This document shows, one piece after another, positions 1 through 64,000 of a DNA stretch of 64,000 bases (position 1 is its first letter; every line of letters begins with the position of its first letter). Location of the stretch: contig CM077166.1 of assembly GCA_039583875.1 (NCBI GenBank), positions 83,264,564-83,328,563 of the forward strand, given 5' to 3'. Source of the DNA: Platanthera guangdongensis (taxonomy: Eukaryota; Streptophyta; Magnoliopsida; Asparagales; Orchidaceae). Under the pieces are notes generated by a model that saw only the letters and a program-made list of their open reading frames with translations, was not told the DNA's origin and did no database searches. The position numbers and the translations under genes were made by a program.

Positions 1-680
1 AGGCTAGGAAGCCCTGCGCCTTAGGCCCAGCAAGGAGTAACTGTAAATCGCCGCGAAGACCCTCATAGAATCGGTTGGTCTTCCTCTCTTCTTCTGTAAG
101 CATAGCACCAGCATAACGACCCAACCGTGTGAACTCATGCAGATATTCGTCCATGCTTCTGGATCCCTGAATCAACCCGAGAAATTGATTCTCCATCTCC
201 AACTTCTGAGCAGATGGTACAAATCTGGCTAGGAATAATCTTGAAAATTCCTCCATCGGCACATCCGCAAGTTGCCTTCCCACTAGAAAATGAAACTCCA
301 TCTTGTCCCACCACAACCTCGCTTCACCTTCCAAAAGAAAAGTCGCTATGGTGGTCTTCTGCCACTCCTCAGTTATTGTGGCCGTCAAGACCCTCTTTAT
401 GGAAGAGAGCCAGTCCTCAGCTTGAGTTGGCATTCCAACCCCATTGAACCTCGGAGGATTAAAGCCCATCACATACTTTAGCTACCTCTCCGTAGCTCTT
501 CTCGGCTCTACCAACTCCACTGCTGCGCGTTCCACTACTCTCGGCTCTGCCGCCCTAACCGTTTCTTGCTCATTCACAGGAGGTGCGCGATGCATTTGCC
601 CTACAGGTTGGGCATTTATCATTGCGAATACGGCCTAAGCCACCATCCTGATGGTTTTCGCTAAAGGAGGTGTAGCAGGC
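1..680 (-). pseudogene. gag fragment of Gypsy-1b, interrupted by stops
   Basis: Minus-strand translation gives a retrotransposon Gag matching, segment by segment, the gag of Gypsy-1 at 38344-39486, including an ERKTNRFYEGLR-type stretch near 20-85. It is broken by in-frame TAG codons, for example near 480 and near 636, so it cannot be translated whole. The downstream part (zinc knuckle and pol) is outside the window. Gag would form the virus-like particle around the element RNA. The identification rests on the parallel with Gypsy-1. Confidence 0.75.
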
Positions 681-971
681 ACGTCCCTTGGTGCACTACT
701 TTCCGCTGATTGCGGACGCTCTGACTGACCAGCACCGCTCCTAGCTGCCTATAGTAGCAAAGACACAAGATTAGACGACAAACAAATTGATAAAAGCAAT
801 CATTGGAACATTCAGATTCCACAAAACAAGTGTATTTTCCATTCCTAAGTGGACATTCATGGGTTCTTTTAATGTTATAACGATGACGCACACATGGCCT
901 CACCACCACTTAAAGGAATTCGCCAATGAATTCATTTAAGCCTGACCGTAACCAAAAGTCTGATACCAAAT
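681..971 (-). other. untranslated leader and primer-binding site of Gypsy-1b
   Basis: Sequence between gag and the 5' LTR. The primer-binding site reads TGGTATCAGA on the minus strand (959-968), complementary to the initiator Met tRNA 3' end and immediately internal to the LTR. No other gene is seen; the short minus-strand ORF at 661-909 has no family resemblance. Confidence 0.7.
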
Positions 972-2945
972 TGTAACACCCCCATCATTCGCATGGCATA
1001 TAACAGAAGTTCCAGCTGGAACCCGATGCCATATACCACAGACAGTCAGAAGGATTACGAAATGAATAATCAAACCATCCAATTAATACTACTCATCCTA
1101 CACAGAGCATTCTAGCGGAAGTTTTTAAAGTTGAAAGAACCCAAACTTAAATCCATCAAATATGAATGTCCACAGCTACAACAACAGGAATGAAACCCCA
1201 AATACACTGAAACAGGTACATGGCCTTATGGCCTTACAAATGTTCACTTAATATAACATGTCTTACATACATCGGCTCGCAGGCCGACCGCACATGATAA
1301 ATGTAAAAACAACTATTCTACGGCCTTCTAGGGCCAGCACATCAACATGGGCTCCAGCTCGCTATTTGGCGCTCGGCACCGCAGCACCTGAAAGCACATA
1401 CCACCGCACCATGGCAAACAAGGCAACGGTCAGCTAAAAGCCGACCAAATTATAACGACCCCGCCCCTTACTCGAGACGACGGTGCTCTTTCCCTGTATA
1501 GCATTAGTCCAATAAAATAATATAGCGCAATTATATATCGCCACAGGTGTAGGCTCGCACGGCCAAACACCCCGTGCACTCAGGGCACATTCAAGGTGAA
1601 CCCTGACCAATCAGTGCATTCACTACCACCCCCAGGATGGCAACAACATGTGAGCATTTAGCTTATCTGACAACCGTCTAAGGCTCCGACTATGCCTACG
1701 GCCAGTGCCCGTCTTCAGATTTCTCGCACCGTAACACATAGCCTAGGTCCAATTCCACTTGCAAGTTGCTCACGCTGCATATATAATTTAAGTCCTACGC
1801 GCAATCCAAGCTTCTCTCGGATCCCAAATTTTCCCAAAACAATCTCATAACCCAGTTATGATCAAGGCCGGTTCCCAGACCGCCAAGTTAGCAGAACACG
1901 TTTCCGCTCAATTTTCCGGGTGCGCCTTGAAGCTAACCTCCAAGGATCCCTGCTGCAATCTACCGCGTAGAAACCCGAAAAACCCAAAGCACGGAGTCTT
2001 CTCCGGCAAATCATATCAAATGCAACATCACCGATCCAGACAAAACACATCCGGGTAGGCTTCACACACAATGCCTATGCCCGTACTTATTATTCCGGGT
2101 TCTATATGCAACACAAGGGGGACTATTCACATCAACCCCATGGAATACCACGCACTCACCGCACACTCGCGGGAGCGGGGTTCCCTATGCAAAAGAAAGA
2201 GCTTCACATGCTGAAGTTGAGAATCGTTACCCTTGTAGTCCGGTTTGGCGCCATGGGAAAACTACGCGGACAGAACTCTTCGCAACGACCTTCCCTCCAC
2301 GGATCCGCTCTCAGACTTCGAAACGGTGCTCCGGTGCTCCGCCGGCGGCCGGAAACCTCCTTCTTCTTCCTCTTCTCTCTCACCTTGGAAGGAGAAAGCT
2401 TTGGAGAGAAAATGAGGAATTAACCTCCTATTCCCGGCCTTAACAGAGCAGGATCTCATCTGGGCCGTCGGATCTTAATTAAAGAAAATGGACGGCTCAA
2501 ATCTGCACAAAATTCTCCAGACCTGGGCCGAACACGGCTTGGCACACGGTCGTGTCCCAGGCCGCATGCCTCAATCTAGGCACGATCGTCGAACTAAGAA
2601 ATGACACACGGGCCAAGACACGCCCGTGTCTCACCTGACACGCCCGTGTTGGGTTCCTTGACACACCCGTGTTCATGGGCGTGTCACGCATAACCGCCAC
2701 GGCAACGGACACGACCCAACTACACACGGGAAGGGACACGGGTCGGCCCACGCCTGTGTCGGATGACACGCCCGTGTCATCCGGCCGTGTTTCTGGCCGT
2801 GTCCTTCTCGGGATTAAAACGACCAAAAAATCACCAGCCAGACACGGCCTTGGACATGCCCGTGTCCTAGGCCGTGTACCCCTATACAGACACCAAAAAC
2901 CCTTTTTTTCGCGACCGACTTGCGCACAATTTTCGGGGCGTTACA
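972..2945 (-). repeat. 5' LTR of Gypsy-1b
   Basis: A 1974-bp LTR starting TGTAAC and ending GTTACA. It is homologous to the LTR of Gypsy-1 (39712-41231 plus 49353-50038): both share the tgtaacacccc end, the tRNA-adjacent boundary, and CACG-type palindromes towards the other end. It lacks the clustered CTCGACAC/TCGTCGAG module seen at 49690-49960 in the Gypsy-1 LTR. Confidence 0.85.
2530..2880. repeat. CACGCCCGTG/CACGGGCGTG palindromic repeat cluster in Gypsy-1b LTR
   Basis: About a dozen near-palindromic words of the form GACACGCCCGTGTC or ACACGGCCGTGT occur at irregular 15-40 bp spacing. In LTR orientation (minus) this is the U3, upstream of where transcription should start. The region is GC- and CpG-rich compared with its surroundings. 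Plus and minus ORFs here (2497-2826, 2669-3025) are by-products of the repeat. Confidence 0.8.
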
Positions 2946-4384
2946 TCCATATCCAACGCCTGACGAATCCGATCAGCCAAGTCATATTGGACTTCGGTCC
3001 AATTCAATACTGCTTCAGCACTTGATTGCTTATCAACACAAAAGATCTCCAACGCCTCTAACTCCCGAACCAACCGCTCGTCATGAACCAACAGCCAATT
3101 GGCTTGAGCTGGGGCCCGACGACTCAACGCGTCCGCCACCGCATTGCCCTTACCAGGCACGTAATGGATCTTGAATATATAGTCCCCCAGGAACTCCATC
3201 CATCTACGCTGCCGCATGTTCAGATCTTTCTGATCAATAAAATACTTCAGGCTCTTGTGATCGGTGTAGATATCAATCTTCACTCCGTACAAATAATGCT
3301 TTCACAACTTCAAGGCAAAAATCACTGCAGCTAACTCCAAGTCATGGACCGGATAGTTCCTCTCGTGCACCTTCAGCTTTCTCAAGACATATGCTATAAC
3401 ACTTTCATGCTATAACAACACACAACCCAAACCACTGCTCGAAGCATCGCTATTAATATCATAACCTTCGGTCCCACTCGGCGAACTCAACATAGGAGCC
3501 GTGGTCAACCGACATTTCAACTCCTCAAAAGCTCGCGCGCACTCCGATGTCCAAACGAACTTCTGCTCCTTCCTCATCGAAGTAGTGAGAGGTAACGCTA
3601 TCCGCGAGAAGTTCTCTACGAAGCGCCTATAATCGCCGGTAAGACACAAAAAGCTCCGAACTTCCGCAACCGTAGAAAGCTCAGGCCACTCTTGTATCGC
3701 AACAATCTTCGTCGTATCCACTGCAATACCTTCCCCACTCACTATATGACCGAGGAACGCCATTGAGGACAACCAAAACTCCCACTTTGAGAACTTGGCG
3801 TACAATTGATTCCTCCATAGCATCTCCAAAACCAAATGAAGATGCCTGAAGTGATCTTCCTCACTCTACGAGTACACCAAAATATCGTCGATGAAGACGA
3901 TCACAAAATGGTCCAAGTACTCCCTGAAGGTCCTGTTCATCAAATCCATGAACACTGACGGCGCATTCGTAAGCCCAAACGGCATGACCATAAACTCGTA
4001 ATGCATGTATCTTATACTGAACGCTGTCTTAGGGATATCACTCTCCCTTATCCTCAGCTGATAGTAACCAGACTTGAGATTCAATTTAGAGTACACCATC
4101 AACCCAACCAACTGATCAAAAAGATCATTGATCCTTGGGATTGGGTACTTGTTCTTTTCCTTTAGCTTGTTCAACTCCCAATAATCAATACAGAGTCTCA
4201 AGCTCCCGTCCTTCTTCTTTACAAAGAGGACCGGTGTGCTCTAAGGTGACGAACTTGGACGCACAAACCCTTGCTCCAACAACTCTTTAAGTTACAACTT
4301 CAACTCTGCCATTTCCTTAGGCGCTAGCCGATACGGAGATCGTGACACAGGCTTCGCACATGACACTAGCTCAATCGTGAAAGC
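2946..4384 (-). pseudogene. pol fragment of Gypsy-1: reverse transcriptase and RNase H
   Basis: Minus-strand reading gives the Ty3-type RT: an [12 protein letters not shown] block near 4195, [25 protein letters not shown], and the catalytic FIDDILVYS near 3870 (YxDD box with F first, both Asp kept). RNase H follows with TDHKSLKYF and the ADALSRR box near 3115. Three parts lie in one frame separated by stops near 3866, 3408 and 3303. It is fused at its 5' side to Copia-1 and truncated at 2945 by the Gypsy-1b LTR, so integrase is absent. It would copy the element RNA into DNA if intact; here it is dead. Confidence 0.9.
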
Positions 4385-4528
4385 TGTTGGGTACATTGGA
4401 ATATATGTACCTGATTTGATGAAGCCTCACCATACTCAATGATATACATCAAGGTGTATTTGATGTGCTTTGAGTTTATTTGTGCAGGTTAAGTAACTGC
4501 AGGTTTGCAGGAAAAGTTTCTAAGTCCA

Positions 4529-5290
4529 TGTGTCGACACCCAGAAGAAAAGTGTCGACACTTAAGAAGGCTTGTGTCGACACCTAGAGAAGCAGTGTCGA
4601 CACTTGGAGTAATTCTGTCGACACCAGGAATGTAGAGTCGACACCTGAAGGAAAGTGTCGACACATACAGGCAGTGTCGACACACAATGAAGAAATGTCT
4701 AAAGAATCAGTGTCGACACTTAGAAGCAGTGTCGACACCCAGAGGAACTTTGTCGACATCAAAAGTGTCGACACAAGGAGGATGTGTCGACACTCAGCAA
4801 AACTTCAACAAAGTTCAAGTTCATGTGTCGACACTAGGAGGCTGTGTCGACACTCAGTAAACTTCAACAAAGTTTAAGTACAAGTGTCTACACAAAGGAG
4901 ATGTGTCGACACTCAGTAAAGTCTCAACACATGAAGAATGTGTCGACACAAAGGAGATGTGTCGACACTCAGCAAAAGTTTCAAAACAGAAGGCATGTGT
5001 CGACACAAAGAAGATGTGTCGACACTTAGCATGTTTCAACACAAGAAGATGTGTCGACACAAAGGAGTTGTGTCGACACTTTGCAGAAATCAACTAAGTA
5101 TTGAAGAAGAAGGACTTGTGTCGACACACAGGATCTGTGTCGACACATTCTAAAGAAGCAGTGTCAAGAAGTAGTTTCTACAACACAATGAGTTGTGTCG
5201 ACACCTTGAAGGCTAGTGTCGACACTTAGTCTACTTATGTCGATACTTGGTCTATTTGTGTCGACACATAAAGACTATCTGTCTCGACAC
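4529..5290. repeat. GTGTCGACAC palindrome array in Copia-1 5' LTR
   Basis: By eye about two dozen perfect copies of the 10-bp palindrome GTGTCGACAC plus several one-base variants (CTGTCGACAC, GTGTCTACAC, ATGTCGATAC), separated by roughly 15-35 bp of partly repeated filler such as AAGGAGAT. The array lies in the U3, ending about 130 bp before the TATA box. Each copy contains a CpG and a TGTC/GACA inverted half-site pair. The many short ORFs across it (SVDT/CRH repeats) are artefacts. Confidence 0.95.
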
Positions 5291-5423
5291 TTTCAGACAG
5301 TGACAGAGATTTCAGAAGTGAATGGATGACTTGACAGCTGCCATTTCAACCGGTCAACTGCTACTATCAGAGCTGTCAGAAGTTTGTTAGAAACCGGATC
5401 AACCGATCACCATGAAGAAAGCT

Positions 5424-5431
5424 TATATAAA
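5424..5431 (+). promoter_or_regulatory. LTR promoter TATA box, Copia-1 5' LTR
   Basis: TATATAAA in the LTR, downstream of the palindrome array; the same box occurs at 36835-36842 in the 3' LTR. It is the only good TATA candidate in the U3/R part, so transcription of the element RNA probably starts about 30 bp downstream. Confidence 0.7.
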
Positions 5432-6321
5432 GGCTTATACCTTCAACATAAGAAGATCGAATGAAGCAATCAATGAAGTGAGAAACAACAAACAAGAAGA
5501 AGACCTTCAAGTGAAGATCTAAGTAGTTGGAGAAGGAAATCTCCTTCTAAGAAGACAGCTATTGAACCAGGCTGCCAAGAAAGTTTCAGATTGAGATCTG
5601 ATTCTCAAGTCAGCAGTTGATTGAAGATCATCTACATAGAGATACAACCCTACTGTGTTCTAATTCAAGGATCTTTGAAGAAAGCCAAGGGAGCTTGATC
5701 TCTACAAAGTTCATTCAAGAACTCATCAAGAAGCCAGTCAACTCAACTTTCTCAATCAGAGTTGTGGTTATTAATCCTTGTACTCTTTATTTTCTGTAGG
5801 ATCCTAAGGGATCTGAGTTGTAAGCCTATATTTATAAAGCCTGAGTGGTAGGGCATGTGTGCCTGAGTGTAGGAGATACATTTCTCTGAGTGTAGGCCTT
5901 GTTGAAGGCTTAGTGTAGGCCTTATTGAAGGCTGAGTGTAGGTCTTGGTGAAGACTGAGTGGTAGGGGTTTGTGCCTGAGATGTAGGAGTGGGATCACTC
6001 TGAGTTGTAGGAACCTATTTGTGGTTCTGAGCTGTAAGATCTGTGGATATGAGAAATAGTGGAGAGGTTAGGCCGAATCTAGTACACTTCTAGATAGGCG
6101 AAGGGGGAAGGTGGATGTACCCAGACATTGGGGAACCACCATAAAAGTTGTGTGTACTCTTTGTGTAATTTATTCTGTGATTGCTGTGTTATATATACTG
6201 AATTGCTGTAGAGAATTGCATAAACATGTCTAATAATTGAGTGTTTCTGCCTTAAAACTTAAAAAGATTAAGTGCACCTATTCACCCCCCCTCTAGGTGT
6301 TTAGGCACTAGTTCTTTCAAG

Positions 6322-6334
6322 TGGTATCAGAGCC
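6322..6334 (+). other. primer-binding site of Copia-1 (tRNA-iMet)
   Basis: TGGTATCAGAGCC lies two bases after the LTR end, the standard plant copia primer site complementary to initiator methionine tRNA. It fixes the LTR boundary at 6319. Confidence 0.9.
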
Positions 6335-6409
6335 AGGTTACTCAAAAAGGACATAATAGTGTGAGTAAAGATCCTGGAGGGAGATTCAGCATAATCAAGA
6401 ATCAAGAAA

Positions 6410-8449
6410 ATGGGTTCAACTGAGAATCACAAAGAGCTAGGATCCATGAAATTGCCAATATGCAGAAAGGAGATCTTTGGCATTTGGAAAGAAAGGGTTA
6501 GACTTTTTATGAAAGCCTCTGACCCAAGAATTTACATTACAGTCAAAGAAGGGCCTTATGTAGCAATGAAAGTATCTGTTTTAGATGCAAATCAGAGAAC
6601 TCCCAAAGACTATTCAGAAATGACCAAGGATGAAATAATTCTGGCCACTATGGACAAGAGGGCCCAGAATATTATTGTAAGTGCAATTGATGATGCCACA
6701 TTTCAGAATCTGATTCATTGTAAAACATTAAACGAAATGTGGGACACACTGATAGTCTATATGGAGGGATCAAAAGAGGTATGACAAGACAGGAAGTCTT
6801 TGTTAAACCAAGAGTATGAAAGCTTCAGACAAGGCAGGTCTGATAGTATAACTGAATGCTACAAGAAATTCTATAGGATAGTCAATGAATTGATGTCCTA
6901 TGGAATAGAGTTCAGCAATTATGAATTGAATGATAAGTTCTTGAGATCCATGACAAAGGACTGGGACACCAAGATTTCTGCCATAAGGGAAATGGCCAAA
7001 TTAGCTGACATATCTCCTCCTACTTTGTTTGGAAAACTGTTATCTTATGAGATGCAGTTAATTGTAAGGAAGGAGGAAGAAAAGACTACTAGGGTGGAGC
7101 ACAAAGAAAGAGCTGTGGCCTTCAAGACTGAAGCCACTAGGAAATATAAAAGCAAGTCTCCATCTCCACCTCAAATAGTTTCTGAGGCTGAGACAGATAC
7201 TTCAGATAGCAAGAAGTTAGAAAGCAGTGAAAGTGATGAAGACTTTGCTGCATTTACTAGGCATTTTCAGAAGTTTCTAAAGAAGAAGCAGTGGAGGTCC
7301 AAGCCATCCACTTCACAGACAAAAGATGACTATTATTAGAACAGGAAGTCATCAAGGAATGATAGGAGAAAGTCCAAGTCTAGTAAAACTACATCCTCAA
7401 AGATAGTATGCAATTGTTGCAATAGACAAGGAAATGTAATAGCTGATTGTCCAGAAAAGAGGAAAGAGTCCACTGACAAGAAGAATACACATTTCAAGGG
7501 CAAAAAGGAAAGGTCCTTTGTTGCCTAGAAGGATAAAAGTCTGACTGATATGTCATCTTCAGAAACAGATTCAGAAGCTGATGCCTATATTGGCTTGTTT
7601 GCTGAAGAAGAAGAAAATGAGTTCATGCAGCTAATGGACTCAATTTATGAGCATGAGGACATTCAGTGGAAGGGACTGATGGCCTTATCAGAAGGAGACA
7701 AGATCCAGGATCATCCTGGACCTAGTAAGGTACAAAATTGTTCTTCAAGTTCAATTTCTAGTACTTAGTCAGATTCAGATACATCAGCATCAAGTGATGT
7801 GAGTGGATCTGAATCTAAAGGAGACATTCATTAGTTGATTGATGAATATAGAGTATTGTTGCAGGCTTTGAAGAAAAGCAAACTGTTGTCCAAGACTCAG
7901 GCTAAGGAGATTGCTAGTCTTAAAGTGGCTGCAACAGATTTTGATAAGTTATTAGATCAAAAATTAAATGAAATAGCCAGACTGAAGAATATTACAGTTA
8001 TTCAGATGGGGACTATTACATTTAAAAATGATCAAATTAGAAATCTGGAGATTAGTCTTCAGAAGGAGAGAGATATTGTAGCAAGTTTTTCTAAACCAAA
8101 ATCTCTTCTACCTTTGATAGATGAGTTTGTACCTCATAAGGGTAAAACTGGATTGGGGTTTACAAAATCTGCCAGGACATTACAATCCAAGTCGAAGGGC
8201 AAAGCCCCAGTACTCAACAAGAAGCCTGCTGTAGATAAAACAGCCAGGGTTGTACCTAAACAAAGGTATAACAGATTTGAGTGCTGGTGTTGTGGCAAGG
8301 TAGGCCACTTTGCCATAGACTGTTGGCACAATTCAAGTGCCAAGGTGAGTAGCAAACTGCCTGCTAGAAAAGCTACAGGTAGTTTTGTTAAGAGTCAGAC
8401 TAACTTGCACCAAGGACCCAAGAATTATTTGGGTTCTAAGGTTAAGTAA
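6410..8449 (+). pseudogene. gag region of Copia-1 (two zinc knuckles, coiled coil), with stops
   Basis: Starts at the ATG 6410 (MGSTENHKEL). Gag domain with the MWDTLIVYMEG and ECYKKFYRIVNELM blocks; a first zinc knuckle at 7409-7450 (CNCC..GN....C, in which the zinc-binding His is Asn); an acidic stretch; a coiled coil at about 7835-8100; and a second knuckle at 8282-8323 (CWCCGKVGHFAIDC). In-frame stops at 6782, 7337, 7526, 7766, 7832 and 8447 break it, but no frameshift is present. Gag would assemble the particle. Copia-3 has the same layout at 28298-30340. The 8447 stop is shared with Copia-3, the other five are not. Confidence 0.9.
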
Positions 8450-11400
8450 TCTGTTTTGTAGGTGAGTCCAAGTGGCCATGCCCCAATATAGTACTTGGAC
8501 AGTGGATGTTCCAGGCACATGACTGGAGCTAGGGGATTACTAAAGGACTACACACCAATCAAGGATGGTCCTAAGGTTACGTTTGGTGGTTCATAAAAAG
8601 GAATCATCAAAGGCTTTGGTAACATTTCTAGCAACCTAATTACAATTACTCAAGTGGCTTATGTAAAGGGTTTGAAACATAACCTCATTAGCATAAGTCA
8701 GCTGAGTGATTTAGGATATGACATCTCATTTGTCAAGGATGGTTGTCATATTAGTAGGTCAAGTGATCAAAAGATCATTCTGAAAGGATATAGGAAGATA
8801 AATGTCTATTGTCTAAACATTATGTGTGAGAACATAGTTTCTCCTATTTGTATTGTAGCTGATGAGAAAGTCTCACATTGTGTTAAATGGCACAAGAGGC
8901 TGGCTCATCTTAATTATAAGACAATTGGCCAACTCTTTAGCAAAGAGTTAGTGAGAAATAGTCCTCAGGTTAAGTGTATAAAGGAGGGGATATGCTCAGC
9001 TTGTCAGAAAGGCAATCAGACTAGATCCACCTTTAATAGCATTGAGAACAAAGATGCTGTGAGGTGCCTATACCTCTTACATATGGATCTTTTTGGTCCT
9101 ATGCCAGTTCACAGCCTAGGTAGGAAGGTCTACACATTTGTGGTTGTAGATGATTATTCAAGGTTTTCCTGGGTATTCTTCCTAAGGCAAAAATCTGAAG
9201 CTCCTAGTATCTTTTATAGTTTTGTCAAACAAATTCAGAATGAGTTAGACAGTACAGTGGTCAAAATAAGAAGTGACCATGGTACTAAATTCCAGTCTGA
9301 TAGTATGACAAAGCTATGTGAAGAGTTTGGGATATTTCAGGAATTTTCCTCACCAAGAACACCTCAGCAAAATGGTATTGCTGAAAGGAAAAATAGAACC
9401 TTGATAGAGACTGGTAGAACCCTATTGAGTGACACATCACTCCCAGAATATTTCTGGGCTGAGGCAGTCAATACTGCATGTCATGTAATCAATATGGCTA
9501 CTATCACCAAGAGCCACAATAAGACCCCCTATGAGATTGTGAAGGGCAGAAAACCAAATCTATCATATTTCAGGATCTTTGGTTGTAAATGATATATACT
9601 TAACAATGGTAAGTCTTATTTAACCAAGTTTGCTGAAAAATCCCAAGAGGGGATCTTTGCTGGGTACAACAACAACAGTAAAGCTTATAGGGTTTACAAC
9701 TTGACTACTCAAGTTGTAGAGGAGTCAGTACATGTAGTGTTTGATAAAGCTAGACTCATTAACAATGAATTGTCTAGAAGTGTTTGCAGCTCCACAGGTG
9801 TGACTGAGACGATGGACAAGCTTACTATTGAAGAAGGTTCTACTGCAAGTCAGTTAGTGGATGATAGTGGCTGCTATCCAGGGGGAGTACAAGATACTCC
9901 TATTGCTGAAGAAGACCAAGAGGAGTTGCTGAATGAAGAAGCTGAAGGTGTACAACTAGAAGACAGGCTGCCTCCAGCAAATAGGCATTTAAAAGATCAT
10001 CCAGCCAATCAAATTATTGGAGATCTCAGACAAGGGGTACAAACAAGGAGCAGGAATCTAAGTTCAGTTCTCTACTCCAGTTTTTTATCCCAAGTAGAGC
10101 CAAAGAAATTTGAAGAAGCAATCCTAGACCCTCATTGGATTGAGGCAATGCAAGAGGAGCTGAACCAGTTCAAAAGATGCAAAGTCTGGGAGCTAGTTCC
10201 TAAACCAAAAGACCACAACATAATTGGAACTAAGTGGATCTTTAGGAACAAGTTGGATGAAAATGGAGTAATTATAAAGAACAAAGCTAGACTAGTTGCT
10301 AAAGGATATATGTAGGAAGAAGGTATTGATTTTGATCAAACCTTTGCTCCAGTAGCAAGACTGGAAGCAATAAGGATGTTCCTTGCCTATGCAACATTTC
10401 AAGGATTCAAGGTATACCAAATGGATGTTAAGTCAGCTTTTCTGACTGGAAATCTGAAGGAAAAAGTCTATGTAGAACAGCCATCAGGTTTTGTTGATTC
10501 TACTAAACCTAATTATGTTTATAGACTTAGGAAGGCTTTGTATGGGTTAAAACAATCCTCTAGGGCTTGGTATGAAACCCTGTCTAGTTTCATCATTGAG
10601 AATAAATTCACAAGGGGGAAAATAGACAAGACTCTATTCCTTAGGGAATCCAGAGGCAAGATTATCTTAGTCTAAATATATGTAGATGACATAATATTTG
10701 GGTCTACAGAAAGTAGTCTTTGCAGGAAGTTTGCAAAACTAATGCAAGGACAATTTGAAATGAGCAATATGAGGGAACTTAAGTTCTTCTTGGGTCTCCA
10801 AGTTAGATAGACTGAAGATAGATTATCCATATGTCAGTCTAAGTTCACCCTAGAATTGATAAGAAAGTATGGTATGGAATCATCCACTACCATGAAAACT
10901 CCTATGAGGTCAACAATGTCTTTATGCAAAGATGATGTAGGAAAACCTGTAGATGAAACTTTGTATAGAGGGATAGTTAGCTCCCTACTATATTTGACTG
11001 CTAGTAGACCAGATATCATGTATGCTACATGTATCTGTGCTAGGTACCAAGCTTGCCCTAAAGAATCTCATTTGATAGCAGTCAAAAGAATTTTGAGATA
11101 TCTTAAGGGCACACCTTATCTAGGCCTTTGGTACCCTAGGAATGGAGATTTTGAACTGACAGGTTATTCAGATGCAAATTTTGCAGGCTGCAAGGAAGAT
11201 AGAAAGAGTACCACAGGTACCTGTCAATTTCTAGGTGGAAGGCTGGTGTCATGGACTAGCAAGAAGCAGACCAGTGTGGCTATCTCCATAGCTGAGTCAG
11301 AGTATATTGCTGCAGGAAGCTGCTGTGTAAAACTACTATGGATACAACACCAGCTAGAAGATTATGGTATTCAAGTAAGTAGAACACCTTTATTTTGTGA

Positions 11401-11623
11401 TTCTACAAGTGCTATTTCAATTGCAAATAATCCTGTCTCCCATAGTAGGACTAAGCACATAGAAATAAAATACCATTTTCTAAGAGAACATGTGGAAAAA
11501 GGAGATATTTCACTAGAATATATTAATACAGATAATCAGCTAGCTGATATGTATACTAAGCCCTTAGAAGAAACCAAATTCAATAAATTTAAAATTGAAT
11601 TAGGGATGATAAACTTAGAATAG
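8450..11623 (+). pseudogene. pol of Copia-1: protease, integrase, RT, RNase H, with stops
   Basis: Same frame as gag. Protease with LDSGCSRHMTG near 8498; GAG-pre-integrase HHCC segment about 8880-9060; integrase about 9075-9590 with Asp in LHMDLFGP, Asp in RSDHGTKF and Glu in QQNGIAERKN; copia-type RT about 10140-10860 with [19 protein letters not shown] and catalytic YVDDIIFGS near 10680; RNase H about 11150-11520 with AESEYIAAGSC and [11 protein letters not shown]. The domain order PR-INT-RT-RH defines Ty1/copia. Stops near 8459, 8489, 8594, 9590, 10313, 10673 and 10808; no frameshift seen. The terminal stop is at 11621-11623 after MINLE. Confidence 0.92.
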
Positions 11624-12132
11624 TTTACAAAAATTAGCTAAGTAAAATAGTGTCGACACACAGAGTTGTCTGTGTCGACACATAAAAGTGGTGTCGACAT
11701 TTCAGAGAAATGGTGTCGACACATCTAGGAAGTCTGTGTCGACACTTCAGATAATTAGTGTCGACACATGTAGTGTAGGTGTCGACACATCCAAGGTGGT
11801 GTCGACACTTAGGCTTTACACAGATTTAGTCTAGTAGAGTCTCGACTAAGTGTCGAGCTAAGTGGTGTCGACACATATACAAGTGTCGACACATATATTC
11901 TGTCGACTATACTTGTGTCGACACATAGTTGTTGAGACATTATCAGTAAGTGTCGACACTTTTCAACAGTGTCGACACAATTTAAGTATTTTGACGCGCC
12001 TTTTCATCTTCGATTCTAGAAAGGTATAAATAGGATTTCGTCATTGTTTGTCGACACACTCACCAAAGTTTCGAGACCAAACTTATGTGTCGACATCTCT
12101 CTTCTCTAAATTCAAAATTTCTTCAAACCCTA
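11624..12132 (+). promoter_or_regulatory. pol-ORF3 spacer of Copia-1: palindrome array plus TATA box
   Basis: The non-coding spacer between pol and the third ORF carries about 14 GTGTCGACAC copies or close variants (from about 11649 to 11980), the same word as in the LTR. TATAAATA follows at 12025-12032, 108 bp before the ORF3 ATG (12133). The same arrangement occurs in Copia-3 (24613-25124). It looks like an internal promoter built like the LTR promoter. That it is active is inference. Confidence 0.75.
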
Positions 12133-13631
12133 ATGGCGCCCAAGCTAGAAGAAAATATTAATGAAGGATATGAACTTGTGCGGCATGCCTTTGATGACGC
12201 GGAACCCGAAATCAAAGGTGTAGTAACCCTAATTGTCGAGACTGGATTGGAATACCTTGTATCAGAACCAATCAAGATCTGGAAGAAGGAGGTCCTAGAA
12301 TTTCTGAGTGTGGCTTCACTTGATGACTCTGGACTCAAGATTAAATCCAGAGTTCATGAAACCAAAGTTAAGGTCACACCAAAAAGTCTAAGGAAGGTAC
12401 TTCAACTACCAAGAATAAAAGAGGAAGAAGATGTATCTGCTTCTAAGACTAGAGAGGCATTGAGATGGTGTGGACCGGATTCAAACCTGAAAATTGGATC
12501 AGTTTTCAATAGAAAAGGGATGAACAACCAAGGAAAATTCTTGTCTGAATTATTTGTCAAGGTCATCCTGAGCAAGCCCGGAGGACATGACAGAATTTCA
12601 GCCCATATGTTCAATCTGATGATAAGAATAATTTTCAAACTTGATACTGATTGGTCTGCAGTTATGTTTGATAAGATAAAAGAAGATATGAAGAAACCGA
12701 ATCTGGGTAGAATTCTAAGTCTATACTTAGCTGGTAGTATACCTGAATTGATGAATCAGGCTGCAGGTTCCAAGATAAACCACATGAGGAGAATGGATTT
12801 GAGAATTCTCTCTAGGTGGGATAGAGTATTGATAAAAGAAATGCCAACTCCAGTAAAGGACACAACTTAGAAGAAGAAGAACAAGACAGCCATTGTGGCT
12901 CAAGAATCCTCTAGCAGCTCTGAAGAGTAAGTGGTGTTTACTCCTGATGATGAAGAGACAGGAAATGCTGGACAATCTCCAGCAAGACAAGAAGACGCAC
13001 AGAGGAAGGGGGAGCTACCCTCAGCAAGCCCAATTCTCCTGGATCCACTCCAGGGGGAGCCTCTACTTGTGGAAGAGCCAACTCCACTAGAGAGTGAAAG
13101 GGCTACTCCAACCATACTAGAGGAAATCACTGAAATTAGTCAATTAGATTTCACGATTGAGGAATAAGTTTTGACTGATTCATTACCTAATGTTCATCAG
13201 CAAACACAGATACAACCTCAACCCCAAGATGTTATCATGGAGGACACATCTGTTGCTGATAAAGTGGTTGATGAGATAAGAGATTCTCCAGCCCTTCGTC
13301 AACAGGAATTTACATTAGAAGAGCTATTCCCTGATCTTGTACAGACAGATCTTGAGAAAGAAATAGCTTCTGTTGAGGGGGAGAAGGCCCATATTGAGGG
13401 GGAGCATATGGAGAATGTAGAAGAAACTGCTACACAAGAGATAGAGAAGCCAAAGGACGCTGAATAACCACAAAGGACTGAGAAGGAGTTACCTCCTAGT
13501 CCTAAGGATAGAGTGGACATAGTCAGAACATCTGCTTCAGAGGATGGAGAGGCTATTAGAACCAAGAAGAGAAATTTCCAAGTCTTCAAAAGAAGGAGCC
13601 AGAACTATAAGAAAGCCCTACAGATAATTGC
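12133..13631 (+). pseudogene. third ORF (env-like position) of Copia-1, 5' half, interrupted
   Basis: Starts MAPKLEENINEGYELV at 12133 and parallels the ORF of Copia-3 (24612 to 21778). The first about 240 residues form a globular, mostly helical segment (VTPKSLRKVLQLPRI, GMNNQGKFLSEL, NLGRILSLYLAGSIPE) resembling proteins annotated as plant transposon or envelope-like in Sireviruses; this family link is from memory. An acidic, proline/glutamate-rich region follows. Stops near 12868, 12928, 13165 and 13465 are all in frame. At 13632 it is cut by Gypsy-2; the rest is at 34225-35550. No signal peptide or membrane segment is seen. Confidence 0.75.
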
Positions 13632-14697
13632 TGATGCCGGCTCATCTCCCATCCCCTTGCCCGTTGATGCTAAGAGTGCCTGTGATCAAGTTGCTGTGGA
13701 TGATGATCAAGTTCCTCGTGACCAAGTTGATGCGGCGCAACATAAAGATGCTCGACGACCTTCTACCGCGACTCGTGACCTTGGTGGCTACAATCTTCGT
13801 TCGCGGCGGGCTTAAGCCCTTTCCTTATTTGCACCTTTATTTTCATAGTTTAATGTTATCATTATTTCATGTTGTCTTTTATTTTGGACATGTTTAATTT
13901 TTGGTGTGCTCATAGCCATCCAATAGATGATAAATTGGATGGCTAGATTTATTTTGCTTGTTTTGGGACTTGCCTATATATAGGCTTAATTGATGAGAAA
14001 TGAAGGCATGCTATTTGAAAACCTAAATTAATCCTCTCTTGAGAATTTCGGCCACCTCCCTTTGGGATTGCCGCCCCCCCCCCCCCCCCCTCATCCTCCT
14101 TCTCCTCCTTTGTTAGCCAATCGCTTGGGTGATCCAAGGCTTGTGAAATGCGGAGGCGGATGCTTCTCGGTGTGACTCCGGCGAACAAGAAGGTTGCCGC
14201 TCGGTGTGACGCTGGTGGTGCGTGGACGTGTGACTTTTCCACTTTCCTTGTGTGATCTTCACCCCATCTTGGGGAGGGTAATATCTACATCTTTCCTTTG
14301 TGATTTCTTGTGAGATTTGGAATGGATGCAATGGCTTTTTATCCGCAATCTTGAATACGATCTTTTGGATTTAATCAAAAACCTTCTTGCGTTTATTTTC
14401 GAAACCTTGCAAGAAGCCGGATCGGGTGGATCCTTTTGCTTGAGGAAGATCTTGGCATATAGTTATTGATCTTCCTCTCAAAAAGGTGTGGCGACCTTTG
14501 CTTTCGATCTTCGGTGGGAAAGGATTGGACTTTAATTAGATCGTCGCTTTTAGTCCACTCCCCTCCGCGTGTTTGTGCGGGATGACAGTGAATCGTGCGG
14601 CTAGAATGTTTGTGTTAGGACGCGTAAGAACGTGTTACGTGGGCTTGAGTTGTAAGAAAATCCGTACGCTATTTTAATCCGACGAATCCCTACATCA
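13632..14697 (+). repeat. 5' LTR of Gypsy-2
   Basis: A 1066-bp LTR almost collinear with 33160-34219. Contains a TATA candidate CTATATATAG at 13973-13982, a C17 tract at 14074-14090 (C13 at 33598-33610 in the other LTR), and, in its first 184 bp, an open frame ending DLGGYNLRSRRA that continues the pol frame of the element. Confidence 0.92.
13973..13982 (+). promoter_or_regulatory. LTR TATA box of Gypsy-2
   Basis: CTATATATAG in the 5' LTR; an identical word lies at the equivalent place in the 3' LTR near 33501. It is the best TATA candidate in the LTR and sits between the U3 and the C tract. Confidence 0.6.
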
Positions 14698-14700
14698 ATT

Positions 14701-14711
14701 TGGTATCAGAG
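14701..14711 (+). other. primer-binding site of Gypsy-2
   Basis: TGGTATCAGAG three bases after the LTR end, complementary to the initiator Met tRNA 3' end. It fixes the 5' LTR end at 14697. Confidence 0.85.
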
Positions 14712-14752
14712 GGAGGTTCTCGTCAGTTTCCTAATTGGCACTCCTCCCCCGC

Positions 14753-15270
14753 TCAAAATTCAAATTTCAAATTTTAAATTTCAAATTTCAAAAAAATTCA
14801 AAATTCAAATTTCGAATTTCAAATTTCAAATTTCAAATTTCAAATTTCAAAATTTCAAATTTTAAATTTCAAATTTCAAAAAAAAATTCAAAATTCAAAT
14901 TTCGAATTTCAAAATTCAAATTTCGAATTTCAAATTTCAAATTTCAAATTTCTAATTTCAAATTTCATATTTCAAAATTTCAAATTTTAAATTTCAAATT
15001 CAAAAAAAAATTCAAAATTCAAATTTCGAATTTCAAATTTCAAATTTCGAATTTCAAATTTCAAAATTTCAAATTTAAATTTCAAATTTCAAAAAAAATT
15101 CAAAATTCAAATTTCGAATTTCAAATTTCAAATTTCAAATTTCAAATTTCAAATTTCAAAATTTCAAATTCTAAATTTCAAATTTCAAAAAAAAATTCAA
15201 AATTCAAATTTCACATTTCAGATTTCAAAATTTCGAAATTCAAAATTTCAAAATTCAAAAAAAAAAACAA
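14753..15270 (+). repeat. low-complexity AAATTTC repeat in Gypsy-2 leader
   Basis: About 500 bp made almost only of TTCAAATTTC/GAATTTC words with interspersed A-runs, in higher-order blocks of roughly 80-110 bp each containing an AAAAAATTCAAAATTC landmark. It lies between the primer site and the gag start. The frame across it (Phe/Lys/Asn/Ser-rich) is open only because the repeat lacks stops in that frame; I do not call it a gene. Confidence 0.9.
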
Positions 15271-15310
15271 AGAGAAAACTGCGCTCTAGTCTTTGGTTTT
15301 TAGGGTGTTA

Positions 15311-18300
15311 ATGCGTACTCGGCACGGTACGGAGTACACGAACCCGTCTACCTCCACTATAGCTGAACACCCTGATGAGGAAACTAATCCTACGGCTATC
15401 ACTGAGCTTAGGCAAGAATTAGGAGAGTTGAGGGGTTTGCTGACACAACTTTTGGCGAACCAAGCTGCTCAAACACCACCACCACCTAACCATGGACAAG
15501 TCCCCCGACCACCCCCAGTGCATGTGGCGGAACATGATGGGTACTTCCCCGGAGCAGCCCGTCAGGTTCCCGATCTGGAAAGAGAGTTCGATATAACAAA
15601 AGCGATTTGTATGGAAGCCCCCTCTTACGATGGTATGGGAGACCCCCAAGTCTTCCTTACATGGGTGGTTGACATAGAATGCTATTTTGATTGGTATCAC
15701 CTTACCGATGAGCAAAAGGTTCAAGTAGCTCGTATGAAATTAAACGGGAGGGCCAAGACCTTTTGGTTAAATGAGGAGCGACTTTTAGGGACCGGTCATG
15801 GTGTACCCCTAGTCGGTTGGACGGTTATGAAAAATTTGCTCACCGACCAATACGTGCTCGCTTACCACCGAACTCAAATGTTCGACGATCTTGCCACCCT
15901 TCGGCAAGGTCCAAAATCGGTGGCTGATTACATGGGTGAGTTAAAGGATAAGATGGTGCGGTGTGAGATCCAAGAGATGCCAGAGGTTACGCTTTCTAGG
16001 TTCCATAAGGGACTTAATCCGGACAATCAGAAGAAGCTTCTTCGATATGGCCAAACTGATATTAATACTACTTTCAATGCCGCCTTGGACATTGAAAAAC
16101 ATCTGGCCATGAAAACCCAACCCCGTTACTCCCAACAAAAGGGAAAGGCCCCCATAGGCGCCCTTTCCTCCACTTATTATGATAAGGGTAAGGCGAAGGT
16201 TGGGGAGTCCAAACCAATTATCGTGACTGCGAGAAACCCTAGGCAGCCTAATAGTGAGAGAATCCCTATTGGCAAGGTGAGCAAGGCTAACACCACGTGT
16301 TACTCTTGCGGTATTCAAGGCCACTATGCCTATGAGTGCCCCACCAAGGCCAAGGCTACTTTAGCTCTTCTAGACGAGTCCACTAGTGACTTTGCAGATT
16401 TAGTGATTGAGGCAGATGAGGGTTATGAGACGGATGGTGTGCCTAGTGATATGGAGGATGGGCACCTACTTAGCGTTATGCGTTGTATTCTGACGACCCC
16501 TCGCCCGTTTGACGATTGGAAGAGGTCCACTATTTTCTCCCTCATCTTTAAGAGTGGAGAAAAATATTGTAAGCTCATCATTGACAGCGGCAGCTGCATG
16601 AACGTTGTTTCCGAGAACGCCGTTATGCGGATGCATTTGGCTACCGAGCCTCATCCTACCCCTTACCAAGTGGCTTGGGTCAACAAGGTAACCATCCCGG
16701 TCACCAAGCGTTGCCTAGTTCCACTTACGATCAAGTCATATACGGATGAGGTGTGGTGTGATGTCATCCCTATGGATGCTTATCATGTGTTGTTAGGCCG
16801 CCCTTGGCTCTATGACCGTGATGTCACCCACTACGGGAGGGCAAACACTTATGAGTTCAAATATAATGGGAAGGTAGTCACGTTAAAACCCACGGCCCCA
16901 AAGGAACCCAATAGCCCGAGTACGGATACCACAATCCCAGTCGAGAAGAAATTGGTAAGCCTAATGGGTAGGAGAAAATTTGAGAGGGACCCCTTTGTGG
17001 ATGGGATTATTTATGCATTGGTTCTTTTGAATAATAATAAAGAAAATGGGGTTTTAGAAGATTTACCCAAAGAATTTAAAAAACTACTAGAAGAGTATAA
17101 GGATGTCTACCCGGACGAGTTGCCCCCTACGTTGCCCCCCCTACGTGATATCCAACATGCCATTGACTTTACGTCGGGCGGCTCATTGCCTAATCAGCCC
17201 CATTATAGGTTGCACCCCACAGCCCATGAGGAGCTCCAAGCCCAAATTTCGGATTTATTGGCGAAGGGGTTCATTAGGAACAGCAAGAGTCCGTGTGCGG
17301 TACCGGCTTTGTTGGCTCCAAAAAAGGATGGTATGTGGCGTATGTGTGTAGACAGTAGAGCCATAAATAAGATCACTATCAAGTATAGGTTTCCCATCCC
17401 TAGATTGGACGATCTTTTGGATATGTTGTCTGGTGCCTCGATCTTCACGAAATTGGATTTGCGGAGTGGTTACCATCAGATTCGGATACGTGATGGGGAT
17501 GAATGGAAAACTGCATTTAAATCTAAGGACGGGCTCTACGAGTGGTTGGTCATGCCATTTGGGTTGTCAAATGCTCCAAGCACCTTCTCACGCATGATGA
17601 CCCACCTATTCCAACCATACATGGGACGATTTGTGGTGGTGTACTTTGATGTCATATTGATTTATAGCACCACTTTTGACTCACATGTGTCTCACCTACG
17701 GATTATTCTATCTACACTTCGGGACGAAAAAGTATATTTAAATTTAAAGAAGTGTATATTTTATGAAAAGGAAGTGGAATTTTTGGGCTACCTGGTTGGA
17801 TCTGAGGGAATAAAGGTAGACCCCAGTAAGGTGAAAGAAATTCTGGAGTGGCCCGAACCCACAAGCTTGAGAGACGTTAGGAGTTTCCACGGGTTAGCCT
17901 CATTTTATAGACGATTTATTCGGGATTTTAGTACTATTATGGCTCCCGTGACGGAATGCATGAAAAGGGGTGAGTTTAAATGGACGCCAGCAGCTACCCA
18001 GGCCTTCCAACACATTAAGAAGATGATGACTGAGGCTCCTATTTTGCGCTTACCAGATTTTAATAAAGTATTTGAATTGACATGTGACGCATCCGGAGTA
18101 GGAGTAGGAGGTGTCTTAAGCCAAGAGGGACACCCAATAAGTTATTTTAGCGAGAAATTGGCGGGTGCAAAACTTAATTATTCCAATTACGATAGAGAGT
18201 TCTATGCCATCATTAGATGCCTACACCAGTGGAGACACTACCTCCTTTCCAAGGAGTTCGTGATTCTCTCTGACCATGATGCACTTAGGCACATTAATGG

Positions 18301-19430
18301 GCAATCTAAAATCAGCCCCCGTCATGCAAAATGGGTATCTTATCTGCAAGAGTTTTCGTTCACCTTAAAACACCTTAAGGGCACTGAAAATCATATGGCC
18401 GACGCGCTTAGTAGAGTGACACTTTTATTGTCGATCATGGAAGTAAAGGTTGTCGGATTTGAGAGAATAAAGGATGAATATGCCATGTGTCCTGATTTTG
18501 GAGAAGCGTATCTAGCGGCACACGATGACTCACCAATGATAGTGTCAGCATATGTATTGAGAGACGGTTATTTATTTCGGCACGCTAAGCTATGTATTCC
18601 CCGTACCTCCCTACGCCATCACATAGTATGGGAACTACATAGTGGCGGGTTGAGCGTCCATTTTGGGCGGGATAAAACGATAGCCTTAGTCGAGGAGAAA
18701 TTCTATTGTACTAAACTTCGCATTTTAGTTGGGAAAATCGTGAGTAGCTGTAGGGTTTGTCAAGTGTCTAAAGGGGTAAAGACTAATGCGGGACTATACA
18801 CTCCGTCGCCTATTCCATCTAGACCTTGGGAGGACGTGAGTATGGACTTTATTTTGGGGCTTCCTCCAACCCAGCGACGACACGATTCCATTTTTGTGGT
18901 GGTTGATAGGTTCTCTAAGATGGCTTATTTCATACCCTATAGTAAGACTAAAGACGCGTCTCACATTGCAAAATTATATTTTAAAGAGGTGGTGAGTCAC
19001 CGCGGCCTTCCTAAGACCATTGTCTCGGATCGTAACGTTAAATTCACAAGTTATTTTTGGAAGACGCTTTGGACATTAATGGGAACGAAGTTGTTATTTT
19101 CCGCCGCCTATCACCCACAAACTGATGGGCAGACGGAAGTGGTAAATAGGAGTTTGGGAAACTTGTTGCGTTGTCTTGTGGGTGACCACAAAGGCACTTG
19201 GGATTTGCTCCTCCCCCAAGCCCAATTAGCCTACAATAACTCTACCAATTGGTCTACGGGTATGTCACCAAATGAAGTAGTGCACGGGTACCTTGCTAAT
19301 GTGCCCATTGACTTGATTCCGTTACCTCCATCTTATCATACAAGTCAATTTGCACAATCTTTTGTCGAGCATATACATGACTTACACGCCCAAATACGAA
19401 CAACTTTAGCTACCACATATGAGTCGTATC
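15311..19430 (+). pseudogene. gag-pol polyprotein of Gypsy-2 (N-terminal 1370 codons before Copia-3)
   Basis: One uninterrupted frame from ATG 15311 (MRTRHGTEY). Gag about 15311-16290; zinc knuckle CYSCGIQGHYAYEC near 16300; protease LIIDSGSCMNVVS near 16570; RT with KLDLRSGYHQIRI and MPFGLSNAPSTF; catalytic box YFDVILIYS near 17645, where the second Asp of YFDD is Val; RNase H with LTCDASGVGVGG and the ADALSR box near 18400; integrase with MDFILGLPP, VSDRNVKF and HPQTDGQTE (D, D, E present). Interrupted at 19430/19431 by Copia-3; the last part is at 32521-33298. RT is expected to be inactive. Confidence 0.92.
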
Positions 19431-21484
19431 TGAAAGATATAGTACCTAAACACCTAGAGGGGGGGGGGGGTGAATAGGTGATCAAATTCTTTTTAACTTT
19501 TTATAGCAGCAATCAGTTAATATTACAGAATTCTAACTATTTTATCACAACAATCACACAGCATACACAGAAAATCACAATCACAGCAGACATAGAGTTT
19601 TATAGTGGTTCCCCAAGCTTTGGGTACATCCACTTTCCCCCTTCGCCTATCTAGCAGTGTACTAGATTCGGCCAAACTCCTCCACTGTCTCAGAACCCAA
19701 AACAGGCTCCTACACCTCAGGCCCAAGGCCCTACAACTCAGCTTTTCACAAAGCCTACACTCAGCCACAAAGGCCTACACTCAGCCACAAAGGCCTACAC
19801 TCAGCCTCCAAGGCCTACACTCAGCCACCAAGGCCTACACTCAGAGATTTAACTCTCCTACCCTCAGACTTTATAATTGCAGGCTTACAATCTCAGATCC
19901 CTAAAGATCCTACAAGTTATAATGAATACAAAATGTATAAACTCAACAACTTAGATGAAAGAGAGATAAGTTGTGAGATTCTTGATGAGTTCTTGGAAGA
20001 ACTCAGCTGAAATCAATCTGACTTGGCTTTTCTTCAAAGCTTCTTGAAAGTAGAACACAATAAGACTGATTCCTCTACAGTTGATCCTTGATCTCTGCTT
20101 CTTAAGATTCAGACCAATCTGAATCCTTCTTCTCAGCTGTGTTCCAACAGCTGATTTCTTGGATGGAGCTCTCTTTCTCCAACTTCTTAGATCTTCACTT
20201 GAAAGCTAGATCTTCTTGTGTGTTTCTCTTGTGAATGATCACTTGAACCACTTCATCAATCCCTTGATCAATATCTTCTGTAGACAGCATAAGCCTATTT
20301 ATAGGCCTTCTTCATGGTAACCGGCTGGTCCGGTTCATAACTGAATTCTGACAACTCTGACAGGTGCTATAGACCGGTTGGAATGGCAGCTGTCAAGTCA
20401 TCCAGTCAGTTCTTGAAATAACTGTAACTGTTTGTAAGTGTCGAGACTTTCTGTCTTCAAGTGTCGACACTTATAGAGCAAGTGTCGACACATGTTGTCT
20501 AAGTGTCGACACTAGCCTACAAGGTGTCGACACAACTCCTTGTGTTGTAGATTTTGTATCTCGACACTACTTCTTCTTCATGTGTCGACACTGAAATTGA
20601 GTGTCGACACAAGTACTTGTTCTTCAGAATTTTGCTGAATTCTTCTAAGTGTCGACACAACACCTTTGTGTCGACACATCTTCATGTGTTGTATCTATCA
20701 AGTGTCGACACTGCTTCTTAGTGTCGACACATGTCTTCAGTGTTGATACTTGTTGAGTGTCGACACATTGCTCTAGGTGTCGACACTTTCTTCTTCAGTC
20801 GAGACTCTGGCTGTGTGTCGACACATTCCCTTAGTGTCGACAATTGTACTTAGAATATTTTTGAACTTTGCTGTTCTTTGCTAAGTGTCGACACATGTCT
20901 TTGTGTCGACACTTTCTTCAAGTGTTGAGTCTTCAGCTAAGTGTCGACACATTGTTCTGGGTGTCGACACTTACTTCCAGTGTTGACTCTTCTGCTAAGT
21001 GTTGACTCTTCTGTTGAGTGTCGACACATTGTTCTGGGTGTTGACACTTGTACTTAGTCTCTGCAAACTTTTGCTGAGTGTCGACACAGCCTCCAAGTGT
21101 CGACACTTTCTGATGTAGACACTATTTTTCTGGGTGTCGACACAACGGCTAAGTGTCGACACAGCTTCACTGTCTTTTCTTCACTGAGTGTCGACACAGC
21201 TCCTTGTGTCGACACTTTTGTCTGGTGTCGACTCAGCATCCCTGGTGTCGACACAATGACTCCAAGTGTCGACACTGCTTGCCTGGGTGTCGACACAAGT
21301 CTTCTTAAGTGTCGACACTTTCCCTCTGGGTGTCGACACATGGACTTAGAAACTTTTACTTCTTTCCTGCAAATACTTAACCTGCACATATAAACTCAAA
21401 AGACATCAAATACATTTTGATGTATATCATTGAGTTGGGTGAGGCTTCTTCAAATCAGGTACATTTAGACCAATGTACACAACA
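19431..21484 (-). repeat. 3' LTR of Copia-3
   Basis: A 2054-bp LTR, minus reading TGTTGTGTACATTGG to CTTTCA. Contains a GTGTCGACAC palindrome array (about 20435-21345), TATA box at 20295-20304 (minus CTATAAATAGG) and a G-run of about 11 at 19459-19469 near its end. Confidence 0.93.
20435..21345. repeat. GTGTCGACAC palindrome array in Copia-3 3' LTR
   Basis: About 35 perfect or near-perfect GTGTCGACAC words, with decayed forms such as AGTGTTGACTC (CpG to TpG type changes) between them. Spacing is 15-45 bp. The equivalent array in the 5' LTR is 31455-32375. Confidence 0.93.
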
Positions 21485-21777
21485 ATCTCCCCCTATTTGG
21501 AGAAGTCATAACCCTTAGTCAATGATATACACCATTCATAATAAAATTACAAAATGATGTAAAGCAGGATTATATATAGCAGGGAAGTACATCACATGTA
21601 TAAAACAAACATGCATATACAGATAACATCTCAGAACAAATATGAAATAAATTTAACACATAGCTAATTTATCACACAACACTTTGTTCCAATACTTTGT
21701 CATATTCATTTTCAAAAGTTTACAGAATGTTTATCATCAAAAAGATTACATAGTAAACTTTTAAGAAAATTCTAATT
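21485..21777 (-). other. 3' untranslated spacer and polypurine tract of Copia-3
   Basis: AT-rich stretch between the ORF3 stop and the 3' LTR. On the minus strand it ends in AAATAGGGGGAGAT next to the LTR, the polypurine tract that primes plus-strand synthesis. The Copia-1 counterpart is 35551-35832. Nothing else recognised. Confidence 0.8.
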
Positions 21778-24612
21778 CTATTTCTGTTCTGGCTCCTTAA
21801 TCACTATTCCTTTTCCAGCTTGAACTTTAGCTTGAACAGGAGCTTCAGTAACTTCAGCATCAGCAGGCTTCTTGACTTTTAGATCTTTCTTCTTAAGTTC
21901 TTCTGCTTTAATCTTTTGCCTTTCAAAATAATGATAATGCTTGGGAAAGTACTTGCTAGGCTCCAGAGCAGTAGGAGGTAGCTTTCCCATCTTGGCCTTC
22001 CTTCTATATTGAACTATGGCCTCCTGCCTTGATTCATGTTTCCTCCATTCAGCTTCAGAAAACCACTTATTCCTGTCTTGAATGTTATCTTTGGCAGCTT
22101 TCCAGGCAGTCAATATAATGTTCCTTGAGGTGGGGCTCCACTGCTCAAAGTCAGGTCTTTGTTCAGCTTGCTCCCTGAACCTCTTCTTTGATAATCTAGT
22201 CTCTTCTTCTTTCTGCAGTGCCTCTTGCATGGCTTCAAATATAGGCTGAACAACTTTCTTAATAATAACATTGTCCTTGCCCCCAGGTGGGCTATACATG
22301 GACTGTACATCTGCATGAATCATGTCAAAATCTGGAGGAGGATATATGACTTGAGCCACTTCAGGTTGCTCCCCTCCAAGATAGGCAGGATGAATGCCAG
22401 ATTCAGCAACATTATCATCATCACAAAGAGGAGGATAACCCAGTGTAGCTCTGATAGAATTTGATATCCATTTGGCATGATCAGAGCTGGCCTTGACTAA
22501 AACTCTCTCCCCCTTTATGTCTTCTCTTTCGATATGATCTCTCACATCATCTTTTTGAAATCTCACCTGATTATCCAAGTAATTAACTCCATCTTTAAAG
22601 AAAGGTTTTAACCTTTGGAGTTTGTCAGTTATATTCTTTTGAGATTCTTGAATGGCAGTTTTAAGAGCAGTGATTTCTTCTAGGAATACTTTGTCAAAAT
22701 CTGCCTTTCCTATAGCTGGAGTCTGCCCTGCAGCTAGATTCTTTAGTTCTGTGACTATTACATTGTGAGATGCAGTAAGGTTGTCATTCATTCTTATCTG
22801 ATTTTCAAGAACATATCCTTGCCTCACAGCTATGTCATCCACTTGTGCTTTTATCTTCTCCTGGTGTGTAGCCAAGTACACCACTGCATTTCCACCCTTG
22901 TGGAAACAGTCTGTCATCTCTTTCTTGTTAAGATTCATCTCAAATCTTATTGACTTGATATCTTGGGCCAGATCAAATTGCAATGATTTCTGCCCTTCAT
23001 CCACATATTTCTCAATGGCCTTTCTGTGTTCATCCAACTTAATCTGCATTGCCACCATTAAAGCACTATAATCAACTGATGGTGTTTGCTGAATTATAGG
23101 CTATGGAGAAACTGCTTGCAAAGCCTTCTTGTAACTCTGACTTCTTCTTCTGAAGACCTGAAATTTCTTCTTCTTTGCCCTTGCAATCTCCTCATCTTCA
23201 GAGGCAGATGTGCTGGCAATTTCTACCCTCTCCTTAGGGCTTGGAGGCCTCTCAGTCTGCACATCGTGTGCTGTCTCAGGTTCTTGCCTCACAGGCTCTT
23301 CCAGAATTTGCATGTGCTCCCCCTCAACTGGAGCTTTCTCTCCTTCAGCAGCAGCATTGTCTTTGTCAAAGTCTGTTTGATCCAGATTTAAGAATAGATC
23401 TTCCATGGTATACTCTTGTGGAGAATTGGCAGGAGAAATTCTGGTCTCTTCAACCATTGGATCAGGAACTATTGGAGATGCAACAGATGTGTCTTCCAAG
23501 ACAGCATCTGGGACTTGGTTATCCAGCTGAGTTTGCTGATGAACATCAGACAAATCAGTATCTTTCATAGGAAAATCTAAAGTGTTGAGTTCAGTGATTA
23601 CCTCTAGGATAATGTTGGTTGCTTGTTCACTTTCCAGTGTATTGGGTTCATCTACAACTGGAAGCTCTTCCTGGCTTTGATCCTTGTGTATGGGGCTAGC
23701 TTGAGGTAGCTCCCCCTGGATCTCAGCATCATCTTGAGAAGTAGGAGATTTTACAGCAGGCTCTTCCTCATTCCCATCTGGAGTGAAGACAACTTGTTCT
23801 TCACTGTCTGAGCTGCTAGTGGACTCTTGAGCTACTGGGGCAATTTTGCTTTTCTTCCTTTGAGGTGATACTTTTTCAGAAGCAATCTTCTCAGGGGTTG
23901 GCATTTACTTAGTCAACACCCTGTCCCATCTAGAGAACAACCTCATGTCCATTTTTCTCATATGATTTATTTTTGTTCCAGCAGCTATACTCATTACCTC
24001 TGGAATACTTCCAGCAAGGTATAGACTTATGATCCTGCCCAGATTGGGTTTCTTCAAGCTTTCTTTGATTTTCTCAAACACTATAACAGACCAGTTAGTG
24101 TTCAGAGAGAAGATTATCCTTGTCATAATACTAAACATATAGGCAGACACTCTGTCATGCCCTCCTGGCTTGTTGAGTATGACTTTGCCAACAATCTCTG
24201 AAAGGAATTTCCCTTGATTGTTCATACCTTTTCTATGAAACACTGATCCAAGCTTCATCTTAGGATCCAGTCCACACCAGGTTAGAGCTTCCCTGGTCTT
24301 TGAAGCAGTAACCTCATCTTCCTCTTTAATTCTTGGCAACTGAAGAATCTTCCTCAAGCTCTTAGGTGATACCTTCACCTTCTCACCATGAACCCTGGAT
24401 TTGATCTTGAATCCAGTTTCATCTATCTTAGCTCCATTGAGGAATTCCAGTACTTCCTTTTTCCAGATCTTTGTAGGCTCTGAGACAAGATATTCTAATC
24501 CTGAGTCGGCGACTAGGGTTATCACTGTCTTGATTTCTTGGTCTGCAGCATCAAAAGCATCGCGCACCAGTTCGTAACCTTCGTTGACGTTCTCCTCAAG
24601 TTTTGGCACCAT
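21778..24612 (-). pseudogene. third ORF (env-like position) of Copia-3, about 944 codons with two stops
   Basis: One frame from ATG 24612 (MVPKLEENVNEGYELV) to 21778, broken only by a stop at 23905-23907 (a Glu codon in Copia-1) and one at 23101-23103. Residues 1-240: globular domain resembling plant transposon/envelope-like proteins of Sireviruses (family from memory). About 240-500: acidic, Ser/Glu/Pro-rich. About 515-760: long helical, coiled-coil-like region (MVAMQIKLDEHRKAIEKYVD). C-terminus: Lys-rich (KAEELKKKDLKVKKP). No membrane segment, so a classical envelope role is not supported. It lies 106 bp downstream of its own TATA box. Function unknown. Confidence 0.8.
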
Positions 24613-25124
24613 TAGGGTTGAAGAATTCGAACTGAGAGATGAGAGGTGTCGACACAGAAGTTTTGGTTTCGAAACTTTTGAAAGCGTGTCGACAAACTAA
24701 TGCAAAACCCTATTTATACCTTTCTACTTTTGAAGATGAAAAGGCGGGCATCCAACTTAAATTGTGTCGACACTGGCAATAAGTGTCGACACTGACTTAT
24801 AATGTCTCGACACATATGTGTCGACACAAGTTTAGTCAACAGATAATATGTGTCGACACTTGTTTATGTGTCGACACCACTTAACTCGACACATAGTCGA
24901 GACTTTACTTAGATAATTCTGAGTAAACACTATGTGTCGACATCACCGTGGTTGTGTCGACACCAACTTGTCATGTTTCGATACTAATATTCTGAAGTGT
25001 CGACACAAACTTTCTAGATGTGTCGACACCTTTTCCCTGAAGTGTCGACACCTACTATCTGTGTCGACACAGAAATCTCTGTGTGTCGACACCTTTTTAC
25101 TTAGCCAATTGCAATACTATAAAC
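24613..25124 (-). promoter_or_regulatory. pol-ORF3 spacer of Copia-3: palindrome array plus TATA box
   Basis: About 14 GTGTCGACAC words or close variants from about 24645 to 25095, and TATAAATA on the minus strand at 24711-24718, 106 bp before the ORF3 ATG at 24612. The layout and spacing match those of Copia-1 (11624-12132), although the two copies have diverged, so the arrangement belongs to the family. It is probably an internal promoter for ORF3. Confidence 0.75.
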
Positions 25125-28100
25125 TTACTCTAAGTTTATCATTCCTAGTTCAATCTTAAACCTATTGAACTTAGCTTCTTCTAGGGGCTTATTATACATA
25201 TCAGCTAGTTGTTCATCTGTTTTAACATATTCAAGTAAAATATCTTCTCTTTCATATGCTCCCTAAGAAAATGATATTTAATTTCAATATGTTTTGTTCT
25301 ACTATGGGATACAGGGATATTAGCTATTGAAATAGCACTTGTAGAATCACAAAAGATTGGAGTTCTACTTACCTGAATTCCATAGTCCTCTAGCTGATGT
25401 TGTATCCACAGAAGTTGAGCACAACAACTTCCTGCAGCCACATACTCTGATTCTGCAGTGGAAATAGCTACACTTGTTTGCTTTTTGCTACTCCAAGAAA
25501 TCAGTCTTCCACCTAGGAATTGACAGGTTCCAGTAGTGCTTTTTTTATCTTCTTTGCATCCTGCAAAGTCTGCATCTGAATAACCTGTTAGATCAAAATC
25601 CCCATTCCTAGGGTACCAGAGGCCTAGATAAGGAGTGCCCTTTAGATATCTCAATATTCTTTTGATTGCAGTCAAATGAGACTCTTTAGGGTAGGCTTGA
25701 TACCTAGCACAGACACATGTAGCATACATGATATCTGGTCTACTTGCAGTCAAGTATAATACGGAGCCAACTATCCCTCTATACAAGGTTTCATCTACAG
25801 GTTTCCCTGCATCATCCTTGCTAAGAGACATACTTGACCCCATAGGAGTCTTCATGGTGCTGGATGAATCCATACCATACTTCCTTATGAGTTCTACGGT
25901 AAACTTGGACTGGCATATGGATAAACCACTTTCAGTCTGTCTTACTTGGAGGCCCAAGAAGAACTTTAGCTCTCCCATACTACTCAACTCAAATTGACCT
26001 TGCATAAGCTTTGCAAACGTTTTGCAAAGGCTACTTTCAGTAGACCCAAATATAATGTCATCTACATATATTTGGACTAGTATTACTTTGCCTCTAGATT
26101 CCCTAAGGAATAGAGTCTTATCTATTTTTCCCCTTGTGAACTTATTCTCAATGAGGAAACTAGACAGGGTTTCATACCAAGCCCTAGGGGCTTGCTTTAA
26201 CTCATATAAAGCTTTCCTAAGTCTATAGACATGATTAGGTAGAGTTGAATCAACAAAACCTGAGGGCTGTTCCACATAGACTTCCTTTTTAAGATTACCA
26301 TTTAGAAATGCTGAATTGACATCCATTTGATAAACTTTGAATCCTTGAAAAGTTGCATAGGCCAGGAACATCCTTATGGCTTCCAGTCTGGCTACTGGAG
26401 CAAAGGTTTGATCAAAATCAATACCTTCTTCCTGCCTATATCCTTTAGCAACTAGTCTTGCTTTGTTCTTAATGATGACTCCTTGTTCATCCATCTTGTT
26501 CATATAGATCCACTTGGTTCCAATTATATTGTGGTCTTTAGGTTTAGGAACAAGCTCCCAGACCTTGCATCTCTTGAATTGATTGAGTTCTTCTTGCATA
26601 GCCTCAATCCAAAGAGGGTCTTTGATGGCTTCTTCAAACTTCTTAGGTTCAACTTGGGATAGAAAGCTGGTGTAGACTACTGCATTCAGGTTTCTGCTCC
26701 TTGTTTGTACCCCTTGTCTTGGATCTCCAATAATCTATTCTACTGGATGATCTCTAAGATGCCTATTGGCTGGAGGCATCCTGACTTCTGGTTGAACCTC
26801 TTCAGTTTCATCATCCTGCTGTACTCCTTGTACTTCTTCTGCATTTGGTACATGTAGTACTCCCCCTGGACAACAGCCACTGTCTTCTACTTGCTGTCTT
26901 GTAGTAGATTCTTCTTCTAGAGTGAGCTTGTCCATCTTCTTTGTTAAACCTGTGGGGCTGCATACACTAGTAGACAACTCATTGTTAATAAGTTTAGTCT
27001 CATCAAATACTATATATACAGTTTCTTCTACAACTTGAGTAGACAAGTTGTAGACTCTATAAGCCTTACTATTGTTACTGTACCCAACAAAAATTCCCGC
27101 TTGGGAATTGGCAGCAAACTTAGTCAAGTAAGACTTTCCATTGTTAAGTATGAAGCACTTACAACCAAAGATCCTGAAGTAGGATAGGTTTGGTTTCCTG
27201 CCTTTCACAACCTCATAGGGGGTCTTGTTGAGGTTTTTAGTGATGGTAGCCCTATTTATAACATGGCATGCAGTGTTAACTACTTCAGCCCAGAAATATT
27301 CTGGCAGTGATTTATCACTTAATAGGGTCCTACCTGCCTCAATCAAGGTTCTATTCTTCCTCTCAGCAATGCCATTTTGCTGAGGTGTTCTTGGTGAAGA
27401 AAACTCTTGAAATATCCCAAAGTCTTCACATAGTTTTGCCATACTCTCAGACTGAAATTCAGTACCATGGTCACTTCTAATCTTGACCACTGTACTGTCT
27501 AGTTCATTCTGAATTTGCTTGACAAAGCTATAGAAGACATTAGGTGTTTCAGATTTCTGTCTTAAGAAGAACACCCAGGAAAACCTTGAGTAGTCATCTA
27601 CAACTACAAAGGTATAGACCTTCCTACCTAGGCTGTGAACTGGCATTGGACCAAAGAGATCCATATGCAAGAGGTATAAACACCTCACAGCATCTTTGTT
27701 TTCTATGCTTCTAAAGGTGGATCTAGTCTGCTTGCCCTTTTGACAACCTGAGCAAATACCATCTTTGACACACTTAACTTGAGGACCATTCCTCACTAAC
27801 TCTTTGCTAAAGAGTTTGGCAATTGTCTTGTAATTTAGATGAGCTAGCCTCTTGTGCCATTTGACATAATGAGAGACTTTCTCATCTGCTACAAGACACA
27901 CTTGAGAACCATTGGTCTCACATAGAATGTCTAGGCAGTAGACATTCCTCTTCCTATAACCTGTCAAAATGATCTCTTGATCACTTGACCTCTTGATATG
28001 ACAACCATTTTTCACAAATGAGATGTCATACCCTACATCACTTAATTGACTTATACATATTAGGTTGTGTTTCAACCCTTTAACATAAGCCACTTGAGTA

Positions 28101-28297
28101 ATGGTAACCAAGTTGCTAGAAATGTTACCAAATCCTTTGATGATTCCTTTTTCAGAACCACCAAAGGTTACTTTTGGACCATCTTTCATTGGAATGTAGT
28201 CCCTTAGTAGTCCCCTAGTTCCAGTCATATATCTGGAACATCCACTGTCCAAGTACCATATTGGGGCTTGGCAACTTGGACTCACCTGCAAAATAGA
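25125..28297 (-). pseudogene. pol of Copia-3: protease, integrase, RT, RNase H
   Basis: Minus-strand reading starts after the gag stop: protease YLDSGCSRYMTG near 28235; GAG-pre-integrase with CSGCQKGKQ; integrase with LHMDLFGP, RSDHGTEFQ and QQNGIAERKN (about 27650-27330); RT with [24 protein letters not shown] and YVDDIIFGS near 26060; RNase H with [21 protein letters not shown] and [11 protein letters not shown]. Stop near 26735 between integrase and RT and a one-base frameshift near 25258; the frame then continues to the true stop at 25125 after MINLE. Better preserved than Copia-1, with all catalytic residues present. Confidence 0.92.
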
Positions 28298-30340
28298 TTA
28301 GTGAACCTTAGAACCCAAAGAATTTTTGGGTCCTTGGTATTTGTTAGTTTTCATCCTGACAAAGCTACCTACTGGTTTTCCAATAGGCAGTTTGTTACTC
28401 ACTTTGGCACTAGCATTGTGCCAACAACCCATTGCAAAGTGGCCTATCTTGCTACAACACCAACACTCAAACTTATTGTACCTTTGCTTAGGTACTGTCT
28501 TTGTTGTCTTATCTACAGCTGACTTGTTGAGTGTTGGGGCTTTGTCCTTGCACTTGGACTTGGACTGAACAGTCCTTGCAGGTCTAGTAAAGCCTAGTCT
28601 AGCTTTACCTTTGTGATGAACAAATTCATCAATTATGGGTAACACTGACTTAGGTTTAGAAAACCTAGCAACTAAGTCCTTCTCCTTCTGAAGATTAATC
28701 TCCAGACTCTTTATTTGATCATTCTTAAATGATATAGTTCCCATTTGAATCACAGTTATATGCTTCAATCTGGCTATCTCATTTAGTTTTTGATCAAATG
28801 ACTTCTCAAACTCAGTTGCAGCAGCTTTAAGATTAGCAATTTCCTTTGCCTGACTTTTGGCTAGGGACTTGCTCTTCTTGTAAGCTTGCAAAAGAACTTT
28901 ATATTCATCTATCAGCTGATGAATATCTTCTTCAGACTCAGATACACTCTCATCACTTGATGAAGATGAATCTGATTCTGTATTGGCACAAGAAACTGAA
29001 CTGGAAGAACAATGTTGTACCTTACTAGGTCCTGGCTGCTCCAGGATTTTGTCACTTTCAGTCAATGTCATCAGTCCTTGGCACTGACAGTCTTCTTGTT
29101 CATATATAGATTCCATAATCTGCATGAACTCTTCTTCTTCTTCTTCAGCAAACAGCCCTATATATGCCTCAGCATCTGACTCAGTTTCTGAAGTAGAGAT
29201 ATCTGACAGGGTCTTCTCCTTTTTGGCAACAAATGACTTTTCTTTCTTGCCTTTGGAATGAGTCTTCTTCTTGTCACTAGACTACTTTCTCTTCTCTGGA
29301 CAATCTGCTATCACATGACCTTGTCTATTACAGCAATATCACACAATTATTGACAGTGTAGCTTTGCTAGACTTTGACTTTTTCTTGTCTTTCTTTGAAG
29401 ACTTCTTTTTCTGATAAGAGTCTTCCTTTCCCTGTGAAGTTGATGGTCTTGACCTCCACTGTTTCTTCTTTAAGAATTTCTGAAAATGTCTTGTGAAGGC
29501 AGCAAAGTCCTCATCACTTTCACTGCTTTCAGACTTTGTACTTGCTGACTCATCTGATTCAGAATCAGCTGCTTTTGGAGGTGGAGAAGGTGACTTACAT
29601 CTGTACTTTCTGGGGGCTTCTGTCTTGAAAGCTACTGTTCTTTCCTTATGTTCATTTCTTGTTGATTTCTCCTCCTCTTTCCTCACTGTCAACTGCATTT
29701 CATATGACAATAATTTGCCAAACAGTGTAGGTGGAGGAATTTCTCCCAACTTAGCCATTTCTCTAATGGCACAGATCTTGGTGTCCCAATCTTTAGTTAG
29801 GGACCTTAGGAACTTGTCATTTAGTTCATAATTACTGAACTCTCTTTCATAAGACATGAGTTCATTCACTATCTTATAGAACTTCTTATAGCACTCAGTT
29901 ATGCTATCACCCTTTCCTTGTCTAAAACTTTCATACTCTTGATTTAGCAAGGATTTTCTATCTTGCCTTACTTCTTCAGAACCCTCCATATACACAATAA
30001 GAGTATCCCACATCTCTTTGGCTGTCTTATAGTATATTAGATTCTGAAAAGTTGCATCATCTATGGCACTCACTATAATGTTTTGAGCCCTTTTGTCCAT
30101 GGTGGCTAGGACAATCTCATCCTTTGTCATTTCAGAGAAATCCTTTGGTGTTCTCTGATTTGCATCTAGAACTGATATCTTCATGGGCACATATGGCCCT
30201 TCCTTTACTGTGATGTAAATCCTAGGGTCTGAGGCTTCCATAAACAGCCTTACCCTTTCCTTCCATATCCCAAATATCTCTTTCCTACATATAGGTAATT
30301 TCATGGATCCCAATTCCTTGTGATTATCTGTGGAACCCAT
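28298..30340 (-). pseudogene. gag region of Copia-3 (two zinc knuckles, coiled coil)
   Basis: ATG 30340 (MGSTDNHKELGSMK). Gag domain in one open run to 29339, where a stop replaces the first Cys position of zinc knuckle 1 (remaining YCCNRQGHVIADC near 29310). A second stop is near 29282. Then an acidic segment, a coiled coil at about 28900-28700 (IANLKAAATEFEKSFD) and knuckle 2 (CWCCSKIGHFAMGC near 28450). Ends at a TAA just before 28298, at the same place as in Copia-1. Gag and pol are in one frame on either side of that stop. Confidence 0.9.
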
Positions 30341-30430
30341 GGTTCTTGATTTTCTTGAATCTGTGATTTGACTTAGACTGAATATGCCAATAGGATCTCC
30401 TCAGACTGTTAGTCCTTTTTGAGGAACCTC

Positions 30431-30442
30431 GCTTTGATACCA
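30431..30442 (-). other. primer-binding site of Copia-3
   Basis: Minus-strand TGGTATCAAAGC two bases inside the 5' LTR. It has one base different from the usual TGGTATCAGAGC, at the seventh-last tRNA-paired position region. It fixes the LTR end at 30445. Confidence 0.85.
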
Positions 30443-30444
30443 CT

Positions 30445-32520
30445 TGAAAGATATAGTACCTAAACACCTAGAGGGGGGGGGGGGTGAATAGGTGATCAAA
30501 TTCTTTTTAACTTTTTATAGCAGCAATCAGTTAATATTACAGAATTCTAACTATTTTATCACAACAATCACACAGCATACACAACAAATCACAATCACAG
30601 CAGACACGGAGTTTTATAGTGGTTCCCCAAGCTTTGGGTACATCCACTTTCCCCCTTCGCCTATCTAGCAGTGTACTAGATTCGGCCAAACTCCTCCACT
30701 GTCTCAGAACCCAAAACAGGCTCCTACACCTCAGGCCCAAGGCCCTACAACTCAGCTTTTCACAAAGCCTACACTCAGCCACAAAGGCCTACACTCAGCC
30801 ATAAAGGCCTACACTCAGCCTCCAAGGCCTACACTCAGCCACCAAGGCCTACACTCAGAGATTTAACTCTCCTACCCTCAGCCTTTATAATTGCAGGCTT
30901 ACAATCTCAGATCCCTAAAGATCGTACAAGTTATAATGAATACAAAATGTATAAACTCAACAACTTAGATGAAAGAGAGATAAGTTGTGAGATTCTTGAT
31001 GAGTTCTTGGAAGAACTCAGCTGAAATCAATCTGACTTGGCTTTTCTTCAAAGCTTCTTGAAAGTAGAACACAATAAGACTGATTTATCTGCAGTTGATC
31101 CTTGATCTCTGCTTCTTAAGATTCAGACCAATCTGAATTCTTCTTCTCAGCTGGGTTCCAACAGCTGATTTCTTGGATGGAGCTCTCTTTCTCCAACTAC
31201 TTAGATCTTCACTTGAAAGCTAGATCTTCTTGTGTGTTTCTCTTGTGAATGATCACTTGAACCACTTCATCAATCCCTTGATCAATCTCTTCTGTAGACA
31301 ACATAAGCCTATTTATAGGCCTTCTTCATGGTAACCGGCTGGTCCGGTTCATAACTGAATTCTGACAACTCTGACAGGTGCTGTAGAACGGCTGGAATGG
31401 CAGCTGTCAAGTCATCCAGTCAGTTCTTGAAATAACTGTAACTGTCTGTAAGTGTCGAGACTTTCTGTCTTTAAGTGTCGACACTTATAGACCAAGTGTC
31501 GACACATGTTGTCTAAGTGTCGACACTAGCCTACAAGGTGTCGACACTAGCCTACAAGGTGTCGACACAACTCCTTGTGTTGTAGATTTTGTATCTCAAC
31601 ACTACTTCTTCTTCATGTGTCGACACTGAAATTGAGTGTCGACACAAGTACTTGTTCTTCAGAATTTTGCTGAATTCTTCTAAGTGTCGACACAACACCT
31701 TTGTGTCGACACATCTTCATGTGTTGTATCTGTCAAGTGTCGACACTGCTTCTTAGTGTCGACACATGTCTTCAGTGTTGATACTTGTTGAGTGTCGACA
31801 CATTGCTCTGGGTGTCGACACTTTCTTCTTCAGTCGAGACTCTGGCTGTGTGTCGACACATTCCCTTAGTGTCGACACTTGTACTTAGAATATTTTTGAA
31901 ATTTGTTGTTCTTTGCTTAGTGTCGACACATGTCTTTGTGTCGACACTTTCTTCAAGTGTTGAGTCTTCAGCTAAGTGTCGACACATTGTTCTGGGTGTC
32001 GACACTTACTTCCAGTGTTGACTCTTCTGCTAAGTGTTGACTCTTCTGTTGAGTGTCGACACATTGTTCTGGGTGTCGACACTTGTACTTAGTCTCTGCA
32101 AACTTTTGCTGAGTGTCGACACAGCCTCCAAGTGTCGACACTTTCTGATGTAGACACTGTTTTTCTGGGTGTCGACACAACTGCTAAGTGTCGACACAGC
32201 TTCACTGTCTTTTCTTAACTAAGTGTCGACACAGCTCCTTGTGTCGACACTTTCTGTCTGGTGTCGACTCAGCATCCCTGGTGTCGACACAATGACTCCA
32301 AGTGTCGACACTGCTTGCCTGGGTGTCGACACAAGTCTTCTTAAGTGTCGACACTTTCCCTCTGGGTGTTGACACATGGACTTAGAAACTTTTACTTCTT
32401 TCCTGCAAATACTTAACCTGCACATATAAACTCAAAAGACATCAAATACATTTTGATGTATATCATTGAGTTGGGTGAGGCTTCTTCAAATCAGGTACAT
32501 TTAGACCAATGTACCCAACA
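30445..32520 (-). repeat. 5' LTR of Copia-3
   Basis: A 2076-bp LTR nearly identical to 19431-21484. Most of the length difference is a 20-bp direct duplication (ACTAGCCTACAAGGTGTCGA unit) at about 31524-31563. TATA box at 31309-31318 (minus CTATAAATAGG); palindrome array 31455-32375. Confidence 0.93.
31455..32375. repeat. GTGTCGACAC palindrome array in Copia-3 5' LTR
   Basis: Same array as at 20435-21345 with one extra palindrome from a 20-bp duplication near 31540. In minus orientation it lies upstream of the TATA box at 31309-31318, so it is in the U3. Confidence 0.93.
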
Positions 32521-33298
32521 GTATCGATCCCAAGCGAATTTACATCGGAGGGAGTATAACTTCCAAGTTGGCGATCTTATTTTAGTGCGCCTTATTCCCA
32601 CGCAGCTGCCTTCTGGCACCGTTAAGAAGTTGGCACCAAAGCGAGCCGTCCCGTTTCGAATTATTAAGAGGCTAGGAGATAACGCGTTTGTCTTGGATTT
32701 GCCGACGGATTGGGGTATTTTACCCATTTTCAATGTTTCGGATTTAACGCCGTATGTTTCCATTCCAACTGAATTGACTTCTACGCCTTCTTTTTCCCCC
32801 AATATTTCTTCCTCCATAAATGCCTCTTCTGGGTTGGTGAGTGGTAGTTCCGTGAGTCATTCTTCCATTGCACCTACAGGCCTAGCGCTGGGTGGTAAGT
32901 CTTCTACTTTGCTTCCACATGCTGATATGTTTCCTAGATTTCCCCGTACATTTCTTGTCCCAGCTCAGGTACTTGCAGATGGCTACACTTCTCCTGCTGA
33001 TGGCAGCCATCGCCGCTTCCTCGTTCGTTGGCGTGATCGTCCGCCCTCCGACGACTCCTGGGTTATTGAGTCGGATCTCTTTCGCTTGGATGAGGACCTC
33101 CTCCGCCGCTACCTTGCAGCCCACTCATTGGTGTTGAGTGACTTTAAGGGGGGGAGGATTGATGCCGGCTCGTCTCCCATCCCCTTGCCCGTTGATGCTA
33201 AGTGTGCCCGTGATCAAGTTGCTTGGATGATGATCAAGTTGCTCGTGACCAAGTTGATGCGGCGCAACATAAAGATGCTCGACGACCTTCTACCGTGA
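32521..33298 (+). pseudogene. pol C-terminus of Gypsy-2: integrase tail and chromodomain-like segment
   Basis: Continues the frame broken at 19430; after the TSD it reads YRSQANLHRREYNFQVGDLI, the integrase C-terminal domain, then FRIIKRLGDNAFVLDLP, a Ser-rich linker, and a chromodomain-like segment at about 32969-33121 (RFLVRWRDRPPSDDSWV, DEDLLRRYLAAHS). The frame runs through the polypurine tract into the 3' LTR. There a one-base deletion relative to the 5' LTR (near 33223) changes it and it stops at 33298. The segment would guide integration to chromatin if functional; the chromodomain call rests on motif resemblance only. Confidence 0.8.
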
Positions 33299-34219
33299 CT
33301 CGTGACCTTGGTGGCTACAATCTTCGTTCGCGGCGGGCTTAAGCCCTTTCCTTATTTGCATCTTTATTTTCCTAGTTTAATGTTATCATTATTTCATGTT
33401 GTCTTTTATTTTGGACATGTTTAATTTTTGGTGTGCTCATAGCCATCCAATAGATGATAAATTGGATGGCTAGATTTATTTTGCTTGTTTTGGGACTTGC
33501 CTATATATAGGCTTAATTGATGAGAAATGAAGGCATGCTATTTGAAAACCTAAATTAATCCTCTCTTGAGAATTTCGGCCACCTCCCTTTGGGATTGCCC
33601 CCCCCCCCCCTCTCATCCTCCTTCTCCTCCTTTGTTAGCCAATCGCTTGGGTGATCCAAGGCTTGTGAAACGCGGAGGCGGATGCTTCTCAGTGTGACTC
33701 CGGCGAAGAAGAAGGTTGCCTCTCGGTGTGACGCCGGTGGTGCGTGGATGTGTGACTCTTCCACTTTCCTTGTGTGATCTTCACCCCATCTTGGGGAGGA
33801 TAATATCTACATCTTTCCTTTGTGATTTCTTGTGAGATTTGGAATGGATGCAATGGCTTTTTATACGCGATCTTGAATATGATCTTTTGGATTTAATCAA
33901 AAACCTTCTTGCGTTTATTTTCGAAACCTTGCAAGAAGCCGGATCGGGTGGATCCTTTTGCTTGAGGAAGATCTTGGCATATAGTTATTGATCTTCCTCT
34001 CAAAAAGGTGTGGCGACCTTTGCTTTCGATCTTCGGTGGGAAAGGATTGGACTTTAATTAGATCGTCGCTTTTAGTCCACTCCCCTCCGCGTGTTTGTGC
34101 GTGATGACGGTGAATCGTGCGGCTAGAATGTATGTGTTAGGATGCGTTAGAACGTGTTACGTGGGCTTGAGTTGTAAGAAAATCCGTACGCTATTTTAAT
34201 CCAACGAATCCCGACATCA
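33160..34219 (+). repeat. 3' LTR of Gypsy-2
   Basis: A 1060-bp LTR, partner of 13632-14697 with few differences. Preceded by the polypurine tract at about 33146-33159 and followed by TSD attgc at 34220-34224. Confidence 0.93.
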
Positions 34220-34224
34220 ATTGC

Positions 34225-35550
34225 TCCACAGCTTGCACCATCTACTGATTATAGTTCTCTGATGGTAGCATTGCAAATCAAGCTAGATGAGCAAAGGCAA
34301 GCTCTAGAAAAATATGTGGATGAAGGGCATAAATCTCTGCAGTTTGATCTGGCACAAGACATCAATTCAATCAGATTTGAAGTGAATCTCAACAAAAAGG
34401 AAATGACTGATTGTTTCCATAAGGGAGGAAATGCAGTAGTCTATCTGGCCACACATCAGGAGAAAATAAAGAAAAAACTTGATGACCTAGAAGTGAAGCA
34501 AGGCTATGTCCTGGAAAACCAGATAAGGATGAATGATAATCTCACTGCTTCTCATAATGCCATAGTAACTGAAATGAAGAATATAACTACTGCTCAGACT
34601 GCAGCAAGTGCTACTGCCAAGGCTGAATTTGACAAGCAATTGCAAGAGAGCCTAACTGCTGTTAAAACTGCCATTGAAGACTCTCAGAAGGCAATTACTA
34701 ACAAGCTCCAAAGGTTAAAACATTTCTATAAAGATGGAGTTAACTATCTGAATGCACAGATAAGATTTCAGAAAAATGATCTGAGGGATCATATAGAGAG
34801 AGAAGTCATAAAGGGGGAGAGGGTATTAGTCAAGGCAGGCTCTGATCATGCCAAATGGATTTCAAATTCCATCAGAGCCACCCTTGGATATCCACCCTTA
34901 TGTGATGATGACAATGTTGCAGAGTCTGGAATCAATCCTGCATACCTTGGAGGAGAGCAAGCTGAAGTGGCTCAAGTGATATACCCTCCACCAGACTTTG
35001 ACATGATACATCAAGAGATACAATCTATGTATAGTCCTCCCGAGGGAAATCAGAATGTCATCATAGAGAAAGTTGTCCAGCCTGTACCAAAGGCAATACT
35101 AAAAGAACAAGAGGCTTTGTTAAAAGAACAAGAGGCCCAATTATCTAAGAAAAGATTTAGAGAGCAGGCTGAATTAAGGCCTGATTTTGAACAATGGTGC
35201 CCCACTTCCAGGAATATCATCTTGACTTCATGGAAGGCTGCTAAGGACAATGTCCTGGATAGAGGCAAGTGGTATTCTAATCTGGAGTGGAGGAAACATG
35301 AGAATAGGCAAGAGGCCATAGTACAACATAAAAAAAGGCTAAACTGGGAAAGCTACCTCCTAATGCACAGGAGCCTAGCAAGTATTTTCCCAAGCCTTAT
35401 CACTATTTTGAAAGGCAGAAGATCAAGGCTGAAGAGCTAAAAAAGAAAGATCTTAAAGGGAAGAAGCCTGCTGCTGCTGATGACACTGAAGCTACAGTTC
35501 AAGCAAAGATTCAATCTGGAAAGGGGATTGTAATCAAAGAACCAGAGTAG
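34225..35550 (+). pseudogene. third ORF of Copia-1, 3' half
   Basis: Resumes after the Gypsy-2 TSD (from about 34225) in frame with 12133-13631, matching Copia-3 ORF3 from its residue about 500: MVALQIKLDEQRQALEKYVD, helical coiled-coil-like region, then GERVLVKAGSDHAKWISNSI, and a charged C-terminus. A frameshift in an A-run near 35330 leads to an early stop at 35440; the ancestral frame can be followed to a TAG at 35548-35550. Non-functional because of Gypsy-2, the four upstream stops and this frameshift. Confidence 0.78.
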
Positions 35551-35832
35551 CCATAGGATAGCCTTTTCTTAAGTTTACAAATTGTAATCATTTGTATTAA
35601 AATTATATGTAAACTTTTGACTAATGAAAATGTTTGAATTTGTAAGAACATTGTGTCATGGTTCAAATCTATTACATTAAGTGTTCGGAGATAATTGTTT
35701 ATACATGTTCTGTTCATGCATGTTTAAGTATTTTCCCTGTCACATAATATTGTTATACATCATACTGAGAATTTGTTATGTATGGTGTATATCATTGACT
35801 AAGGGTTATGACTTCTCCAAATAGGGGGAGAT
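35551..35832 (+). other. 3' spacer and polypurine tract of Copia-1
   Basis: AT-rich untranslated stretch between ORF3 and the 3' LTR ending in AAATAGGGGGAGAT (about 35819-35832), the plus-strand primer of reverse transcription. No gene seen. Confidence 0.8.
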
Positions 35833-37719
35833 TGTTTGGTATATTGGAATATATGTACCTGATTTGAAGAAGCCTCACCCTACTCAATGATATACATCAA
35901 GGTGTATTTGATGTGCTTTGAGTTTATTTGTGCAGGTTAAGTAACTGCAGGTTTGCAGGAAAAGTTTTTAAGTCCATGTGTCGACACCCAGAAGAAAAGT
36001 GTCAACACTTAAGAAGGCTTGTGTCGACACCTAGAGAAGCAGTGTCGACACTTGGAGTAATTGTGTCGACACTAGGAATGCAGAGTCGACACCAAAAGGA
36101 AAGTGTCGACACATACAGGCAGTGTCGACACACAATGAAGAAATGTCTAAAGAATCAATGTCGACACCCGGAGGAACTTTGTCGACATCAAAAGTGTCGA
36201 CACTAGCAGGCTGTGTCGACACTCAGCAAAACTTCAACAAAGTTCAAGTTCATGTGTCGACACTAGGAGGCTGTGTCGACACTCAACAAACTTCAACAAA
36301 GTTTAAGTACAAGTGTCGACACAAAGGAGATGTGTCGACACTCAGCAAAGTCTCAACACATGAAGAATGTGTCGACACAAAGGAGATGTGTCGACACTCA
36401 GCAAAAGTTTCAACACAGAAGGCATGTGTCGACACAAAGAAGATGTGTCGACACTTAGCAAGTTTTAACACAAGAAGATGTGTCGACACTTTGCAGAAAT
36501 CAACTAAGTATTGAAGAAGAAGGACTTGTGTCGACACACAGGATCTATGTCGACACATTCTGAAGAAGCAGTGTCGAGAAGCAGTTTCTACAACACAAGG
36601 AGTTGTGTCGACACCTTGAAGGCTAGTTTCGACACTTAGTCTACTTATGTCGACACTTGGTCTATTTATGTCGACACATAAAGACTATCTGTCTCGACAC
36701 TTTCAGACAGTGACAGAGATTTCAAGAAGTGACTGGATGACTTGACAGCTGCCATTTCAACCGGTCAACTGCTACTGTCAGAGCTGTCAGAAGTTTGTTA
36801 GAAACCGTATCAGCCAGTCACCATGAAGAAAGCTTATATAAAGGCTTATACCTTCAACAGAAGAAGATCGAATGAAGCAATCAATGAAGTGAGAAACAAC
36901 AAACAAGAAGAAGACCTTCAAGTGAAGATCTAATTAGTTGGAGAGAGAAATCTCTTTCTAAGAAGACAGCTATTGAACCAGGCTGCCAAGAAAGTTTCAG
37001 ATTGAGATCTGATTCTCAAGTCAGCAGTTGATTGAAGATCATCTGCATAGAGATACAACCCTACTGTATTCTAATTCAAGAAGCTTTGAAGAAAGCCAAG
37101 GGAGGTTGATCTCTGCAAAGTTCTTTCAAGAACTCATCAAGAAGCCAGTCAACTCAACTTTCTCAATCAGAGTTGTGGTTATTAATCCTTGTACTCTTTA
37201 TTTTCTTTAGGATCCTAAGGGATCTGAGTTGTAAGCCTATATTTATAAAGGCTGAGTGGTAGGGCTTGTGTGCCTGAGTGTAGGAGATACATTTCTCTAA
37301 GTGTAGGCCTTGTTGAAGGCTGAGTGTAGGCCTTGTTGAAGGCTGAGTGTAGGTCTTGGTGAAGACAGAGTGGTAGGGCTTTGTGCCTGAGTTGTAGGAG
37401 TGGGATCACTCTGAGTTGTAGGAACCTATTTGGGGTTCTGAGCTCCAAGATCTGTGGATCTGAGAAGTAGTGGAGAAGTTAGGCCGAATCTAGTACACTA
37501 CTAGATAGGCAAAGGGGGAAAGTGGATGTACCCAGACATTGGGGAACCACTATAAAAGCTGTGTGTAATTTATTCTGTGATTGCTGTGTTATATGTGCTG
37601 AATTACTGTAGAGAATTGCATAAACAAGTCTAATAATTCAGTGTTTCTGCCTTAAAAGTTAAAAAGATTAAGTGCACCTATTCACCCCCCCTCTAGGTGT
37701 TTAGGCACTAGTTCTTTCA
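35833..37719 (+). repeat. 3' LTR of Copia-1
   Basis: An 1887-bp LTR matching 4385-6319, with palindrome array 35975-36705, TATA box 36835-36842, and the end TTTAGGCACTAGTTCTTTCA. Followed by TSD aaatc (37720-37724) and Gypsy-1 protease/RT coding sequence. Confidence 0.93.
35975..36705. repeat. GTGTCGACAC palindrome array in Copia-1 3' LTR
   Basis: About 20 perfect copies plus variants, aligned with 4529-5290 but with missing or altered units, for example a shortened stretch near 36160-36200. This shows copy-number drift after insertion. Confidence 0.93.
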
Positions 37720-38340
37720 AAATCTATCTCCCGTTGAGGATGGGCTCTAGGAAGATTTGCGGGGAACACATCAGGGTACTCAGCTACCACTGAAATACTA
37801 TCCAACGAAGGCTTTGGCTTTGCAACCTCCACTAGTGTAAAGAACAGCTCTGCACCAGCATGAACCACCTTTACCACCTGAAGAGTAGACATCAATGTCT
37901 TGCTCGACCCTTTTAAGCCCGTAAAAGTCGTCTCACGACTTGCTCCCAACTTGACTTCCTTGCGACCGCAATCAATATATGCTTGCTGCTCTGAGAGGTA
38001 GTCCATGCCAAATATAACGTCGAACTCCACCAACAGTAGTAACGACGCTTGTAGATCGAACTCTTGATTCCCAATGCGAATCTTAACACCGCAGACTTTA
38101 TCCGCGCGCATCGAACACCCATTCGGTAACAACACATACAACTTATCCTTTGCCATCGAAGAAGCTACTCCGATGCGCGATATGAATCCTTCGTATAAGA
38201 AGGAGTGTGAAGCTCCCGTATCAAAGAGTGCTCTCGCGGAAAACTCACAAATCAAAACAAATCCTAAACAAGAAGTGGTAAGGTAGCATACGCATAACAA
38301 GTATTTAAAGAAACCTAACTTGCTACGAATTAAACCGTAC
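37720..38340 (-). pseudogene. protease and start of RT of Gypsy-1
   Basis: Minus-strand reading: retroviral-type aspartic protease with RALFDTGASHSFL (active-site DTG kept), then VLLPNGCSM and FDVIFGMDYLSEQQ, then the linker typical of the RT N-terminus (YPDVFPANLP...REIDF). It stops at the Copia-1 insertion; the frame resumes at 4384 with TIELVSCAKPVSRSPYRLAP. Upstream it joins gag after a short region. The protease would cut the polyprotein. Confidence 0.88.
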
Positions 38341-38343
38341 CTG

Positions 38344-39486
38344 TCACCACATCCGCTTGTTTGATGGCCTCCTGTTGGCCAAGATTGTAAACCCTTGGTT
38401 GGGCCGGAGCATAATGGGACGCGGTTGACTCCACCGCCTTGTCCTTCTCTTCATAAGTTGCTCCCGGATTTCTCTCGGACTTGGGACGTTCGATCCAACA
38501 ATCACGGGCAATGTGCTCCAGCTTCCCACAAGTAAAACATGCACCCGGGGTCCGACCCGTAGTCGCCCAGAAGCACCAGAAGAAGGAGCTGGACCCAAAG
38601 TCCTAGCCTTCTTATAAAACCTTCGATAGCCGGACTTAGAAGTAGTCGGCACCTTGAACTCAGACTTCTTGTCACCAACGCTTTTCTTTGCTTGAACCTT
38701 CTTCATGTCCTTCTCCAAGGACCGGGCCGTGTTGACCCGGGTAAAGAAGCCCTGCGTCATAGGCCCCAAGAGTAGTAGCCTCAAATCATCTCTCAACCCA
38801 TCGTAGAATCGATTCGTCTTGCGCTCCTCATCCGCGATGGTGGAGCTAGCATACCGACTCAATCGAGTAAACTCGTGGAGATATTCATCCACGCTACTCT
38901 CTCCTTGAACCAACTTCAGGAACTCGTTCTCCATCGAAATCCTCTGAGTATAAGGGAGGTACCTTGCCAAGAACAGTCCCGAGAACTCTTCCATCGGGAC
39001 GTCTGTAAGTTGTCTACCTCTCAAATGATGAAGCTCCAAGCCTTACCACCACAATCTCGCTTCACCGTCCAGAAGGAGCGTAGCAATAGTGTTCATTTGC
39101 CATTCTTCCGTCTCCGTTGCTGTCAAGACTCTCTTCACACGTGAGAGCCAATCTTAAACTTGAGATAGGGTTCCCAACCCCGAGAATACCAGAGGATTAA
39201 AGCTCATGACATGTTTGAGCTGTCTCTCGGTTGCCCTCCTCGGCACCACCGGTTCCTCTACTACCTGATCCAACCTTCTCTGCTCAGCTGCTTGCAGTGG
39301 TACCTGCTCCATCACAGGAGCGGGCTGCTGCGCCTGCCTTGTAGGCTGCTCATTGATCATTCCAAACATTGCTTTAGCCACCAATCGTATGGTCTCGATC
39401 GATGGAGGTGTTGCAGGAGCATCATTTGGTGCACTACTAGCCTCAGAAACTCGGCTTTTCGACGGCCCAGCACCGCTTCTAGTCAC
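38344..39486 (-). pseudogene. gag of Gypsy-1
   Basis: ATG at 39486 (MTRSGAGPSKSRVSEASS), a Gln/Pro-rich linker, then the Gag core (RYLPYTQRISMENEFLKL, DEYLHEFTRLSRYA, KTNRFYDGLRDDLRLLL). In-frame stops lie at 39154-39156 and near 39045. A frameshift near 38560 separates the core from the zinc knuckle (C..C....H....C), which is found in another frame near 38520. The Gag core resembles Del/Tekay chromovirus gag. Confidence 0.88.
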
Positions 39487-39711
39487 CTATAGTGGTACAA
39501 AACACCATTAAGCGACCAAACAAAATTGAAAATAGCAATTATAGGAACACGCAGGTTCCCCAAACACTTGTATTTTCATTCCTAAGTGGACATTCATGAG
39601 TTCTTTTGTTGTTATAACGATGACTCACACACATTTGCTCACCACCCCTTTAAAGAATTCACGCACAAATTCATTTTAAGCCTGACCAAAACTCGTAGTC
39701 TAATACCAAAT
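39487..39711 (-). other. leader and primer-binding site of Gypsy-1
   Basis: Short untranslated leader. Minus TGGTATTAGA at 39699-39708 is the initiator-tRNA primer site with one change from TGGTATCAGA. Confidence 0.75.
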
Positions 39712-41231
39712 TGTAACACCCCCTATCCATCGCATAGCATATAGCAGTAGGTCCGGCCGGGGCCCGACGCCATATACCATAGACAGACCGGGTGGTTACT
39801 CAATGGAAACCATCCAACCATTGCAACGTCCTACACAGAGTCATTCTAGCGGAAGCAGTTTTATAAGTTGTAATTAAAAGAACACAGCACAAATAGCATG
39901 AATATACACTAAACAATCCCCAAAGGAATGAAGTACAAATACACAAGTACTGGCCTTAAGGCCTTACAAATTGTTTCATTCAAAATTACATGTTTTCAAA
40001 CCATGGCACACAGGCCGACCACACATGAATAAAGAAAACACTCAAAATTAGGCCTTCGAGGGCAGGCAAGCAACTTGGGCTTTATCCCGCTATTTACCGC
40101 TCGGCTCCGCAGCACCTGCAAGCACAATCCACCGCAACAGTGGCAAATCAAAGCAACCGTCAGCCATGCTGACCAAATTATAACGATCCCACCCCCAATT
40201 CGGGGCGGCGATGATCCTTCCCTGCACTTTATTAGCATAACCAATTAGTATATAAATATATTGCATCACAGGTGTTGGCATATGCGGCCACATGCCCCGT
40301 GCTCTCAGGGCACATTCTAGGTGAACTGGTCAATGTCACGTCAATTTAAGCCATAGACACCCCGGTCTAACCACCGCCACTTTGACTGCCACACTATGAG
40401 CAATTTGTCTTCCCGGCATGGGTCACGTCATTTTAAGCCATAGACCACTGAATACCCTCATCTACGCCAACAACAAGTACCACGTACCTTTAGGTCGCTT
40501 TAACCGAACGACATAGAATGTGTACGGTTCCATCTAATCCATGCTCACATCGTAACGACAATTTAAGCCATATGCGCGGGTCAAACTTCTCCCGAGTACC
40601 GTTTCCGTTACACACTTCACATAACCCGGTTATGTTCAAGTTGGCTCTCAGGCCTCCAAGTTGGCAGAATCACGTATCTGCCCAGTTTTCCGGGGGCACC
40701 TTGGAGTTAATCCCCAAGGCTCTCTGCTGCAATCTACCTCGTAGAAAACCCGAAAAACAAACAATCACACAGAGTATTCTCCGGTCATTTATGTAATGCA
40801 ACATCACCGATCTAGACCAACTTGTCCGGGTAGGCTTCACACATCTTGCCTATATCCGTTCTCGATTACGGACTCTACACAATGGGGACTTTACATATCT
40901 ACCCGAAGGAACGCCTTAAACTCACCGCAAACTCGCGAAAGCGGGCTTCCTATGCAAAAAAGTAGATCTTTACATTCTCAAGTAGAGAATCGTTACCCTA
41001 GCGTTCTTCCTTGGCGCCATGGAAATGTAAGCGGATGAAAAGCACCGCACTCTTCTTGCCTCCGTAGATCCGAAGTCAGTTCGTGATTTGGAGCTCCGAA
41101 GCTTCGCCGGTGACCGGATCTAGGCTTCTTCTTCTTCCTTTGCTCTGCCCACTCTCTAGACTTAGAAAGAGAACCACTCAAGAGAAACGAGGGTTTTAAA
41201 GGCCCAATCCTGGGTATATCCCAGTAGGAAC
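39712..41231 (-). repeat. 5' LTR of Gypsy-1, left part (interrupted by Copia-4)
   Basis: Starts tgtaacacccc next to the primer site and continues to 41231; the last five bases ggaac are the TSD of Copia-4. Homologous to 972 to about 2440 of the Gypsy-1b LTR, including the shared blocks with CTCAGGGCACATTC and CTGCTGCAATCTACC. Confidence 0.88.
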
Positions 41232-42315
41232 TGTTGGGTTTCTCTATGAGGATGGCACAACATTTGTGCACGTAGCGGAAGAATAAATCATCAAGAAAAC
41301 CCAAAAGAAATGGGATCGGGCCATGATAATTGAATCAAGAAGTTAACATACAACTATGCAAAATTACCTCAATGGCGTTGAGTCACAACTCAACGGTGAT
41401 GCTCCAAACTTCGTCTTCTTGCTAGTGGCGAGTTCTACGTGGAATAATATCCACGTCTCTGCAGAAATCCACACGAGCGGGAGAACGCCGATCTATCCGT
41501 CGCACGGATTATCGGGAAGGAGAAAGACCGCACCTTGCTATTCCACGGACTACTAGGTCCGCGCCAGGAAAAGCAACACCAGCGACAGTCGCCGGAGAGT
41601 AGGAGGTCGACGGAACGAACACGGCGGTGGAACCCTTCCGTCGGCGGGATTCGGGATCGGCGGAACGAAGGGCGGAACGGCTTCCGTCAATTTCGATCGG
41701 CTGCCAAAAGCATTAATCCCGAAAACCCTAAGTGTCCCTTTTATACCGAAGGTATAAATATACCTAGGAATTTTGCTATCCGCAGACCACCCAGAACTAG
41801 GGTTCCAGAATCGGCGAGAATCATCAAGCAGATTCAGTGAGAATCAATCGGCGAGAATCAGAATCGGCGAGAAACACAATCGGCGAGAATCACCCGGATC
41901 GGCGAGAATTAGACTACAATACTCGACGATTCACGCCGAACGTTGGTCGACAATTCACGCCGATCGTGGGTCGACGATACACATCGATCGGCGAGAATCA
42001 GAGAACTAATTCTCGACGATTCTCGTCGATCGGCGAGAATCAGAGAACTAATTCTCGACGATTCTCGTCGATTCTCATCGACCCTCGGTCGACTATTCTT
42101 ACCAGTCCTTGAAGGCAGCATTTGCCCAAACCGATGATCCTTTAAGGCAACACTTTGCCCATAACCCCATTCAGGTCGGTGATTGGTAACCTTTACCAAC
42201 ACAATCAATCATCCAACTTCTCCACATCTCTTATGTGCGACCCTGCAGGCTCATATCGCGTTGCCAGTGAGATTACATGTTTGATCACTTCCAGATCACC
42301 ATGGTAACTCCAACA
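41232..42315 (-). repeat. 3' LTR of Copia-4
   Basis: A 1084-bp LTR. Minus-strand TATA box TATAAAAGG at 41737-41745, with the TCGA repeat region (41795-42095) directly upstream of it in transcription sense. Confidence 0.95.
41795..42095. repeat. TCGA/CGGCGAGAATC repeat cluster in Copia-4 3' LTR
   Basis: Repeated ATCGGCGAGAATC, CTCGACGATTC and GTCGATCGGC words that pair as inverted repeats (GAGAATC / GATTCTC, TCGACGA / TCGTCGA). Includes two tandem copies of a 42-bp unit at about 41993-42076; the 5' LTR has three. Confidence 0.9.
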
Positions 42316-43281
42316 GACTCCCACTTGATCTCGAAAGTATCAAAGCAAAAACCTCACAGACAATGAGCGGCATCTAGCAATGCATCATTGCTCCCCAAGC
42401 AATAAGAGTTTATAACTCATAAGCTTTTATGACCAATGTATTAGCGTTGTCTTTGTCCCTTTGTCCCTTACATCCGGAAAGAACTAGAGGCATGGATCGT
42501 GTCACCCTCGTAATAGCTCAATCCAAGTTTCTTGATCCAGGAAGGACTTTCAGAGAATGGTGAGTCCAATATCACATATTGACTCAACCAAGCATGGCCA
42601 TGCATTTCTCAGTCCAGTTCCATCAAGGGCCCATGGATGCAACTCCTGTCATACAGGAGGACAAATCCCATATCTGCTCACACACAAACACCCAAATGAT
42701 TCGTAACATGCCCAACAACCACCCTTATCATCAACCTTTCTCAAGGAAGACTTTAGATGGCATCAAAGCACGCTCTTCCTCACTTGATGAATGCTGTGAC
42801 TTCAGGTCAAAGGACCACAACACCATTGTCAATTGAGACCTACTCGTGACACGATTGGATGACAATCCACAGAGCAGTCTCAGGTTGGGTATGTCCAGTA
42901 CAACTTGTTCACTAACAAGTACCCACATGATGACTTGATATCACAATATCATGACCTGTGAGAACCGGTCATCAGTCAACGCACGTGCTAGCCTTCATGT
43001 ACCATCATCACCCTTAGCTTCTATAATGATACTCGACCAGGGACCTTTAAGAATGAAGCTCCAAATAAATCATAGGCTCTGACATTCAAGTCACGTACTT
43101 GATGTCCCATGGAAGCGAACATTCTAAGGGTATCTATTATGTTTACATTTATCTATCATATAGAAAAGCTCATAATAAAAGAACTTGCCATTAATTGTAA
43201 AAGAAAAACTAGGTACAATGTTCATCATATGAACAAATGGCCAACAAAATACAAGTTTACATGCAATCCACAAGATTCTCA
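42316..43281 (-). other. 3' untranslated region of Copia-4
   Basis: About 970 bp between the pol stop and the polypurine tract. I see no ORF with family resemblance and no repeats here. Confidence 0.7.
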
Positions 43282-45929
43282 CTAGAGTTGATGATTTAGG
43301 TATCGTATACCCATCGATCTAGTATGACCATCATGCTTTCTCTGCGCGAGGGGCTTTGTCAGTGGATCCGCAATATTCTCCTCAGTCGGCACTCTGCAAA
43401 TGTTTACATCTCCTCGTTCGACAATCTCACGAATAAGATGAAACCGCCGAAGTATGTGCTTGGAGCGCTGATGAGATCTAGGTTCCTTAGATTGTGCAAT
43501 TGCACCATTGTTATCACAGTAGAGAACTATGGGACCAACAATGCTAGGAACTACATCAAGCTCGCCGATGAATTTCCTAATCCATACAGCCTCCTTCGGC
43601 GCATTAGCTGCGGCGATATACTCGGCCTCTGTTGTAGAATCAGCAACTATCTCTTGCTTGGAACTCTTCCAGCTCGCAGCTCCTCCATTCAGGCAAAACA
43701 CAAAACCTGACTGAGACTTGGAGTCGTCTCTATCAGTTTGGAAGCTAGCATACGTGTAACCACTTACAACGAGCTCTTCCTCTCCACCATACACCAAGAA
43801 TACATCCTTAGTCCTTCTCAAGTACTTCAGGACATTCTTGACTGCAATCCAGTGACACTCACCGGGGTCTGACTGATACCTGCTAGTCATGCTCAAAGAA
43901 AAGGAGACATCAGGTCGAGTACATAACATCGCGTACATGATTGATCCAATTGCCGAAGCATATGGAATCAACTTCATGCGGTCCTTATCTTCACAAGACT
44001 TTGGACACTGGTCCTTAGAGAGATTCACACCATGAGACATGGGCAAAAATCCTTTCTTGGACTCAAGCATGCTGAACCGCTTCAACACCTTTTCGATGTA
44101 CGTACTCTGGGTCAAACCCAGCAACTTCTTCGATCTATCTCTATAGATCTTAATACCGAGTATATAAGTCGCTTCACCCAAATCCTTCATTGAAAAGCAG
44201 TTCCCTAGGTTGTTATTAACAACTTTCAGGGTAGGAATGTCATTCCCAATCAACAGTATGTCATCTACATACAATATCAGGAAGACAACAATGCTCCCAC
44301 TGATTCGCTTGTAAACACAAGGCTCATCTTCATTCTTGATGAAACCAAACTCTTTGATTTTCTCATCAAAACGAAATTCCAACTTCGAGAGGCCTGTTTC
44401 AGTCCATAGATAGACTTATTCAGCTTGCATATTTTAGTGGCTTCATCTGGGGATACAAAACCCTCGGGTTGTGTCATATACACTTCCTCAAGGAGGTTTC
44501 CATTAAGGAAAGCCGTTTTGACATCCATCTGCCAGATCTCGTAGTCATAATACGCAGCAACAGCAAGCAATATCCTTATGAACTTTACCATGGCAACAGG
44601 GGAAAAGGTCTCATCATAGTCAATACCATGAATTTGCTTGAAACCCTTAGCCACCAGTCGCCCTTTGAATGTCTGTACATTCCCATCCATGTCAGTCTTC
44701 TTCTTGAAGACCCACTTGCACCCTATGGGTCGTACCCCTTCAGGTGGTTCCACCAAGTTCCAAACTTGGTTTGCATACATGGAGTCCATTTCGGATTTCA
44801 TAGCCTCAAGCTATTTGTCGGAGTCCGGTCCATTCATAGCCTCTTGGTAGGTTGCTGGTTCATCATCATGATCCATAAGCAACACATTACCTATTTGAGA
44901 CACGAGAAATCCATATCTCTCAGGCTCAAACCTCGGTCTACCAGATCTACGTAGGACTTGTGTTCCCTGAGCAGGTTCTCTAGCTACAACATCTTGTAGT
45001 CCTGTCTCAGAATCCAATTCCGGTTCATTCACTACATGTGGTTCTTGAACTTCTTCAAGCTCTATCTTTTCAGTCTTTCTTGATAAGAACTCTTTCTCCA
45101 AGAAGACACCAGTCCTTGCGACAAACACTTTGCCCTCAGATGGTAGGTAAAAGTAATACCCTTTCGTTTCCTTAGGATATCCCACCAGATAACATTTATC
45201 CGATTTGGGTTCCAGCTTATCAGGCATTTGACGTCTCACGTATGCCTCATAGCCCCAAATTTTAATGAACGACATACTAGGACGCTTCCCAGTCCATATC
45301 TCATATGGTGTCTTCAGAACCGTTTTCGTTGGAGCGCGATTCAATGTCATTGCAGCAGTCTCTAAAGCAAAACCCCAAAAGGAAACAGGCAAGTCTGCAT
45401 GACTCATCATCGAACGTACCATGTCTAACAGAGTATGATTTCTCCTCTCAGACACACCATTATGTTGTTGTGTTCTAGGTGGAGTGAGCTGTGATACAAT
45501 ACCACAATCTTTCAGATGATCACGGAACTCATGACTCAGGTATTCTCCACCTCGATCAGATCGGAGTGCTTTAACCCTTTTACCCAACTGGTTTTCTACT
45601 TCATTCTTGAACTCTTTGAACTTTTCAAAGGTCTCGGATTTGCACTTCATAAGATACACATATCCGTATCTACTGAAATCATCAGTAAATGTAACAAAGT
45701 AGAAATACCCACCTCTAGCCGTGGAACTCATTGGTCCGCATACATCACTATGTACAACACCCAAGAGATCCTCAGCCCTTTCAGTATAACCAGTGAAAGG
45801 AGCTTTAGTCATTTTGCCTAACAGACAAGATTCGCATCGCTCAAATGATTCATAATCAAATGAGTCCAAAAGTCCATCTCTATGGAGCTTGGATATACGC
45901 TTCTCATTGATATGGCCCAAACGACAATG
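43282..45929 (-). pseudogene. pol of Copia-4: integrase, RT, RNase H
   Basis: Minus-strand: GAG-pre-integrase (GHINEKRISKLHRDGLL, CLLGKMTKAP near 45830); integrase with HSDVCGP, RSDRGGEY and QQHNGVSERRN (D, D, E kept); RT with GRLVAKGFKQIHGIDYDETF, MDVKTAFLNGN and YVDDILLIGN near 44255; RNase H with ADSTTEAEYIAAANAP and HQRSKHILRRFH near 43420. Stops at 45930-45932 and 44811-44813 (both at Trp positions judged from family) and a one-base frameshift near 44395 in RT. Terminal stop at 43282 after RYLNHQL. Confidence 0.92.
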
Positions 45930-47240
45930 TCAGAGAAATGTAGGGTTCGAGTCATTTATTCTTAGTCTTTTATTATTTTCTACATTACAGATCAGATGGT
46001 CCAAGTTCAAAACATAAAGACCATTAAACAATTGGGCTACAGCATAACAAACATCATTCTTAAATATAGAACAACAGTTGTTCTTAATTATAAAAGAAAA
46101 TCCAATCATGTCCAAACATGAAATAGATATAATGTTTCTAGTTATGGCCGGAACAAAATAACAATTATCTAGTTCTATTACCAGCCCACTGGGCAAAGAA
46201 AGATGGTAAACCCCTACGGCTACAGCAACAACTCTTGCTCCATTGCCGACGCAGAGGTCCACCTCCCCTTTACTCAGCAATCTTCTCCTTCCCAGTTCCT
46301 GCACATTTGTACAAATATGAGAACCACATCCGTTATCCAATACCCAAGATGAAGGAGCAGAAAGGTTTATCTCTATAACGTAGACATTTGAAGCGTAAGT
46401 CATACCTCCCTTCAATTTCTGCAGAACTTCAATGTACGAAGGACAGTTCCTCCTCCAATGACCAGCCTTGCCACAGTGGTGGGATTTCCCTTCCTTCACC
46501 GTACTTTTCTTTTTCATCAGTGCAGAAGACTTGGGCTCAAGATATGACTTAGGTCCCACCTTCGTCTTCTTAGAGCCCTTGGCCTTGCCCTTGCCCTTAT
46601 GCACCATCAGTATGGGGCTGGCAGGCTTGGCCTTCTTCATATTGATTTCGGCAGTTCTCAACATGCCTAGGAGTTTGGGCAGTGTCTTGTCTATTTCATT
46701 CATGTTGTAGTTCAAGACAAACTGCTCATAACTGTCCGGCAATGATTGCAGGATCAGATCTGTGGCCAACTCTTGACCAAGAGGAAAACCCAGCCTTTCA
46801 AGGTTCTCTATATACCCAATCATCTTGAGTACGTGAGTCCCTACTGAGTCTCGAACTCCCATCTTGCACTGAAACAACGCTTTTATGACGTCGAACCTCT
46901 CTTGACGAGCCTGCCCTTGAAACATTTTCTTGAGATGCTCGTCAATCTCCTTGCACCCCATGTTCTCATGTTGCTTCTGAAGCTCAGAGTTCATAGTGGC
47001 AAGCATAAGACATTCGACATCTAAAGCATCATCAGTATACTTCTTATAAGTATCCTTCTCAGCACGGGAAGAGTTCCCGGTCGGCACCTCGGGGGCTTCT
47101 TCTTCCAAGACATAGAGCTTTCGCTCTTGCCTTAGAACAATTCTCAGGTTCCTATACCAGTGCATGTAATTTGTCCCACTGAGCTTATCCTTCTCAAGGA
47201 TGGCTCTCAGAGACAAAGTGGAGTGTGAAACACTTGCCAT
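45930..47240 (-). pseudogene. gag and protease of Copia-4
   Basis: ATG 47240 (MASVSHSTLSLRAILEKDKL). Gag domain about residues 15-210 (LSGTNYMHWYRNLRIVLR, MLATMNSELQKQHENM), a basic linker, a zinc knuckle (HHCGKAGHWRRNC near 46480, preceding Cys replaced), then the protease with WVLDNGCGSHIC near 46340. The active-site triad reads DNG where the family has DTG or DSG, which should abolish proteolysis. Continues into pol through an in-frame stop at 45930. Confidence 0.9.
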
Positions 47241-48221
47241 GGAATTCTACAAGAATTTATGCAGAATAAAATCAGTACCAAAATCTCAAATATAATTTAT
47301 TTTAATTTGAACTTCAATTAAAACACTCCCACTATTTTATTCGAAATGATATCCCTCACTAACAATTCGGAGAGTTCATGCGAGCTACTCTCTTAGTGGA
47401 CAAGATCTGTATTTCACCAACACAATGAGTCAGCTTTGGCTTTCCTCTCACGATGCGGTTTTTTAGGTAGGCAACGCTTGCCAATTGCATCCTCATGCAA
47501 TTCTTGTATGGTTGGTGAATAACTCCTTATTTGCATCCATCATATGGTGCATGCCAACCCAATGCCTCTAGGCACTCAACCTTTGAGGTCACCTAGTTAA
47601 GCTGGACCCGATGTCGACAGTGGGATATCACAATTATCCGCTCGCACCCTTAACAAGATAGATTAATGCACCTTGCTTTGGCAAGCCCACACTTCATCGA
47701 TCGAGGCAGGAAGAGTGTCATCCATCGGAAGGCATCCGAACACTTAATATTTGATGAAGGGATTTTAATTATAGGTTAACAATTAACCATGATCAACATT
47801 TGATGAATGTGCACATCCAAAGAAAAGCAATTCTCCTAAACCACATGCATCCCTTATGTGCACATCCTGACACCATCAACAATTGATAGAAGGAAGGGAT
47901 AAATCTGAACATCCGGAAATTTCCAAATCCTCAGATTTACATGCATTGGACAAAAGCAAAGACAACTCAACTTAAAGCAGTAGACAAGCTCATCTCTCTA
48001 TGTTGGATTCAAAATCCAAAACAAACTCGAGGGATGGTTACTGCTAAGGAGACTACAATTTCTAACAATTAGAAATTTCCACGAAATTCCAGAAGTTCTT
48101 GGCGGGGTACCAAGACTAAATCTAGACATTTAGAACACTTCTAAATCCCTAGGTTTACACACACTGGAATAACAAAACTTCCAATACAACAATCATGGCC
48201 AGAACCTGGCTCTGATACCAC
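47241..48221 (-). other. untranslated leader of Copia-4
   Basis: About 980 bp between the primer site (48211-48220, TGGTATCAGA on minus) and the gag ATG. AT-rich, without coding resemblance; unusually long for a copia leader. Confidence 0.75.
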
Positions 48222-49347
48222 TGTTGGGTTTCTCTATGAGGATGGCACAACATTTGTGCACGCAGCGGAAGAATAAAACATCAAGAAAACCCAAAAGAAA
48301 TGGGATAGGGCCATGATAATTGAATCAAGAAGTTTACATACAACTATGCAAAATTACCTCAATGGCGTTGAGTCACAACTCAACGGTGATGCTCCAAACT
48401 TCGTCTTCTTGCTAGTGGCGAGTTCTACGTGGAATAATATCCACGTCTCTGCAGAAATCCACACGAGCGGGAGAACGCCGATCTATCCGTCGCACGGATT
48501 ATCGGGAAGGAGAAAGACCGCACCTTGCTATTCGACAGACTGCTAGGTCCGCGCCAGGAAAAGCAACACCAGCGACAGTCGCCGGAGAGGAGGAGGTCGA
48601 CAGAGCGAACACGGCGGCGGAACCCTTCCGTCGGCGGGATTCGGGATCGGCAGAACGAAGGGTGGAACGGCTTCCGTCAATTTCGATCGGCTGCCAAAAG
48701 CATTAATCCCGAAAACCCTAAGTGTCCCTTTTATACCGAAGGCATAAATAGACCTAGGAATTTCGCTATCTGCAGACCACCCAGAACTAGGGTTCCAGAA
48801 TCGGCGAGAATCACCAAGCAGATTCGGTGAGAATCAATCCGCGAGAATCAGAATCAGCGTGAAACACAATCGGCGAGAATCACCCGGTTCGGCGAGAATC
48901 AGAGTACAATACTCGACGATTCACGCCGAACGCGGGTCGATGATTCACGCCGATCATGGGTCGATAATACACGTCGATCGGCGAGAATCAGAGAACTAAT
49001 TCTCGACGATTCTCGTCGATCGGCGAGAATCAGAGAACTAATTCTCGACGATTCTCGTCGATCGGCGAGAATCAGAGAACTAATTCTCGACGATTCTCAT
49101 CGATTCTCGTCGACCCTCGGTCGACTATTCTTACCAGTCCTTCAAGGCAACATTTGCCCAAACCGATGATCCTTTAAGGCAACACTTTGCCCATAACACC
49201 ATTCAGGTCGGTGATTGGTAACCTTTACCAACACAATCAATCATCCAACTTCTCCACATCTCTTATGTGCGACCCTGCAGGCTCATATCGCGTTGACAGT
49301 GAGATTACATGTTTGATCACTTCCAGATCACCATGGTAACTCCAACA
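48222..49347 (-). repeat. 5' LTR of Copia-4
   Basis: A 1126-bp LTR with TATA box at 48727-48735 (minus TATAAAAGG) and a TCGA repeat cluster at about 48795-49125 with three tandem 42-bp units. Otherwise almost identical to 41232-42315. Confidence 0.95.
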
Positions 49348-49352
49348 GGAAC

Positions 49353-50038
49353 AACCCCTAACCGTCAGATCCCAAAATAAGGAAACGAATGGCTATGATT
49401 CGTAGCTGAAAAGTAAAACCTGGGCCGAACACGACCTGCGACATGCCCGTGTCAAACCTCATTCGCCGTCAAAATCAACGCGTTACGAAACTTACACGGG
49501 TCCCGACATGCCTGTGTTTAACCTGACACGCCCGTGTACAAACTGACACGGCCGTATGGCTGGCCATGTGCCCCCATTGACACAGCCCCAAAAACAACCC
49601 GAGACTCACACGGGTCTAGGACACGCCCGTTTCCTATTTGACATGCCCGTGTCAAACCCGAACACACCTGGGCTCCAGGCCATATTAACTGTCTCGACAC
49701 TTCGTCAAGCGAAGTTCGTCGACTACTCGACACGGCCTTTGACACGCCCCTGTCCTAGGCCGTGTTCCCCGTCTCGACACATCGTCGAGCGAAAATGTCG
49801 ACTCCCTGGGCCGATCGTGGATACGGGCTCGACACGCCCTGAGACACGCCCGTGTCTCAGGCCATGTTCCCTGCCTCGACACATCGTCGAACAAAAATGT
49901 TGACTCCCCGGACCGATCGTCGAAACGGGATTGACATGCCCTGGGACATGCCCGTATCCCAGGCCGAGTGCCCCCTGCCAAATACCAAATTTGGCCCAAA
50001 ACGCCTCCCGTCGCTCTTTTGAGTTTCGGGGCATTACA
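49353..50038 (-). repeat. 5' LTR of Gypsy-1, right part with CACG and TCGA repeats
   Basis: Continues the LTR after Copia-4 to its end GGGGCATTACA (50038). Contains GACACGCCCGTGTC-type palindromes (49425-49980) and, unlike the Gypsy-1b LTR, two to three imperfect 80-100 bp units with CTCGACACATCGTCGAGCG and ATGTCGACTC at about 49690-49960. Minus orientation makes this the U3. Confidence 0.87.
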
Positions 50039-51077
50039 ACTCATGAGGAAGGACATTGGAGGAAAGGATAATAAGGCAGGGGTACTTCTGGCAGACCCTG
50101 AGGAAGGATGCAGCAGAGTTCGCAAAGAGGTGCGAAAAGTGCCAGCTGTATGCCCCCCTCCAACTCTTATCTGCTCAAAGACTTAGAAGCATAACATCGC
50201 CATGGCCTTTCGCCATTTGGGGGATGGACTTGGTCGGGCCTTTCCCGCCGGCCAGTGGGTAGAGGAGGTTTCTCCTAGTCATGGTCGACTACTTTTCCAA
50301 GTGGTTGGAGGTTAAGGCCTTGGCCAAAGTCACCTCACAAGTCATAAGGAACTTCGTCTGGGGGGAGATCATCTGCAGGCACGGGCTGCCTCAAGCAATA
50401 GTAACAGATAATGGTCCCCAGTTTGCTAGCGAGGAGTTCATCATCTTCTGCGCCCAGCTAGGGATAGACCTCAAGTTTGCCTCTGTCAACCAGCATCGGA
50501 GCAACGGCCAGGTGGAAGCGCCAAACAAGATTATTGTGAACCTACTCAAGAAGAAGGTGGAAAACTTATGGGGAATTAGGTGGAGCAGCTCCCCTCGGTC
50601 CTGTGGGCCTTGCGAACGACCCCAAACACGGCCACCAGTGAGACTCCATTCAAGCTTTCTCATGGGTGTGAGGCGGTCCTACTAGTGGAGTTCGAGGATC
50701 AGTCCCCGCGGGTCACTGCCGCAGGCGAAGGAGACGAGACGTGGAGGTTGGAGAATAAGGAGGGGATACGCCTCTCGCTAGACATGGTAGAAGAGCTGCG
50801 GGATATTGCAGCCATCCAGCAAGAAGAGATCAAGTGGCAGATGGCCAAGTATTTCGATAAGTATATCAAAGTCAAGTAGTTCGCCGAAGGAGATCTGGTG
50901 CTGAAAAAGGTTGACGCGGCAGGAAGGTCGACCCCCGTGGGCAAGCTCAACCCGAACTGGGAAGGGCCTATAGTGAAGGAGGTCCTTGGAACAGTAGGTT
51001 ACTACCTCCAGGATGTGGAGGGGAGGACCTTAAGCCACACCTAGAGCGGCGATGACCTAAAATGCTTCTACCCGTGA
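50039..51077 (+). pseudogene. integrase of a Tat-like gypsy element, 5'-truncated
   Basis: Begins abruptly at the Gypsy-1 LTR. Zinc-finger Cys pair (CEKCQLYAP), then the integrase core WGMDLVGPFPPASG, VTDNGPQFASEEF and GQVEAPNK (D, D, E present), then RTTPNTATSETPF and the C-terminal FAEGDLVLKK, NWEGPIVKEV, ending KCFYP-stop at 51077, typical of the Tat lineage (Retand/Grande-like; inference). Stops near 50260, 50877 and 51045 and a frameshift near 50570 make it inactive. Confidence 0.87.
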
Positions 51078-51193
51078 GAGGGGGAAGGTGTAATTAGGTA
51101 TCCAAAATCAAGCTTGTTATACTACATCAATTAACTTGTTTTCCTCTTGCATATTGTGAAATTATTATGATAGGATGTAATTATGTATTTTGC

Positions 51194-51372
51194 AACACCC
51201 CGAGCTAGGCTCGGTCCCAGGTAGACCCACTGCGCAGGCTCTCATCTAGCTAGCAGGTCCGAAGGCTCGCCTGTGGGGGATATGTCCAGTTTGTGGAAAC
51301 TTCATTGACACCCCGAGCTAGGCTCGACCCCAGGTAGACCCGCTGCGCAGGCTCACATCTAGTTGGCAGGTC
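51194..51372 (+). repeat. tandem duplicate of about 113 bp at the start of the Tat-like 3' region
   Basis: Two copies of a block starting ACACCCCGAGCTAGGCTCG and running about 65 bp (with GGTAGACCC, TGCGCAGGCTC, ATCTAG), at 51195 and 51308. Each carries a small palindrome CGAGCTAGGCTCG. The second copy merges into the antisense reading frame. Confidence 0.75.
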
Positions 51373-52900
51373 TCCCCTGCCTTGAGCATGTCTTGAAAGT
51401 TGCGGTCGACAGTGATACTTCGACGCATGCACATGTGCGCAAGCTCGGTACCGCGCAGCAGGGCCTGGGTGGAGTCGTAGGCCAGGAGCTGGGTGGTCAT
51501 TTTATCATAGAGGACGACGTTCTCCTGGCTGTAAAGTCCGTAACCCAAGGAGAAGGCCTCGCTGGTGACTTGCTCTTGCTCCTCCAAGCTGGGTAGAAGA
51601 GACGAGATCGAGACCCTGTTGGTCTCAGTATCCTACTAAAGCAGCGGTTTATTTTACACATCAAGGCACTTCGTGCCAAGACATAAATTTTGATGCCCCC
51701 ACGACACCTCTTCAGGCGGAGACTGAGCGGAGGTCTCGGCGGCGACCCCCTCGCCATCCGCCCCGCTAGCGGTCGGGGGGGTTCTCGGCAGGTGCCCCGA
51801 CGCCACTCCTGGTAGCAGCAATCTCGCAGGCAGCCTGCAGGATTTCTTCAAAGGAATGGCCTAGAGCGGGAGGTCGGGAGGGCGAAACAGCTACGGCTTT
51901 CCCCTTGTCAGCAGCAGTTGTTTTGGGTCTCTTCATCGCTTAGGGCAAAGGGACGATGACCTTCCGCTTCCCGACACCGGTCGGGGGAAGTGGGGCATGC
52001 TCGTCCCGGCAATCTTGGGCCACGGACTTCGCGAGAGCCAGTGGATCTCTTGCAGCCTGGATCTCGGCATCCTGAGCCTCGGTGAAGGGTTGGCGCAGGG
52101 GGATCTCGCGCTCTCCTTCAAAGGCGACAACACTAAGCACTAAATCTTAAAATAGGGAATAAAGAGTCAAAGGCGAGACCATACCTTCGCCCGGGGTTAT
52201 GGGGAGGAGCGAATCGATGCCCCGCCGGAGGAACTGGACGTCGAAATCCTTAGTTTCGAAGAACTCAAGGAGGGATCTCTCATGCGAGCCCAGGGAGGGC
52301 GGCTTATAGGCGGCGTCCTCGTACTGAATGGGCGCGAGAGGAACGTTGCCGAAGTCGCCGAAAATGAAAATGAACTTCTCGCCCCAGTGATGGTGCTTAT
52401 TGGCGAGACCGGTGGTCTTGAGCAGCTGCCCCGAGAAGAAGACCACCCCTCCCTTAGCGCGGAAAGTAAACAGCTTCCGGAAGATGGGGAGGCTGAATTT
52501 GATCCTCTCGGATCGCATGTAGCAGATGAACACCACAAGGATTGCGACCGAGTTAGGATTCAACTATGCGGGAACCACTCCATAATACCGGAGGGCCTGG
52601 CGCATCTCTGGCCAGAGGGGGAGGCGGAAGCCCACCTCGAAGTGCTCAAGGGGAATGGCGAGCTCCCCCTCCCCCGCGCTGTTCACCCTGTCACGATTGC
52701 CAGGGTTTCGTGTGGTGAACCCGGCGGAAATGTAGCGGTACTTGATCAGCTGGTACTCCTCTGGGGTTAGGCTGCAAAGGGGAATTGGTGCTTTTGGAAG
52801 GCTTCCGCGCAATTGGAGCGTCCCTCGTTTCCTCCCGGCATCGTGCTTGTGGGATTGAGGATGAAGTCTTAATAAAAGAGGCGAGAGCAAAAGCTAAGCG
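51370..52900 (-). pseudogene. antisense gene of the Tat-like element (gypsy-type transposon domain)
   Basis: Minus strand. TATA box CTATAAATAGG at about 53011-53022, then a frame from about 52890 with LTPEEYQLIKYRY, EHFEVGFRLPLWPEMRQALRYYGVVPA, a TAG (52564-52566), then LNPNSVAILVVFICYMR and FTFRAKGGVVFFSGQLL. This resembles the plant putative gypsy-type transposon domain (Pfam Transposase_28, from memory). A plant-like splice donor (GAAG|GTATGG near 52189) and acceptor (TGCTTAG near 52140) lead to EGEREIPLRQPFTEAQ. C-terminal parts lie at 51851-51654 and 51587-51370 (coiled coil). No clean in-frame ATG was found. Antisense ORFs are known in Tat elements. Confidence 0.6.
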
Positions 52901-53300
52901 AGAACGGGAGAAGGAAGCGGAAGCAAGTAGGAGTTCTCGGTAAGCTGCGAAAGTAACGAGGAAAAAAACAAAGCTTCCGGATCAGAGAAATACATACGGT
53001 GGGCGGACCCCCCTATTTATAGAAAATCGTGATCATAATGGTTGTTCCCAAAAAGGCGGCGGGGGTACAGCCGTGACGCTCTAAGTAGGCGACGCCTCGG
53101 TTTCCCGCCCAAGTTTACATCGACTGACAGACAAATCTGATTAGTGCATGCATTTTGAGATGATATGCGACAGGCGAATCTAGAGGAAGCTAGAGTCACT
53201 CTCGTCGAGCGAGAGTCGAATAAAAAAATAATAATGATAATAATGACAAGTTATAAGTTAGACTGATAAGAAAATAGCAAGATACATTGGGGAAGGGGAA

Positions 53301-54654
53301 TCAATAAGGTTCCCACCGCCATCGTCCTCGTTCTCGCCGCATAGTCCTCGGTGGTGCCAGCGGGTTGAAATAGGACGATAGGACGGTGCATCCTAGATTG
53401 ATTCGACGGGCCTGGTCTCGGATCCGCGCGATACACCTCTTGGGAGAAGACTCGGCGGTAGGCCCACCTGGCCGCTCTGTCTCGCCTAGGAAGTAGTCTC
53501 GCTCTAGAGCCTCCAGCCTATGCTCCACCGATTCGCGGAACTCTCCCACCGCAGAGCCATGGGCCCGTTCCCCCCGTACAAACTTCGACAGGACAGCCGC
53601 AACCCTCTTCCCCCGCCTCTTAGCGCTCCCGGCACTATTCAAGATTTCCTCCATCTCGTCAGATGAAGGGAGGGGGAGCTCTCGCCGTCCTCCCCCTCTC
53701 TGTCTTCATCATCATCTTCATCTTCTGCGTCAGCTCCCGACCGCGAGCCTGGATGCCCTAGCAAGAGAGTTCAATGGTCATGACTAGAGCTAAGTAATGA
53801 CTATAATAAGCATCCCGCATAACTGCAGTAGGGCGAGAACCGCCAACCGACAACAGGCGAGAAGGCCTGGACCCCTCCTCAGTTTCATAAAGGAGGTGGG
53901 GCAGCTTTCCTCTCCCAGGGGGAAGATTTTACGCATGGTGATCCCGGCTTGCCCGAAGCAGGGGGAGTTGTCCTCTCCCGCGAGATGGCTGGCATCCTGG
54001 GGAGCTATGGCGGATTCGATAACCACTCCTCCCGCCAGCAGGGTGGGACTAGCCGCAGGTGCAGGCAAGTTAGTGGCCCTTGCTTCGTTTTCCCGGGTGG
54101 CGAGACCCGGTTTGGTGGAAGCTGGTGCTCCAGAAAGTCAATTCAGCAATCTGAGACTGAGATAAGAGTGATAGGGTGGAAAAGATACCTGCAGTTCTTG
54201 GGGGGTCAGCCGAAGGAGCGACCTCCGAGACCCGTGGTTGATTCTCAGGAGGACGAGATGACGAGTCTGAAGGCTCCTGCGGGGACTTGACGCCGTCATC
54301 TTGTGCCATTTCCTACGAGAAGTACCGCGTCAGTTGCTAATCCTCTTGTGTAAATAGCTTGTGGTTTCAATGATCAGCAAGTTAGAGACATACCTTCAGT
54401 AGAGAAGGATCATCCGCACAGCTTGGGGTCAGGGTAGGCGAGTCCCTGTTCTCATGTGACAGGTCTCGCTGGACCACCTTCACCCTCTTCTTCACTTTCT
54501 TCTTCTTCCTTAGCTGAGAGGGCTCAGCGGTTGGCGACTTTCTCCCCAGCCAGGGGGCAACCAAAGCACTGTTAGCCTTGGCTCGCGCCTGGGCTGCATT
54601 GATACGGTCTTGGAGGTCCTGCGGGAGCAGTTTGTCAACTCGCTTGGAACACAT
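53301..54654 (-). pseudogene. second antisense ORF set of the Tat-like element, intron-like breaks
   Basis: Minus-strand TATA-like GGCTATATATATG (about 54721-54735) precedes an ATG at 54654 (MCSKRVDKLLPQDLQDRINA, Lys-rich tail). Splice-like AG|GTATGT follows near 54397, acceptor TTCTCGTAG near 54313 opens MAQDDGVKSPQEPSDSSS, and donor CTGCAG|GTATCT is near 54189. Further pieces: SPTLLAGGVVIESAIAPQ (53790-54068) and MEEILNSAGSAKRRGKRV (53301-53654, with a helical VGEFRESVEHRLEALER). I do not recognise the product. Exon assignment is inference; it could be a 5' or second unit of the antisense gene. Confidence 0.35.
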
Positions 54655-55271
54655 CGGAAAGATGCGTGAACTTAAACAGGGAGCAATGATTCTGGGGCAG
54701 TCTTACGGCCGTCTATCAACACATATATATAGCCACATATGGCCCACTAAAGGATTCTCTTGTGAAGATGACACGTGCTCAACGAATATTTACGGGTTGG
54801 ACGTGTCTTTTCAAGCGCAGAGCTAGCTCAAAAAGAGCGAGGATTGTGTACAACCCCATATTCACTGAGTGGGACCCAGAGGCACCAACGGTCAGGATTG
54901 GACTACCTTCGGGCTTCAGACCGGAAGAGCTCCCGCCTTGGAGGAGCTCTCGCTCATAGGTGGGCGAGATCGCTTGCACCAAGCCTTGGAGGAGCTCCCG
55001 CCCATAAGCGTGCGAGATTATTCGCGTCAGGCCTTGGCCGAGACCAGCCAAGTCTCAGGAGCGGGCGAGAAGACATTGAGTGGAGGCGGGAAGGTTCTCG
55101 TCTCAGGGTTCTCGCCGAGTGGGGCCCAGGGCCAGGGGTAAAATTACCTAATTACCCTCAGGTAAAATTACCCATATACCCCTAGGGGATGCATTTAGTA
55201 CTTTACAAACATCGGGATTTGGCTATTGGTAGGTCAGCCAAGGGTATTTCAGTAATCTCAGGTCAGCAAAA

Positions 55272-55282
55272 GGCTATAAATA
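55272..55282 (+). promoter_or_regulatory. plus-strand TATA box of the Tat-like LTR
   Basis: CTATAAATAGA followed by a leader-like stretch ending near 55498. It fits the R/U5 end of an LTR in the sense direction, opposite to the antisense ORFs. Confidence 0.55.
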
Positions 55283-55499
55283 GACCCATAAGGGCTCCTT
55301 AGAAAGCAAGCTCTCATTATCCTCCAAATCTCTAGTGCTTTCAGAGGAGCTCCTAGCCCAAATTTTGGCTTTGGAGGGGAAGCTCTCAGAGATTTTTCGG
55401 GTGTGAGGTGGGACCTCCTTGCTGAGGCTTTGGGTCAGTCTTAGGTCCTTTGCAACTAGTCGAGGGTCGGGGCTCGAGAGAAGTAGGTGTTGGCTGCAC

Positions 55500-57205
55500 T
55501 CCTATTTTTGAACTCCCGTTGAGGTCAATTATGGCTTCAACATATCTAATGTTTTTTTGGAAATTTGTCATACCTTTAAGATTAATGGTGTCACTGATGA
55601 CGCCATTCGTTTGCATCTTTTACATTTTTCCTTAAGATCCAATGCTAAGGCATTGTTGAATTCCCTCCCTCGAGGATGTATCACCATCTGGGACGAGCTT
55701 GCAGAACGGTTCTTAATGAAGTATTTCCCCCCGCCAAAACTGCAAAGTTGCGGGCATACATTTCTTCGTTTTTATTAAATGATTCCGACTCTCTATTTAA
55801 GACTTTGGAGCGATTCAAAGAATTACTCCGCTGGTGTCTACACCATGCGCTGCCTGTATGGTTGCAGGTCCAAATCTTTTACAATGGGCTTAACTATCAG
55901 TTACGTCAAATGATTGACGTGGCTGCCGGGGGTACTCTAAATAATAAAACCCCTGAGGTTGCCCAAGCTCTTATCGAAGAAAAGGCCATGAACGCCTACC
56001 AATTGAACATCCCGTGGGACGTCCCAAGCAGGCTACCGGCCTCTTCGAAGTGGATTCCACTGCCCACTTAGCCCTTTAAGTTGAAAGCCTGACGAAGCAG
56101 GTGTCGGAGATGTCTGCTTCCCCCTCCACTCTGCCTTGGGCGATTGCCTCTAATGTCAGCGTAGTCAAAGAGTTCGTAGACTACGTGGGAAATCTTGGGT
56201 GACCTTCCTTCAACCCCAACAACAACCCTTATAGTAATAACTATAATCCGGGTTGGAGAAACCACCCCAAATTCTCATGGAGCAACTTGAACAATGCGCA
56301 GCGCCTGCCCAATTCTTTTGCGCTCGAATTTCTGCATCCTTCCCCTCTTCCGAAACCCACCCCCATGGAGGAACGTTTTTCTAATTACATAGCGTCCAAC
56401 GAGTCAAATATCCGGAACATCACTAAATCGCTAACAAACATAGAACTTCAGGTTGGACAGCTGGCGTGAATGTTGTCCGAGAGCGGGCTCGAGGCATTGC
56501 CGGGAAACATGGAGCCCAATCCGCATGAGAATATCAATGATATAACCCTCCGTAGCGGAAAGGAGGTGATCGATCCAAAACAAATCGATTCATAGTTATA
56601 TATTTCACCTCCGACCCCGCTTCCCCCTTCCTCGGTTACGCCGTCTTTACAAATTTTATACGAAAAAATTATTAAAATTCCCTTGCCGTATCCACATAGG
56701 CTAGATAGTGAGCGTAAGGACCCACAGTACAAAAAATTTATTTTATTTTTAAAACAAATTCATATTAATGTTCCCTTCTACGAGGCGATCTCGCAAATGC
56801 GTAAGTATGAGAAATATTTAAAAGAACTTCTTTCTAATAAATAAAAATTAGAAAATATTTCGCATATCTCTTTTAGCGCAGACGGATCAGTGACTCTTAC
56901 TAATAAATTGCCCCTTAAAATAAATTACCCGGAACGGTTCTCCATCCCGTGCCTTTTTGGCAATATATTAGTAAAATATGCTCTTGCAGATTTAGGAGCG
57001 AGCATTAATTTGATGTCGTTCTCTCTCTTTCAAAAATTAGGTTTGGGCACTCCGGCCCCTACTAAAATGCGAATCAAATTAGTGGATCTCTCGGTTAAGT
57101 TTCCCGTCGGGGTAGTGGAGGATGTTCTTGTCCGAGTTGATAAGTTTATCTTTCCGGTAGAATTCATCATCTTAGACATCGAGGAGGACACTGATGTTCC
57201 AAAAA
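55500..57205 (+). pseudogene. Athila-like gag and protease, truncated at both ends
   Basis: Gag core from about 55535: CHTFKINGVTDDAIRL, LNSLPRGCITIWDELAERF, WLQVQIFYNGLNYQLRQMID, AAGGTLNNKTPEVAQALIEE; then NPYSNNYNPGWRNHPKFSWS near 56220, the Athila hallmark; PLPYPHRLDSERK near 56690; and protease LADLGASINLMSFSLFQKLG near 56990, where the DLGA triad is the usual Athila form. One frameshift in a C-rich run near 55730 and stops near 56069, 56200, 56466, 56594 and 56841. Family resemblance is lost after EEDTDVP near 57205, so RT and integrase are missing. Confidence 0.88.
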
Positions 57206-57554
57206 AGATAATAAATAAAAAACACATAAAAAATGAAAACTCTAAAATCAAAAAAACTTTTTATGAAACAAATAAATCGAATATTCCATTCTTAACTCTT
57301 TTTGCTCTCTAAAAATTTAGTTGTGAGTTTATTTATTAGCGAATTTCATTAATTCTTTGTTTACTATTCATTTATTAAATAGAGATTGATAGATTTATAT
57401 ATCTGGGGTTTAGTTTTAAATAATTTTTTATGCTTTGTTCTTAATATAGGGGACTTGTTTTAGTCACTACTTCTAATTTATCTAAAAAAGAGGCATGTGT
57501 ATTATGTTTTGTTCGATCCCTAGTTGGATTTGGGCTAGGTTCACTAAACTAGGA
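57206..57554. other. AT-rich non-coding stretch after the Athila fragment
   Basis: About 350 bp, AT-rich, with no coding resemblance. It probably is the 3' untranslated region of the Athila element brought next to protease by an internal deletion. The exact origin is unknown. Confidence 0.4.
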
Positions 57555-57698
57555 TGTTTGACCCAACATGTATAGCCAGGGTCATGTCTGTGTCCTAGAG
57601 TTTAGGCCATGTCCTTAGAATCAACAATGCATGGACCAGCCATCTACAGACTGCAAAAGACTCAAGACTTAGAGAAATTTCAAAGACTCAGGAAAATG

Positions 57699-58190
57699 AG
57701 TTCGACGTTCGTCGAACTCAGCTCGACGAAAGTCGTGCTCAGCTCGACGAACTCAGAAAAAATTCTCCGAGCTGAGCTCGATGATCTTGGATCTCAGGTC
57801 GACGATCTTCGGATACTATACTTCAACATTCCAAGTCTAGAATTCCTTTCTCTGAACTCCAGTCGACGAAGTTAGATTATTAGCTCGACGAACTTAGTTC
57901 TCAAGTCGATGATTTCTAGATGCTCTACTTCAACATTCTAGTCCAGAAACATCTCAATATTCTAACTCCAGAAACTGAACTCCAATCGACGAACTTAGAA
58001 TCTCAGCTCGACGATCTTGATGCACAGAATTGGCAAGGTTCTTGAGAAAGCAGTTAGAAGTTCTCAGGTCGACGATCTTGGATCTCAGATCGACGAACAA
58101 CAATTATCTAGTCGACGAACATAACTTCTCAGCTCGACAAACTCTGTACCCAGGTCGACGAATTCTGTTCTTTGCTCGACGATTTCTGTG
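57699..58190. repeat. CTCGACGA / GTCGACGA repeat cluster in Copia-5 LTR
   Basis: About 15 copies of (G/A)(C/G)TCGACGA(A/T)CT at 15-45 bp spacing, alternating GCTCGACGA and GGTCGACGA forms, plus an inverted pair TTCGACGTTCGTCGAA at 57700-57716. Ends about 250 bp upstream of the TATA box. Confidence 0.9.
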
Positions 58191-58439
58191 CAGATCCAAA
58201 CTTGGATATTTCTTTCGCTCTGTCCTTATTTTATTGCAATAATTCCTGAATAATCAATGCTTAATATTCCCTGAATATTACCATTAGAAGCAGCATTGAT
58301 TATGGTTTTCATCAGGATTATTACTTGCCGCTTTTCAATGGGATAGTTGGGGAAATCAATCAATGCAGACATTCTCAAGGCCGTCAACAATCAATGCTGG
58401 AAGGAATTCAAAAATTCAGAAGGAAGATTTCACAGAAAA

Positions 58440-58447
58440 TATAAAAG
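58440..58447 (+). promoter_or_regulatory. LTR TATA box of Copia-5
   Basis: TATAAAAG downstream of the repeat cluster; the only strong TATA box in the LTR. Confidence 0.65.
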
Positions 58448-59415
58448 GATTTTTCTTCTTCTTTCTCTAGATATACACACATACGGGAAATAGCAGTGAG
58501 ACAGTAAGCAGAGCACAAGAGATACATAAAGCAATCATACAGCAACACAGTCAAGAAAATAAGAAGCCATAGACCAGACCAAAGAAACAATAGTAAGAAG
58601 AAGAAGAAGAAGAAGAACATCAATTAAAATAAAGAGTCTTCTTCATTCTTCATTTCAGGATTCTTCAAGGACAACAAAACTTATCAGTCAAGAAGTTCCG
58701 GGATATCTTCTGGTCAAGGCTAAATATTGAAGACCTACTCACCCTGAAGCAAAGCTTAAGACTTCCTGAGATCAATATCTCAGGGGGATCTTTGTTAACA
58801 TGAAAGATCCACTAAGTCTTCTCAGTTGTATTTGAGAAAGAGAAGACACCATTACTCTCTCACCCCATCACTGTAAAAGGGTTCTTTAGCTCCCTTCAAA
58901 AGTTATTCCTAGTTGCAAGTCTCCTGATCAAAAAACTTGGGATTGTTTTTTGAGCACCTGACCAAAAGCTCATTGGTGGCAGTCACCTGATCAAAACCTG
59001 ATAGTGGATTCCTATCAGGGTGGTAGAAGAGTGGATGTACCCAGGTTGTGGAACCACTATAAAATTCTTGTGTTGTCTGGTTGCCATCTTTTTCTTGTGT
59101 TCTTGTTGTTCCTGTGATTAGTTAGTTTAATATTTGTAGTGCCTGTGATAGATTAGGTTATCTTAGTTTGCACTATTACTTATAGTAAATATTGGTATCA
59201 AACAACTGCTATACTCTGAAGTTTTAATTAACAGTAAAAAGCTTTAAAGTTTTAAGGATACTCTATTCACGCCCCCTCTAGAGTATATCAGATCTAACCC
59301 TCACTTTCAATTGGTATCAGAGCAGGTACCTTTGGTTGTATAAGCTAACCCTTGAACCATAAGATCCTTTGTTAGATCTGATTTCTTTTATTTCTATTAG
59401 GATTATATTCACAGC

Positions 59416-60174
59416 ATGGCACAGAATAAAGATTATGCAAGCACCAGAACTTCAGTGTGCAACTTAAATAAGTTTGCCATCTAGAAGGAAAGAATAAAAC
59501 TTTATATGAATTCTATAGATGAGGACATCTACAATTCTATCTTGACAGGTCCTCCCCAACCATCTACATATACAGCAACCTCAAGCACTCATGCAGTTCC
59601 ACCACCTGAGTGGACTGATGCTCAGAAGAAAGCCAAGGTTGCTGATGCTAAATCCATGAACATTCTGGCCCAAACAATGTCTGATGATATTTTCTATAAA
59701 GTGGCTGAATGCACTTCAGCCAAGGCCATTTGGGACTCTCTCAACCAAATGGTGGTTGGCTCTACTAATAAAAGGAAAGACAGAAGATCAAACCTCATAT
59801 CCCAATATAAGAACTTCAAAAAGGAGGAAGCAGAATCTGTTGCAGACATGTACAACAGACTTAGCTCAATAATCAATGAGCTGAAGACTTTGGATAAGGA
59901 CATCACCCTTACTGAAGTCAATGATAAAATCCTCATGTGCTTCCCAAGCTCATGTGATTCAAGGATCTGGCCAATCAAGGATGTCAGGAGCTTAAATGAG
60001 ATTTCCACAGAATCTCTATTGGGAAAGCTCAAGTCCTATGAGCACCTTATAAAGTCCAGAGAAGCAGCTGAACAAAGAACTCCTCCACCAGCAAGAAAGG
60101 CGCACAACATGGCATTCAAGGCTGCTGAAGAGACTGAAGCTTCAACAGTAAATGAAGAATTGATGAGTCTCTGA
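59416..60174 (+). pseudogene. gag of Copia-5, partial
   Basis: ATG 59416 (MAQNKDYASTRTS), a stop near 59482, then open to 60174. Copia Gag (UBN2-like) blocks: KERIKLYMNSIDEDIYNSIL, AKAIWDSLNQMVVGS, ESVADMYNRLSSIINELKTL, LLGKLKSYEH. The reading frame ends at the first three bases of the inserted Athila-like LTR (TGATGG), so zinc knuckle and pol are lost. TSD candidate is 60167-60171 (gtctc). Confidence 0.87.
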
Positions 60175-61149
60175 TGGGTCCGCGAACAGACTCTTACTGT
60201 GGTTGGTTCGGTGAGTCGATCGCCGCGGGCTTGCTCGGGTAGGCAAGTGCACCTATCGCAAGTAGCACTCGATATTCGGGGGAATACCGAGGTCGTATTG
60301 TTCTCGGGGTCGTGTTGACTATTCTTACTCCTCCGGGAGGACTATTATTTTACTAAAAGAAAGGTGGATTTTTTTGCTTAATAAAAGACGAAAAAGCAAA
60401 GGAGCGAAAAAAAAAACGATTTAGAAAATATTCGATGAAGGGTTAACGCTCGGCATCGAATTGGATAAGACTAAAATAATTTTTAATAATTATAGGACTT
60501 GGTTTTCAAATTAATAATAAGGCAACTTGGCCGTGGAGGTTCCACAAATGTGAGCTCACCTAGCTATAGGGATATCGCTCACCTAAACGTTAAGACTATT
60601 CGACCGAACGTTAGTCCGACGAAGGATTCCTCTTAACGCCCGCTTTACGCTAAGAACCCCGCTATTGGGTGGGGAACCCAATCCGGTAGAATTACGCTTG
60701 TCCTCTATCGAGGGTATGCACGCAACTCTATTTACCCAGGGGTGATCGGTCCATATGCACGTCCTCTCGGCTAGCTAGCATATGGACTACGGAAATAGGG
60801 CCCACACATCGATATGTGGTCCTACGCGTCGTAAACCCGGGGTAAACCTTAAGTGCTTAAATTAAAATGAAAATAAAGAGCTTTAATTATTATAAATCAT
60901 TTTAAATGTCCCAATGTTGTTCGATGCCGAGGCTAATAGTGATTAGCCACACATCGGTATGGGGACGGCTTATAATTTAGTGAGGCGCAAGTTCGAAATT
61001 AAACACTAAACGATTATAAGAAGGGGACATAAGAAAAATAATAAACATTTAGAAAACTGAAAAATTAGCTAAAACAAGAACTCACGCACACTCCAAATTA
61101 TAAATTAAACAGGAACTAAGTTACACATGAAAGAAATTTGCATATTTAA

Positions 61150-61370
61150 AATTTGCGAGTCCCACTCAAACGAGTGGGGGCGGTAAATAAAAGCTGAAAA
61201 TTGCAAGTCCTACTCAAACGAGTAGGACTGAAATGAAAGCGAGTCCTACTCAAATGAGTAGGAGAAAATAAATGCGATTACAGGGCAATAAAGTCCGGCC
61301 ATTAAACTCAAGTGAGTAGGCGAAAAAATAAAGAAAGAAAAATTATAAATCCTACTCAAATGAGTAGGCG
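61150..61370. repeat. CCTACTCAAATGAGTAGG palindrome cluster
   Basis: Four full copies of an 18-bp palindrome with arms CCTACTC/GAGTAGG around AAAT or AAAC (one with CCCACTC/GAGTGGG, showing compensated change in both arms) and one half copy, spaced about 40-80 bp. Located downstream of the TATA box, so within the transcribed part of the LTR. Confidence 0.85.
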
Positions 61371-62325
61371 GGAAATAAAGTCACACAGACACATACACTC
61401 CATAAGAATTTCAAGTAAGCAATAAAGCTAACACCTACACTCACACACTCTACAAAATTTGAATCAAAGCATAAAAGTTATACACCTACACTCACACACT
61501 CTACCTAATTTGAACAAAGCATTAAAAATTATACTCATACACTCACACACACAACATGAAAATTTAAGAAGAACAAAAGAAAGTCTATTCTCATACACTC
61601 ACACACACTAATAACAAAGAAAAATCAAAGTTGCTTATAAATGAAAATAACAAGATTTCTACTCCTAAAACTTACCCAAAACACATACAAAGAACAAATA
61701 AAAAGAGAATGAGCAAAAAGTTTTACAAAATAAAGTCAAAATCAAAGGTGCTCAAAAATTAAAACTAAAACTTTTTCATTCTTAAGAATTTATAAAAGTG
61801 ATAAAAAAGGTGAAGAGAAAATGAAAAGAACAAAAGATGTTTTACAATCCTAAAAGAAAAACTAAGTAAAAAAGGAACAAAATCACTTTTCAAACCTCAT
61901 TTATAAATTCATAAGAATGAAATCCTTTTACTTTCAAGAAAAAAAAACATGGTGAAAAAGAGGAAAACCTATCATACCTAAGCATGAAAACAAGTTAAAA
62001 ATATGTAAAGTAAATAAATTACACTCATACACACACACACACACATTTCATAAATGAAGAACAATGATTAAACCAAGGATAAAAAGGAGAAGGAAAGTCG
62101 ACACAAGTGTTCATTCCAAAGCCAAATTTGAAGAGAAAGTCTAACATTTTTTGATTAAATGAAACTATTACAAGCTATTACAAGAGCTAAAGCTAAAGCA
62201 AAAACAAACATGAAAGAAAAGAGGGAGAAATCTCATTACATAGCTTTAGAAATCACGGATGCAGCCCACAAAAAGACACTAAAATGACCCAAAAATCTGA
62301 ACCCTTGGACCTTACAGAACTGGGC

Positions 62326-62333
62326 AATTTATA
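62326..62333 (-). promoter_or_regulatory. LTR TATA box of the Athila-like element
   Basis: Minus-strand CTATAAATT, 12 bp after the palindromic U3 cluster in transcription sense. Best TATA candidate in the LTR. Confidence 0.6.
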
Positions 62334-62344
62334 GGCAAAAAATT

Positions 62345-62900
62345 CTAAGTACACGCCCTAGGTCACGGGCGTGTAGGGGGGGCGTGACAGTACTATTCAC
62401 AAAGGCGGCCGGCGATTGGACAGGAAAGTTGACTTCGGGCTGAGTTCGCGGTAGTCATGCCCCGGGTCACGGGCGTGACTCTGGGCGTGTCGGGGAGGTA
62501 GAACCGGGCGCGGGTTGCGCCGAAAGTCTTCGGCAGCATCTTGTCGGGCTAGCTGGAAAGGTCACGCCCCAGGTCCCGGGCGTGATGCTGGGCGTGTCAG
62601 TTGGTGTCGACACTCGACGAATGTCGAGCGGAAAGTGTCGAGTCGAAATCGTCGAGCGGAAATTGAGTCACGCCCCAGGTCACGGGCGTGACGCTGGGCG
62701 TGACTGTTGGTGTCGACACTCGACGATCGTCGAGATGAATTCGTCGAGTGGAGTAAACACGGGCTTGGGTCACGCCCCGTGTCGGGTGACACGGGCGTGT
62801 CGCCAGGCGTGTCAAGCTTTTCTCTTCAGAAATTTGCAATTTCACGGGAAATGCAATGTCACGGCCCGGTCACGGGCGTGACCAAATTGTCACGGGCGTG
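62345..62900. repeat. GTCACGGGCGTGAC and GTGTCGACACTCGACGA repeats in the Athila-like U3
   Basis: About ten CACGCCC/CACGGGCGTGAC words plus two modules GTGTCGACACTCGACGA (62604 and 62711) followed by TCGTCGAG and AATGTCGAG inverted partners. The cluster lies directly upstream (minus sense) of TATA 62326-62333. It combines the CACG word of the Gypsy-1 LTR and the TCGA word of Copia-1/3. Confidence 0.9.
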
Positions 62901-63075
62901 TACTGCCCAATTTTGGCAGATTTTGAAATTTTTCTGCAAAATAAAATAAAACAAGTTAGAAGAAAATTTACAAGAATAGGAGCATTTTATTGAACAAAAA
63001 TAAGTAAAAACGACGAAAATAAATGAAAATGACTAAATTAATGTACACAAAAATACGTATATTTACAATTCATCA

Positions 63076-63770
63076 AATACCCCAATACTTAGGCTTTTGC
63101 TATTCCAGAGCAAAAGATTGAGGTGAATCTATAAGGAATAAAAAAAACTCTAAGTTATAGCTATCTCTTAATCAATTATAAGAGAGATTGAAATAAATAT
63201 ACGGGATGTAAGAGTTAAGTCCTAAAATTATGTAGATGATTTAAATAGCGCAAAAGTTTTGGCCAAAAGACTTCTTGATGTAATCAAATAGAAGGCAACA
63301 TTTGTAATGGTTAGATTAACGAAAATAGTTTGGAATTATAAGAACTCTAGCTTATACGAGTGCTACCTGAAATAATACAATTTACTAATTATGCTCTCAA
63401 AAAGATTTTTGAATTAATTCTAGAATCGTGAAATTGGCTAAGGGGGTAGTGGGTTTATGAAGAGGGTTTTGATTTTTGAGGTGAGGTAATTTTTTCTCGA
63501 ACCTTCATTTTTTTTCTTTTGCATTATTAGGAAAACGAAATCTTATTTTCCTAATATAAGTTTTGTTTTTCAACTTCATAAGAATAAAAATAACCCAATG
63601 TATATTTGTAGGAGTAATGAATTTTATCCTCTTACTCCATATATAATCTTTTTAAATTATTGGGTGCCTATGTTTACGGAACAAAATCTTATTCCCATTG
63701 ACATAGGATCTTCTAAGTTATAGCTATCTCTTAATCAATTATAAGTTTTGTTTATAGTCGTGTAGCTTGA
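63076..63770 (-). other. spacer between integrase and 3' LTR of the Athila-like element
   Basis: About 700 bp, AT-rich, without coding resemblance. Contains a 33-bp direct repeat (63150-63182 and 63713-63745) and the polypurine tract next to the LTR. Such spacers are normal in Athila elements. Confidence 0.7.
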
Positions 63771-64000
63771 CTATTTTGCCGGGTTTATAATGTGGAGGAA
63801 AGTTATGGTTTCGCTAAAACCGATCACTGGGTCGCCTGCTATATAAGACTTTAACCTATGACCGTTTACCTTAAATGAACCTTTTTCCGGGTGGGAGACG
63901 AGTACGGTTCCATATGGAAAAACTTCTTCAACGAGGAAGGGACCGGACCATCTAGATTTTAATTTACCTGAAAAAAGCCTAAGACGTGAATTGTAAAGAA
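63771..64000 (-). CDS. integrase C-terminus of the Athila-like element (partial)
   Basis: Minus-strand frame open to the window edge: LYNSRLRLFSGKLKSRWSGP, PYGTVLVSHPEKGSFKVNGH, RLKSYIAGDPVIG, stop at 63771-63773. This is the Athila integrase C-terminal block (RWSGPF, FKVNG, RLK.Y). The visible 75 codons have no lesion. It would contact DNA or chromatin during integration. Confidence 0.85.
   Translation of the reverse strand, partial: LYNSRLRLFSGKLKSRWSGPFLVEEVFPYGTVLVSHPEKGSFKVNGHRLKSYIAGDPVIGFSETITFLHIINPAK

Follow-up and report, generated by a model that had tools for sequence, protein, structure and literature searches.

Arrays of short CpG-centred words lie upstream of the TATA box in LTRs of Sireviruses, of a classic copia family and of gypsy families in this genome, and copia and gypsy elements carry the same words. 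The initial annotation of the window (the whole 64-kb stretch of DNA analysed) placed such arrays in the Copia-1/3, Copia-4, Copia-5 and Athila-like LTRs, and they were found there. The window contains 129 copies of GTGTCGACAC, of which 105 are in LTRs and 24 in two linkers between pol and ORF2; the other 45.3 kb contains none, and reversed GTGTCGACAC does not occur across the window. The features are as follows.

2606..2865, unstranded: another group of ACACGGG/CCCGTGT and CACGCCCGTG words close to a gypsy pol fragment (block 2501, z 11.7)
4385..6320, + strand: Copia-1 (SIRE-A) 5' LTR; 26 TGTCGACA spanning 4531-5259, TATA box at 5424
11650..12132, + strand: Copia-1 internal array in the pol-ORF2 interval; 15 TGTCGACA, with TATAAATA at 12025
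12085..12870, + strand: N-terminal piece of the Copia-1 ORF2; alignment with Copia-3 puts the start about 48 bp further in
19431..21484, - strand: Copia-3 (SIRE-A) 3' LTR; 30 TGTCGACA, PPT AGGGGGAG immediately before the LTR
23905..24612, - strand: N-terminal piece of the Copia-3 ORF2; matches Transposase_32 weakly (21.2 bits against a cut-off of 45)
24613..25204, - strand: Copia-3 linker; internal array of 14 TGTCGACA, TATAAATA, then ORF2
30445..32521, - strand: Copia-3 5' LTR; 31 TGTCGACA
35833..37720, + strand: Copia-1 3' LTR; 24 TGTCGACA, PPT AGGGGGAG immediately 5' of the LTR
41230..42316, - strand: Copia-4 LTR; TTCTCG/CGAGAA and TCGACGA/TCGTCGA array at about 41840-42120
48220..49348, - strand: second Copia-4 LTR; array as in the first
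49505..49969, - strand: gypsy LTR fragment, 78% to the L009 LTR; 2 CACGCCCGTG, 4 TCGACGA/TCGTCGA
57510..59311, + strand: Copia-5 LTR; array at 57699-58190 (TCGACGA 12 times, TCGTCGA once), TATA box at 58440, polyC signal at 59265, PBS at 59312
60172..63074, - strand: Athila-like 3' LTR, 97.1% to L025 5146-8030; array at 62364-62900 (6 CACGGGCGTG, 2 GTGTCGACAC at 62604 and 62710, 5 TCGACGA/TCGTCGA), TATA box at 62327

The Copia-4 words are GATTCTCG/CGAGAATC together with TCGACGA/TCGTCGA. The gypsy LTR at 13632-14700 has a single TCGACGA and no array, showing that arrays are not universal among LTR families. The arrays were described as sitting directly upstream of a TATA box; they do precede one, but only some are adjacent to it. 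From the start of the last word to the start of the next TATA box there are 165-166 bp in the four SIRE-A LTRs, 77 bp in the two Copia-4 LTRs, 264 bp in Copia-5 and 40 bp in the Athila LTR (with CACGCCCGTG counted as a word). Gaps of 18-23 bp are over-represented in four arrays or array sets. A search for a sharp 10.5-bp helical period found none, and the gaps in the L034 gypsy array are 14/22 bp.

The words are above background genome-wide. In the 4.25-Gb genome GTGTCGACAC occurs 2,076,908 times and its reversal 2,228 times, and the spaced pair GTGTCGACAC-N11-GTGTCGACAC occurs 294,920 times against 0 for the reversed form. The corresponding counts are 263,017 and 7,045 for TACTCGAGTA, and 976,009 and 173,200 for CTCGACGA (both strands summed). 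The excess over reversed words, which show no comparable excess or clustering, puts these counts beyond chance. At 10 bp and about two million copies (roughly one per 2 kb), GTGTCGACAC would be a strong competitor for whatever proteins bind it. Sampling 200 kb at fixed positions gave 29 blocks out of 400 that were enriched for inverted words at z>=6 (L001-L004 were excluded from the counts). The z values come from dinucleotide shuffles, which replaced a mirror-word control with a high background (47 inverted and 22 mirror windows with at least 20 pairs; at lower thresholds mirror windows outnumbered inverted ones). CG lies inside 2139 of the 2469 inverted pairs in the z>=6 blocks, and inside 666 of 938 when the seven TGTCGACA blocks of L007, L014 and L021 are removed; the z>=6 blocks of L005, L010 and L022, which have no CG pairs, are not such arrays, and that of L012 is a long tandem repeat.

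The elements concerned belong to several lineages. Copia-1 and Copia-3 (SIRE-A) have the Sirevirus PPT, AGGGGGAG, beginning 10 bp 5' of the 3' LTR (AGGAGGAG in L007), a polyC-rich signal at the LTR 3' end, and motif arrays before both the LTR TATA box and the env-like ORF; their motif core is TCGA and not the CGG-CCG of nearly all published Sirevirus motifs. Copia-5 is also of Sirevirus type, with its polyC signal and an RT near that of SIRE-A (63.3% in L035, which was equated with the Copia-5 insertion by position); in the search for its PPT the sole AGGGGG in L035 was at 4409, the 3' LTR not being delimited. The families had been called unrelated, which holds for copia against gypsy but not for Copia-1/3 against Copia-5. 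Copia-4 is a classic copia: its RT is at 34.7%, its LTRs have no polyC signal and its last 600 bp contain no AGGGGGAG. In L009 and L034/L037 the domain search matched RVT_1 and/or RNase H and integrase of the gypsy type; these gypsies had a provisional chromovirus label, and no chromodomain was matched. The element running from 60172 to L025 8030 has gypsy pol domains, the PBS TGGCGCCGTTGCCG and a pol signature, and is presumably an Athila.

Words common to different superfamilies, as first proposed, were confirmed inside and outside the window. Besides the Sireviruses, arrays are carried by Copia-4 (a classic copia), by two gypsy families that are not Athila and by one gypsy of Athila type, and these elements have words in common with the Sireviruses. 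Outside the window, at L034 6268, what appears to be a non-Athila gypsy LTR begins with 19 copies of TGTCGACA, which is also the Copia-1/3 word. The words fall into at least five classes. The Copia-5 array stands, but its description as palindromic does not: nearly all copies of its word share one orientation (12 of 13 in the LTR; likewise 6 of 6 in L006 and 15 of 15 in L034), which makes the word directional.

Among five SIRE-A elements, motif sites differ at 36 of 2832 positions (1.3%) and other array-region sites at 1147 of 8706 (13.2%; Fisher p 6e-6, non-overlapping pairs). This test covers SIRE-A alone, in a non-random set made up of the first listed C1 places, Copia-3 and L014. Within SIRE-A LTR pairs the two rates are equal (14 of 1144 and 48 of 3640 differences). 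The motif is thus about tenfold more constant between elements but not within LTR pairs, indicating that the sites were under selection. The size of this constraint can help to tell which positions in an LTR are important. The SIRE-A array regions contain 186 exact decamers, 35 with one mismatch and 31 with two, against 0, 0.2 and 2.2 in shuffled sequence. An apparently slower loss of motif CpGs than of other CpGs after insertion (11/343 against 9/57) was dropped once the changes had been polarised with other elements: CpGs lost in one copy were then 7 of 137 in motifs and 0 of 13 elsewhere, and the apparent protection vanished because newly made CpGs had inflated the control.

Our preferred reading, to which we give about an even chance, is that each array forms a cis-regulatory platform with multiple sites in the LTR U3, bound by sequence-specific and most simply host factors that would drive transcription. 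Each word would be a predicted site for such a factor, often with a dyad suiting a dimer, and the sites recur every 20 bp or so upstream of the TATA box. Binding would raise or license transcription of the element, and elements that keep their sites would leave more copies, so that repeated transposition leaves the words near-invariant and the spacers free to drift. The same few CpG-centred words would have been taken up independently in several copia and gypsy lineages, most simply because all of these had access to the same host factors. In three ORF2-bearing Sirevirus families the family's own word also precedes ORF2, probably as part of an internal promoter. We infer protein binding, activation of transcription and the host origin of the factor; observed directly were the arrays, their genome-wide excess and spacing, the SIRE-A constraint and the sharing of words without detectable U3 similarity.

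An ETTIN-like auxin response factor (ARF) is a candidate binder of TGTCGACA, which the available text of PMC6918188 gives as a secondary motif of ETTIN/ARF3; the preferred ARF site is TGTCGG (PMC10690724, available text). The TGTC core is present in TGTCGACA and absent from CTCGAG, TCGACGA, GATTCTCG and CACGGGCGTG, and the ARF lead fits TGTCGACA alone. No single factor could bind all word classes. Of the suggestion that one host factor had been captured convergently, convergence is favoured and the single factor is not supported.

The other suggestion was an exchange of U3 modules. In comparisons among 17 array regions, the raw sequence gave matches for 12 between-lineage pairs and masking of the words left 0, whereas 8 of 12 within-lineage pairs still matched after masking (the test has little power within arrays, whose spacers measure about 10 bp). 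This favours convergent acquisition of the words, as far as the sequences can tell, over recent U3 exchange. Movement of U3 modules or word blocks between families by template switching or recombination is unlikely, though it would account for a chimeric LTR in L034 (TCGACGA 7 times, TGTCGACA 6 times, TCGACGA 8 times), which keeps exchange possible, for the same word order at C1:5129-5740 (from position lists), and for the mixture of three word classes in the Athila LTR. In its longer hits to SIRE-A arrays (88-186 bp) the L034 block reaches 70-75%, but through the words. That the arrays act as RNA, their palindromes folding in the transcript as small-RNA or packaging templates, seems very improbable. 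The Copia-1 array does fold far better than shuffles (z -10.3, 20 shuffles), and palindrome regions of maize Sireviruses are small-RNA hotspots in the available text of PMC10760457 and PMC5311732. However, the Copia-5 array, made of a directional word, folds only slightly better than shuffles (z -2.6), so structure is not common to the families, and a pure silencing template would be selected against and not kept tenfold more constant. Functionless tandem repetition can hardly be upheld: larger tandem units inside the arrays indicate that duplication makes copies, but neutrality does not predict constancy of the words between elements and not within LTR pairs, nor the lack of comparable excess or clustering in reversed words.

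A tentative alternative is that the factor is ORF2, a nuclear protein which would recognise its own family's word in U3 and at the internal promoter and there activate transcription or counteract silencing, families without ORF2 being free riders. Own-word arrays precede ORF2 in SIRE-A, SIRE-C (13 CTCGAG) and Copia-5 (5 sites), and are followed by TATAAATA in the three of three SIRE-A loci checked and by TATATATA in SIRE-C; in L035, however, no TATAWA follows the internal array. None of six ORF2 pieces has a segment with a Kyte-Doolittle 19-mean >=1.6, and four of the six have basic clusters. The fold model is uninformative (mean pLDDT 38.9), the Pfam Transposase_32 match is below cut-off and no relative was found among PDB sequences at E<=1. 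RT/ORF2 identities to Copia-3 are 86.2/73.6 for Copia-1 and 76.9/66.8 for L007, which share its word, and 70.5/32.4 for L032 and 63.3/27.5 for L035, which have other words; these last are also more distant in RT, so that four comparisons cannot separate age from co-variation. Word flanks differ between the homologous Sirevirus LTRs of L013 and L017, and such word switching would be easier to reconcile with a factor that the element encodes than with a fixed one from the host. Against this, SIRE-B has an array with neither ORF2 nor an internal array, and no ORF2 was detected in Copia-4, the gypsies or Athila. VANC6 does act on an unrelated motif-bearing element (PMC5735166, available text). A rather doubtful extension is that ORF2 regulates its own LTR and gene, that word and ORF2 change together between families, and that the word arose in unrelated copia and gypsy elements as a way of exploiting ORF2; if true, retrotransposons in this genome would form a parasitic network acting in trans on about two million target sites. 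The array-binding protein and the role of the plant env-like ORF2 become testable questions.

Arrays of palindromes ahead of the LTR TATA box and, where an env-like ORF is present, ahead of that ORF too, are known as the RM boxes of Sireviruses (Bousios et al. 2010, PMC2829016), which in the available text are Sirevirus-specific, absent from classic copia and have a CGG-CCG core in 12 of 13 cases, Tnd-1 being the published exception. The present arrays are similarly high-copy palindromic CpG words in U3 before the TATA box. Unlike RM boxes, they are centred on TCGA or CACG and occur, with identical words, in classic copia and gypsy lineages. Maize Sirevirus LTRs have a palindrome-rich cis-region (Bousios et al. 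2016, cited in PMC10760457 and PMC5311732); the available text of these two describes no sharing between copia and gypsy, unlike the situation here, but one palindrome is the commonest in the structured regions of Copia and of Helitrons alike (PMC10760457), a precedent for a word found in two TE superfamilies. Our literature search for earlier such arrays found no copia-gypsy sharing in the text within reach, from which subscription papers were mostly excluded, and among the literature matches listed for GTGTCGACAC no title concerned plant LTRs. The Sirevirus part is thus already known, and the limit to Sireviruses fails in this genome.

Foamy virus Tas has a single set of regulatory words that is common to the LTR and the internal promoter of an accessory gene. 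The likeness to ORF2, whose activator role is putative, lies in word placement, and no homology is claimed. The VANC/VANDAL system (PMC5735166 and PMC10398659, available text) likewise has short, tandem-multiplied motifs in non-coding TE parts that differ between relatives, and an unrelated TE bearing the motif responds to VANC (PMC5735166). VANC binding was established by ChIP and EMSA, whereas here binding by ORF2 is predicted, the elements are LTR retrotransposons and many of the words are palindromic. Taken together, it looks as if very different retrotransposons have repeatedly evolved landing pads for shared DNA-binding proteins.

The window, C20:83264564-83328563, is made up of LTR retrotransposons nested in one another, and the LTRs considered here are as follows (L numbers denote stretches taken elsewhere in the same genome).

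4385-6320 and 35833-37720: LTRs of Copia-1 (SIRE-A)
19431-21484 and 30445-32521, minus strand: LTRs of Copia-3 (SIRE-A)
41230-42316 and 48220-49348, minus strand: LTRs of Copia-4, a classic copia
57510-59311: LTR of Copia-5, Sirevirus-type
60172-63074: 3' LTR of an Athila-type gypsy element (partner LTR in L025, 97.1%)

Copia-1 and Copia-3 form a single Sirevirus group, here called SIRE-A, and Copia-5 is the host of the nested Athila-type insertion. Between the LTR and gag-pol of a gypsy element (13632-34222) there is a TCAAATT 7-bp tandem array of approximately 73 copies (14753-15259).

The arrays that the initial annotation described in these LTRs are real. Their words are short CpG-centred motifs, for which the reversed words serve as controls. 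TGTCGACA occurs 143 times in the window (113 in LTRs, 29 in two linkers between pol and ORF2, the env-like ORF of Sireviruses, and one elsewhere) and its reversal not at all. LTRs also hold 37 of the 41 window copies of TCGACGA/TCGTCGA, all 17 of GATTCTCG/CGAGAATC and 8 of CACGGGCGTG/CACGCCCGTG, with 3 outside. Arrays are not universal among LTRs, because the gypsy LTR at 13632-14700 has a single TCGACGA and no array. The arrays had also been placed directly upstream of a TATA box. The words do precede a TATAWA, but the distance from the start of the last word varies (Athila-type LTR, 40 bp; both Copia-4 LTRs, 77 bp; four SIRE-A LTRs, 165-166 bp; and Copia-5 LTR, 264 bp).

The words are distributed among elements as follows.

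TGTCGACA: SIRE-A in the window, L007, L014 and L021
TGTCGACA: Athila-type LTR, 2 copies
TGTCGACA: gypsy LTR starting at L034 6268, 19 copies, gag-pol in L037
TGTCGACA: six-copy block within an LTR of Copia-5 kin, L034 1625-1790
TCGACGA: Copia-5 and kin (L006, L034), Copia-4, L009, gypsy fragment 49505-49969, Athila-type
CACGGGCGTG: L009, gypsy fragment 49505-49969, Athila-type
GATTCTCG...CGAGAATC: Copia-4; SIRE-B (Sirevirus-type, without ORF2; L013/L036)
CTCGAG: SIRE-C, a further Sirevirus group, L013 3460-3790, L017 9130-9890, L032, L033

TGTCGACA is therefore common to SIRE-A copia and gypsy LTRs, as the proposed sharing between superfamilies had it. We infer the LTR at L034 6268 from three signs: the host reading frame is interrupted, a PBS lies at L037 1043 and gag comes next. 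The RTs of Copia-4 and SIRE-A are 34.7% identical, so words are shared across copia lineages and not just across superfamilies. The SIRE-C LTRs of L013 and L017 align at approximately 76-78% downstream of the array and differ in their word flanks (TTCTCGAGAA and TACTCGAGTA). Other arrays were seen: CCGTGCG/CGCACGG in two related sequences (L008 1600-2300 and L017 6400-7100); ACTCAACGC/GCGTTGAGT in a repeat (L023 3665-4750 and L034 136-1134, 86% between loci), directly followed in L034 by the Copia-5 kin; and GTCCGC/GCGGAC at L008 5990-6870, a position in the leader and not in U3, with a Met-type PBS on one side and a probable gag start on the other.

In the genome searched (4.25 Gb, 274 contigs, C1-C20 of 146-308 Mb) the words lie far above their reversed controls: 2,076,908 copies of GTGTCGACAC against 2,228, 263,017 of TACTCGAGTA against 7,045 and, both strands summed, 976,009 of CTCGACGA against 173,200. 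Paired GTGTCGACAC copies exactly 21 bp apart number 294,920, against 0 for the reversal. In a fixed-position sample (20 stretches of 10 kb, at 10.0 Mb of each of C1-C20) there are 67 copies of GTGTCGACAC and none of its reversal, and no other ranked 10-mer is as strongly over-represented. Clusters (four or more copies in 400 bp) were found for TGTCGACA in 3/20 stretches, CTCGAG in 4/20, TCGACGA and CCGTGCG in 2/20 each, and CACGGGCGTG and GATTCTCG in 1/20 each; six reversed words gave 1 clustered stretch in total (GAGCTC, L012). L012 has a long tandem repeat at 3760-5907, with a unit of roughly 112 bp containing CCGAGCTCGG. A word-free scan, in which inverted 8-mer matches were scored relative to 30 dinucleotide shuffles, gave z>=6 in 29 of 400 blocks and z>=10 in 22, from 10 of the 20 stretches.

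Constraint was tested in SIRE-A, the sole group used, by aligning the LTR array region of five elements, with motif columns set from elements outside the compared pair. The two LTRs of one element differ by post-insertion changes only. In four such pairs, motif (14/1144) and other sites (48/3640) differ alike. Between elements, motif differences are 36/2832 versus 1147/8706 at other sites, and two non-overlapping comparisons give 9/560 versus 246/1714 (p 6e-6). SIRE-A words have thus been kept almost unchanged by selection through transposition, and drift after insertion. An apparent post-insertion protection of motif CpGs proved to be an artefact. Gaps of 18-23 bp are frequent in SIRE-A (92/154, null mean 23.7), Copia-5 (9/16, 1.8), L017 (13/22, 3.2) and L013 (7/10, 1.5), with additional gaps near two and three times this spacing, which fits sites about two turns apart; a sharp 10.5-bp phase in word spacing is not supported. 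Gaps in the L034 gypsy array are mostly 13-14 and 21-22 bp.

In each of SIRE-A, SIRE-C and Copia-5, the element's own word recurs as a second array between pol and ORF2; SIRE-B has neither ORF2 nor internal array. The internal array is followed by TATAAATA in Copia-1, Copia-3 and L007 and by TATATATA in L032, with no TATAWA after that of L035. The excerpt of Bousios 2010 (PMC2829016) gives the same layout for nine env-bearing Sireviruses, with the internal promoter not conclusively identified; the TATAAATA boxes are a concrete candidate. Against Copia-3, RT/ORF2 identities are 86.2/73.6 for Copia-1 and 76.9/66.8 for L007 (same word), and 70.5/32.4 for L032 (77.7 over the first 121 RT residues) and 63.3/27.5 for L035 (other word). 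These four comparisons, confounded with distance, are suggestive of word change going with ORF2 divergence. Six ORF2 pieces have no strongly hydrophobic segment and four have basic clusters, which is unlike an envelope protein. TCGACGA/TCGTCGA arrays also lie between gag and pol in Copia-5 (L025 8950-9190, 7 sites) and a relative (L034 4900-5060, 5 sites), which may be a coding linker. At C1:6279291-6299706, SIRE-C arrays run LTR, internal, LTR, internal, LTR (position list, partly sequence), as if tandem elements had common LTRs.

Shared words had been attributed to convergence on one host factor or to exchange of U3 modules. Among 17 array regions, none of 12 between-lineage matches survives word masking, compared with 8 of 12 within lineages, although masking leaves just short spacers to align. 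Recent module exchange is therefore not seen. The exception, to be watched, is a chimeric LTR in L034 (TCGACGA x7, TGTCGACA x6, TCGACGA x8), whose word order recurs at C1:5129-5740 in word position lists. RNA structure is not the families' common feature, since folding is unequal (Copia-1 array z -10.3, Copia-5 array z -2.6). A binding factor encoded by the Sirevirus itself would account for internal arrays and word switching, and host factors for the spread of words into elements without ORF2; we keep both and favour host factors overall. In excerpts, TGTCGACA is called a secondary motif of ETTIN/ARF3 (PMC6918188), and ARFs bind repeats with a TGTC core, TGTCGG preferred (PMC10690724, PMC6207667). 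An ARF could account for TGTCGACA and not for the other words.

We found no published report in the open-licence literature of copia and gypsy sharing identical words, of the two-million-site scale of such a word, or of a constraint test on one. Palindrome arrays at promoters are, however, an already known Sirevirus feature. Additionally, the excerpt of PMC10760457 describes cis-region repeat arrays in several TE families and one palindrome common to maize Copia and Helitrons.
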